A DNA stretch of 64,000 nt from contig OU342636.1 in the NCBI GenBank assembly GCA_910589415.1, positions 37,959,735 to 38,023,734 on the forward strand, read 5' to 3'. The notes beneath the pieces are model-generated. The model saw nothing but the letters and a program-made list of their open reading frames with translations, was not told the origin of the DNA and did no database searches. The stretch comes from Malachius bipustulatus. Lineage: Eukaryota; Arthropoda; Insecta; Coleoptera; Melyridae. The translations under genes and the position numbers were made by a program. This document shows positions 1 through 64,000 of the stretch, piece by piece (position 1 is the stretch's first letter; every line of letters begins with the position of its first letter).

Positions 1-30
1 GCAGAGCCAGCCAGAGTACCAGAACAAGCA

Positions 31-280
31 CAGACACGTGTTTCGCCCTACTGGAACTAACTGGTCAATCGACTGCCATTAGTGTTAGTGGTGTCTGAAA
101 CTGTAATAAACTTTGAGTGAACTCACGGTTAGTTCTTTAAAATGACCGCTAGATGTCGCTCTACTTTACACCACACAGAGATCCGTGTTACTGGCTTATT
201 TAAGACAGCCAAACTTCCATTCATCCTGCAGCATCCTCCAGATGCAGCACACTGAAGAGCCCCAGTAGGGCGAAAGCCAC
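31..280. mobile_element. Penelope-like element fragments with hammerhead-ribozyme cores in inverted orientation
   Basis: On the plus strand CTGAAGA (252-258) is followed by a GCCC/GGGC stem (259-262 with 268-271), a CAGTA loop and GAAA (272-275), which is the conserved hammerhead core layout. On the minus strand, 31-56 reads CCAGTAGGGCGAAAC followed by ACGTGTC, the GAAAC, short stem III and GUC cleavage arrangement; its CUGANGA part is degraded. Minimal type I hammerheads of this kind are known from the terminal repeats of Penelope-like retroelements in arthropods. No reverse transcriptase is visible here, so these are remnants. The plus-strand copy lacks the canonical stem III, so activity is doubtful. 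Confidence 0.5.
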
Positions 281-2569
281 AAGACTCCTAGCATTACAAA
301 AAGAAGAAGAGAACGCAGTTTATACTGTCAATCTCAATTGATAAAGTTAATCTATTAAAAAATGTTTCTGTGGAATGTGGATGCGAATACAACATTCACA
401 GCAGCAGAAAATCGTATCTGCAAGATTGTTAGGATAATACTTTGTCCCGAAATTCTTGTAAGCAAATTAATTAAATTAAATTACAATAACCTACTTTAGA
501 CTGACTTCAACTCGTAGTAAAACGAGAAAAGATTCGTACATTTCAATTGTCTTATTTCAACTTTTAATTTGTAGCCGTATGCGCACTAGACGGTTTCATG
601 GACATACAAAAGTATTCGAGTGTGTTTTAGGATTAATGTTGGGCATATCTGTCAAATGTTGTATTATAGCTGTCAATTGTCATTTTTCGATTTCTTAGAC
701 TGAATCTCACGAAAATACATTAGGCACATCTAGCATCCCCATTCTGACGGATAGTTTAAAGGACAGCTGTGACATCTCAGTATAAATTCGCGAAATTTTG
801 TTTATGTCAAATATCCAGAAACCCATGAAGAAAACTGCACTTCTTTCCCTATTTAACTGGAGTATTTTACGAAATCTCTTGTACTAAATATTAAAATTAA
901 CTCACCCTGTCTAAAAAAAAATAACACCAGGAGAAACTTCCAGGAATACAAGAAACAAGGTTGAAGTTACTGAAATGATTTCCTAGTGGCACCTGGAAAT
1001 GAGCACATCTTCTGGAACTATCGGTAAATAAAAGTCGAATTTTTAAAAACAATTTATTCCTGAAAATTAGATCTTTTTACACGTTAAAATTATAAAACTG
1101 CGACCGACCGCAGATCATAATCCCGGTGGTGATTTCTTATATAAAAATATAATATTTATATTATAAACAACCTTTGAAGACAGAAAGACTTCACCTACTT
1201 ACAAAACTACGTTATCTGTTTATTTATTTATTTACTAATTCAATACTTTTTCGTTGAAATATCATACAATAATAAATATAGTAAAGATCTATATATACAC
1301 AATATAAAAAAGACTATTCAATAATCAATCCTATAAGATCACTTATTACACAGAAATGTCAAATGCCGACGTCGTAAGTGACATGTCGCTTGTCACACAC
1401 ACACACACCGTGACATCGGCTCACATTGGATTGGTCTCTTCCGTTTTGCCCTTGGCCAGAAGTACCCAAACAGAACACCGCCGGTCAATCAAACTCGTAA
1501 TCGAACCAAATAAATTAAATTCAGCAAAATATACATTTTTAATCGTAATCAAAATCATGTTAATGGAAATCGGGATTTTGGTATCTTTTTCCGACATCTC
1601 TGGCCGTCAACGTGCTAATAAACCAACCATCTACTCGCACAGAAACTAATGTCTTTTGTCTTTTTTTTTTATTTAAAACCGCATTAAAATCAAAAATATA
1701 TTACAGGAATCAACAATGACTTACAAGAGACAATGGGCCATATTTCCTTTCCATTAAAAATTAGACTGCCGTTATTTATTTTTGGGCTATGATTTCCCAT
1801 TCACTATAAGTAATTAGAGAGTGTCGTTAGTATTTATTTTTAAATAACACTCAAAACAACAAAGAGTGATGTTTAAAAAATGCATTACACTTTGACAGTT
1901 AAAAATGTCATGTAATTTTTTAACGAAAGGGAGATAAAATGGCCCGTAATATCAAGCAGGAAATTAATTATCTGACAACAAAAAACAATGACTCATTAAG
2001 TCATTATTGATCCCCCTAACTATAAAAATACAAGGATAGAGCAATTGCAAAAATTAGTTTAAATAAAAAATGGAAATCAATTTGACTAGAACAGGAATAA
2101 GATTAAATAAAGCAGCAGTTCAAAAAATGCAACCAATTCTATTAAATAAAATAGATTCAAAATAATATTTTGATAAAATTTCAGGTTTGCCGTCAAAAGA
2201 CAGTGCCAATTTTTGCTAGCAGCTGAAATAACATCAACAAGAAGTAACAGGCCCTGAACTGGAGATTGTACTTTAACATCACCGCCGCAAGCCTATCATG
2301 ACTCATAGTTTTATACATTAATGTGCTCTTCTAAATGGTCAATGTTGAACCACTACCACTACTTGTCATCTGACAGCTCATAAATTTGACAGACAACTTG
2401 CTTTAAATCCCAACATTTTGAAAAGTGGCTCTATTTCGTCATGTAGAGAAGATTTTTCTCGATTTCTAATTATTTTTTTGCATTCATCGGTCCCTTTCAA
2501 TTCCCTCCCAATAGGGAATTGGCTGTGGTGAAAGAAGAAAAGGGGTCAAATTGTCATAATTCCAAAATT
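281..2569. other. AT-rich non-coding region, nothing recognised
   Basis: Low-complexity AT-rich sequence with a short CA run near 1396-1408. A 97-codon open frame at 1356-1649 has low-complexity composition and no recognisable domain, so I do not call it a gene. Confidence 0.5.
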
Positions 2570-4400
2570 GCAAAAAGTATTTTTATGACTAGCTAAATGC
2601 ACAAGTGAGTGAAGTTCATTAAAGAATCGAAGAAGACATAACTTTAGGTTAGGAAATTTAAATTTTCTAGGTTAGGAAAGACAATAATTGCTTCCCTTTT
2701 ACCAAACAAGGAGCTTCAAAAATGTGCAAAAGACCTTTTTTCATAACTGAAGTAACTCATACAACTCTATTGAAAAAACTATTTTGAAAGAACCTAGAGT
2801 TGCGTAAAGACAAAAAAAATTTTGGTCAAACTGGATAAATGCACAAAGGTGCAAATGCCGTGAAAGTATTGAAGAAGCCTAAGGTCGCGAGTTCGGAACT
2901 CACCGGCTCGTGTTATTTTTCGGATGCATTTTCGAATGTATGTGAAAAATAAAACAAGCGACCGAAGGTTTAAATTTAAATGGCATACTTGAGGCTGGGT
3001 GAATGAGTAAGAGCTCGAAATCCCGTGTTACCGGAGTGGAGCGACTTTGTCTTACCTACATAGTTAAGACCGATGCTCCCTCCTTTAAAAAAAAATAATA
3101 ATAATTTTAGGTTAGGAAATTTTAATTCTGATAGTTAGAAAAGACAATTTTTACAGGCAAAATAAGCTTTTTTCATCATTACCTCTATTGAAGAGGCATG
3201 ACAAAAGAACTATTTCCTCTTAGAGTTATAAAGACATGAAACAATCATAAATTGAAAATTATTGTCATCTGGATAGTATAAATGCACAAAGGTAATTTTA
3301 GGTTAGGAAATTTCAATTTTATAGGTTAGGAGCAAAAATTGCTCCCCTTCTACCCAACAACGGACTTCGTTCTATCCAACCATGAGCAAAAAGAGCTCTT
3401 TTTCATCATTGAAGTAATGGTAACTCTTTTGAAGAAGGTATGTCGAAAAAAACATTTGCTCCTAGGGTTGTGAAGACACAAATCCGCCATAAATCCAAAA
3501 TTATTTACAAGCAAAAACAAGTTTTTCGTTAAACTGGATAAATGCACAAAGGTGCGAAGGTCATAAAAGTGCTGAAGAAGCAATTCTAGGTTGAGAAATT
3601 TTCATTTCATAGGTTAAAAACGACAATTGTCCTTTTATGGTTAAAATAGGCTTTTTTCATCAGTAACTCTATTGAAGAAGAATGTCAAAAATACTACTTT
3701 ATCCTCCTAGAACTGTTGTAAGGACAAATCCGTCATAATTCCAAATTATCGCTAAAAAAAAAAATAGTCAAAGTGGCTAAACACACAAAGGTGCAAAGGC
3801 CATGAAAGTATTGAGGGAGAATTTTAGGTTAGGAAATTTTAATTCTATAGGTTAAAAACGACAGCTGCTCTCTTTCTACCCAGCCATTTATGGCAAAAAG
3901 GGCGTTATTCATTAATGAAGTAATGGAAACTCTATCGAAACAAGCTATAGCAAAAGAACAATCTTCTCTTAGAGCTGTAAAGACACAAATCCAAGAAGTT
4001 AAGAGTCTGCTGGTTGAAAAATGAGGCCAATATCTCTCATTATTTTCTTTCAAAATTACAATTCTACTGGCACCTAAAGATAGGGATGCAAGAAGATTTT
4101 TGATGGGAAATTTTATGACACAGGCTTATTTCAAAAATTTTCTCAAGTCTGCACACACTGGCCAGCCAGTGATATGTCGTATGTCGATCGCGCATTTTTT
4201 CATAAATGACAGCTGTCACTGACCATTTAGAAGAGCCCTAGTCAGGTTCTTGATGACAGGCACAGCCGATGTCACCTGTCAAATTGTCATAACACCGATT
4301 AAAAATAATTTTAGGTTAGGAAATATCAATTAAATACCTTAATAAGAAAGACAATTGCTCCCCTTTCTACCTCTTAAACGATTATCACTGTAACTCAATA
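2570..4400. repeat. Degenerate ~240 bp tandem repeat array
   Basis: Units contain two landmarks: a TTTAGGTTAGGAAATTT segment (near 2643, 3107, 3297, 3583, 3823 and 4310) and a TAAATGCACAAAGGTG segment (near 2596, 2836, 3279, 3538 and 3777). Spacing between landmarks is about 240-260 bp. A SINE interrupts the array at about 2880-3092. A single related piece occurs at 15940-15995. The short open frames inside it look incidental. Confidence 0.75.
2880..3092 (+). mobile_element. 5'-truncated tRNA-derived SINE
   Basis: It starts with a degraded B-box (GAGTTCGGAACTC) and ends with a GGAGTGGAGCGAC / CTTACCTACATAGTTAAGACCGA tail and an A-rich end. The same tail closes the more complete SINE at 13970-14205 on the other strand. 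It sits inside the ~240 bp array, so it inserted after the array formed. Confidence 0.6.
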
Positions 4401-4967
4401 ACGTTCCGTTCTTTCGTCTCTTTTTAGCTTACCTTACTACTAATTAACAATGCCCAACTCAGGCCTAACCGTAACTCAAAAGCTAATTCATAAATAAACA
4501 TCTCTTCCAATCGATAATAATCATTATTCACACCAACCAAAAACTATTAAACACCCTCAACTTACTTTTCCTATCAAAAAGTTAGACCTGAGTCGGTTAG
4601 TCACTTCTACAACCGACATTTACATTAACCTGACAAACCTAACTAAACTCTGACCAAAATTTAAACCTTCAAATAAATCATCTTCGAAGAATAGCTCGAA
4701 AACTACGTACGTTAATAATAAGACTATAAACACAGGAGTCGCTCTCACTCTCTCAAACACGAGTCCAACAAAAATAACACTAGAAAGTAACAAACAATTA
4801 TTGAGGTTAGGTTACAGTTAGTTACCGTTAAGCGTTAAACTTTGATGAGCCCGTGACGGGCTGTCTGCGCACGTAAAGACCGACAGGAGATCTGACGAAA
4901 AATGGTCAAAGGACCGGGCACCATTAACGACGGGTCTTATCTAAAAGGGAGGGCGCCGAAGCGAGGG

Positions 4968-7900
4968 CTAGTCCGGCAGTATGGTGACGACCTCGTTGGA
5001 CGCCGGCAACACCACCGTGCTGACCTGGTTGGATTCCTCCTCGCTGCTGCCGGTTACCTGAAGGTGCTGCGGTACTTGTATCTGGAGGGGGATCTGCAGC
5101 TGAGAGTTCGGCACCTGTGACAGAAAAGTGATTAGAAAATTTCCAACATTCAAAAATCAAAATCGGTACCTGTATCGTCACGGTGCTCTCCTTGCCTTGC
5201 TGTTGCTGCTGCTGCTGCCTCTCGGCCATCTCCTTGGCCCGTCTCGTGACGTGCGACCTCGCGTGTTTCCTCAAATGGTCTTTCCTGTAAAATCCCTTGC
5301 CGCACTCGGTGCAGATTTCTGTCTTCTCGCCCGAGTGGATGACAAAGTGCAGGTTGAGGTGCTCCTTGCGCTTGAAGCCCTTCATGCACACCGAGCAGAC
5401 GAAAGGCCGTTCCGGATTGTGGCCCAGCTTGTGACGTTCCAGGTGCTCCTTACGTTTCAGCCCGGCGCCGCAGATGTCGCAGATGAACCGCCGCTCGATC
5501 TTGTGACCGACGAGGTGCTGCTCCAGGAGCTCCTTCTCCGGGTAGGCCATGTGGCATTCCGGACAGCAGAACAGGATCGTGCCGTCGAGAGCGGTGGCGA
5601 TGTGAACCTGACCGGGCTTGGGTTTCTTGGGTTTCGGAGGCTTCTTCTTGTACTTCTTCCTCTTCTTTCCGGCACCCGTGGGATCGTCGACGCTCTCCTC
5701 GCCCTCGAGGTCGTTCATGATCAGCGACTCGTCGCCCTCCTGGCCCCCGCTCAGGACTCCCTCTATGGTCACGCCGCTTTCCTGCTCGCTGCCGCTGCCG
5801 TTCCCTCGGGACACCTCGCGCTTGACGTCGGGCGTGTTGAACTTGAGAAACTGCTGGAGGCCCAGCGGGAAAGTCGGGATCTTCTGCAGATACTCTTGCA
5901 CCTAAAATCGTCAAGTAGGTTAAGAATAATGAAGGTATTCTGCAGGAATGTTTTAGAAGATTCCCGATGTGGTTTTCATGTGAGGCCCGAGAATGGATGT
6001 AGAATGTTCTAGAATGTTTAAGAACATCTGAGAATGTTCCAGAATAAAACATGGTTGAGAAGGCTCTAGAAGGTTTTAAAATGTTTGAGAAGTCTCTAGA
6101 AGGTTTTAAAATGTTTGATAAGTCTCTAGAAGGTTTTAAAATGTTTGAGAATGTTCTAGAAAGATTTAGAATATTTGAAAGTGTTCTAGGAAGATCTAGA
6201 ATGTTTCAAAAATGTTCAAGAACGTTTTAGAATGTTATAAATATTTTGAAATTTTGAAAACCGTTTCAAATTAATCTACAATATCATGGAATGTTCTAGA
6301 AATGATAAAAGAATGCTCTAGAATAGTTGAAAATTTTCCGGAATGTACCAGAATAAACAATGGTTGAAAATGCTCTAGAAGGTTTTAAAATGTTTGAGTG
6401 TGTTCGAGAATGTTCCAGAAAGATCTAGGAAGTTCCAAAAATGTTCGAGAACGTTTTAGAATGTTATAAAATATTTTATAAATGTCGAAAAACTTTTTAG
6501 ATTGTTTCAAAATATTATGGAATGTTCTAGAAGTGTTAAAAAATGCTTTAGAATACTTAAAAATGTTCTAGAATGCTCAATTAGAGAATGTTGTAGAATG
6601 TACCAAATTAAAATATGGTTGAAATGCTCTAGAAGGTTTTATAATGTTTGAATTTATTGGAGAATGTTCTAGAAAGATCTAAAATGTTTCAGAAATGTTC
6701 AAGAACGTTTTAGAATGTTATAAATATTTTGAAATTTTGAAAATCGTTTCAGATTAATCTATAATATTATGGAATGTTCTAAAAATGATAAAATAATGCT
6801 CTAGAAGGTTTTAAAATATTCGAGCGTGTTCGAGAATGTTCCAGAAAGATCTAGGATGTTTCAAAAATGTTCGAGAACGTTTTAGGATGTTATAAAATAT
6901 TTTTAAATGTCGAAAATCGTTTTAGATTGTTTCATAATAATATGGAATGTTCTAGAAATGATCAAATAATGTTCTAGAATAGTTGAAATTGTATAGAATG
7001 TTCGATTATAGAATGTTCTAGAATGAATCAGAATAAACCATGGTTGAAAATGCTCTAGATGGTTTCAAAATGTTTGAATGTGTTCTACAATGTTCCAGAA
7101 AGATCTATTATGTTTCAAAAATGTTCGAGAACGTTTTATAATGTTATAAAATATTTTTGAATGTCGATAAACGTTTTAGATTGTTTCATAATATTATGGA
7201 ATGATCTAGAAACGTGAAATAATGCTCTAGAATACTTGAAAATATTCTAGAATGCTCAATTAGAGAATGTTATAGAATGTATCAAATTAAAATATGGTTG
7301 AAATGCTCTAGAATGTTTCAAAAAATGTTCAAGAACGTTTCAAAATGTTTTGAAATTATTAAAAACCTCTTACATTGTTCCATATTATTATAGAAAAAAA
7401 GCTCTAGAATAATTGAAAACGTTCCAGAATATTCGAGAATGTGTCTACAGTCAGTTTTATGACTTATAAGTGTTTCTATTAAAAGGCTGGACGGAAATTT
7501 GAGCGGAACTTCCCATCAAAAAGTAGAAAAACCCCGCCACCCACCTGCGCATTCTGGAGATACTGCGCCGGAATGGCGGCGGTGATGGTGGCTTGCTGGT
7601 CTTGCCCGCCCTGCTGGCCGTCGTCTTCCTTGTTCATCTCGGTCTTGATCATGGCCACCGGGATGGGCTGGTGCCCGTCCTTGTTCTTGTTGTCCTCGGC
7701 GGCCTGGATCAGGTGGATGTCCTGTGGCTGGAGAGCCGTGACGACGGTGACGCCCTCCGGGAGGCCACTGTTTTGACCGCCGTCGACCTGTCGAATCGTC
7801 GCTTTAGTTATCGATCGGTTTGATTCACTGAAGATGAAGGGTTGCTTCTCGATTTTACGATTTTTGTTTTTGACAAAAACACCCCGGTCCGTGTGTATTG

Positions 7901-9114
7901 AGATGTTTTAGCATGAACAAGACTGAACAGACTATAGTCATGTAAAAGCCAGCTAAGCTTTTTGCATACTATAATAGTAAAAAACAAATAATACGAATAT
8001 GATAATATAAATAAATATAGAAAAGCATGCATGACAAATATAATGAAATGGAATAAACAAACTTAATCCATTAAAAAAAATTAAAACAAATAAAATAATC
8101 TCGTATTTTTCAAAATTTATCATTATGACTTATTTTGGGTAGGGTAGGTACTAAAAGATTGATGTTTTGTACTTAAGCTCACCCTTATTGTCTGATTTAA
8201 ATCGCCCATACTGCCTTGAACACCATAGTTGTACGTGGGAAGCTGTTGAATAGAAAGAACAAAAATAAAACTTCATGAAAAAAAAATAAAAAAAAACAAA
8301 ATTCCAATTCCCGCAGAGCCTGCTGGCTTTTACTCAGCCCATATAGTTCAACAAAAAACCACTTACTACTCTTTCTATGTTATTTTTTACAGCTACAAAA
8401 TTAATAATTAACACTACGACTATTGAGAATTAATAAAAGAAGCAACACTAACTACTACTAACCGTCCAAGACTATTCAATAATAATTACATAATAACGAT
8501 GAATAAACTTACCACGGATATCCCCTCCTGGTTCGGATTATAGGCTACTGTAAGAACTGTTGGCCCTCCTGCCATATTGAAAGACTGGAGAGGAATCTGT
8601 AACAAGAACAAGCAATCATTATTCCATCGCACTACTAAATTCTCAAAGGTGGAAGAAGTCGTGTTTCATCCATAATGTAATAATAATAATAAAGAGTGTT
8701 GGTGCAAGCGTGGTGCCCTGAGGAACACCACCTTTTTCGCCCCCTGACTTTTTCCACAGGAAAATGTTTCGCCCTAAAATGACAAAATTGGGTATGATCA
8801 AAATAAAGACTCACCTGAATCTGCACGGTTTGAGCCGGTTCGCCAGGCTTCCCGGGCACCGTGATCGGCAGGCTTATCATGGTGGTCTGGTCCTGCCCGC
8901 CGCCCACCTGCAGTTGATGCTGTCCGGTGGCTTGCTGAAGCTGACTGCCGTCCAAGGGGCGGATATAGTGGATGCCGTTCTCGCCACCCTGCAGCACGCC
9001 GAGCACTTGCCCACCGGCTGTCGCCACTTGTTGGGTCAGCTTGCCGCCGGTGAAGCCGGTGGCCACGGGCAGAGCCGTGGACAGAGGTACACCCAGAGAA
9101 AAAGGAAAGTTCAT
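4968..9114 (-). CDS. C2H2 zinc-finger transcription factor (four fingers, Gln-rich regions)
   Basis: Six exons read on the minus strand: 8815-9114, 8513-8596, 8183-8242, 7545-7787, 5170-5901 and 4968-5114. All junctions are GT/AG and phase 0, giving 521 aa. The N-terminal half is rich in Gln, Gly, Thr and Pro (transactivation-like). The fifth exon holds an acidic and Lys/Pro-rich linker, then four C2H2 fingers: CPEC..HLVGH, CDIC..HKLGH, CSVC..HFVIH and CTEC..HARSH. Fingers 2-4 share an RKEHL/RKDHL recognition helix. A polyQ run follows, then a short Q/V-rich C-terminus ending VVTILPD. The expected location is the nucleus, as a DNA-binding protein. The start at 9114 is the first ATG after an in-frame stop, but an upstream exon may extend it (see 22891-22945). 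The exact orthologue is not recognised. Confidence 0.88.
5935..7445. repeat. Intronic array of GAATGTTCTAGAA-type repeats (HSE-like)
   Basis: About 1.5 kb of the zinc-finger intron is built from variants of GAATGTTCTAGAA / GAATGTTCCAGAA. Perfect matches to the trimeric heat-shock element pattern nGAAnnTTCnnGAAn occur, for example, at 6002-6014 and 6032-6044, and near 6146, 6286, 6407, 6518, 6660, 6833, 6947 and 7010. A longer unit marked by ATGGTTGAAAATGCTCTAGAAGG recurs at about 6050, 6360, 6613, 7037 and 7280, so the array has higher-order structure. A related array lies at 63003-63580. Confidence 0.8.
8675..8765 (-). mobile_element. Fragment of a non-LTR retrotransposon reverse transcriptase
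   Basis: Translation of the minus strand gives KSGGEKGGVPQGTTLAPTLF, which fits the conserved RT block G-V-P-Q-G-x-x-L-x-P-x-L-F of non-LTR elements. Only about 25-30 codons are recognisable. It lies in the intron 50 bp downstream of the 8815-9114 zinc-finger exon. It is a dead remnant. Confidence 0.6.
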
Positions 9115-9131
9115 CTTCTCGATCGTTGCTT

Positions 9132-9612
9132 CTTATAGCTGCTGAAAGATATTTATGATATTAGAGCTTTTTTTTCAATTGGCAGTAATTTTAGATTAAT
9201 GTATAAACTGTCAAAGTGACAATTAAGTTACCTAACCTCAATTTGGATTACTAAACAAGCTGTCGATCTCTAGTGATAGTTTTGTCAAATCAAACAAGGT
9301 TGTCTCAAACATAAACATACCTACTCCTGTGCATTATTTCCATCAAATATTTTTAGGTAAAAATTGTGGTACTTACAATATTTATGACATTCATCACTGC
9401 CACTGGCTTCAGTCAAAGGACTAGAAAGAGAGAGATGAAAAATGGAAATCAAGCCCAAAGGAATATTATTCAAGGAAACTTTTTGGGATGTTCTAGGTGT
9501 CAAACAATGCCAATTTCCAACCATAGAGTAAGAACAACCGCCATTGTTTCAAAAGTGCCAAGGATAGGGGATTCAAAATGGCGGTCTTCATCGCGTTTAC
9601 CAACACATCCTT
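9132..9612. other. Intronic or upstream AT-rich sequence
   Basis: It holds the candidate 3' splice site of the zinc-finger gene (AG at about 9132-9133 or 9142-9143 on the minus strand). Nothing else is recognised; short open frames overlap on both strands without domain content. Confidence 0.4.
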
Positions 9613-10035
9613 CCGGATGTTCTATTTTCTAAGTACGCGTATGTAGGGTACCTGTATTACCGACACTAACGTTAGTAAGCGTAAGTGTCGGTAATGCAGA
9701 TTCCCTATAAAAAATTTCTATCTATTACGCTTTTCTGAGGAACATTAAATTCGTAATTTTGTTATTTTTATACTTTTTTGGTTAATAGAGATTAGAGTGC
9801 CGCTAACGTCACCGGTTCCTTCTTCTTTTGTGTACAAAATAGCCATAATATAGTAATTTTCCTTGCGTGAAGACGTGACAGCAATCAGGTAAATAATGAA
9901 AACAAATTTCACAGATGGCTAATTAACTTTTATAGCACCGACTGCCGGTACCGGTGGTTCTCGGTTGATTGGTTCCTCTCCCAAGGCTCCTTGTGAAAAT
10001 AATTGAAATCGAGCGGTTCACGAGCGGCTTTGATA
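9613..10035 (+). repeat. Dispersed ~0.4 kb repeat with palindromic head, copy 1
   Basis: It is nearly collinear with 47243-47638. Both start CGGATGTTCT.TTTTCTAAGTA, carry the GTACCTGTATTACCGACACTAACG palindrome, share a TGCCGGTACCGGTGGTTCTC block, and end near GGTTCACGAGCGGCTT. The first ~95 bp form a near-palindrome (about 9644-9707). Probably a non-autonomous mobile element; no coding capacity. Confidence 0.75.
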
Positions 10036-10574
10036 TCGCGATTCTGTATCACTGAACGGATATTTTCATATCCACCCACGTGCAGGAATGTTTAAATTGA
10101 CAAATAAAATTAAGAGTAGTATTACCGACATGTACCCGGGGACATTGGCATTGCCATTTGTCGGTCTAATAAGCCTACCATGTTCATTCATTATGAGAAA
10201 ACTATTGAATGTTGAAGGAAAAAAAAAGAAAAACGCCGAGAGAATTCTATTTTGACATAAGTCAAAGAACAAGCTAGAAATTTAATAATTTAGAATTCTG
10301 GTTTCGATTTATCAGAAAAATGTACTGGCCTAGCTGAAGAGCTACCAGAGATGCACATTTTTACACTTCGGTGATGATAACATGGTGAAGTGGTGAAGAA
10401 TCCACTTGTTGACTCACTAGGTACATTCTTCACTAATGGGTCAATGACCTACATAGACCTAGATTCTTTCAACACCGGGCACCAGCACCAGCGCCACAAA
10501 AGCTTTCAATTGTAGGAAGTACCAGTAAAAAAATACCAGAACCACAACCTACTTTAAAACTGCTACAAGATACA

Positions 10575-10985
10575 GGGTGTTTGGTAACTGGAGTAACTGG
10601 GCAGCCAAAAACGAACGACATGTATTGTGTGTATAAAATCATATTTTAAGCATAAACGAGAGAATAACTCTTTTCAAGATGAGGCCTCGTTTAGAAAATA
10701 TTTCCAAAATTGTTGTTTAGTTACAGACGAATAAAACATTTTTTTATTGCGGCCTTAGTTTTACATTTTTGGAGATATTTCCTAAACGAGGCCTGGATCT
10801 TGAAAAAAGTGTTATTCTCTCTTTTATGCTTAAAATACGATTTTATACATGGCGTTTAATTTTGACTGGCCAGTTACTGAAAAAAAAAAATTAGTAGCCT
10901 TAGTTTCACATTTTTTGTCAATATTTTCTAAACGAGGCCTGATCTGGAAAAAAGTTATTCTCTCTTTTATGAAAAATAGTAATTA
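10575..10985. repeat. Fold-back (inverted repeat) element with an extra half copy
   Basis: The left arm (about 10575-10700) contains AGCATAAACGAGAGAATAAC and GAGGCCTCGTTTAGAAAATA. The right arm (about 10770-10880) contains their reverse complements. A third partial copy follows at about 10895-10975. The left end carries ACAGGGTG, a common terminus of arthropod inverted-repeat elements. Confidence 0.65.
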
Positions 10986-12274
10986 TTGTGTATCAAGAGT
11001 GGAATAAAAATTTTGTCTTCATTTGCAAACTGTCAACTGCGGTCAATTATAGAAATACAAATAATACTCCAGCCAACTGCGGCCCAGGTGGCAGCGAACT
11101 AAAATGAAAATAAACGGTCTGGAATGAATCTGTTGGCCCGCTAACGAGGTGCGCAGTCGCACCACCAACTGGGCTGCAATTATTATTACCTTCATTCGCA
11201 GCGGGCGATTACATCTTAACGAAAAATCGAGTTTCTAATGTAACGCGTTATCGAGTTTATTATTATTTCGTCAGGGGCTCACTTGTAACGCACGCCAAAC
11301 ATTGCGAATTAATTTTTTTTTTTAATTTGGCAGAGTTGCTGGAAGAGTCCCTAGAAACAGCTAAACCACGAACTGTTAGCGTTGCCAATTTAGGGACTTC
11401 CCCCATATTTTTGGAAAATTATCAGATACCTATACATTTTGTATTCAAATCGTACATTTAGGATGATTTTATTTCATTTGTATATACAGGATCTCCTAAA
11501 TAATACGAAAAATGTGTGCCCGAAAATGCACCGTTTTTGAGTTACGATTAGTGTCAAAAAAAGATAGTAAGCAATTATTTATTACACCTTTTCTATGTAG
11601 AAAATATTGGCTATTAAAAATTCGCTTTTAAAATGTCAATTTTTCCCAGTGCAGTAGAATTTAGAGACAAAAAAAAAAACAACTCGACCCCAAAATGTCC
11701 GTTAATGGCGTATGAAAAAAATACTTGCACGGTGGGTTCGACTTGCGCCATAGGATGCACCCCAGGCAGCCAAAACGCGTGCGTACAACTAAGTGCAGTG
11801 CTTTGCGGTGTGCGTGAGAGCAGGTGATGGTCTTTCGCATTGTTAGACAAGATATTATAACGAAAGAACACTGGTGAAGTATTCTGGATCTGGATTTGTT
11901 GTTGTTTTGTTTACTTTCTCGACAATTATTTACTAAGCCAATTCGCGATACTTATAGTGACATGGCAGGAATTACATATTGCCACGCCAGAGTATGTAAC
12001 TCACATTCTACTATATACCAGAATGGTTCCGCATTCTGCGTATGTTGGAGAATGGCTTGTGACTGGAGCTGCGCCAGCGAAGCTCCCAGATGACTTCGAT
12101 GGCGCCTCAGAGAACTCTATAAGCTCGCGCGCCGACGGGGTACGTTGTACCTGATTGGAAAGTGCCCTAAAGTAAAGAATAAGGAGTGAAATGATTGTGA
12201 CAAGTGAAGTGAAAGAGTATAGTTGTTGAACTCCTGCATGACTTTTGGTGTCTTTTTCGTCCCTCGTATTTTGT
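10986..12274. other. Non-coding region, no gene recognised
   Basis: AT-rich with short unlinked open frames on both strands around 11614-12369. None has a domain or supporting splice structure. Confidence 0.4.
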
Positions 12275-12965
12275 CCAGGGTGTCCATCACTTATGGACAC
12301 CCCCCCCCCCCAAATAGAAGTTGATTTTAAAGATAAAAAATTTAAACTTTGAGGATTCGTGTAATTCATAATAAAGAACTATAAAATGCATAATCAATTT
12401 TTTTCGTTTGGCCAGCAGTGGTAAAGAACTGTAAATTTAATGATACGTACAAGTGGCAAAAAAAATCGATTTTTTTCTTCGATACATCGATAGAAATCGA
12501 TTAATAAAATCAAAATCGCTTAAAATAAATATAAAAAAAACTAATTGCAATGCTTTAATTAAATAAAATATTTAAAATATGGAAATGACAGGTAGAATGA
12601 TTGGATATGGTTGTAATAAAAGTGACCAATAATCTGAAGAGGGTAGTTAGTAGTTTAGTTACATATAATAAATCCTTAAACAGTTCAAGTAAACAGTCCC
12701 CAATGTAACATTGAACTCGAATAGGCATTCTTCTGACTGTTTACTTAGGTTTATGGTAAGTTAGGTGAGTTCAAATCGAAAAAAAAGATTGCGATTTACC
12801 TACCTATCCTCTTCAGATTATTGGTTATTTTTATTGCAACCATATATCAATTATTATCCCTGTCATTTCCATATTTTAAGTATTTATTAAAAATAAATTT
12901 TTACGCGAATCCTCAGGTTCAACTTTTTTTCTTAGGAATTAACTTCTATTTCGCTGATGTATTTC
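12275..12965. repeat. Deleted copy of the fold-back family seen at 19667-21275
   Basis: The left arm starts at GTCCATCACTTATGGACACC, followed by a 12-13 nt C run, and continues through AAAGATAAAAAATTTAAACT, ATACATCGATAGAAATCGAT and an AATATGGAAATGACAGG segment. The right arm (about 12790-12965) has reverse complements of the inner and outer parts but lacks the middle. It is closely related to 20145-20990. Confidence 0.7.
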
Positions 12966-13969
12966 TACATAAATGATAGATTTCTACATAGGTGCAACAT
13001 TAATTAATCATTAATCAATTAATTAACTTTTTGTTGCGTCATGTGAAATTTGCTTTTAAAAACAGCCGTCTTTTCGTGCTCTCTTTTTTTCAGTTTTTGA
13101 GAAAAATTAGTATGCCAAAATTTATGACAAAAAAACTTTAATAATAAAAAAAACAATTACAAGAAAATAAAACAGTAAAATTAGGATAAAATGAACTTGG
13201 AAAAAATGTCCCATTTCATCAAAAATCAAAAGTTTATTCCTTAATATCAACCAACAACCAACCAGACAGCTTATTTTGAAACTGATCTCCATTTACCTTC
13301 CTCTCGGGGTACCAAAACCCACCAAAACTTCCTTAACGGCATCAACTAGATAGGATATTATTCAATAAACACTTTCCCTCTCCGTTATTATCTTTCATAA
13401 GACATAAGACACCTCTCTTCTCCGTTACCGTACCGTTCATCGAAATCCCACTATGATAGGTCCGATAATTCGGATTCGATTCCAGTTCCAGTACCACCAC
13501 GACAGGTCCTTGTCCTTGGACGATCCCCCGAACGATTCACACACACGATGTGCGTAGTGGTACCACTACTACCACCACCGCTAGAGGGGATGCTGATGCT
13601 ACAGAGTGGTAACACTATTGGCACTATATATCGCAATTCGCGACCGTCCGACCACTGAAAACCCAGGTACCCGAGGTACTGCTACTGCACCGTGAGGGGC
13701 TCTCTCTCTCGTTGGGGCACCCGCGGGCCAGACGGAGACGGAAAAGGTGAAATCTAGCGGCTCTGATGCGGGGAGACCTCGTTACCTAGATTGCGGGTAC
13801 TTTCACCGCCTCTGTGACGACGGTACCATGGATGGTGTTGGTAGGTACCAGTGGCGTGGCCGTGGCGATAATTCTGTTCTTGTTGAATATTATTAACATA
13901 TGGAAACTCGAGATTGATAACGAATTGTGTAACGTTGCAGTATTTTTTTTTTCCGCTGCAATAGGTACA
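12966..13969. other. Non-coding, with a GC-richer block at 13440-13800
   Basis: The 13440-13800 block is distinctly GC-richer than its surroundings and could be a regulatory region or alternative promoter of the minus-strand zinc-finger gene, since it lies in that gene's putative first intron. No conserved element is recognised. Confidence 0.25.
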
Positions 13970-14205
13970 GTTTTTTTTTTAGAGGGAACGTCGGTCTTAA
14001 CTATGTAGGTAAGACACAGTCGCTCCACTCTGGTAATTTTGGTTTCGAGATCTAGCTCATTTAGCCACAGACACATTTGTAAATATATAAATAGATGAAT
14101 AGACGAACACAACACCCATGGCACAAATGGGATTTGAACCCACACGGTGGCAGTGTCAACGGATTAGTAGAATGCTCTACTAACCCGCTGAGCTACCGTC
14201 CGCTC
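13970..14205 (-). mobile_element. tRNA-derived SINE, near full length
   Basis: Minus-strand reading: the tRNA-like head has an A-box (TAGCTCAGCGGG) and a B-box (GGTTCAAATCC). A ~130 bp body and the tail CTTACCTACATAGTTAAGACCGA follow, and it ends in an A-run (T-run at 13971-13980 on the plus strand). The head lacks a clean anticodon arm, so this is a SINE and not a functional tRNA gene. Confidence 0.75.
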
Positions 14206-14790
14206 CAAAAATCAACTATTATAAAATTATTATTTCCTGGGTATTATTCCGTCATTGTAATCAACTTCCTAATTAATGACTCGAATGAAATTGGTTCATT
14301 CGTGATTGGAGTCGTCAGATATTCTCCCCCCCCCCCCCCCCCCAAAAAAAAAAAGAACACTAGGACTCGTCATCAGATACGAAGTTACCCGGTCCAAGTA
14401 TTAGCGAGCCTTAAAACAATAATGAACGAGACTTACACCTCGTTAATTATTCGTTTCGTCGGGAATCGTCAGATATCCCCCTCAATCGTCTCGTAACAAT
14501 TCAATTATTAATCCTCGAACTAGTCCAAATACTTGGTCCCCTAACACAGGAAACAGTCTAAAAGTTCGTCCTTTACGCAGTAATTTGAAACTATTGCAGG
14601 CAGGTTGTTAATGTGCAATGTGCAATACGGGAATGTGTAACTCTTGCATGGATGTAAAGGTGCGTCCTGCTGAACATTTTCTTCAGAACGAACCGAACGC
14701 GCAGCGCGCGCCCACGAATTCGGCTAGTTAGAACGGGTCTCCGCGCCGAACAGAACGCGTCAAACTTTTTCCATCGGCTTTTGGTAGATC
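14206..14790. other. Non-coding, contains poly-C/poly-A tract
   Basis: A ~19 nt C tract is directly followed by an A tract around 14325-14355. No gene recognised. Confidence 0.5.
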
Positions 14791-14871
14791 TGGCTTGATC
14801 AAAATTTGGCCTGGGACTTTTTTTGACATTTTTTGTCACTTTTCACTAGATATGGGAATAATATGTCTTTT

Positions 14872-15740
14872 GGCGTGCTCTACCGGCGGAACGGTTGGTC
14901 TTACAAATAAACGTTTTTTGTGCAAAAAATTGGGCAAAAAGTGCAACAAAAAACACAATGTTCCTAATTTTCGCCAGCAAACTGCAAATTCGTGTTCAGG
15001 GACCAAAAAAGGCGACATAGAGGGCGAGAAAATCAAAACTAGGTATACCAAAACTTTCCAAAACCCCACGCAATAGAAATTTGTTTTTTTTATTTTGCAT
15101 GCTCTACTGAAGGAACGATTAGTCTTACAAAAATACGTTTACGATGAGAAATGTAGGAAATTTTGTCCACTTCAATTTTGTATAGGGCTGACTTGTCGAA
15201 AAAACGCTCCCTTTCTGAGATTTAGACCAAAAACTGAAAAAAGTGCAAAAATTTGGGCAAAAACTGTTTTTTTACGCTCTTCACCGGCGGAACGGTTAGT
15301 CTTACAAAAAAATGTTTTTTATGAGAAATGTAGTAAATTTTGTCTACTTCAATTTAGTATGAAATAGATTTGTAGAAAAAACGCTTCCTTTCTGAGTGTG
15401 ACTACAAAATTAAAAAAATTACAAAATTTGGGCAAAAAGTGTTTTTTTACGCTCTCCACCGGCGGAACCGTTAGTCTTGCAAAAAAATGTTTTTCATGAG
15501 AAATGTAGGAAATCTTGTCTATTTCAATTTTGTATAGAATGGATTTGTAGAAAAAACGCTTCCTTTCTGAGATTGTGACTAAAAACTGAAAAAAATTACA
15601 AAATTTGGGCAAAAAGTGTTTTTTCTACGCTCTCCACCGGCGGAACAATTAGTCTTACAAAAAAATGTTATTGTGAGAAATGTAGGAAATCTTGCCTACT
15701 TCACTTTGTATAGTAAGGACTTGTCGAAAAAACGCTTAAT
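14872..15740 (+). repeat. ~175 bp tandem repeat array (about five units)
   Basis: The landmark ACGCTCTCCACCGGCGGAAC (with variants) recurs near 14877, 15096, 15278, 15452 and 15629, each followed by GGTTAGTCTTACAAAAAAATG and GAGAAATGTAGGAAATTTTG. The first interval is ~220 bp and later ones ~175-180 bp. Short open frames along it follow the repeat and are not genes. Confidence 0.85.
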
Positions 15741-17548
15741 TTCTAAGATTTATACAAAAAAAAGAAAAAAAAAGTTCCAGGCGAAAGTTTTGCCAGAAAA
15801 CTCCAAATTCATGTTCAGCGAACCAAAAAAAATAGAGGGTGATAAATTAAAAAATGTAGCAAAATTTTCCTCTGATCCTGATCCCCCATTAAACTTCGAA
15901 CAATCCAAGTTGCCACTATGACAGCGCAAAGTGATTCTCTATTTTGGCTAAATGCGCAAGTGTGCGAAGACCATTAAAGAAACGAAGAAGAATTTTCTAT
16001 TTCTTTTCTACTTTAATATTTCTTGAGAAAGGAGAAGTCACAGTACTCACAGTAATATGAACTGGAGGTTAGGAACAACGAACCAACTAACTAGGTATTC
16101 TTCTTGTTTTTCTAGATTCTGGCCTATTGGAATAAATAATGTGGTCATTAAGAAATTCTACATATAGCTGATCGAGATAGTTGGGAATAACTTGTCAACA
16201 GCTGATCTGTCAATTGTGTTCCGGAAAACTCCAAAATGAACCGAGGCTCACGCACGCACCGATTGTAGTGTCAAGATCTAGAACATGCCAACTGGAGTTT
16301 CTTTGAGAGAGTTTGAGCCGGAAGGAACGTCGTGGTTGCACTTGGATATGGTTGGGGTTATGGGACCGGACGGGGGAATCCCGTATTTAAGTAAAGATGT
16401 GAACTGACGTCATGTAACCGTTTGGGATCGTGGCCGTTTTGAAACTATCCCTATAGAACGTCATTTAGAAACATGAACGCCATCAGAATCATTCTAGAGT
16501 ATTAATAGTTTCGGAAGCTATTAGAGCAATATTAGAAAGAAAAGTAAACAATAAGGTTACTTTATAATGTGAAGGGGGACATTTCAAAAATAAGAGAAAT
16601 GACAAGATGTGAAAGGACGATCTGACTTGATGAGGTTATTGTAAATAAATATTGTAAATTATTATTAAAAACGTACCTAATTTGTTATAACAAAAATTAA
16701 TATTCGTAAATCACAATAATAGCATGTCCTACTCGTTATGACATTTTTCATCAATAAGGATACGCCACTGGGAAATTGTGCTCCGGTCGAGAAGGAAAAT
16801 CAAGCGGCGAAGGTAGAAACTACTTTTACTTATGCTAAACTGTTCATCTAATATCTTTGTTATAGTTTCGATTATTATTATTATTATTATTATTATTATT
16901 TATTGGATAGAAACTGAAAACTAGACAGATTTTAGATTACTTAACCAACAGGGAATACCTCTATTTCTATACATTATTTATTAACGGTTCATTGATGGAT
17001 GATGGTGGAATTCACTGATTAAATTCTAGATTTTTTTCATACATACTTATTGGTAATGATCTAGATAAATTAACCTCAAAATTTACTCATTGATTCTGCA
17101 GTTTGGATCTTACCATAAAAAAAATATATAAAAATTTAATTATTGTTAAAAAACAACAATAACAAACAATAACAAAATAGGTAAATAATCATTTTTACTA
17201 TGCCAAAAGCTAGGTATGCAGATCTACCAGGTACTAGACTACCTATCCTATAATAGGAAAATAACTCAAGGTAAACTTGCGAAACCACCTCTACCACTAT
17301 AACGAACGAACGAACGCCAAAGAAATACACAATTACTTATGTATTATTGCGAAATAACGCAATCTACACGTTCATAAAGAAAATCAAATCCATTATGACG
17401 GTGATACCCTTTGCCACAACTATTTACATATTCCAAAGGTAAATTCTCCAATCTCACTGAATGAATGACATATCCGCATAATGGCTTTCCCTGCTTAAAA
17501 TCATTCATACTAGCTCAACAACCTGTATTGCGAAAATAAAAATAAAGT
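15741..17548. other. Non-coding; one stray 240 bp-family unit and a microsatellite
   Basis: 15940-15995 (GGCTAAATGCGCAAGTG and flanks) matches part of the 2.6-4.4 kb repeat family. An ATT microsatellite occupies about 16870-16902. No gene is recognised. Confidence 0.5.
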
Positions 17549-17709
17549 TGTGGTCGTAGAAAAAATATCGTACATTACTTGGAAAGTGACCCATTTCACA
17601 CGAGTGGGAGATTGTTGACGAGGCCCTAGTCGAGTGCGGCAATCCCATTAGTGTGAAATGACACTTTCCACCCACACAAGTAATGTACACTATTTTTCCT
17701 ACTACCACA
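17549..17709. mobile_element. Short inverted-repeat element (MITE-like)
   Basis: The ends pair as TGTGGTCGTAGAAAAAATAT (left) and the complement of ATTTTTCCTACTACCACA (right). The arms also share CGTACATTACTT, GGAAAGTG and ATTTCACAC segments. Total ~160 bp, non-coding. Confidence 0.65.
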
Positions 17710-18264
17710 TTAATGCGCACAATCTCTTTTTTTCTAAACTTAACTATACCTACTTATACACCAGCTGATTTATTTGTTTATAGAACCATTCTCTCATCCT
17801 ATACACCCGAAAATCCTATACATAGGTGTATTATGGGCTGCCTAACTTAATTTGTACATATCGCTCTAGTGTGATATTTTACTTTTCAATTATTCTGGGG
17901 TGCTATTTGTCATTTTCGCGCAAGTGGTCGTCGGAAAAAGAATATTTTTGAGAGAGATAAATGATTATTAAAATTTTGTGATAGTGATAACTTTACAGCA
18001 ACCGGGGATGAAAAAAAAATCGTACCACACTTTGATACTAATTTTTTTAAGCTTTTGTACACCTAACCTTATTGTTTGTTGTTTTTTTGTTTGTTTTGTT
18101 TTTATTGCTTTTCCTTTTTATGTATATTTGGTTGTTCTTTTTATTTTTATTGTTGCGATGCTGCCATCTCACTCGACATGCGCATTGTGGTTTCTGACGT
18201 TTCATCGACGTAATTCAAATTCTGTGATACAATATTGAAATTGAATAATATGAATTGAATAATG

Positions 18265-19200
18265 TGAAAAAACGTCCACCCACGGTGACGTTTTTGTCAG
18301 TGACGTCGATATCACGTCATGTGACTAAAAAATGACGTCAAAATGACGACACATTTTTGACCAAAAATAAACGCATTTTTGTTTCATTTTTCCTAAATTG
18401 AGTTGTCGTCTTTAAGACGACTTTTGGATACACACCAACACCATGACGTCTTCTTGACGATCAATAATGACGTCTTTTAAACTAATACAGGATTTTTCAA
18501 AACATCTGTCGGAAAATGAAAGGTGATGTGATTTCTTGGCGCGTTCTGTGGAAAAAAAAGTTTCTATCAACCTGGGTCCGCAAATCCACCGCTTTCGAGA
18601 TACAGGGTGTGAAAGAAAATCCAGTTTTTTGACGATATCTCAGGAACCGTTTGAGATATTAAACTGAATTTTCGTACATATCTTATCATTAATATTATCT
18701 ACTTTTTGAGGGCTACCTAAATTTCTTTCCACATGACAGTGGTGGAGATTTTAGGGTTTTCTGCATAAAAAGGCACTCTTGGTTAAAAGCTTTAATGTGA
18801 ACTATTTTCGAGACATGTTTTGCTGGGGACAAAAACATCGCTTGTTTTTGATAATTATTATTGTTATGATTTGTTTCATTGTAGATATATAGATTCATTC
18901 ACAGAAAAAAATCCCTCAAAAGTAGATAATATCAATGATTAGATATGTACAAAATCTGAGTTCTGTATCTCAAACGGTTCCTGAGATATGGTCAAATAAC
19001 TGGATAAATTGACGTTTCTCGAACACTGTAACAAGGAATCACATCTTTCATTTTTCGATACATATTTTGAAGCGCCCCGGTATAACGACGTCTTTCTAAG
19101 GGCATAATATGACGTCTTGTAGACGTCTAAAAAAAGACGTCATTTATACGTCATTCCATTGGTAACCGACGTGGTTATGACGTCACCTTGCTATTTGTAT
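18265..19200. repeat. TGACGTC-rich (CRE-like) element split by a nested fold-back insertion
   Basis: 18265-18485 and 19078-19200 are both densely packed with GACGTC / TGACGTCA motifs in either orientation. Between them sits an unrelated inverted-repeat element (18488-19075). The simplest reading is that one element inserted into the other. Confidence 0.6.
18488..19075. mobile_element. Fold-back element nested in the GACGTC-rich repeat
   Basis: The left arm contains TCGGAAAATGAAAGGTGATG, GATATCTCAGGAACCG and ATTATCTACTTTTTGAGGG. The right arm has their complements in reverse order (CCCTCAAAAGTAGATAAT, CGGTTCCTGAGATATG, CATCTTTCATTTTTCGA). Arms are ~200 bp and the spacer is non-coding. Confidence 0.7.
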
Positions 19201-19666
19201 TTTTCCGTTCTTTTTCTCTCGTTCGAACTAGGATCCTTCATGAGATGAAACGCTTTAATTAGACGATGACACTTCCGAATTCACCCCAGCACCAGACTAC
19301 ATAGTGACTCTATTTATGACAGTGGTGACATACTTTTTCCGCTATAATATGATCGATCTCGTCAAAATGAGTTTGGTTTTAAGAACTGTCACAATTAACT
19401 TAACATGAGTTAATTAATTGATTATGCGTAAGGTTTGTTCTAATCCTTAATCAAAAATAATTGGAATGTTATCAAATTAGACTTTTAGCGACCATCAAAT
19501 CAAGTTAATACAAATTTTTAGCTTCCAATAAGCCGGTGTCGCGAGACGCTTGTCAACTGACAGGAACATAACCATAACCTCAATTAATTAGATAAACTTC
19601 AGGTTTTTATCTGAACTACTAACTACTAGAATAAATTATAATTAACCTCACTTCTAGTCTATGCGT

Positions 19667-21275
19667 TCGGAAATGCACCGTTTTTGAGATACAGGGTGTC
19701 GAAGAAATATTATTTTTCCAGTTTTTTTGACGATATCTCGAGAACCGTAGACATGAGATACAATGTTCAACTCTCGGTTCAACTCTTATACACAATATGT
19801 GCTCACTGATCCCCTTATTTTCGCCGTAAAATAAAGGTTTTAAAAAATTCAGTGGCGTAGATTTAGGGTATTTCGAGGGTTTCGATCCCCTAATTTCTAC
19901 GCCACTGGAATAAATGCGATTTTAAGCAGCGTCTTTGAAACCGTCCACGTTTTCTACACCAAAAAGGTACTCTTGGTTGACGGGCCTAAAATGAACCGTT
20001 TCCGAGAAAAATGGCATTTTATGAGATTAAATTCTGTTGAAAAATCGTAAAAAAAGTGACGTTTTCTCTCATAAAATACCATTTTTCTCGGAAACGGTTC
20101 ATTTTAGAGCCGTTAACCAAGAGTACCTTTTTGGTGTACCGGGTGGTCCATCACTTATGTCCACCCCCGAAATAGAGGTTAATTTTAAAGATAAAAAATT
20201 GAAACTTTGAGGATTTGTGTAATAAATATATGACCACATAATGGCATAATCAGAATAATTATTTTTTTGTTAGTTGAGCCATCAGCGATAAAAAACTGTA
20301 ATTTGGTGTTAATGTGACCAAAATAAATTCGATTTTTCTTTAATACATCGATAGAAATCAAATAAGAAAACCAAAATCGCTTAAAAGAAATATCAAAAAC
20401 CTAATTACAAGCCTTTAATTAAATAAAATACTTAAAATATGGAAATGGCAGGTAAAATGATTGATATATGGGTAGAGCAATAAAACTGACAATCTAATGA
20501 GGGTAGTCCTACCATAAATAATCTTCAAAGCAGTCAGAAGAATGTGCCATTGAACTCCAATGGGGCTTCTTTTATGAATGTTTACTTAGGATATGTTTAC
20601 TTAACATTTGTGCTATACCAGCCCTTTAAAATACTGATAGTTATATTGCTTCCATAAATCAATCATTCTAGCTGTGATTTCCATATTTTAAGTATTTTAT
20701 TTAATTAAAGGCTTGTAATTAGGTTTTTGATATTTCTTTTAAGCGATTTTGGTTTTCTTATTTGATTTCTATCGATGTATTAAAGAAAAATCGAATTTAT
20801 TTTGGTCACATTAACACCAAAATACAGTTTTTTTATCGCTGATGGCTCAACTAACAAAAAAATAATTAATCTGATTATGCCATTATGTGGTCATATATTT
20901 ATTAACACAAATCCTCAAAGTTTCAATTTTTTATCTTTAAAATTAACCTCTATTTCGGGGGTGGACATAAGTGATGGACCACCCGGTAGAAAACATGAAC
21001 GGTTCAAAGGCGCTGCTTAAAAAGGCATTTATTCCAGTGGCGTAGAAATTAGGGGGTCGAAACCCTCAAAATACCCTAAATCTACGCCACTGAATTTTTT
21101 TAAAACCTTTATTTAATGGCGAAAATAAGGGGATCACTGAGCACATAGTGTGTACCTATAAGAGCTGAACATAGAATCTCATGTCGACGATTCCCGAGAT
21201 GTCGTAAAAAAACTGTAAAAATAATCTTTTTTCGACACCCTGTATCATGTATCTCAAAAAACGGTGTATTTCCGG
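19667..21275. mobile_element. 1.6 kb complex fold-back element
   Basis: The ends are CGGAAATGCACCGTTTTTGA and its reverse-complement variant at 21255-21275. Successive segments of the left half reappear inverted in the right half: TACAGGGTGTCGAAG, TTCTACGCCACTGGAATAAA, GGTGGTCCATCACTTATGTC and CATCGATAGAAATCAAATAAG. A smaller nested hairpin lies at 19956-20143 (ACCAAAAAGGTACTC against its complement). Parts are shared with 12275-12965 and with the 210 bp satellite at 39285-40440. No coding sequence. Confidence 0.8.
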
Positions 21276-22399
21276 ACACACGACTTTAATGGGAAATTTT
21301 TGTTTATTTTAGCCTGAAGAATCAGCCTGTGAAGTTTGGCCAACCTTACAGTAAACACCCTGTATAATAGTCCAGTCTCTCTCTTCCATGTTCCATGGCC
21401 TACCGCTACTGAGCGGCTAGGTAGGATAAAGTACATCTGACAACGTTGCGATCTCATGGTAAGTTTGCTTGGGGTTTGGGTTGGGGAAAGAGGAGGGATG
21501 TAATGGTTTTCTCCCCCTTTTCCTTCGATCTCCCACTTCTTTTCCCCTATATTTACACGAGATTCCTCAAGAACAAGAATTTGGTAGGGAATTTTATAAT
21601 AACTAAATTATTGTCCATTTAAAGTGCCTATGTCTATTATTATTACTACTACTACAACTCGCATTTTCTTTCCTATTTAGATTTTTCATAAAAAATCAAT
21701 AAAATTATACGTAAATTGCAAAAAAAACTTGTTTTTTGAATTATTCGGATTAGTAATTTCAGCCGGATTGGATGTGACAAAAATAAAATGTAGGTACATA
21801 AACAATGCGATTGCGCTCTAAAACACCACTCAAATCAAACGCAAAATTAGAATGACCAACGCCAACTTTATTGATTGATTGAACAATTCGATAAAAGGCT
21901 TCAAATCAAATAATGATCAATGAACGCTAATAAATAATGCATAAAAATCGGCATCCAATAATAGGGTAATGAATAAAATAAAGGATCATCGCGTTTCCCG
22001 TTCTGTTTCGTTTCGACTTCCGATAATACCCAAGTAGGTATTTACGGGGCTCACGTTGCTCGCAATGCAAACGAAAACGACAGATGTTCATGTTCGTTAG
22101 GTAGATATCGCAGTAGGTTCTATGCTGGTTAATAAAACCCATTACACCAGGTGAAAAAGCTGAAGCTGAAACTAAATATGTACTAAATACACAAAAGACC
22201 GCTTGAAAGGTAATAATAGCTTCCTAACAGGTACACAACGTATGGCATATGGACGGAGTGAGTGTGTAGGTAGGTACCTACTAGGTACTAGGTAGGTAGT
22301 TACGTAATATAAATTGGAAATGATGAAAAATTTATAAAAAATAGTAGGCCATTGAAACGATCGAACAATAATAATAATTATGGAAAGTCCAGTTAGGTT
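21276..22399. other. Non-coding region, nothing recognised
   Basis: Contains an isolated ACACCCTGTATA terminus near 21355, probably the end of another decayed inverted-repeat element. Open frames are short and without domains. Confidence 0.4.
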
Positions 22400-23100
22400 A
22401 TCGACCTTTCGTTCTCTTGCACTCTCGCAAAGATGATACGGGACGGATGCGACACCGACACCAACAACCAACACGACGAGCGAATAATATTTTTACCAAA
22501 CCAAACCAAACGGAAATCAATGGCGAACCTGATCCTCCTTCCTTGCAACCGAACGTTACATGTCTCCGCTCCGCTCGGGTCCGTAACTTCGTTTCGTTGG
22601 AGTCGTGGAGTCGAGCAAGCAAAGGCGTATCTATGGCGATGACGTCTTGTAATAACGTGGTGGAGGCAAGTGGTGGTGGTTTAGGAAGGAAGAATGTGGG
22701 GATGAATATATCCTACCAGAATACACTACGAGCACCCCTTCCACAAATCCTACATCACGGCGACGAAGCTCCCTACCCTAAACACCCGCGACTCGCGAAT
22801 GAAGGCGGCCAGAATTAGTCCAGGAGCGGTCGCGGAGGGCTCTAAATCGACACACATTCACCAGGAGATCGCGATTTCGGGAGGACTCACCTGAGAAATT
22901 GATGGTCTTGTCGTCTTCCGCACAGGTAAAAGTCGGCTTCGTCATCAAACGCGATCACCTACGTCTACTCTGTTCGGGCTTGTCGGGCACAGAAACACAA
23001 GAGCGCCCGGTCTGCCAAGACCTTGCGTTGAGCAGTCAGCTGCGGTCACGTGACGCGGGTCGGTTCGAATTTACGCGCCAACGCGATCGTTGATGGATTT
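22400..23100 (-). promoter_or_regulatory. GC/CpG-richer block, candidate promoter region of a minus-strand gene
   Basis: Base composition changes sharply to GC- and CpG-richer sequence between AT-rich flanks, and a good minus-strand 5' splice site (CAG|GTGAGT at 22891) lies inside it. It fits a first-exon/promoter region, most simply for the zinc-finger gene 13 kb downstream. This is inference. Confidence 0.35.
22891..22945 (-). other. Candidate first coding exon of the zinc-finger gene
   Basis: Minus strand ATG at 22945 opens MTKPTFTCAEDDKTINFS and reaches a donor CAG|GTGAGT after 55 nt (phase 1). If joined to the AG acceptor before 9131 it reads EATIEK directly into the ATG at 9114 in the correct frame. 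The acceptor has a weak polypyrimidine tract, and the stronger nearby TTTCAG would break the frame, making this exon 5' UTR. The join is therefore tentative. Confidence 0.35.
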
Positions 23101-23438
23101 TTGATTTCACAGCTCGGGGGATGCATTATTTTATAATTTTTTTTTTTATAAAATGTTCAATTATGGTGCTGTTAGTCTTATATTAAGGGCAGTAGTTAAT
23201 ATAATGCATCCAAATGAAAAAAATATATAAATAAATTATTTTGGTTTGTAACTTTTTAACTTAATGGACATGATTTTTTTTCTCAAAGCCTGCCTTAGTG
23301 CCTTGATAACGTTTTCATTCACTCAGGCTCACAGGATAAGATCGAGGATAGAGATAGATGTTTTAATTGTAAATTTAGAAATCCTATTATAATACATTTC
23401 AAATAATTCAACTGAATTTCAAATGAGAAAATGTGCAG

Positions 23439-25613
23439 ATTATACCGCGGTGAAGTGAGTAACGAATTCTCTAATGTCCCCATACACGTTCTGGCTTACG
23501 CGCTGAACTATCTTACACGACTAACCGGTTATTTCCAAAATACAAACGTTCCCCAGGGAATTTATCTTATCAGTACTGTTTATCTTGCTGATCTAAAACA
23601 AATGTCAATGTGATCGAAGGCTTACAATTTGGAAAATAAATTCAAAACGCATATTAAAGTGTTTGGAAATGAACGTGAAAAATATGAGACGCGGTCGCAT
23701 AAAAACGCGTTGCTGGAGGAACTGGGTGGGGGGATTTTTTTGATTTTTTCACCGAACGTAGCCACGAGTTTTCCGACCAAGGCGAGTGAAAATTTGGCCC
23801 CGATCAACGTCTGCGTTCCGAGGAAAAAATTCTAACCGCCGAAAAAACGTTTTTTTTTTCGGTTTTTCGCTTAAACAGTTCAAGGGGCAAGAAGCGATTT
23901 TCGAAAATTTTCTGCAGCAGACGTGTCGTGACGGGCCACGTCACAACCCGGAAAATTTGGCCCCGATCAATGTCTGAGTTTGGAGGAAAAAATTAAAACC
24001 GCGAAAAATATGAGACGCGGTCGCATAAAAACGCGTTGCTGGAGGAAGTGGGTGGGAGGATTTTTTTGATTTTTTCACCAAACGTAGCCACGAGTTTTCC
24101 GACCGAGGCGAGTGAAAATTTGGCCCCGATCAACGTCTGCGTTCCGAGAAAAAAAATTCGAAACGCCGAAAAACACGTTTTTTTTTCGGTTTTTCGCTTA
24201 AACAGTTCAAGGGGCAAGAAGCGATTTTCGAAAATTTTCTGCAGCAGACGTGTCGTGACGGGCCACGTCACAACCCGGAAAATTTGGCCCCGATCAATGT
24301 CTGAGTTTGGAGGAAAAAATTAAAACCGCATAAAATATGAGACGCGGTCGCATAAAAACGCGTTGCTGGAGGAAGTGGGTGGGAGGATTTTTTTGATTTT
24401 TTCACCAAACGTAGCCACGAGTTTTCCGACCGAGGCGAGTGAAAATTTGGCCCCGATCAACGTCTGCGTTCCGAGAAAAAAAATTCGAAACGCCGAAAAA
24501 CACGTTTTTTTTCGGTTTTTCGCTTAAACGGTTCAACGGGCAAGAAGCGATTTTCGAAAATTTTCTGAAGCAGACGTGTCGTGACGGGCCAAGTCACAAC
24601 CCGGAAAATTTGGCCCCGATCAATGTCTGAGTTTGGAGGAAAAAATTAAAACCGCGAAAAATATGAGGCTTAAAAACGCGTTGCTGGATGAAGTGGGTGG
24701 GGGGATTTTTTTGATTTTTTCACCAAACGTAGCCACGAGTTTTCCGACCGAGGCGAGTGAAAATTTGGCCCCGATCAACGTCTGCGTTCCGAGGAAAAAA
24801 TTCTAACCGCCGAAAAAAACTTTCTTTTTCGGTTTTTCGCTTAAGTTCAAGGAGCAAGAAGCGATTTTCGAAAATTTTCTGCAGCAGACGTGTCGTGATG
24901 GGCCACGTCACAACCCGGAAAATTTGGCCCCGATCAATGTCTGAGTTTGGAGGAAAAAATTAAAACCGCGAAAAATATGAGACGCGGTCGCATAAAAACG
25001 CGTTGCTGGAGGAAGTGGGTGAGGGGATTTTTTTGATTTTTTCACTGAATGTGGCTACGAGTTTTCCGACCGAGGCGAGTAAAAATTTGGCCCCGATGTT
25101 GAACGTCTCCGTTCTGAGAAAAACAATTCGAACCGCCGAAAAACACGTTTTTTGCTGTTTTTCGCTTAATTGGTTCAAGGGATAAGAAGCGATTTTCGAA
25201 ATTTTTCTGCAGGACACGTGTCGGGACGGGCCACGTCACAATCCGGAAAATTTGGCCCCGTCCAACGCCTGCGTTCCAAAAAATTTAAACCACGAAAAAT
25301 CTGAGATGTTTTTCGGCGGTTCGAATTTTTTTTCTCGGAACGCTGACGTTGATCGGGGTAAAATTTTCACTTGCCTCGGTCGGAAAAGTGTTGGCTACGT
25401 TCGGTGAAAAAAATCAAAAAATTCCCCCCACCCAGTTGCTCTAGCAACGCGTTTTTATGCGATCTCATATTTTTCACGTAATAATCGTAATATAGTCTAA
25501 GGAAATAACCGTCTAAGGAAATAACCGATTAGTCGTGTAAGATAGTTCAGCACGTAAGCCCAAACGTGTATGGGGACATTAGAGAATTTGTTGCTCACTT
25601 CACTGCGGTAATC
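23439..25613. mobile_element. 2.2 kb fold-back element enclosing a ~325 bp tandem array
   Basis: Terminal inverted repeats of ~95 bp: the left (23440-23545) runs GCGGTGAAGTGAG...CTAATGTCCCCATACACG...AACCGGTTATTTCC, and the right (25505-25613) is its reverse complement. Inside are about five direct units starting AATATGAGACGCGGTCGCAT (about 23682, 24007, 24337, 24660 shortened, 24976), followed by a truncated inverted unit at about 25300-25480. The apparent open frames in the array are repeat-derived and do not encode a transposase. Confidence 0.85.
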
Positions 25614-26930
25614 CTTTTATTATCCCACAGAACTACTAAACCAATTAATGCTTGTCTTTTATTGCAATATCACGGAACTGAAAGGTTTTATTTCCTAAAA
25701 AATAATATGAAAAAGAGTGAGCCACAAAAATACAATTGGCAATTAAGGTTATGGTTGTGTTCCTGTCAGTTGACAAAGAAACAGCTCTCGACACTGGCTT
25801 ATTTGAAGAAAAAACCTGCGCATGCGCACTTGGACTCTTTATAGGAGTAGGTAACCAAATGACCATAATATACATAATATTATTATAATATTAAACTGGC
25901 AACGTTCTCACCCTAGAATCGCAGGTTTTTATATCCTGCTGCCATTGAAAAGAACACTAAAAGGATTCTTGTTATTGCAACTTGCAAGACACTTTTTTGA
26001 GTTCATTGAATTTAGTGAAGTAATTAGCTTTAATTTTAATGTTAGGAATCGCACACTTTATAAACTATGAAAATCATAATCTACTGTCAGTTTTTGAAGC
26101 TGTCCTTTTACCCTGATGATGATCCAGTATCCAGTGGATCGAAACTTGCAAGGCTATTTTCATGTATTACTGGTTGCATAAAGACTGTTGTAAATGTCTT
26201 CTTTTTCTGATATTGAGTGGTCTCAATGAAGTCTCTAAAATCTCTTGTATTGTTGGTTGCATATTATGCAGTCAAATTATTACAAAAATTGACTGCCAGT
26301 GTGAAGAAAATTCATTTCATTCATAATTAATATAATTTTTCTCCTATGAATTGATCTGCCCTTACTTACCTCTATTCATGAATTCGTGTACCTATCCCTG
26401 AACTGAGGAAAAAGAGGGGTCCTTCTATCCTACCCTCTAAATCAGATAAGAACCATTATTACATCATTTTATGGCTTTAAAGAGTCTTTTTTAGGAATTT
26501 TTTTAGTAATAAAAGGTTACCTATGTTAAATACATTATAACTGACTTGTTCCATTGCATAAAAGGGTACAAAAAATGATTCTAATAGAAAAGTAACTGAA
26601 AGGAATTTATTTGTTTCTACATTTTCATCTTACCTATCTTACCTACAACTAGAACTATACATTTTTTGCATGTACTGGTACTGTGATTGCCGCAATAAAA
26701 ATTTGTATTAATAAGTAAACAAACACGGTTCATCTGTATGACTTTCTAACTGATCGGACAAACAATAACATTCCCCGGTTGTAATGGATTCTTGACTTAT
26801 CATATCAACCTGGCACTGACAAGTGACAAGTAACAAGTGATAAGTGACAACAATACTCTGTGTACATATTATATAAAACGCTTTGAATCGCTCGCACACA
26901 CATATTATTACAACAATCAAAAAATATCAC
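25614..26930. other. Non-coding; contains a hammerhead-like core at 26113-26145
   Basis: CTGATGA (26113-26119), a GATCC/GGATC stem and GAAAC (26141-26145) resemble a hammerhead core with one extra base after CTGATGA. Otherwise AT-rich with no gene recognised. Confidence 0.35.
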
Positions 26931-27035
26931 TTAATATACGCTTTATTACATAATAATAATAATAATAATAATTGTAAAAAAATCAATAATAGACACTCTA
27001 ATACTTTCAATTTGCTCCTATTACAATTAAATGGG

Positions 27036-27862
27036 TCAGAGATTGACATGGCACCTTTGCAGTCTTTCCACGTACAACTGAAACAGGAGTTTGTTGATGT
27101 TGAAATAGTGCGGGTTCTGCTGCTCGCTCAGGTCGGGCGAGTACTGCGGCGACTGGTAGAGCTGCGGGTTCGGGTGGGGATGCATGGCCTCCTGGGGGAC
27201 GTAGCAGGACAGCTCCTGGCTCCATGCGGTGAGATTCTCGCTGTGGCTTTCCAGCAGGATGTTGGTGTTTATGTGGAGGTTGTTGATTCGTTTCGATAGC
27301 GGCATGAATTCCACTTCGTCTTCTGCATTGTTGCGACCTCGTTTTCTGAAATTTGTTTATATTATTATTGTTACAATAGTGACTGGGGATTGCTGTCAAG
27401 GCTAGGGCGACTTGAAAACTATATTTTTTTAACAAAACTTTTGCTCTAATAAAGAGGTTACATGTTACTTTCCAGGAAAGGGTTGTCGCCTTTTGTCGCT
27501 AGCTCTTGGACTATACTCGGTTTGTCAATATGACAACCTCATGTAAATTTGTGTCGCTGCCAAGAGAAAAAGGTGACCATAGTAGGCACAGGCTACCAAC
27601 TTGACAAGTCTCTCTAAATAAAAATACTTTACAAAGACAGTAGTTATTGAAGCTCCATTGAGACTTAGTACCAGCACTAGCACCAGCACCTACTACAAAA
27701 TTTGAACTACTTTGGTTACCTCCTTTGGTATTTAGTAGTGTCTAGTGACTGGTTGGCAGTAATCAACGATACTGTTTGCAAACTACAAACTACTTTTAAA
27801 TAATAAACACCCTACTTATCAGTATTGATTGAATGGCGAATGTCTCACCTGTTTGGTGTCAT
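27036..27862 (-). CDS. FAM104/VCF1-like VCP nuclear cofactor (small protein)
   Basis: Two minus-strand exons, 27849-27862 and 27036-27345 (intron GTGAGA...TTTCAG), encode 107 aa starting MTPNRKRGRNN. It has an N-terminal basic cluster (RKRGR), a polar Pro/Gln/Ser/Tyr-rich middle, and a C-terminal helix HYFNINKLLFQLYVERLQR. The basic start and the Y-F-x-I-N-x-x-L C-terminal helix resemble FAM104 (VCF) proteins, which bind VCP/p97 through the helix and help bring it to the nucleus. I assign the family by this pattern only. The upstream exon (27849-27966) is also open in frame before the ATG, so a longer N-terminus is possible. AATAAA lies at 26942-26947 on the minus strand. Confidence 0.55.
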
Positions 27863-27966
27863 GATAGACTGGATCCTACAAAATGCTGCTGGAAATTGAA
27901 ACTTCCCCTGGTTACTCCATGGTGTTATAAAAACGTCGAATCGAATTATTTCGTCTCTGGGTGTAT

Positions 27967-28777
27967 CTGGCAGCGGAAATAGGGAAAATAAAAGTTAGAA
28001 GGCAGTTTCAATCAATAGGTAGAGAGCAGAAAAATAACCAACCTGTTGGTCTTCTTGGTCTCTCCAATTTCTGGGTTTACTTTTTACTTGCCAGGCCAGT
28101 GAGTCGGGGCGTAAAAGTTTTCTTAGGCTTTGAGAACACTGAACGTGACCTTGTCAGTTTATTTCGGTTGCACTCGAAAATGATTGTGTCATTTTTCAAC
28201 AATTATTTTAAATTTATTAGAACTTTTGATGAACAGTATAAAATTATCTCCAAGAGATGACAATAATATAAAATCGTGAAATAAACCAACCAAAACCAAA
28301 GGGAAACTTCACTTCACAGAACGACGGCTAAGAATTGGCAACTGACAGCAATGACACTCGACGACTGAACATGACAGTTGGAGAAAACACGGTGGTATGG
28401 TGATCACGGTATGCCAATAGACTGTGACTGCGCAGGCTGCGTTCCGGTCTTCTGACGTCACGCGGTTGGAAGGCTACACATGAGATTGCTTATATCTTTT
28501 TTATTGTCAGGAATAAATAAATAATTCTTTGTAGGCTTTAATAAGTTATCAACAGCTATCCATTTGACAATTAAAAAATTTTCACGGCCAACTAAATCCC
28601 AGAGTTTTCATAGTCAACTTTTGTTTTTCTTATAGCCACCATATTGTTTTTTATGTCGTTTGGTACAAAAAAAATCACGGAAACCAAAAATCAATAACTC
28701 TTTTTTCGAAAAAAAAAATGAAAGTATTTTCACCGAATGGCGTCATAATTATGACGTCAGACAATAGAGGCCGTGGG
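27967..28777. other. Upstream region of the VCF-like gene
   Basis: Probably holds the promoter and perhaps a 5' exon of the minus-strand VCF-like gene. A TTGTCGCTAGCTCTTGGACTATA segment at 27497-27520, inside that gene's intron, resembles the ends of the element at 45745-46040. No other gene is recognised. Confidence 0.35.
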
Positions 28778-28985
28778 TGTGACGTCACTGGGCAGGGCTA
28801 AATGGAAATGGTTCTAAATAAACAAACTGGTGACATTGTCATTGTTGTCACGCATGTGGTCCTGAATTTTGACTCCTTGGGGACAAGTTTACAGTGCAAT
28901 AGTACAATTGGCAACCCTGAAACTGTCAAAATGTTTGTTTATTTGAAACTATTGCCGGTACCCCGTCCACTGACGTCATCACTAA
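28778..28985. mobile_element. MITE-like element with TGACGTCA ends, copy 1
   Basis: The ends are GTGACGTCACTGGGCAGGGCT and, inverted, CCCGTCCACTGACGTCATCA, with subterminal AATAAACAAAC / GTTTGTTTATTT pairing. A longer relative lies at 47997-48545. Confidence 0.65.
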
Positions 28986-29063
28986 CATCGTCTATTGATT
29001 CTAACGGCAGGTGACGTACTATTAAATCAATACAGACAAAAAAAAAATTTTATTGCTTTTTAA

Positions 29064-29230
29064 GGCGGGCGGTGGCACAGTTGCTTAGCATTTAAGTGAT
29101 TTAAGTGACTAAATTGATGCGGTTAAAATACCGACTGGGTTCGAATCCCTGTCTCGCAGTGAATGTTTGTGTTCATCTATACAACAATTGCCGTGTTACA
29201 CGTCTGACTAATGTCTTTTTCGCTTTATTA
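29064..29230 (+). mobile_element. tRNA-derived SINE
   Basis: A tRNA-like head GGCGGGCGGTGGCACAG with a B-box GGGTTCGAATCCC at about 29138-29150, then a body with GTGTTCATCTATAC similar to the SINE at 13970-14205. Its 3' end is unclear. The tRNA-like part has an oversized D-anticodon region, so it is not a tRNA gene. Confidence 0.6.
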
Positions 29231-31220
29231 CCAAATAAATATTGTTTAAAATAAAGGACCGAGTTTCTTTAATCTTCCCACAATGGAAAGACAGACAAAC
29301 CGGATGACAGATACAATCAGAGGTTAAAATCGTAGGTAGTTGAAATTTAGCTCGATTGAAACGGCGCACGGTGTCACAAAGCCCGCTGAAAATGAGCGAG
29401 ATCTGTTCCCGGGAAGTGTAATTTTTGGGTAATAGCCTAGGAAACGCTCTTGAGTGTGGGAAAATTGAATGATCGGGTTGAAATTTGGCAGGGGAGTATC
29501 TCGGCAACTCCAAATATTGAATTTCGGAAATGAGTCGGATTAGAGAATTTTAAGGCCCCCGTTCAAGACCGAATTAGGGTTTTTTCACCGTGCCTCTTAT
29601 CAGAACTTTTCTCGGTAAAAGTGCGACGCGGCGAGATTTTGTCGGCGCAGTTATTAAATAACTAAATTCTCCTAAATTTTAGGAGAAGCATAGACCTACG
29701 AACTTCATGGGAAGCGTTTTGCGAAAAAAAATTAGGCGAGCGGGTATCTGCAGAAAATATGAACCTATTTTTTAGAGGAATTTGCCCTCTTAAAAAATGG
29801 CCGCCAGTCAGACTCACTTTTGTCATTACCACAGAATAGGTACAATCAGAATATAAACTTCAATAAAAATACCGAGTTCGCGCATCTATTCGGCGCATAG
29901 AGACCCGCCATGATTTGAGATGAGCTTTCATTAGTTTTGAATGCGCGCCCACAGAATAGAATTGTACCTATTCTGTGACGGGCCTGCGTTTCTACTCTGA
30001 AGCAATGGCCGCTAGAGGTGTGGCTTGTCTCTAAAAGATCAAAGGCGCCGCCGGCGAGTTTAGCTTCTGGTTGTATCTATTCTGTGTCATTACCATGAGT
30101 GCTGACTGCAGAGTAGAATCATCTAGTCAGAGTATAAACACCTTTGTTATTACCGAAACATTGAAAACGTATCCTATTATACCCTAAGTTAATTCGTAGT
30201 ATTATTATATGAGTGATTATGGAACCATTATTCACGAGATGATGGCCATAATCGCGAATGTAATACTATGCTTTTTCTACTCTTTTATATATAAAAAAAA
30301 ACAAATTGTAATCAAAGTATTTTATTATTTATTTTACTACTTGGAACAAATTCTAGTACCTTTGCGCACGCGTGGTTTCTGAGAAATGTCAGTTATCGTT
30401 CCTATTCACAGCTTTGCTCTATTTATCAACTTTACAGCTTTTGATTGGTCTACGAGCGGGAATTATGAACTATATAACTCATAATTCATTCAAAAAGCTC
30501 TATTATTCAATAAGAGTAGAAAAAGACATTAAAAATAATTCAATCTGAAGTAGAAAACTTATTAACGTTCCATCAATGTCAGAAACATTAGACGCTCTAA
30601 TAAATTATTGGCGGGAAATTTGAATTTAAATACTTCGCTGAATGATTTATTAAAGTTCAAAGGATGACGTGACAGATAATAATTATCATCGTAATGAAAT
30701 TCAAAAAAGCTGTTTATTTTTAAAATGCAGTTCACCTCCGACGTGTAGCATAGCATTGCAACGGAAACGGATCATTTGTCCTACCTAGTAATTATTCATG
30801 GAAATAAGGTAAAATATCTTTCACATTAGAACAGTAGATGGGGGGAAAAAACCAGTCCGGTGTCTTTTTGCCAAATTACTAAAGCATTAATTCAGTAGCG
30901 CACCTTTATTATTTCCTTCCCGGCAGCTATATCGAGCGTAGGTAACGATTAGTCGAGCAATTTACTTTCAAATAATTAGACACAAGCTTCGGTTGAAACA
31001 GTTATTACGCAAGAGCTGCTGTATAATTAATTTATAGATAGATACCTACGCACGTTGCATTACAAACACCACTAAACACTACAACAACAACATTATCTAA
31101 TTATTTTGAACGGTTCTTCTCTCGACGGACGTAAAACGCCCGTGATTGCATTATTACTACGACAACTACTAAAACAGATCACACCACCGATAATTTGCGC
31201 GAAAATTGAACACAGTGGTG
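29231..31220. other. Intergenic region with dispersed CACAGAATAGGTACAA repeats
   Basis: CACAGAATAGGTACAAT (29831), its complement (29961-29978) and a further variant near 30070 form partial inverted repeats. No gene is recognised. Confidence 0.45.
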
Positions 31221-31233
31221 GGAAACTGATACC

Positions 31234-31240
31234 TATAAAA
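31234..31240 (+). promoter_or_regulatory. TATA-like box of the threonine aldolase gene
   Basis: TATAAAA lies 174 bp upstream of the start codon in sequence that otherwise lacks upstream ATG-rich frames. Position and match are plausible for a core promoter; the transcription start is not visible. Confidence 0.35.
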
Positions 31241-31407
31241 GAGCAGTAACTTTTATTTACCGATTTTATTATTGCTATCCAATCTCCGTCGTCGGTACGC
31301 TATTTTTGCTTCGCAGCTTGAGTTCGTTAAGAATAATAATAATTATAGCCGACGTCGGTGACACCCTCATTAACACAGAGTGTATCTAGGATTTTGAAGA
31401 GAAAAAA

Positions 31408-34400
31408 ATGCCTTACGAAACTATAAACGGAAACAGTTACATCGCCGATGTGCATGTGGTGGATTTAAGAAGCGACACCATCAGTAAACCCACCCTGGAA
31501 ATGAGAGAAGCTATGATGAAAGCGGAAGTGGGTGACGTTGTGTATGGGGAAGATCCCACCGTGAAGAAATTGGAAGAAAAAGTCTCGCAGATGCTGGAAA
31601 AAGAAGATGCTGTGTTCCTTCCGACGGGGACTATGGCTAATTTAATTGCCAGTAAGTATTTTTAATTTTTTCGTATTATTAATATATGGTCCCAATTATT
31701 ATATTTTTTATTTAACTCCTGATGCAATACTTGGTAGGGGAAACCCCGAATTTCAGAACCCGCAATGCAGTCCGAGTTTCCCCTGCTACTAACTGTCATT
31801 AGTGCTGAATTTAAATAATATAACGGCAGTAGAAGACACCCAAAGTTTCAGAAACCCGGTGAGCTCGCGTTTCAGAAAGCAACAGAGCAAGGAAAATGTG
31901 TCCTGTGATTTTTTTTTATAAGGTTTCAATTGAAAAATGATTTCCTATCAAAAATAATAGCTCAAACGACCCTGGTATTTTTAGGGTTTTAGGAGGTTCA
32001 GATTTGAACTTCATCACAGGGAGAACAAATGTTTACACTGCTCCCTGAGAAAATTAATAAAAAAAATACCCAGAAAATCTCCATAATGGTTAACAAAATG
32101 TTTTAATAGGTTAAAAAAAAATTCTAAATGCATATAACTAACCCTAAAAGTATTTACAATAATTTTGACAGTTTTTACAGCTCGGTCGCTATCGCCCTTT
32201 TTTTTACTGCCGCCCTCGCAGAGTCTCGCGACACCCGCTTATTTGAAGCTAAAAGAGGCCGTTTGCGCATTATAACGTTTCATGAACTTATGGACTCCTT
32301 ATACAAATAATATAATTTTTTTCAAAGCATGGGAGATAAGAAACCTGACAATGACTTGATCAGTAAGTTCAGGAAGACATATTATCTCCCTTTAAAAAAA
32401 AAGACAAATATAAAATTCGCCGCACCTTTTTTAACCTTAAGTAGGGTGTCGTGAGACGATTTTCTGTATACCGACTGGAGGCCCCCTATCTATTACATCT
32501 TATTACCAAGCATCAGTCTGTAAAATAAATAAAATAAAATAAAAACAATAGATCAGGTACAAATCTAAAGCTTCTCAGAAAAAATCCTAGAATGCAAAAT
32601 TTTTCTTGGGAGGGAGTTGTCAGTAGTAACAGTTGCTACATTTCTATTTTAATTCGGTTGGTAACGTGTTGATATCTAAAGAGGGGTTTTCTCTTTGGAA
32701 TTCTTTCTATAAAAATATTATTAGGAAACAGATTAAAATTTCAACATTACTCGAAAATTATTTTTGTAATCTTATTTAGAACTAGAGCGCTACTTAGATA
32801 AATTCCGTTCTAATTACAATAAAGATAGCATTATCCCCATGTGCATATAGGTATAATATGATTATGTCGTAGCACAATGATGCTTCAAATTATTGTTTTA
32901 TTATTTAACAACTACTAATTAAAGATTATAATTTTTAAAGATTAATTCCACATGGAAACAAATAGTGGCCGAATTGCTAAACACATTTCTGATTGTTTAT
33001 TATTGTTTGATTGATAGAGCGGGAATTTCTCAATGAGCGTTCTTGCGTTAACAAATGGACATTACAATTATTATTTCATCAGAGTTCCAGTTCAACGATT
33101 TTTTTTATTATTTTGTTCTGTTGTATGTTTCCGATGATGATAAATAATTTTGAAATAAAATAAAATTGTTGAGAAACAGCTTCGGGTTAATATGAAATGT
33201 TTTTATGGGCATTTATTTTATGTGACAATAAAAGAGTCCATTAAATTAAATATACCTACCATTACAAAAATGCAATTAATATAAATAATTATTATGATTC
33301 AGCATAAAGTTAGAATGTTTCTATTCAAGCACCAGCACTACCCACTAGTATTTTTATTATAATTTGCAAGGTGATTGAATATTTCATAATTTCTTTACTA
33401 ATTCATTATTATAATGGTATAAAGAAAATTACCATTTAATAATATAATTTATGAGATTAAAAATTGAATACTAATAGGAATTATAATACGAATTATATAC
33501 CGGGTGTTGCATCATCATAGTCCATAGAGGAAACCCATGCAAATTGCAATATGCCCCCTAATATTATCTCCCTGATTCATTTTGGAGCAAAATTGTATCA
33601 AACTTTTTTGAAGACCCTTGTATGATGGACTCACGTGCAAAAAAACAGTAATTTTAATTCAACGAATTAGGAAATATTTTGAAAAACGTTTTCTGAAATG
33701 TGTAAAATTGAAATACTGTTTTAAAAAACGTTCTCTAAAATATTTCCTAATTCGTTGAATTAAAATTAGTGTTTTTTTGCACGTGAGTCCATCATTCAAG
33801 GACCTTCAAAAAAGTCTAATACAATTTTACTCTTAAATGCACCGGGGAAATAATATTGGGGGCTTTTTGTTAAACTTGCAAGACGACATTTTACAAATTT
33901 CAGAAAACGTTTTTCAAAATATCTCTCAATTCGCCGAATGAAAATTATTCACATTTTGCACGTGAGTCCATCATACAAGGGCCTTGAAAAAAGTCTCATA
34001 GAATTTTGCTCTTAAATGAACCGGGGAGATAATATTGGGGGCATTTTTAAAAACTTGCAAAACGACATTTTACAAATTTCAGATAACGTTTTTCAAATTA
34101 TCTCCCAATTCGCCGAATGAAAATTGTTCACATTTTGCACGTGAGTCCATCATACAAGGACCTTCAAAAAGCCTGATACAATTTTGCTCTTAAATGAACC
34201 GGGGAGATAATATTGGGGGCATTTTTAAAAACTTGCAAAACGACTTTTCACAAATTTCAGAAAACGTTTTTCAAATTGTCTCCTAAATCGCCGAATGAAA
34301 ATTATTCAAATTTTGCACGTGAGTTCATCATACAAGGACCTTCGAAAAAGTCTAATACAATTGTGCTCTTAAATGAACCGGATAGATAAAATTCGGGGCC

Positions 34401-37400
34401 ATTTTTAAAAACTTGCAAGACGACATTTTACAAATTTCAAAAAACGTTTCTCAAAATATCTCCCAAGTCGCCGAATGAAAATTATTCACATTTTGTACAT
34501 GAGTCCATCATATAAGGACCTTCAAAAAAGTCTCATACAATTTTGCTCTTAAATGAACCGGGGAGATAATCCTGTGCAAAGTAAAGTAACCGAAATTGGC
34601 GAAAAATATTATAGACACTAACAAAAAAAAAAAAAAAAATTACTACAAAAATATTGATAAAAATTGTTCGACTTTAAAAATTTATTAGCACTAAAAACCG
34701 TCACAAAAAACTGCCCGTTAATTTAATGAACCTTTATAATACCGACTGCTAGAGATTAAACCATCATTATTCCTCAAGTGATGAGTATTTACTTCAATAT
34801 TTAACCTGTCAGGCTGGAATAAAAATGCAATGCGTTTTAGTCTCTTGATGTAACGTTAATTTAATTTTCATACATTCTTTAATGCCTACAACTTTTGATA
34901 ATATTTTTCAAATGACCGGGCTTGATTCCGCCTGCTGTTTCCTATAAAAAAGACGAGTTTTTTAAGATTAAACGCGAAAAAAGATTGGGACATCAATTGA
35001 ATAATTATTTACTACAATAATATAATCCCTCTTTTCACTAATACCTCGTTAAATACATAATGTATGTTTATACAGCTGCCCTATATATTTTTATACATGA
35101 CTACTTTATTTTAAATTGAATAATTGAATAAATGCAAAACAAAGTAATTGAGAACACTCGTGCAAAGATTTAATGAATGAAATGATTCGAAAGCCATTAC
35201 TGCCTTAGATAAATAACATTATTAAATTTTTTTAATGTTAATTGCTAATATATTTTATTACCATTATAAGATGTAAGTGAGCTCTTATTGGCACCAGTAA
35301 TGTATTACACAGGATGTTGAAAAAGTCTCGGACTGTCCAATAAATCCTCAAATTTTGAGTTTTGAAAAAAAAAACGAAAAAACAGGTCTTCACTTTCTAT
35401 TGATGTAAAAAAAATTGATACAGGGTGCTTCTTGGCTCAATAAGGACGTCATTGTCCATTTTTTTTTTAATAAGACACCCTCTATATTATTGTATTTTCA
35501 TATTTCCTGAGAAAATCCAGTGAGAATGGTTTACACGGTTGCAGTTTAAAACGAGTCAGTTATGAGTTACAAACAAATGAAAAACGCTCAATTTTCATAG
35601 TTGTTTACATTAAAAACGGCGTAAGATGGAGAAAAACAGCTTACATGTCATTATACAGGGTGGTCCAACTTAAAACGTCAGGACTTTACCAAACGATAGA
35701 TAACGTTAAAATAATGCCAGTTTCTCTAATACACTTATAGCCGGGAAAGCTTTCTTTTCAAGATACCGTTGAAGTTTTGGGAAAAAAATAATGTTTTGCG
35801 AATATTGTCAAAACGGCTGCTTTAAAAAAATTGAAATTTGGCACGCAGCATGAGCTAAGTATCTTTCATGATTTACGGCTTATGGTGATAAATTGCGAAA
35901 ACCAGCGGCGGAGATATGGGTGTGCCATCGCCCCTTTTCAAAAAGAAAATTGACGCCACTGACTCTATGGAAAATTTAATAATACTATTCAATGCCCCAT
36001 GCTTTTTAGAACAAAAAAGTACTCTCTAATTTTTTTCACAAGGCGCATCGTTTTCTTAGATAATATCCGTAGCCATTTTAAGAATAACAGACAAATTCTA
36101 ATCAAATAACTTTTACATAAATAATTAAATAACAGAAATAAACAACACCTAACTAATGTAACAATTGTCAGTAACCATAGAGTCAGTGGCGTCAATTTTT
36201 TTTTTTAAGGGGCGATGACACACCCATATCTCCGCCGCTGGTTTTCGCAATTTGTCACCATAAGCCGTAAATCATGAAAGATACTTATAGCTCATGCTGC
36301 GTGCCAAATTTCAATTTTTTTAAACCAGCCGTTTTGACAATACTTATTCACAAAACATTATTTTTTTTCCCAAAACTTCAACACCCTGTATCTTGAAAAG
36401 GAAGCTTACCCGGCTATAAGTGTATTAGAGAAACTGGCATTATTTTAACATTATCTATCGTTTGGTAAAGTCCTGACGTTTTAAGTTGGACCACCCTGTA
36501 TATTATGTAATTAGGAATACCCAACCACATAAAAATGCGCCACTAATTCTCACACTTTTTTTACAGTAATGGTCCATTGTAAAACAAGAGGCAGCGAGAT
36601 GATCTGCGGAGATAACAGTCACACCTTCAGATTTGAGCAAGGTAAGCAAATATTAAAATAAAATAAAAATTCAAAAAGTAATAAAACAACCATTTAGGTG
36701 GTCCGTCGCAGATAGCCGGGGTCCAATCGGCTCTGGTAAAAAACAACGATGACGGGACGTTCGACTTGGATGAGCTAAGAGATAAAATACGCTACAAGCC
36801 CGACTGCCATGAACCGAAAACCGAACTCATAGTGGTCGAAAACACTCATAATATGTGCGGCGGCAAAGTAAGTTCTTCTTGCACCCTTATGCATACGTAT
36901 GATGACTGATGAGACTTATATGACAAAACACGAATTGCAGGTTCTACCGTTAGATTTTGTGGAAAAAGTGAAGAACATAGCCAGTCAGTACGGCATCCCC
37001 GTCCACATGGACGGCGCCAGGATAATGAACGCTGCAGTTTACCAAGGCCAGCCTGTGAAGCGACTCGTCAGGGACGTCGACTCGGTCTGCTTCTGTTTCA
37101 GCAAAGGTCTGGGATGTCCGGTTGGGTCCATATTGGCGGGAACGAAGTCTTTCATCGAGGAGTAAGTATCGGACTAGATAAAATTAAATAATTAAGAAAC
37201 GGATTTGTTGATTGATGCGATTTAATTTACAGTGCAAAACGAATGCGGAAGGTTCTAGGAGGGGGATGGCGTCAGGCTGGTATTCTAGCCGCGGCAGCTC
37301 TAGTAGCCCTGGATAGAATGATCTTCCGTCTGCAGGAGGATCATGACCATACATATTTGATCGCAAAAGGTATTTATTGATGAATACGGGCCTTGAAGGA

Positions 37401-37726
37401 ATTTTTTCACTCTATTGTCACCCGCAGCTATCAACGACCTCAACTCCAAGTATTTCAAAGTGGACCTGAACAGCGTCCAGACCAACATCCTGATGATGTA
37501 CCTGGACAGGTCCAAGGTACAGGCGAAGGAGGTGCAGCAGCGGCTGGCGAGCGTGCTCAGGAACGACCCGGTCAAGGTGAGCGTGCGCTCCAGCTCCCGG
37601 GACCCCGGCTGTGTCCGCTTTGTGCTCTACTGGGAGGTGTCGAGCGATGACGTCAGGGCCGCCATCGAGAAGATAGAGCTCACCGTCAGGGAGTTCGAAA
37701 ACAAGTTCAGGCGCGACCTGATCTGA
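31408..37726 (+). CDS. Low-specificity L-threonine aldolase (PLP-dependent)
   Basis: Six exons: 31408-31651, 36567-36641, 36698-36867, 36941-37161, 37233-37369 and 37428-37726. All are GT/AG and join in frame to a complete 381 aa protein. It cleaves L-threonine or L-allo-threonine to glycine and acetaldehyde, using pyridoxal phosphate, presumably in the cytosol. Family landmarks in order: VDLRSDT (about 18-24), YGEDPT, the PTGTMAN phosphate-binding segment, HMDGAR (185-190, Asp187 to the pyridine nitrogen) and [11 protein letters not shown] with the Schiff-base Lys218. Length is normal and no key residue is missing, so it should be active. Intron 1 is 4.9 kb and full of repeats; the other introns are about 55-75 bp. 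A TATA-like box sits upstream and AATAAA repeats at about 38623 may mark the 3' end. Confidence 0.96.
33490..34575. repeat. ~178 bp tandem array with an inverted half unit, in aldolase intron 1
   Basis: The landmark TTGCACGTGAGTCCATCAT recurs at about 33777, 33955, 34133, 34312 and 34490, followed by ACAAGGACCTTCAAAAAAGT and ATGAACCGGGGAGATAATAT. A partial unit in the opposite orientation (TGATGGACTCACGTGCAAAA, near 33624) precedes them. The left flank has CCGGGTGTTGCATC, similar to mobile-element termini. Confidence 0.8.
35656..36498. mobile_element. TA-flanked fold-back element in aldolase intron 1
   Basis: It starts CAGGGTGGTCCAACTTAAAA and ends with the reverse complement, flanked on both sides by TA, fitting a TA target-site duplication as in Tc1/mariner-type elements. 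The arms are ~300 bp and very similar (AGTTTCTCTAATACACTTAT, GGCGGAGATATGGGTGTG and others); the spacer is ~200 bp and non-coding. Confidence 0.8.
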
Positions 37727-39041
37727 GTGTTACGTTGAGTGTTATTATTATTATTATTGTAATCTGTGAATCTCAAAGAATGTTGTTAGCGAATATTATT
37801 ATTATCATTATAATGTATGGTAGAGTAGTGGCACCGGCACCGGCACTAGCAGATCTGTCATAATATGTCAAATTTCATAGTTATAGATGAGAAGAGAAGC
37901 GACTTAAAGAACCATTTCAGTGTCTTACTTCCTGTCAAGAAAAGAGTGTGCCATAATTCTTACCAAAAGGGTGAAAAGAACACAAAATGAGAATAAAGGT
38001 CTGATTGCACCTCATCTAAAAAAAAACTTCTCAAACAGCTGTCAAGTCAGTAGACTGCAAAAATTTGACATTTTCAGAATTTCAGATGGCCGCCTTGACC
38101 TTGACAAAAAATCTGCCAGAAGAGTTTCAACAAATCTTTCAAATAACATCCAAGAAACGAAAATGGAAACAATCTGGCACGGCTGCATACTTCTTAAACT
38201 ATAATGGCCTGAGCACACTTGTGCATATAGCCAAATCATTCTTCTTCTTTGAAGTTTATGGCCTTCAGCTTTTACCATGTTATTTATATTTAGACAACAC
38301 AAAATGAAATAATATTCTTGTTGTCCAAATTGTCTAAAGATAATGCAGAATGGACAATTTTTTCTCAGCAGTTTGATTCACAAGGACTGGACTTTGGATT
38401 TTTTTTTAATAAAATGTACATGAAGTGTCATTTAACCTTAGTGTAATTTTTTTAGTTGTTGCAGTTGGTTTTACAACTTGGATTTTATCATTTGTTACGT
38501 AGGTAGATAGTGAAAAATGTTTAGGTGGTTACTATGATACTGTCACTCCGGTCAGAGTTCAAACTTCAGAGTGTGATTAATTTTATTTAAAACTATTCTA
38601 TTGATAGTATTGTTATTTTGTAAATAAATAAATAAATAAATAAATGAAATAAGCACCATAATTCTTCATACTTTTATTCAAACCCCTGCTACTCACTTAC
38701 AAACATAAACTCTCCAAGTAAGATCGACGAATATACTCACCGATTTTATTTAGTCTCTCAGTTCATAAATTCTTTTGTATTCTCAAGGGGGTTCCATGGT
38801 TTCCTTAATTTCTTTACCTTCAATTGGAGCTGAAAAATCGAATCGCTTATTTTAGTTCAACAGTTTTCGAAATAAAGTAAACCAAAGACTCAAAGGCCAG
38901 TGGCGGCTCGTATGGATCATCTCTGGGTGTGCACCATTGAAAGATCTGAATCTGAATGAATTATGTTAAGTGTTTAATTAATTAAGAGTGACAGATACCT
39001 ACATATAATTGAATTTTCTTACAATGTCCGAAAATAGCGAT
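37727..39041. other. Downstream region of the aldolase gene
   Basis: Contains a short ATT microsatellite (37742-37758) and an AAAT microsatellite with overlapping AATAAA signals (38622-38645), a possible polyadenylation site. Open frames around 37920-38300 have no domain. Confidence 0.4.
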
Positions 39042-42000
39042 TCTATATAGAAAATAAGACTTTTTTCCTATAAACTTATACGTCCAGACGTACCGTTTTC
39101 ATGATATAGGTGGTCAAAGTTGATTTTTTTGCCAATATGTTGAGTACTGAATGAGATATACCATGTTCAGCTCTTATACACACTCTATGCTCATTAATCC
39201 TCTTATTGTCACTCAATGGAGGTTTTATAAAAACTGAGTGACGTAGATTTTCGATTCTTTGATTAGGGTTTTGACTCAAAAGCCCTAACTTCTACGCCAC
39301 TGGGATAAATGCGATTTTAAGAAGCGCTTTAGATCCGTCCATGTTTCCCACACCAGAAAGGTACTCCTGGTTAACAGCTCTAAAGTGGACCGTTTCCGAG
39401 GAAAATGGCATTTTAGGAGAGAAAAAACATCAATTTTAAGAATATTGAAATTGAGTGTTGCGTAGATTTGGGGTACTTTGAGGGTTTCAACCCCATAACT
39501 TCTACGCCACTGGGACAAATGCGATTTTAAGAAGCGCTTTAGATCCGTCCATGTTTCCCACACCAAAGAGGTACCCCCGGTTAACAGCTCAAAAGTGGAC
39601 TGTTTCCGAGGAAAATGACATTTTAGGAGAAAAAAACATTAATTTTAAGAATATTGAAATTGAGTGTGGCGTAGATTTGGGGTACTTTGAGGGTTTTAAC
39701 CCCATAACTTCTACGCCACAGGGATAAATGCGATTTTAAGAAGCGCTTTAGAACCGTCCATGGTTCCCACACCAAAGAGGTACTCCCGATTAACAGCTCT
39801 AAAGTTGACCGTTTCCGAGAAAAATGGCATTTTAGGAGGAAAAAAAACATCAATTTTAAGAATATTGAAATTGAGTGTGGCGTAGATTTGGGGTACTTTG
39901 AGGGTTTCAACTCCCCAACTTCTACGCCACTGGGATAAATGCAATTTCAAGAAGAGCTTTAGATCCGTCCATATTTCCCACACCAATAAGGTACTCCCGG
40001 TTAACAGCTCTAAAGTGGACCGTTTCCGAGGAAAATGGCATTTTAGGAGAAAAGAAACATTAATTTTAAGAATATTGAAATTGAGTGTGGCGTAGATTTG
40101 GGGTATTTTGAGGGTGTCAATCCCCTAACTTCTACGCCACTGAGATAAATGCAATTTCAAGAAGAGCTTTAGATCCGTCCATGTTTCCCACACCAAAAAG
40201 GCACTCTCGGTCAACAGCTCTAAAGTTGACCGTTTCCGAGGAAAATTGCATTTTAAGAGAAAAAAACATTAATTTTAAGAATATTGTAATTGAGTGTGGC
40301 GTAGATTTGGGGTACCTTGAGGGTTTCAACCCCCTAACTTCTACGCCACAGGGATAAATGCGATTTTAAGAAGCGCTTTAGAACCATCCATGGTTCCCAT
40401 AATGGGCATTTTAGGAGAGAAATAATCAATTTTAAGAACAATTTTTAATAATACTTTATTAATCCAAGCAACCGAGCTCTAAAAACACCAGATTCTGATT
40501 TTATTTTTTTATTAACAATTTAGTAAAAAAAATCGCACTTTCCGGTTTTTTGCTCATAAAGAAAACTTATGGAGCAATGTAACTAGTCCCAGAATTGTGG
40601 AGAATTAAACTACGAAGAAAATGAGAGCTGAAACAACCTGATTGGTTCATTATTAAGGGAGAAAACAAAAAAAATTGTGTTTTTTCAAAAATTCATAACG
40701 TTGCCGGTTTTTGAGATGCAGTGCAGGTTCTATGCGAGATAGTCGATATTGGTAGTTACCTCCTGTGTGCAAAATCCAAAACGCGAGGCTTAATAATCTG
40801 GGGGTCGTTTTGATTCGATTTGCCAAACAGATTCGGAAAGTGGAAGTGTTCAGCTACAAAAAGTCGTCAGTCTTCTTTCCACTTAAATGCTGGTAAAAAT
40901 TGCCCGCAAACATGAGCGAAAACGGCCGAGCACGCGACAGTGGTTCCCCTAATTTGCTGTTTTACCTCCCTCCACGACCACTCTTACGCGCTCGGCCGTT
41001 TTCGCTCATGTTTGCGCACAATTTTGACCCATTTTCAGCATTTAAATTCGCTACAAGTGTTCAGCTACAAAAAGTCGTCAATGTTCGTTTTCCATTTAAA
41101 TGCTGAAAAATGGGTAAAAATTGTGCGCAAACATGAGCGAAAACGGCCAAGCGCGTAAGAGTGGTCGTGGAGGGGGGTAAAACAGCAAATGAGAGGAACC
41201 ATGTCGCGCGCTCGGCCGTTTTCGCTCATGTTTGCGCACAATTTTTACCCATTTTTCAGCATTTAAATGGAAAACGAACATCGACGACTTTTTGTAGCTG
41301 AACACTTCCAGAGAAAGCATCCAGGTTCGCTGCAAAAGATGGTATGAAGAACTTTTGATTGCAATTCAGCAAAAACTAATTATCCGATAGTTACAAAATT
41401 AATAGCCTGCAACACAACTAAAAAATGGCGATGTTACGAATAAAAAAAGCTATTTTTTCGTTTTTTTTTGGGGGGGGGGCTTATCTCCCTTAATAACGAA
41501 CCGATCGGGCTGTCTTAGCTCCCATTTTCTTCGTATTTTAATTCTCCACAATTCGTTCATTGGGACCATTTACATTGCTCCATCAGTTTTTCTTTTATAA
41601 GCAAAAAAAAAAGTGATTTTTTTCCAAAATCGTCAACAAAAAAAGGAAAATGGTAAACTTGAGTAGAAAACTGTGCATTTAGGATCTGGGGGGCTATTCC
41701 TCTTGTGATGGGACCGGCGGTGTTGGTATTACGTTACAATTTCTGTCAAAAAAATTTCTTGACCTATTATAACTGCAGCAAGAACATTTTTTTGGAAAAT
41801 TCTTAAATCAACTATTGTTAAAATCAACTCACAAAATGCCATTTTTCTCGGAAACGGTCCACTTTGGAGTTGTTAATCGGGAGTACCTCTTTGGTGTGGG
41901 AACCATGGACGGATCTAAAGCGCGTCTTAAAATCGCATTTATCCCAGTGGTGTACAAGTTGAAACCCTCGTTTAAGGACCCAAAATCTATGCCACTCAAT

Positions 42001-42218
42001 TTTTTTTTACAATTATTCTACAGTGAAAACAAAAGGGGATTAAATTAATGCGAGCACAAAATGAGCATAGTAGTGAAACATATTTGGCATTTCAAACGAC
42101 TGTTCTCGAGAAATTGACAAAAAACTGGAAAAAAATTCAACTTGATCATCATCTTGAAAATGGTAGGTACCTCTGGGCATGTAAGTTTATAGGAAAAAGT
42201 CTATTTTTTTCTATAGGT
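39042..42218. mobile_element. 3.2 kb fold-back element with internal satellite and central hairpin
   Basis: The outer ends pair (CTATATAGAAAATAAGAC and TTTTTTCCTATAAACTTA left, complements at 42180-42216). Further inside, sequence at 40500-40680 pairs with 41465-41620 (TGGAGCAATGTAACTAGTCC against its complement). The centre (40845-41310) holds three alternating copies of a GTGTTCAGCTACAAAAAGTC...GCGAAAACGGCCGAGC unit. The left half carries the 210 bp satellite at 39285-40440; one matching unit lies inverted at 41825-42005. No protein is encoded. Confidence 0.8.
39285..40440. repeat. 210 bp satellite, about six units
   Basis: CTTCTACGCCAC followed by GGGATAAATGCGATTTTAAG recurs at about 39291, 39499, 39709, 39919, 40129 and 40339, i.e. 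at a constant ~210 bp spacing. Related single units occur in the fold-back at 19667-21275. The repeated ~90 codon minus-strand open frames are artefacts of the unit. Confidence 0.88.
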
Positions 42219-43335
42219 ACCTGTTACATCCTGGCATCCTGTATAATGAATCAATAAAATTATTATAAAACTAATGAAACAAGAAATTAAATTCAATAAC
42301 ATTCGAGAGCAAGCAAGAGGTGGCTTGCCTATCCTGGATGAAACTATTGTATTGAAAACAGAACCATAAAAAAGTTATTTTGACACTTAGAAAACAGGGT
42401 AGGTACTATGCACCCTCCCCCTCACGAGCAGCCACTGCTCAAAGCAGTCTTTATAGGTTAAATTATTAATTTTAGATTTAAATCAATATCCGACGTGAGA
42501 TATTAAAAAAGACTTCTACATAACCCACAGGCAACAGATTCGAATGATCCTTCCACTACTTTTGATCTCATGTCACTTGTCACTTGTCAAAAAAAAAAAC
42601 CATACACACTCACACATGTCACACAGTGTCTCTCTTATTAATTTGTTTTAGGAGAGCAGCACATGTGTTCCATTCTTTCCGGTCTGGTAGTTTCGGCCTC
42701 AAGAAGAAGCGCATTATTAGACACCGGCACCGGCACCGACACCGACACCACGGGGGTTACAAATTACAATAACCCACAGAGTCGTCGTAGGTGCAAGCAA
42801 GCACATAGGTACATGGCAGAATTTAGAACTTAAGTCTTATTTTCTGCAACCATTTGGACGATAGTTTTCGATTGCATGAGAGGTGAAAGGATCACTGAAA
42901 TTAGTAGTAGAAATATATGGACTATTTCATTTTTGTATTATAAAAGACAGAAACAACTCACCTATTATTACAGGTTGCATCGAGCTTTGGAAATACTTCC
43001 CGATTGTAATGATAGAATCAGGAAACTCTCCGTCTCCACTTGGGAGTCTGTGCCGACTCCGGCTCTGGTGTTATTGGTATCCTTCGCTTCTCAAAGAGCA
43101 AAAGGAAGACACAAACTCTTCCGGTTTCAAGAATCGAGTCCAAAACAGGGTTCAATTTAAATTAAATCCCTGCACTTGAATCAAACGATCTCGCACTTTA
43201 GTAAGCTGTGATTTTCAAAATGCCCTCTCACAAAAATACTTTGAGAGAGCCAAACAGAAAATCCATTAATCACAGAGAATAATAATAATAATAAAGACAC
43301 AACTTGTCAAAAAAATTTACAATACTTTTTCACCA
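42219..43335. other. Non-coding region between fold-back element and gene A
   Basis: Short microsatellite-like CACCGG/CACCGA run at 42722-42750. No gene is recognised. Confidence 0.4.
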
Positions 43336-43341
43336 TTTATT
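43336..43341 (-). terminator. Polyadenylation signal of gene A
   Basis: AATAAA on the minus strand about 155 nt beyond the stop codon at 43495. Confidence 0.5.
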
Positions 43342-43494
43342 ATTACTCGATAATACTCATAATCATAAATAAATTTGATTACAGAATTGACGATATACAA
43401 GTCACTGGTTATAATGTTTAAACAGAAAGAAACATTTCTAATTCTACATGCATAAGACTCTCATCAACAAAAGTCCCATTAATGATAATAAACC

Positions 43495-46400
43495 CTAAAA
43501 AGGTCTGTTCACTGCAGGTACGTAAAGCCTGGAGACACGTCTCGGCTGATCATCCCAAGGACTCTTAGATTCGAATTCCTCGTGAGACCAAACAGGAGGT
43601 CTCGATGCGTTACTCTCACCAGACCAAAACTGTGATGGTCCGGCGCCAGCGCCAAGCGGTCTCGCCTTACCGCCCCTCTTTCTGTTGGAGTTCCGCTTCC
43701 AAGCCCTCTCATCGGCCGACGGTCTTTGATTTCTGAACGTGGCCGGACCGTCGTACGATCTCGACGCCGATCCGCCGGCAAATTGAAGATCCATCAGAGA
43801 CGGCGGCCGTCGATCGTCTACGGGCGATTGACGCCGATTTATCGGCGAACGCCTCCTGACCGGAGACTGGTCCTCCCTTTCGAACCACGTTTCTCTTCGA
43901 CCCGGCGGCGATAGGCGTCTCTTCGCCGGGGGACCCCTCATCTCGTAACCGTAATCGCGTCTGGCAGGCGGAACCGTTTGCATGTTTGGATGCGGTGGTC
44001 TGGGTCCCGGTCCCGGCCTGTACTTCTTCACATTTCTCGTAAATGTCGGCGCCGCTCCCTCGAAAGGTCGCTTTTTGCCTTTCGCTTCTTTATTTTTCTC
44101 CGTGTCGTTCTTACCCAGCGCTTGACGGACGGCTTCGGTGATCTTAGCCTGAAGTGTCTCGTCACTGAAACCCTCCTTCTTCAAACTCTCGGTTATTATT
44201 TCCGTCAAGTTCACCTCCATCTTGGGATCGGCCGGTTTCTTCTCCTCTTCTTTGGGTTTGGGGTTCCCGGCCAGGTCGGTTTCGCAAACGGGACCGATCA
44301 CCTTGCCCGCTTCGACCATGATTTGATACACGGATTCGAGACGAGCTTCCGGTAAAGTGAAGGTTTTGCAAATCTTGAGGATCTTGACACGCGTCTGCGG
44401 CATATTGTAGGTCAGCTGCTTCAACAGCCAATTGGGGAGAATAGAAACGGGCGGTTTCTTTTTCTTTTTCGCCAAATTGTTACGCCACTCCTCGAGCTTT
44501 GTCAGAGCGTACACCTGATTCGGACCGAGACTCCGCACCAACTCGGGTTGGAAAAGTTTATCGAGAGCGTTTTCCTGGTCGTAATGTGTGGTACACTGGA
44601 GGGAACACTCGACGAGAAAATCTTTTATTAAATTTTTCTCGATGAGGGCGTTTTTGAGGTTTACGTAAATGGAGGGCAGGTAATGAACCTCTTGGACTGC
44701 CAACACCTTCAGATTGTCGGGCAAGGGTCGCGTTTGCCATTTGGGGGGCTGCCTGAATTTCATCGGCTTAACGCTGTATCGTTCCTCGAGGAAAGCTCGG
44801 AACGATTTGAATTTCATGTCGAGCTTAACGAAAGCCTTTTTCACATCGAATATGTTGACAAAGTAGAGGCCGTAGTTGAGTTGCAGGTATTTCAAGATTG
44901 GATACGCGTTTGGGAATATTTTCACTATGTTCGGATTGGTGAAAATATCGTTCAGAACGTGCAGACTCTCGTGCAGTTTGAAAGCGTCGATGAAATAATT
45001 GAACCGCAACGTCGATATCAGGATGTAGCTGAGTCGGTTTTGGTAACCGATGGTGTGCTTTATGGCTACGCCCAAGTAATTGGTCGGGCTCGCGAGCATC
45101 TGCTCGACGGCTTCGATCAGCATGACCTTAGTTTCGACGAAAGTAAGGCCAAACTTGTTCATGGGTTTTCGTTTGAACGATTGGAGAGGTTGACAGTGCT
45201 CGTCCGTTATAACGAAATTATCGATTATTTCCTGGTAGGGATGGGTCGGCTTTGGCTTCGCCGTCGTGTTACACTCGTCCTTATCCTTACCTTCGATTTC
45301 GGCGTCTGGGTCGCTTTTCAATTTAGCGCCGACAGTCTCCGGGTCATTGGGCTCCTCTCCATCATTAGCTGTGTCTACTTCTTCCGTATCTAGAGAAAAA
45401 TATAAGCAAAAATTCAGGTGTGGGGGTCATCTCATTTCTTGAAATAATCTCTTTTTAGTTAAGATCCGTTCATCAAGATACTGACATCATTGCAGTTTGG
45501 ATTGTACTTATTCTCAATATTGCAAGGGATTACAAGCACATATTTACTGTAATTTTATCAAAAGTGGGCTGATAAAATAAAAAAATTATAGTTGACAATT
45601 ATTATTGACAGCTCAATAATCAAGTTTTGGGCCATTCTAATTAATTTTGACAATCACATGCGCCCTCTAAAACTTTGATATGCAGTTTAACCTGTACTCA
45701 AATGATTACCAAAAGTACCAAAAAAATTTTTTACTACAAACTTATTAGTCCAAGAGCTAGCGACAAATAAGTGCAAGAGTTTTGGAAAGGCTGATACTTT
45801 CCAATCAGACTGTATTTTGCCCATAGAAAGCCACCACTGTACAGCTGGTATGTCAGGTGTTAAGGCAGGGGACGAATTCAAAGTTTTAGAAAAAAAAATA
45901 TCTGAAAAATCCGATTATTGCATTGACAGTTTTTGTCATTAAACAATAAACTTGAAGGAATTTTCCAGATTTTTTTTAACTTTAAAAGCGTGCCCCTGCT
46001 TTATGTCCTTTTTTTGTTGCTAGCTTCCAGACTATATAAATCTGACATTAACAATTACTGTCACTATTTGTGCATAAAAACCACATAAACTACCCCATCA
46101 GCAGTAAATGTAACTCATTTTTCCTACCTTCCAAGTCTGCATTACCATCCTCTGCTTCATCATTCTCATTTTCGTCTCCATCTAACAAAAAAAATCATCC
46201 CTTAAAAACCAGACAGCCAAACATTAATTTGGTAATGTTGCACCTTCATGACGATAATTCCCCTCCGCTAATCATGTTATTGGTCAGGTTTTTCTTCATC
46301 TTCTCCCTTCTTTGGAGAAAAAACCCCTGACCAAACGACCCGACTTAGCGAAGGTGAATTATCCTCGCGAAGGCGCACCATAATCCTAATTCCTAATTCA

Positions 46401-46542
46401 ATAACTTACCTTCAGCTTTATCATCAACTACTTCTTCTTCTTCTTTCTTACAATCAACCGACGACTCTGAAGTCGTGGCAGCGGTATCGGTACCATTTTT
46501 TTGTTCCGGAACAGTTTCTGACTTGACCTTGTCGGATTCCAT
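43495..46542 (-). CDS. Gene A: catalytically dead Rrp6/EXOSC10-like protein (exonuclease-like + HRDC)
   Basis: Exons 46410-46542, 46128-46181 and 43495-45389 on the minus strand, both introns phase 1, give 693 aa. After an acidic N-terminus comes HPYQ (an Rrp6 feature), a DEDDy-like exonuclease domain at about 113-315 with W-x-x-RPLP as in Rrp6, and an HRDC domain at about 350-430 (LGPNQVYALTKLEEWR). A basic Arg/Pro/Ser-rich tail follows. Active Rrp6 uses D-x-E, D, and Y-x3-D; here these read A171-I-K173, Ile in FPNAYPIL, and L-x3-E, so nuclease activity should be absent. Probably nuclear and RNA-binding. The upstream exon stays open before this ATG, so the N-terminus may be longer (see 46812-46841). 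It faces gene B head to head. Confidence 0.88.
45745..46040. mobile_element. Inverted-repeat element in gene A intron
   Basis: TTAGTCCAAGAGCTAGCGAC at 45747-45766 pairs imperfectly with GTTGCTAGCTTCCAGACTATA near 46016-46036. The same motif occurs at 27497-27520. Weak but repeated. Confidence 0.4.
46240..46378. mobile_element. MITE-like inverted repeat in gene A intron
   Basis: TGCACCTTCATGACGATAAT and CCGCTAA...TGGTCAGG on the left pair with complements CCTGACC...TTAGCG and ATTATCCTCGCGAAGGCGCA on the right. ~140 bp, within the intron between 46182 and 46409. Confidence 0.55.
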
Positions 46543-46811
46543 TATAATATCTGGTTCTGTGTAAAAAGAAAATCGGATTTAATTCTCATTAATGAAGGTG
46601 CGACTTGTACAGTAGTGGTAGTGGTACTGGGACAGGGTTGAATCAGCGATAAGGGGCGAGTTGGGAGGGGGAAAGGGTAATATTGTCTGATGGAAATTCG
46701 ATTCCTGTACTTAGATTTGGACCCCTAAACAGAAGGATTGCCAACTGATTGACAAATTGAGAATATTGAGATATTTTCGAGGGTACGTAAAGTAATAATA
46801 ATTCATCTCAC

Positions 46812-46841
46812 CCGCTTTCTGCTTACTGGCGTTCTTGATCT
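46812..46841 (-). other. Possible 30-nt micro-exon upstream of gene A
   Basis: The minus strand has TTCTAG|AG...GCGG|GTGAGA: a 30 nt open segment (IKNASKQKA) with splice sites, phase 1 on both sides like the two confirmed introns, and it reads into the open sequence EPDII before the ATG at 46542. No initiating exon further upstream was found, so it is tentative. Confidence 0.3.
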
Positions 46842-47242
46842 CTAGAAGAGGTTATTATCCCCTTCACACTGTTTTTCCTCCCACCCTAGCAATTTTCACA
46901 CCGGTGTTAGTTTTGGCCTTGTAATTAATATTGTCAATATTACTATTATTATAACTTTATAACAGGAATAAAACACAGCACAGGAAACAGGGAATTGAAT
47001 TAAATTAAATTATTAAGAAGTTAAGAAGTAGCAAGTTAAGTTAGCAGCAAATGGCAATAGAAAAGCAAAAAGCAATTAGCAAAATAGCTAAATAGCAATT
47101 GAGTGAAGTAATTGACATTGACGTTTATGACTTTTGAACTACGACCGTAAAAATGCCACTATTTGGAAAAATATACTAAAATAAACTCAGACTCTTTACT
47201 ATTGCGCATGATTGTTTTGATGACCAATTAATTTAACCTTAC

Positions 47243-47638
47243 GGATGTTCTGTTTTCTAAGTACGCGTATGTAGGGTACCTGTATTACCGACACTAACGT
47301 TAGTAAGCGTTAGTATTGGTAATGCAGGTTCCCTATAAAAACATTTATCTATTACGTTTTTCTGAGGTACATAAAATTCGTAATTTTGTTATTTTTATAC
47401 TTTTTTGGTTTAATAGAGGTCAGAGATGCACTAACGTCACCGGTTGCTTCTTTTTTGTACAAAGTAGACATAATACAGCAATTTTCACCCAGGTAAATAA
47501 TCAAACAAATTTCACAGAAGACCAATTAACTTTTATAGCGCCGACTGCCGGTACCGGTGGTTCTCGGTTGATTGGTTCCTCTCCCATGGTTCCTTGTGAA
47601 AATAATTATTGCAACCAAGTGGTTCACGAGCGGCTTGC
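47243..47638 (+). repeat. Dispersed ~0.4 kb repeat with palindromic head, copy 2
   Basis: Same element as 9613-10035, in the same orientation, differing by scattered substitutions and small indels. The near-palindrome lies at about 47273-47335. Confidence 0.75.
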
Positions 47639-47996
47639 AGATGTATACGCAACTTTGATTCAAAGTTGCGTAATAGAAATTACAACGTAACAAAATGAGA
47701 ATAATTATTGTAACAAAAGATGTGAAGATTATGAGAGTTAATATGAGAGGGTTAGTTTCACTCTAAACCTACCTAATAAAATAAGATTGAAAGCATTTTT
47801 TATTTTAATAATTACTCAGGGAGGGTCTAACAATTTGTTTATTATTATTTTCTTTTTTTTTTAATTTCTTATAATTATTGTTGTGTTTGATTACATTATT
47901 ATGATCCTGTAACCTGTAACTGACAGTTAATAGTAATGACAGTTTCAGCAACACAGCTAGTTTTTGCCAGAGAGTCAAATAATATAGACGCTATTA

Positions 47997-48545
47997 GTGT
48001 GACGTCACTGGGCGGGGCTGAGAGAATATGGTTCCAAATGAACAAACCGTTGACATTGCCATATTGTTGTCAGATGTCGTGATTTAGTTGAAGTTTGAAA
48101 CTCACGTCGTGAATGTGGTCTGGAATTTTGACTTATTCAGGTAACCGCCACGCCACGTGGCTTTTAGTTGGGTAATTTATATTTTAGGTTTTCGTCGAGC
48201 TCAAAAGCCATCTGTCAGTAGTTTTATTTTTTTATAAAATACTGATTTTATTGTAATCTACGACACAATTTCTCAACAATTTTTTCTTATTTACAGTTTT
48301 CACTGTAAATTATTATGAAAAACCTGCTTAAAATTTTTTCTATGTAATAGAAACAACGCTATAGCTTATTCAGACTCCTAGCATAAAAATAAACTCTGTT
48401 CGTATGTTCTAGTACGATTTAGATTTATAACTTTGATGTTTCACTTGATACAAAGTTTACAGCGAAAGTCGCAAACTTGCAACTGTCAAATGCTTGTTTA
48501 TTTGGAAGTATTTCCGTTAGCCCCGCTGACTGACGTCATCACTGA
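47997..48545. mobile_element. MITE-like element with TGACGTCA ends, copy 2
   Basis: The ends are GTGACGTCACTGGGCGGGGCT and AGCCCCGCTGACTGACGTCA. Compared with 28778-28985 it holds ~340 bp extra in the middle (a later insertion or the fuller form). Confidence 0.6.
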
Positions 48546-48982
48546 CTGTACAAAATATTATCGTGTGATCCACAAAATTTTTCATCAACTAGTGCCTTGG
48601 AAGAGAGAGATGGCTATTACAGTCATTGGATATTACACATCTGTCATATTTAATTTCAATTCCTGTCAGTTTCATTAAAATATTAAAGATATTGCGAAAA
48701 ACAATAGTTTTTGACTATAATTTTGAACCTGATGAAATTACTGGTATAATATTATTAAATACTTACTTTAATTGGCACTTTTTTATGAATCATGCCAGTT
48801 TTAATCACCATTCTTCATAAATTCTGTTATTGTTTGTGATTTGGAAATGAAATTATAAAATGGTAAATGATAATTGAATCATTCAAAAACTCAAACTCGA
48901 ACGGAAACATTAAATTGAAATGTTATTTTATCCTCAATCAGAAAGACAGAATATTCTGAGTTTCTGAGATCACAACGACTTA

Positions 48983-49125
48983 GGGTACCTGTATTATCAA
49001 CACTAAGGCTAGTAAGCGCCAGTGTCGGTAATACAGGTACGGTAATACAGTCTTTTTTTACCTGTATTACCGACACTGGCGCCTACTAGCCCTAGTGTCG
49101 GTGATACAGGTACCCTACAACGATT
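48983..49125. repeat. Double palindrome of the GTACCTGTATTACCGACACT family
   Basis: Two hairpin units in tandem. GGTACCTGTATTATCAACACT...AGTGTCGGTAATACAGGTAC is followed by TACCTGTATTACCGACACTGG...AGTGTCGGTGATACAGGTACC. The same palindrome heads the elements at 9613 and 47243. Confidence 0.75.
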
Positions 49126-49499
49126 CACATTGTTCATCCTCCTTGAAATACAACCAATGCCAAATTGAAATTAGTAATAAACTCAGTACCACACGTACTC
49201 GATCAGCAGACGTTCGTTACTGTTCCAGGTTAGTTTCTTTACTCTAACAAAGTTTATTATGCAAGTAGTCATGTTTTTATTTATTTGTTCTATGATTTGT
49301 AGATCATTGATTGGAGTAGTTCACTTACACACCTACCAATTGTTTGTGTTTTATCTGGCAGACATGATTCATTTTATTCAAGACAATAGTTGATGAAAAA
49401 TTTTGTGGATCACACGATATTTTTTAAACAATTTACTGTATTTGATGAAGCTGATATAGTCAGCGAAACAGCTGTTAAACTTAACAATTAAATACCTAA

Positions 49500-49718
49500 C
49501 GGCCAATATTATAAACGCTGGTTAAGTTAACTGGCAGATTTCTGCGGTCGTTTCTGGAGAAGATATAGACTATAGGTCGAAATTATTACAATTTAATTAC
49601 TCTTGGCATAAAAGGGATTACAAAAATTTCAATAAAATTTATTCGAGGTCAATATTAGCTTCAAAATCGGGCACAGAAATCTGCCAGTTAACTTAACCAG
49701 CGTTTATAATATTGGCCG
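49500..49718. mobile_element. MITE with 3-bp TAA target duplication (PIF/Harbinger-like)
   Basis: Inverted ends of ~45 bp: CGGCCAATATTATAAACGCT... continuing into GGTTAAGTTAACTGGCAGAT, mirrored at the right. TAA flanks both ends (49497-49499 and 49719-49721). A 3-bp TWA duplication with GGCC-type ends is typical of PIF/Harbinger-derived MITEs. 219 bp, non-coding. Confidence 0.75.
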
Positions 49719-50464
49719 TAAGTGTAAATTAATTAAGAAACAACTTTGTTTTTATTTTTTTTCTATTATTAAAATGCATTTACCTACACTAAGTATCGGC
49801 CTCAAAAAAGTAAAGTAAACACACACTACACCAGCGGTCAAAACAGTCAACTGTGAGTCAAGGCAACTCAGGCGCTGGTGGCTTTGAGCGCAGCCATATG
49901 CCGTATATTCCATGCGCACGTGTCATGACATTTAGTCTGTGATTCTGTTCTGCTGGTGTCCGGTGTTTTGCTTTGTTTGGCTTTTGGCTTTGTTCTTTAT
50001 CTTTTTGTACTTCTGTCTGTCTGTTGTCCTCTCCTGTTCCTGTTCTGTAGTTTAATAAATGGCGAAAGCGGATGAGAAAATCGAATTTTGTTAATTTTAA
50101 TAAACAAATTCTTCAGTTTTTCACCAATATCAATCTATTCCATATTAAACATACTTGCTAGTAGAGCTAGAAAGTGTTAGAAGAAACATAATACATCTTC
50201 AGTTGTATTATTATATTTACATTTCAATAATAATTGAATTAAAATGGTGAAGCTACTGGGAAAGACTCCAATTCCAGGGCTCCAGTAAGAGGTACATGTG
50301 AGCAACATAACAACCAGATCAGTAGTAAATTCGGTAAAATAGATACACCGGTACCGAGCATGTGATTTTTGCCAGTTTTATGCGGACCCGGAGAGTGTAA
50401 GAAGTTGATTTGATTTGATAGACAAATTCAGTTCAGTTATAGTTATAATCAAACAAAGACCAAA

Positions 50465-53400
50465 ATGCCCAGGTTCAAGAAAGCCGGACTACCCGGCCGT
50501 TCAGAGGACTCTCAAGGATGTAATAAGACACCGGGTAAGTTGTATTTCTGGTTACCTACTTTTTAGGTATTTTGTTTCTTGTAGCCTGTTGCTATGTTTG
50601 TTGGATCTTTAGATTTTCAATGCCAGGGTAAAATTTGAGGTTATATTTCGCTCGTTTTGAATTTCCACACGTCAGGGTGTAAAAGGTGTTGCGTTGCACA
50701 CTCTTAAATCAATGTAACTCACCCATTGACGGGTCTACCTGTTCAATTTCAGCTATAAAAACAGGATACGTACACTTTGAATACAATAATAACATCGCAA
50801 CTCGAAACGCCATTGTCTTCTTGATATCAAAACGGGGCAAGGTGCGCTTTAGCGACTAGAATTCCCCCCCTCCATAGAAGTCCCCCCTACTAAGTCATGT
50901 CATTGGTCAGGGTAGGTTTTTTTCATTTGCCCCTTGAAATTTCAAGAAAATTAAAATATAAAACAAAGAAGATAGTAAGGGCGGTAAATTACAAGGAAAA
51001 AACACCTAACCTGACTTAGTGGAGCGGGGGCTGCTAGAGGGGGAAGATCCATTGAATCCATTGAACCTTGATGTGAGCCAAACATTTGAAGGCAGGCAGA
51101 GACTGTTGTTAGATGGATTAAAGTAGAAATAATGCTTTTGTAAGAGGGTTGAGAAACCCTTTTTTATGGTTACTTTCGTGCTTTTTATGGGTGATATCAT
51201 GTATTAATGTGGTCTTATTATTTCTTTCTATAATGTTACCATTACCCCCTTTTTTTAGTCTACTTTATGTATCATATTGTGACCCTCGTGGATATATGAA
51301 AGTCTGGAAATGGGCGCCAATAAGAGTTGTCTGTCGCTTGTTTAACATGTGGTTGCAATTCCCATTTCCCAAGGCTTGATCGCAGTGTTGCCAGATTGAT
51401 TTTTATTCATCAAAACCCTGGGATGCAAGTTTTTAAGAAGAACTTCAAATTGGGGTCGATGTAGGTATTTGTGTTCTTTTTGTGGCTCCCCAGTTAACTG
51501 ACGTGAGGATTTGGTGGGATCTTGGTGATGCTGTTTAGTAGTTGTTGGAACTGAGACTTGAATACGCTCATTACACGTTTTTGAGTTTCAAAATTCTTAT
51601 AGAGGAAAGAAAGGTGTGACGATTTTTAGTTTTCACAGATTTCCAGTTTTTCCTGATAGTTTGAGAGCCGCCGATTTTTTTTACAATCTTCTATCGACAT
51701 GCAATTAGGGAACTTTTGAAGTTTGAACGTTTGATGCCCTATTGCACATATTACCGTTTCCGAGACAACAAAATAGAGAAAGATACATGGTCCACCCTGT
51801 ATGCTTCTTATTTAATCTCTCAATTCACTACAATTCTTTCGATCCCATTCCTTTTTTTGCATCTAAAATCCTTTTGTTACAATGAGCGTCAAATGCTATA
51901 AAACTAAACCTTTGAAAAAGATTTGAAAGTTGTCACTTATCAAGTAGTGTTGTTAGTGTTATTGGATTTACAAACGTGTGAGTGAAAAATACAAAAATTC
52001 AATAACACGCAGTTACGATCGAGCTACACAACAACTCACAAGTCGCAAAAAGTGTTGCATAAAAACATGAAAAATGTAAACTGTTACGGTGTGCGCAAGC
52101 GAAGCTTGAGGTTGAGGTGGTGATGTGAATCGATTCCCGTATAAATTTGTAACTGTAATAATTTATTTGCAGTTACCCGGCCCGACCCAAAAAATGGAAA
52201 CCCCGTCGAGCTTGTCAGGCTCGACGCTAAGAAAAGAGCCGTCGTCAGCTACATCAAAAACTTCGCAGCCGCCGAAGAACCCCTGAAAGGTCTCTCGGAG
52301 TCGGAGGAAACCGCCGACGAAACTCGAACCCACGAAATAACCAACGTCTCTCTCCTGAGAGAAATGCTCGACGTGTTCAAAAAGGAGAAAGTTAAAGAGC
52401 TCGGTGTCGTCGTCAAGTGCGCCAAAGAACCCGGATCAAACATAAGTCTAATGCTTTTAAAGACGATCGCCGCCACCTACATAATCGACGTTTTCAAATT
52501 GAAAGACCTCTCCTACTTGAACGAGGTCCTGCTCGATCAAAACATAGTCAAAGTGATGTACAACACCAATTACACCTTGAAACTGTTGGAAAAGTATTTC
52601 GGCTGTTACGTTGTGAACACTTTCGATCTCGAGATGGCGGCCGAATGGTTAAAAAAGAAACCGTCGCTGGAATCCATAGTTAAGGATTTAATAAAAGACC
52701 TGACGGTGCCCGCTAGAGTGGACAAGGACTGGGACATCCGTCCCTTGCCTCAGATAAATAAAGAACGAGCGATTTTCGAAATTAAATACCTCTTACTGCT
52801 ACATCACCATCTGCACGGCCTGTTACAGAGTTCCGGTCAGCTCGGTCGTTTCCTGAACGAGTGCAACCAATTCGCCGCAAAGGTTTATAAGATTCTCGAC
52901 TACATAAAACTCGAGTCCGATCCGGCGAAAGAGAGCAACAAGAGTGAAGCAGTTGCAAGTCCGGATGCGAAACGGTTGAAGTTCAGTCCGCCGTCCGCTA
53001 TCGAATCCGAGCCCCCTTTAGAATTCGTACCGCCGGATCAAAGCGGATCCGACGAAAAGAAGGATTCGTTACTTTTCGAACCTCCGGATAAAGTCGCCTT
53101 TTTCGAGCCCCCCGATTCTGAAGCCGACAAGTTCCGGATCGATTACTTCGAAATCGATACCCGGGAGAATCTCTTGAGGATGCTGGATGGTTTTAAGCGG
53201 GGTGCGACCGAGCTGGCTTTCAACCTGAAGTGTTCCGAAGACTCTAAAGTGGCGCTTCTGCTGTTTTCGTCCAGCGGCGATAATTTCATAGTGGACGCTC
53301 TGAAACTCGGGGATTCTTTGGTCGAGCTGAAGGGAATCTTCCTTGATCCCGGCGTCACTAAAATCACCTACAACGCCGACTCGGTGCTGAAATCGTTGCA

Positions 53401-55585
53401 GAACCAGTTCGGTTTGAGGATCGCCGGTCTCTTCGATATTGACGTAGCCGCCCGATTGTTGGGGTACGGGAATACTTCGTGGTGTATGCTGCTTTTGAAG
53501 AGCTTTCCGCATTTGAAATTACCGAGAAATGTCGAGTACGGTTGGGAGAGACGTCCCTTGGAAGAGGACAATAAGATATGTGCCGCTTTCGAAATCAGTT
53601 ATTACCCCATTTTGTATAAGTTATTGAACAGCGAATTGTTGGAGAGTAATAAACTGTTTGATTTGATGCAGGAATGTTATAAAAAGTGCGATGTTTCGTA
53701 TTTGAATGATGAAGATGACAGAGTAAAAGGTCATAGCAATCGAACAAGTAAGTATCCTGAAAAATCGTTGAAATTTGAACCGAATTCGGGAAGTAATTCA
53801 ACAAAAATTACCGCCGATGATGCTAAAACGAGTAGGGAAATATTTCCTAAAGAAGATCGAAAACCCGAGACCGGTAGCGATGTATCTAACCCGATGGAGG
53901 TGTTGAAATTATTAAAAAACGCGACCGAGTTCTTGAATAAAAACTCGGCGGGTAGCGCTGTTTCTAGCGAGTTTAGTTTGGGACCCGGTTCGTTTAATAT
54001 CGTGGATTTTGTGAAAACGCTTCAGACGGCCGTCACTTCCATCAAAAGTAAAACTACTCCTAAAGAATCGCCCGACAATTGCAGGGCTGCCGAAAATGTT
54101 TCATATGATCAAGACGAACGACTGAACATTGAACCGTTTTCTAATCGTAATCGTTCAGAAACCGCAGCTCCGAGCAAGCCTAATTATGAAAGTAACTTTT
54201 ACCAAACGGACGTTCAGTCTAAGATTTCAGAGTCTCAATCTTCGAGGCATTTTGGAGGCTACAAGGAGCCAAGCAATTTTGACTCGTATTCTAAAAACCA
54301 GAGTGCTTTAAATGTGAAAGGAAAAATCGTTCCCTCCGAGTCTAATTTTATGGTAGGGCCGCTACCGGTGCCGCCTCCTTCAAGTAATAATCGAGGCGTT
54401 TACGACTCTTATAAAAACGTTCGAAACATACCCGAAACGATCGTTTCGCCTACTAGTCTGATGAAGACCGGGCCTGCCTCCAATAAGGACAACAAACGTT
54501 ATAAACACGATCCTTATGATGGAGGGTCGAGTGATTTCGACTCTTACTCGGACAAATTCGCCCCATCTGCTAATCGTTCGGAAGATAGAAGAGATAATTA
54601 TTATTCTTCCAATTATCAAAACCGCTTTGATTCTTACCGAAATGCTCAAAAAACATCAATAGCCTTGCCACAACAAACGTTTAAAAAATCAACAAATCAA
54701 AGCGAGTTCGCTTTGGCATCCGGTTCATCGAACATCGCTGATTTTATGAAAACACCTTCTAATCCTTCGAGTAATTACGTAAATAATTCCACCTACACTA
54801 ACACTAACGCTACTAAAGACAGATTTCGAGAGTCACCATCAAATTTCGATTATTACCAAAACGTTAATAAAAACGTGCAGAGCGTAGCACCGTTTAATTC
54901 TTCTGGCGTCAAAGAATTTAATTATTCTTCAAATTATTACGGAAATACACCGGCATCTTACAAAGAGCCCGGTAATTTAGGCTCTTACAAAAACTTACAT
55001 CAAAAATTCGTATCTCAATCATCCAATCTTCCAGATGTCAGAGAAGATACTTTTTCTTCCGGTTACGGGAAAAATTTGACCTCTAATAAGGAATCATCTA
55101 ATTTTGATTCTTATAATTCAAAGAATAAGGTGCCGAATTTTAATCCTTCAGTGGCACCTCCGGGAGGGTTCGCTCAACCGACCAATCCCAGTTGGAGCGA
55201 TTATAACGTTTCTCAGCCCAGAACAGATTTCAAAAATTCGGGTAGAAATTACGGAAATGCGAATTTCGACTACAAAAATGCGGATTCGGCGAATTTTCCA
55301 CATCCCAACCCGGGTGGATTTTCGAGAAGCTTTCCCGATGCCACCGCCGACGTCAGATCGTTTAATTCCGACAGGCAAAGGGATTTTCACGGCAATTACC
55401 AGAACAATCAAAGATCGAATCAGCTCGATCGTCGATTCGATTCGGAACTTGAGCCCATGCGAAGTATGAGCTCGTCACTTACGCAGGCTCAAAATTGGTT
55501 CCGGGGAGAAACGGAACAGAGGAATCAGACACAAGGGAAGAGAGGTTGCCCGTTTCCGTATCAGGAAGGGAATTTTAAGAAATAG
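50465..55585 (+). CDS. Gene B: double dead Rrp6-like exonuclease domains with long Asn/Ser/Tyr-rich tail
   Basis: Exons 50465-50534 and 52173-55585 (intron GTAAGT...TTGCAG, phase 1) give 1160 aa beginning MPRFKKAGLPG. Exonuclease-like domain 1 is at about 85-270 and domain 2 at about 350-530; each keeps the Rrp6-type pattern (Y-x-x-x-x-L-K-x-L, F-D, R-x-RPL) but not the catalytic acids. The D-x-E motif reads V-V-K in domain 1 and N-L-K (374-376) in domain 2. The second motif aspartate is Thr or Val, and motif III has Glu for Asp and no Tyr. No HRDC is seen. Residues ~535-1160 are low-complexity, rich in Asn, Ser, Tyr, Phe and Lys, with repeated (N/D)FDSY and YKEP motifs: prion-like and probably disordered. 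AATAAA at 56061-56066. Confidence 0.9.
50864..51045. mobile_element. Inverted-repeat (MITE-like) element in gene B intron
   Basis: CCCCCTCCATAGAAGTCCCC and CTAAGTCA...GGTCAGGGTAGG on the left pair with CACCTAACCTGACTTAG and GGGGGCTGCTAGAGGGGG on the right. It resembles the MITE at 46240-46378 in its GGTCAGG and CTTAG parts. Confidence 0.5.
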
Positions 55586-56080
55586 TTTTTTTTTTTAGAT
55601 TTTTGACTGGTTGGTTATTAGTTCTGTTATTTGAATACACGTAAAGTTCTGAATATGTATAGGGTGAACAATTGCTAAAAATGAAGCACAAATAACCACA
55701 CATTCCTGCTTGTAAAACAATTTTTAGTGGTCACTTTTGATCGAAGTTGACCAATTTAATTTATGAATCTGATGAAATTGAAATAGTAACCCTTTTTTTT
55801 TATTGTTTTCGATAGTAAAATGTACTTGTACCTATATTTTTATAGTCTGATAATGACTTTAATAATTAATGTATGTATATTCATTACTTACTGTATTTAG
55901 AAAATGTTGTAAATTGTTTTTATACAGGGTGATTTATTATATATTATGTGTACAGTGTGGTGTGGCCTTTTTTCTTGAGTCACCCTGTAAATTTTTTATT
56001 TAATGTTCGATTTTAACCGGATTTTTTTCAATGGTGCAGACTAATGCACTGTGTTTGTTGAATAAAGTAAAAAGCATTTC
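55586..56080. other. 3' region of gene B
   Basis: Contains a TACAGGGTGATTTATTATAT...GTCACCCTGTA pair (55925-55988), a small inverted-repeat remnant, and AATAAAG at 56061. No other gene. Confidence 0.5.
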
Positions 56081-57300
56081 ATTCCTGCAAAATCCAAGGT
56101 CTAAATTTTATAGCCGAATTAAAATTGCAAGATTTGAAAATTCAAATTAGCAAAAACCTAGGCACGCCACTGGATTCACAGTCCCTCAAAACGCCACCGT
56201 ACTAAATTTTATCGAAACTTGTCGAGTATTAACGATTTTATAGCCATTTTAAAATTTCAATGTATTAGGGATTTTTTTGAGGAAAAATCTGGGCACGCCA
56301 CTGGATTCATCATCTCTCAAAACGTCATTATGCTAAATTTTATCCAAATCTGTCAAGTAGTGTCGATTTTATCCAAATTTGACAAATTTAAATTGTTGCA
56401 ATTATTTTGAGAAAGTTTAAATTTAAAAAATTCATTATTAGGGATTTTTTGAGGAACAATCTGGGCACGCCACTAGATTTACCGTCCCTCAAAACGTCAC
56501 TATACTAAATTTGATCAAAAGCTTTTGAGTATTGGCGATTTTATATAAATTTTAAAAATTATTTGAGGAAAATTAATATTTAAAAAAATTTTATTAGTGA
56601 TTTTTTTAATGGAAAATCTGGGCACGCCACTGGATTTACCGTCTCTAAAAACGTCACTATGCCAAATTTGATGGAAAACCTGTTGAGTATTATTGACGAT
56701 TTTATATAAATTTGAAAAATTTATTTGAAGAAAATTTAAATTTAAAAAATTCATTATTAGTGATTTTTTTAATGGAAAATCTGGACACGCCACTGGATTT
56801 GCCGTCTCTAAAAACGTCACTATACCAAATTTAATGGAGAACCTGGTGAGTATTGATTTTATATAAATTTGAGAAAAATTAAAATAAAAAAAATTCTTAT
56901 GGATTTTGAGGGAAAATCTGGGCACGCCACTGGATTTATCGTCTCTTAAAACGTCACTGTACCAAATTTAACGGAAAACCTATTGAGTATTGATTTTATA
57001 TAAATTTGAAAAATTTATTTGAGGATAATTTAAATTTAAAAATTCATTAGTAGGGATTTTTTGAGGGAAAATCTGGGCGCGTCACTGGATTAATCATCTC
57101 TCTAAAGGTTTTATACTTCACGGGCTTCGATAAAATTTCCTAAAGTACGGTTTTGAGAGATTGTGAGAGTGAATTCAGTGGCGTGTCAAGATTTCTCATC
57201 AAAAAATCATTAACAGTCAACAGATTTTGATAAATTTTGTATAGTACCTTTTTTGAGAGATTGTGGATCCAGTGGCATGCCATGATTTTCTCTTAAAAAA
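56081..57300. repeat. ~150-170 bp tandem array ending in inverted units
   Basis: CTGGGCACGCCACTGGATTT recurs at about 56157 (variant), 56289, 56460, 56617, 56783 (variant), 56915 and 57074 (variant), with AAAACGTCACTATACCAAAT and TTTATATAAATTTGAAAA between. At about 57170 and 57255 it appears inverted (CAGTGGCGTGTCAAGATTTC, CAGTGGCATGCCATGATTTT), so this array also ends in a fold-back. Confidence 0.8.
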
Positions 57301-59554
57301 TCGCTAAATTAATTCTTGAAATTTTACTACTCAACACGTAGGCCTGGGATGTTGTAGGAACGAGACGCTTTTTGATGTGTGTTTTTTTTTATTGAAAGCT
57401 ATTTTGAGCGAAAAGTTCATCAAGCTATCATAAAAAAATCGCACAATAAATAAAGTTTTTACAGGGTGGCTGAAGGCTAGTTACAGGGTGAAATGAGTCA
57501 CACTGTATGTATGCTTGAAGTTATAGAATGTTATTTACTTTCAGTGTTAATTCAGTTAAAAGACAGAGAGTCATCAAGGAATGAATTATTGATTGTGAGT
57601 TCAGTAAAATTAAATGTGTTTTCAAACATGTCCAATTTTTTCATTACCTACTGTAATGATTCATTTAATTAGTAATTATTAGCACTTAACACTGTTAACA
57701 GATACAATTATTAACACTTTAAAGATCAGAATCTGCTCCGCTATAAGTTACTTCTCACTTCAACTTGATTTAGCAGTGACACTAGACACTACCTACTAAA
57801 AGAAGCAAAATATATAAAATTGACATATCCGTAATTTTTTTTTGACATTTTCATTTTTTATATCTTCCTAACTACTATAATACTTCAGTTTAGTATTTAG
57901 GAAGTAATGAAAATCAGACAATGATTGCTTCTTTTAGCGTTGATTAAATGAAAGTGCAGTCTCCAAGAGCATCTGGTGTGTAATTGTTTCTTAATGTTTT
58001 CTATGTTTTCATAAAACACCCTGTATATTTATAAAAATTGTATCAATTAATTATAGTGTTGATAAAAGTTTTAATAACTAAATATGTTTTGTTTCTTTGG
58101 ACCTCGCCTAAGTTTTACTTGTCACAGTAAAAATTACAGAAATTTTTGGAACCCCTGTATCAGATGCACGATGGAGAAAAATTGAAAGTTAAATTAACAG
58201 GGTGGGAAGAACGTTTTGCGAACTAAGCGCTAGTGTAAAAAAAATGCGATTTTGTTATGTATTAGTTAGCCGGTGGCGTAAGTGGGAAAGGAGTCAAAAT
58301 TGCTACTGTTTGAAAATTTTAAGCGCTTTTTTCGATTTCTTGTCAAAAATACAGCTGAATAGTTTCTGGGAAAAGCGTTCCAAGAATTTTCACTAATTCA
58401 CTGGTGAAAGCCCTGGGAAAAAGGACCCCAGAGAGATTGGATAGTCTCGACTTTCCAATACCTCCCTCTCAAAGGTAGTATGAACTTGTATTAATATCGC
58501 ACTCGTGCTTGTAGTTGTATCACTACTTTTGTTGATTTTCCTTGTCACGTAATTAGAAGGGCACGGTGACTCATGTCATGTTTTTCAATTTTGTTCCATT
58601 TCATTTTAACGGCCGTAGCTAACTTTTTATCAACACCTTTGTAGTATTGGTGCTTGGTGCAAGTTGCAGTTCTTTCATTATCTTGTAACGCTTGCGAGAA
58701 TGCAATAAATTTATACATTAAGCCGCATGGATGTTATTGTGCTTTAAAAAGACTTCCCATATTTGTACCTGTACTTCTGCGACTCTGAGGGTAATAACTC
58801 TTCTAAATTTACCCGGACTCGATTAACTTTGTCGTTATGACATTATTACTAAGCTTAAAATCTTCACTCCAATACAGGGTGGATATTTTTTAGGTACGTA
58901 AGCATAACTCTGAAGGTGCTAGAGATGGCTGGTAATGTTAAAAAAAATTGTAGGGTCGGTAGGGGGTCCTTTCAATTCTCTCCATAACGTCGGCTAGTTT
59001 TTCTTCATTTTGCGAGGTCGTCAAGGAGTCTGGCAGTCAATAAAAATCGGATGACGCACACTCGACCCGCTAGCCGCGCGGTCAGAGTGACAAATAGACA
59101 TCATCAGGGTAAAGTGTGAAGTTTTTTTATTTTCAAACAAACTCGCGGCAAGTTTGTCTCGCTCTCACGTCTCTAGAATGATATACGCCATTGAAATAAT
59201 GTAGCTTTTCTCATACTATCGACGAATATCTTAACTCCTATTTATTTGGTTAGTTAGTCCTTTTGCTTGTGCGCGTGTGTTGCTTGTAATTTGTAATAAT
59301 TGTTTTTCTTGTATTCTATTGCCGCTTTTACATACCTTTATTCTTTTTATTTGTAATGCTTCTAATTTATTTGATTGAATTTTTTAAATCTTGTCGACAC
59401 TCGAATTGTGCTTTTTACTTACTACTTGCGATAACTAAATATGGTTTTATGTAATGCATGGAGTTAAATAATGAATAAATTGGCTAAATTACATTACCCA
59501 AAACGTTTTTTGAATCCGAACTAAAAATTTGAGATACATTTTTTATTTTGTTGC
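57301..59554. other. Intergenic region between genes B and C, nothing clear
   Basis: Scattered TACAGGGTGG termini (57460, 58875) and other decayed element ends. A 5' exon for gene C could lie here, but I could not identify one. Confidence 0.4.
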
Positions 59555-60252
59555 TTTGAAGCCTCTGGCTTTGACGCGTTCGCGGTTCGCGCCGCATTTC
59601 TCGCTTTTGTAACTACTATAACGTAAATTAATTAAGATCAATGGCATATTCGCTAGATCTATGCTAAGAACGCGCGTTTTACTTTAGAATATTATTAAAA
59701 TGATGTATTTTAGTAGCACGAGCACGAGCGTATCTCCCTCCCATGCGCAAAGAGTGACCGCTTTTCCGCCACCGGAAAAGCCAAAATCTAGCAGAAACAT
59801 TCAGGAAAAATTACAAAAAATCACGTTTGTCAATTTTGAATGGTGGTTACAGGAAAAATATTAGGGCCACTTCTGATTGTTTTGGGGGAAAAAAAATTAC
59901 TCGCGGAAAAATTCGAAAGAATTCAAGTTTACCAATTATTGCTTTGTTGCCAAATTCACGTTTCTGTTTGGAAAATATGGAAAACCACGAATGGGCCAAA
60001 ATCAAGGAATCGTTAAAACTCAGGTCAGCTCGCCGGAAGTCCGACGGCTTTGAAACGTTTCTTCAATTTCGATGGGAAAAATGGCCCTGGGAACGGAATA
60101 CCTTAAAATTAAAGTTAAACACATGTTTTTAGCATAAATTTAACGAATATATCGTCGATCTTAACTAATTTTGCGTTATATTAGTTATAAGAGCTAGAAA
60201 TGAAGTGCGAACGCGCCAGAGCGCGAGTATTAGAGGCTTCAAAGTATCACCA
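59555..60252. mobile_element. Fold-back element upstream of gene C
   Basis: The left arm (59555-59705) contains TTTGAAGCCTCTGGCTTTGA, TAACGTAAATTAATTAAGATC and ATATTCGCTAGATCTATGCT. The right arm (60105-60252) carries complements of all three in reverse order (for example AGTATTAGAGGCTTCAAAGT). The spacer of ~400 bp has one 101-codon open frame with no recognisable domain. Confidence 0.7.
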
Positions 60253-60341
60253 TCACTGTAATAAACAGTGCAACTTCGAGCGTGGAATCAACCAATCGGG
60301 ATTCTTTTTTTCTAAATACTGAAAATTGAGCCTACTATTTA

Positions 60342-60374
60342 ATCAACAGTTACTATTTAATAGTAACTGTTGAT
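60342..60374. repeat. Perfect 16-bp hairpin
   Basis: ATCAACAGTTACTATT and its exact reverse complement are separated by one base. It lies in the upstream region of gene C. Confidence 0.85.
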
Positions 60375-60816
60375 GAGGGTCTCAGATGCACTGGAAAAGA
60401 GTTATGCGCGGAAATCGGGTGCAAAAAATGCAAGAATGCCGATAACTTTTTACCAGTGCATGGGAGAGTTTTACTTGATATAAACTCAATTGAAGAGTAA
60501 ATCCTGACGATTCCAACGACACCGGAACGATTGCTGTGGGATGATTAGAACGCGAGATATGAGCGGTTGGAAACAAAAAACTTTTTGGGGAAAATTTGGA
60601 CAACGCGTAAATTTAGATAAGAAGACCCTTTCGAATAAACACAAAAGAAAAAATGTATTTTAGATTTTTGGGTCAACTCTTAAATTAAATGTTCTGATCT
60701 ATAATGTCACTGTTTGTATTCGATTTTTTTCCGGTGAAGACATCATATTCTTAAACCAGTTTTGTTTTTCAGGATCTTCAATAAACAAAACTGTGCTATT
60801 TAAAACGAAACCGACA

Positions 60817-63800
60817 ATGCCTAGATGCATAGATAAGGGAAATGAAACCAAGAATGAATTAATAAAAGCCAAACTGCCAGTCCCTGGACCTGTAGATAGA
60901 ACAGCCATAGCCAAGGTAGCCAAGAACCAAACAGAACCGAAAGATGAAGTCGATAATCAGGGAGAAGCTCTGAAATTAATAAACAACACAAGTCAGTTGG
61001 ACGAATTCATCACTGCAGTAGAGGAAATGAAACTGTGTTTGTTCATAAAATACGGTCTGGTGATCGTACCGTTGACTTCTGACGAAGGTGAAAAGATATC
61101 GTACCTTTTAATCTGCACAAAGTATTGTTTCTACGCAATCGATTTCCTGCTGTTCGACCTTAAAACATTGAAGATCCTGAACAAGATTTTTCAAAATGAA
61201 GAAATAACAATTTCGATACGAGACGAAAATACAGCAGCGTTACTGGACAAGTATAACTTATTTCCGACCAGGGTATGTGTCATCAGGAAGTTGGAAAAAC
61301 TAACAGACACTTTTATCACGCCAGTGACTTGTAACATCGATTGGGGCCGAAGGCCGATTTTCATGCACCAATTATCGCGTAACGTACTGGAGATTGTGAG
61401 ACCTGTATTGAATTTTTTGGATTTCGCGAAGGAACTTGTAGCGGATATTAAACCCATCGACTTACCGCTGTTACCTTTCATTGACCACCACGAATATTCT
61501 GTGAAATTATTTCAAGACAGATACTATGTCGAGTGCGTCGAAAGGTATTTTCCTAATATAATGGCTCTAAGTGCCCAACAGCAGAATCTCTTGAATAGAC
61601 TACTGCAGTGGAGATGTCTCCTCTCCACTGTTATCAACAAACCCGAAGCCACAGCGATTCCCATAAAATTTATTCAAGAATTCGTTCTGAATTCATCCAA
61701 GTTGCCCGACGAACTATTTTTATCAAAAGTCCATCAAATCGAATGGATGGATATGTCGGAAGAATCGAAGCTCGCGTTTGGCCCCAATTACAAACCCGGG
61801 ACTATAAAACGGGAACAAAACAAGGTCAAAATTGTAGCCGGCAAGTTTGGGCGAGGACTTATGATTGCTAAGCGAGACGAGCTGGAAGATCTGATTAAGA
61901 TTTTAAAAATTGAAAAAGAGATCGGCGTACACGCAGTTTTTGGTTGTAAATTTTACAGCGTAGTGGAGACGTTATCGTTTCTGGTAATAGCGACCAGAAA
62001 TGAAGTTTATCTAATCGACTTTTACAACTTGAATACTAAAACCTTGCAGATTCTCCAAGAAGTGTTTTTAAGCGATGACATCATCAAAATATTCTACAAC
62101 TCCAGCAAAATCAAACCTCTTCTGGAAGATTACAATTTACACTTTAGGAACATTTTTGATGTAATGGAGAACTCGAAAAACTTATACTACGAAGGTGACA
62201 TGATACAGATCATCGAAGAGAGATTTCCAGGCCGTAACGAGGTCTGCAAGAGCAAGCACGATTGGACCGCGAGACCCCTAAAGGATTACGCCAGAGAGTG
62301 CTTGGTATTCGTAATGAAATACCTCCCGAAATTGTACACGATCTTGAAGACCGAAATGTTTGAGAACGATCTCATCGTTAATTTATTGGACATTCTACCC
62401 GAATGCAGAAGGTTGAAGAGTAAATTTTGCAACGACGGGAAATCGTTACATTTAACACCCGGTCAGCAGTACGCTTTGATCAAACTTGACGAGTGGAGAA
62501 ATTTCATGGCGGAAAGGAAAAAAGTCAAGTGCGAGTTAATTTTACCGGATCACTTACTGGAGCAGGTCATAAAATCCTTGCACACCGTGACTTGGTTTGA
62601 AAGTTTGTCGACCACGGGACATCTCGATTCTTTCCATAAGAGAAACATGAAGAAGGAAGTCGTCCAGATACTGAAAACTGCCAGATCGGTCATCGGTCCG
62701 AAGTTTGAACTAGTCCAAAAGTCAGATCCTCGAACGAATCGTCAATGCCCGGACAAAAGCCCTCAAAAAATCGAAACTATCACTACCAATGCAGGTAATT
62801 AATTATTATTGTTTTCAAACTCTATTTGGAACTAGTTGGCTATGAATTATGAGGATACCTCTATTTGACAGTTGACAAGTGTTAATATTCTAGGTTATGA
62901 GTGTTCTTGATTATCACATGCTCAAAATAAAGCCAAATTATGTACTAAAAAACCAGGTAAATATATCTTGTGACCTGGGGGTCACTTATTTTGACAGAAA
63001 TTTAGTAGTAGAATGTTCTATAATATTCCGTAAGATTGAAAAGGCGCCAGAATGTTCTAGAAAGCTCTAGATTTTAAAGAACGTCCAGAAAGTTTTGCTA
63101 TGTTCTAGAATATTTCAGAGTGTTGTGGAATATTATAAACTGTCTAATAATAAAATAGTAGAATGTTCTAGAAAGCTCTAGATTTTAAAGAATGTTCAAA
63201 AATGATCTTCCAGAAAGTTTTGCTGTGTTCTAGAATATTCCAGAATGTTGTGGAATATTATAAGCTGTCTAATAATGTTCAAAAGGCTCTAGAATATTCG
63301 ATTAGCGAATGTTCTTTTCGATCTTAGAAAATATGGTAGAATACTCGAGAATATTATAACATAGGTATTTAGAGTCTTGGAATATTCCAGATAGTTTCGG
63401 TATGTTCTAGAACGTTCCAAAAAGTTGTGGAATGTTCTAGAATGTACCAAAAAGTTGTGGAATGTTCTAGAAATGATTCTGGAGTGTCTCAGAATGCCGA
63501 AAAATATTCCGGAATGCTCCAGAATGTTCTCGACTGTTCTAAAATGTTCTAGCATGTTCCAGAATGCTCAAAATGCTGTCTAGTAATTAATAAATAACAT
63601 CCCAATTAAGAAATAGCACGTTGCAAAATTTTTGATCCTCATAATTCACCACTTTTTAATTTAATTGAGGTTCATAAATAATATGGTCTGAAGATTTGAA
63701 CATTGTACATGTTCAATACAAGCACAAGCTTAAGGCCCATTTAGTGCAGATAATGTTTTAATACGCTGCAATTTATAATTTGCAGATTCAGGAGAGATGA

Positions 63801-64000
63801 TAATCGAATTTGAAGGAAATCGTCCGAAATATCAGCTTGAACTTGACAAGTTTTTCAGAGAAGTCTACGATGTTCCGTTTTCCAACATACATACTGCTGG
63901 AGAACAGTACACGTTAAAGAAACTCGAGGAGTGGAGAAGGTTTACAGCTACAGCTAAGAACACCCACTACAGCGCTGTTTTAAGTGACGATGATATGAAT
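60817..64000 (+). CDS. Gene C (partial): two dead Rrp6-like exonuclease-HRDC modules plus a further HRDC-like unit
   Basis: Exon 60817-62794 continues, through a phase 1 intron (GTAATT...TTGCAG), into 63786 and off the window end; 731 aa are visible. Order: exonuclease-like domain 1 (~60-240), HRDC-like 1 (~250-325, LSAQQQNLLNRLLQWR), exonuclease-like domain 2 (~353-535), HRDC-like 2 (~546-630, LTPGQQYALIKLDEWR), then HRDC-like 3 in the second exon (GEQYTLKKLEEWR). Catalytic acids are missing: motif I reads F-I-K (76-78) in domain 1 and H-A-V in domain 2, motif II lacks Asp in both, and motif III lacks Tyr and Asp in domain 2. The start chosen is ATG 60817 (MPRCID). The exon is open back to an AG at 60771-60772 (phase 1), so an upstream coding exon is possible. 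Confidence 0.88.
63003..63580. repeat. Second GAATGTTCTAGAA-type (HSE-like) array, in gene C intron
   Basis: Perfect GAATGTTCTAGAA matches include 63050-63062 and copies near 63160, 63430 and 63460. Between them are AGAATATTCCAGA-type variants and a ~110 bp unit (GAAAGCTCTAGATTTTAAAG, repeated at about 63060 and 63172). Same motif family as 5935-7445. Confidence 0.8.

Follow-up and report, generated by a model that had tools for sequence, protein, structure and literature searches.

Organization of the cluster

The window, i.e. the whole stretch of 64,000 nucleotides that was analysed (C7:37959735-38023734), belongs to a genome of which 544 Mb in 52 contigs were searched. It carries three genes, A, B and C, that encode Rrp6-type domains (Table 1). 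The preliminary description had presented them as a three-gene cluster; all three are present, but the cluster is larger than described, extending 36 kb beyond the window, up to window coordinate 100248, and gene C is cut off by the window end. The reading frames of the three genes are long and intact, as had been stated, the chance of such stop-free frames in dinucleotide-matched random DNA being about 1e-10 for A (631 codons), 1e-24 for B (1137 codons) and 1e-17 for C (661 codons). Residues 546-1144 of gene B (about 53800-55582) form a Ser/Asn-rich tail with repeated 'SNFDSY'-like pieces, which may form condensates.

Elsewhere in the window, frames on the minus strand at 4924-9132 resemble, as judged by eye, the exons of a gene that encodes C2H2 zinc fingers and Gln-rich stretches, and related frames with 'MPFFSETV...REYLFGVGTMDGS'-like peptides are found on both strands at 39285-42048, where they probably represent a dispersed or tandem repeat. 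The downstream neighbour of the cluster (L025, window coordinate 131258-131887) is a frame that we take to resemble Vps18, so that the array sits among ordinary genes.

Table 1. Features of the Rrp6-like cluster (window coordinates; E2 to E5 lie beyond the window)
Feature	Position	Strand	Description and evidence
Gene A	46542-43495	minus	3 exons, GT-AG introns, 693 residues
Gene A exon 1	46410..46542	minus	start codon at 46542; acidic N-terminus; GT-AG model, donor/acceptor letters
Gene A exon 2	46128..46181	minus	GT-AG model, donor/acceptor letters
Gene A exon 3	43495..45389	minus	dead exonuclease, HRDC, basic C-terminus; Pfam, yeast Rrp6 match
Gene A dead exonuclease (Pfam stretch)	44644..45054	minus	PF01612 41.5 bits
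Gene A HRDC (Pfam stretch)	44368..44505	minus	PF00570 27.2 bits; hhalign to Rrp6 HRDC P 1.5e-7
Gene B candidate first exon	52067..52088	plus	uncertain: weak donor; phase fits exon 2
Gene B main exon	52173..55585	plus	two dead exonuclease domains, then 599-residue Ser/Asn-rich tail
Gene B dead exonuclease B1	52442..52819	plus	Pfam
Gene B dead exonuclease B2	53153..53677	plus	phmmer to yeast Rrp6 1.9e-13
Gene C exon 1	60817..62794	plus	exonuclease-HRDC-exonuclease-HRDC; 659 codons + 1 base; donor after 62794
Gene C domain C1, the dead exonuclease that has diverged most	60970..61386 (approximate)	plus	BLAST to B1/C2; Foldseek
Gene C HRDC-like unit 1	61567..61785	plus	iterated HMM with this family as training set
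Gene C domain C2, dead exonuclease	61861..62283	plus	Pfam 32.2 bits; yeast Rrp6 5e-11
Gene C HRDC unit 2	62452..62700	plus	iterated family HMM; hhalign to Rrp6 HRDC P 5.8e-7
Terminal exon E1	63786-67231	plus	acceptor before 63786; window ends at 64000
Terminal exon E2	69541-73382		stop codon not counted
Terminal exon E3	74929-78341		stop codon not counted
Terminal exon E4	89172-92564		stop codon not counted
Terminal exon E5	97629-100248		stop codon not counted

Rrp6-type domains and loss of the catalytic residues

Rrp6 is an enzyme that clears nuclear RNA. The assignment of Rrp6-type exonuclease domains to A, B and C holds for five domains, one of which, C1, is weakly detectable. The Pfam cut-off for PF01612 (DNA_pol_A_exo1) was exceeded by A (41.5 bits), B (two stretches, 91 bits over the complete protein) and C (32.2 bits), and the first PDB match of each of the three genes in a sequence search was Rrp6/EXOSC10, gene A matching yeast Rrp6 at 1.3e-28. 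The Rrp6 features reported earlier for gene A were also confirmed, namely THPYQ, WQTRPLP and an HRDC domain over the Pfam cut-off (27.2 bits). An HRDC follows the exonuclease domain in A and after C2, as seen with Pfam and hhalign, although in gene C the Pfam score (13.9 bits) is under the cut-off; in gene B, no HRDC was found with Pfam.

Domain C1 gave no Pfam match. BLAST related it to B1 (2e-6) and C2 (3e-6; both E-values for a six-sequence set), and the best Foldseek match of its predicted model, which is of low confidence (pLDDT 58), was RRP6 (1.6e-5, probability 1.00, TM 0.39); the same list includes the Egalitarian-BicD-RNA structure 9rw0 (3e-4) and Exd1 (5fis, 4e-4; also 5fiq). When C1 was compared directly with four active Rrp6 proteins, neither method gave a significant match (P 0.03 and probability 2% by hhalign; best BLAST match 0.21).

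These four proteins, i.e. the Rrp6 of this genome, human, yeast and the metagenomic Rrp6-like P0001, served as the reference set for the catalytic positions, and all of them have both D-x-E and the catalytic Tyr motif. None of the dead domains keeps the catalytic set, in agreement with the preliminary description: the first-strand D-x-E is found in none of the five, and the Tyr column is changed in all four that could be aligned there. The five catalytic columns read A,K,I,L,E in gene A, N,K,V,C,E in B2 and gap,gap,K,C,V in C2, while the last three are T,R,E in B1, whose first two are unsure (G,V or V,K depending on the alignment); at the first strand the register may be off by one or two columns, and C1, which was not placed by the profile, was aligned only through MAFFT with the whole family. 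Strings of the D-x-E and Y-x3-D type do occur at other places in A, B1, B2 and C2, those of the D-x-E type outside the first-strand window being in A and B1. On sequence grounds, A, B and C are relatives of Rrp6/EXOSC10 without the catalytic residues; the genome has one intact Rrp6, at another locus.

The dead genes share with Rrp6/EXOSC10 the exonuclease-HRDC order (A and C), the W-x-x-RP motif and, in A, the HPYQ lead-in. They differ from it in that catalytic residues are lost or changed, in that domains are duplicated and HRDC-like arrays added, and in that PMC2NT, the domain by which Rrp6 binds its partner, was not found with Pfam in A, in the main exon of B or in C (the upstream exons of B and C being uncertain). 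Gene A, lacking PMC2NT, may therefore not enter the exosome in the manner of Rrp6, which speaks for an action outside the standard Rrp6 position.

Tandem terminal exons with HRDC-like arrays

The largest element of the cluster is an array of five terminal exons in tandem, each with 5-9 HRDC-like units, which begins with the second exon of gene C. Three of them (E1, E2 and E3) have an acceptor in phase with exon 1 of gene C and are open up to a stop codon, giving proteins of 1797-1940 residues, and two (E4 and E5) are frame-broken by early stops. When E1-E3 are considered together with A, B and C, the chance of the open frames ranges from 1e-10 (A) to 1e-41 (E2), again in dinucleotide-matched sequence. 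Pfam scores for HRDC over whole proteins were 33.3 bits for E1, 34.9 for E2, 29.4 for E3 and 35.9 for E5, against a cut-off of 23.8, and the single stretches exceeding the cut-off numbered none in E1, one in E2, none in E3 and two in E5. Comparison of the HRDC-like b units with the Rrp6 HRDC rendered one structural row that matches, whereas at the sequence level there was no match (hhalign P 0.14). In the intron between exon 1 of gene C and E1, dense imperfect repeats of a 'AGAATGTTCTAGAA'-like unit occupy positions 63060-63560.

Motifs of the SUMO type (psiKx[ED]) number 10 in E1 compared to 3.6 in shuffled sequences, 2 of 1000 shuffles being as high. An excess is also seen in E3, E4a, E4b and E5 (1 to 11 of 1000 shuffles as high), these excesses not being independent because the terminal-exon copies are related; in exon 1 of gene C it is marginal (60 of 1000), and E2, A and B showed no excess over shuffles. 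In addition, E1 and E2 contain the motif IIIDLT, and this motif together with the excess of SUMO-type motifs fits a nuclear role.

From the splice phase alone, we infer a putative alternative use of the terminal exons. Such an arrangement would recall lola and mod(mdg4) of Drosophila, in which one common 5' part is combined with several alternative 3' terminal exons; gene C shares with them the common 5' exon and the several terminal exons, but the proteins are unrelated. It is conceivable, though rather doubtful, that gene C combines a dead double-Rrp6 head with a choice among tandem HRDC-array terminal exons, most of them with SUMO-type motifs, i.e. interchangeable nuclear RNA-binding tails that arose from a retrocopied, inactivated Rrp6, and acts as a natural antagonist or re-targeter of nuclear RNA decay. 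Neither dead exonuclease folds nor paralogues of Rrp6 are new as such. In the available parts of the open-licence literature, none of the matches listed described terminal exons with 5-9 HRDC-like units, and none described a once-inactivated, retrocopied Rrp6 family with HRDC-like arrays. If transcripts show exon choice, the terminal-exon array could prove to be categorically new.

Origin of the dead genes

The genome contains one intact Rrp6 (L017) on another contig (C2), with PMC2NT (52.6 bits), exonuclease (165.9 bits) and HRDC (46.1 bits) domains, whose best PDB match is human EXOSC10 (8e-142); loss of the real Rrp6 from the genome is thereby ruled out. A search of the genome with PF01612 yielded 10 matches: two in Rrp6, four in the cluster (A, B1, B2 and C2) and four at other loci, of which L013 presumably resembles Egalitarian, L016 EXD1 and L010 Nibbler/EXD3, the fourth being L014.

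According to the gene model of the intact Rrp6, which is spliced up to exon 6, the exonuclease-HRDC part is interrupted by introns after '...SILK', '...VCLK' and '...ESC', and A, B and C are uninterrupted at these places. The absence of these introns from the dead genes points to a founder that was a retrocopy of Rrp6; this is the simplest reading, other routes of intron loss being possible. The intact Rrp6 of the genome was also the best of the four references by BLAST for A (127 bits), B2 (73) and C2 (82); identity between it and A is only about 30%. B1 was closer to the human protein (61 bits) than to the genome's own (50), and C1 gave no significant BLAST match to any of the four.

In a tree of 10 rows and 290 columns with long branches, comprising the five dead domains, the four active Rrp6 proteins and one RNase D, the dead domains formed one clade (99/99), so that catalysis was probably lost once, in the ancestor of the dead set, which would probably derive from one inactivated founder and not from several independent dead genes. 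The tree does not fix the inner order, six of its seven inner branches being open and the branch of C1 being the longest (6.27), and a topology constraining the dead domains together with the genome's own Rrp6 was not rejected (p 0.50). We infer with good support that a retrocopied Rrp6 lost catalysis once and then duplicated both in place and internally. The products of this duplication would be A, with one exonuclease-HRDC module, B, with two exonuclease domains followed by a Ser/Asn-rich tail, and C, with two such modules plus the HRDC-like arrays.

Relatives outside the genome were few. Among 5.8 billion proteins, a set that appears to be animal-poor and says little on insects, gene A as the query retrieved P0001 only, the profile A1, which includes P0001 itself, retrieved P0001 and P0002 only, and E1 had no match; P0002 resembles the RNase D of bacteria. 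A scan of viral contigs with E1 and C rendered 20 and 9 short-pattern stretches, respectively, none of which was confirmed as a relative, and neither an origin in viruses or bacteria nor a spread through them is supported.

Proposed function

We tentatively favour the explanation that the Rrp6-derived family, probably retrocopied and inactivated once, consists of nuclear pseudoenzymes that bind RNA or compete for the exosome, an explanation that, taken as a whole, is quite possible. Modulation of the exosome and roles in germline or defence, proposed in the preliminary description, are candidate functions. The dead exonuclease-HRDC module would hold RNA 3' ends or the surfaces of Rrp6 partners without cutting, so that transcripts otherwise destroyed by the intact Rrp6 could be protected or redirected. 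The HRDC-like array of gene C would add many weak binding modules, and the tandem terminal exons could provide exchangeable forms of this array.

Some precedent is provided by Drosophila S2 cells, in which overexpressed RRP6-D238A and RRP6-Y361A were dominant negative and increased retrotransposon and repeat transcripts, RRP6-Y361A reduced the H3-HP1a proximity signal, and RRP6 co-precipitated with SU(VAR)3-9 (PMC4577213). In our alignment, gene A lacks both residues mutated in these two proteins. The dominant-negative RRP6 is however an overexpressed one-residue mutant, whereas gene A is a paralogue with about 30% identity. If maintained, a dead family with the fold and the HRDC preserved, beside a working Rrp6, would be a natural test of the non-cutting roles of Rrp6; it might even be the genome's own equivalent of the dominant-negative mutants made in the laboratory. 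A group of Rrp6-like paralogues acting in the silencing of a gene has also been described in plants (RRP6L1 and RRP6L2, PMC4161302), and it is in this description that the likeness lies.

The dead domains could instead carry RNA to other machinery, as an adaptor or scaffold independent of the exosome. The model for this would be Egalitarian, whose exonuclease-like domain is used in RNA transport; both EXD1 and Egalitarian act without cutting RNA. EXD1 and Egalitarian have an exonuclease-like fold, and the presence of 9rw0 and 5fis in the Foldseek list of the low-confidence C1 model, the long Ser/Asn-rich tail of B and the lack of a detected PMC2NT in A, the main exon of B and C are consistent with such a role. 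Yet the closest solved relative by sequence of all three genes is Rrp6, and HRDC, which to our knowledge is present in neither EXD1 nor Egalitarian, is kept in A and C. Other loci of the genome (L016 and L013) presumably resemble EXD1 and Egalitarian. This alternative seems rather unlikely.

Selection on the terminal exons

Pairwise dN/dS values among the terminal-exon copies ranged from 0.54 to 1.0 in 14 comparisons, the bootstrap interval lying below 1 in nine of them and including 1 in five. For the HRDC columns, dN/dS was 1.05 in E1-E3, 0.90 in E2-E3 and 0.43 (0.30-0.63) in E2-E5, and no consistent difference was found between HRDC columns and linkers (12 rows from 6 of the 14 pairs, E4 left out). 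The terminal exons are thus under genuine, though weak, constraint, while copies are born and lost.

Tandem birth and death among five terminal exons, three of them open, together with the high values of some pairs (E1-E3 and E2-E3), is what would be expected if the genes encoded conflict-driven nucleic-acid sensors or restriction factors, in which RNA of foreign or selfish origin is recognised by the dead exonuclease and HRDC modules while the terminal exons diversify in an arms race. On the other hand, no comparison was clearly above 1, neither in the 14 pairs nor in the 12 rows of HRDC columns and linkers, the HRDC columns of E2-E5 are constrained, and no relative of E1 or C, the two that were scanned, was confirmed in viral contigs, so that we regard this possibility as unlikely. 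It is very improbable that the genes are decaying retrocopies without function, a view that could draw on the two frame-broken terminal exons and the five intervals that include 1, since A, B, C and E1-E3 are all open in spite of the low identity of A to the intact Rrp6, and the dN/dS interval is below 1 in nine of the 14 pairs.
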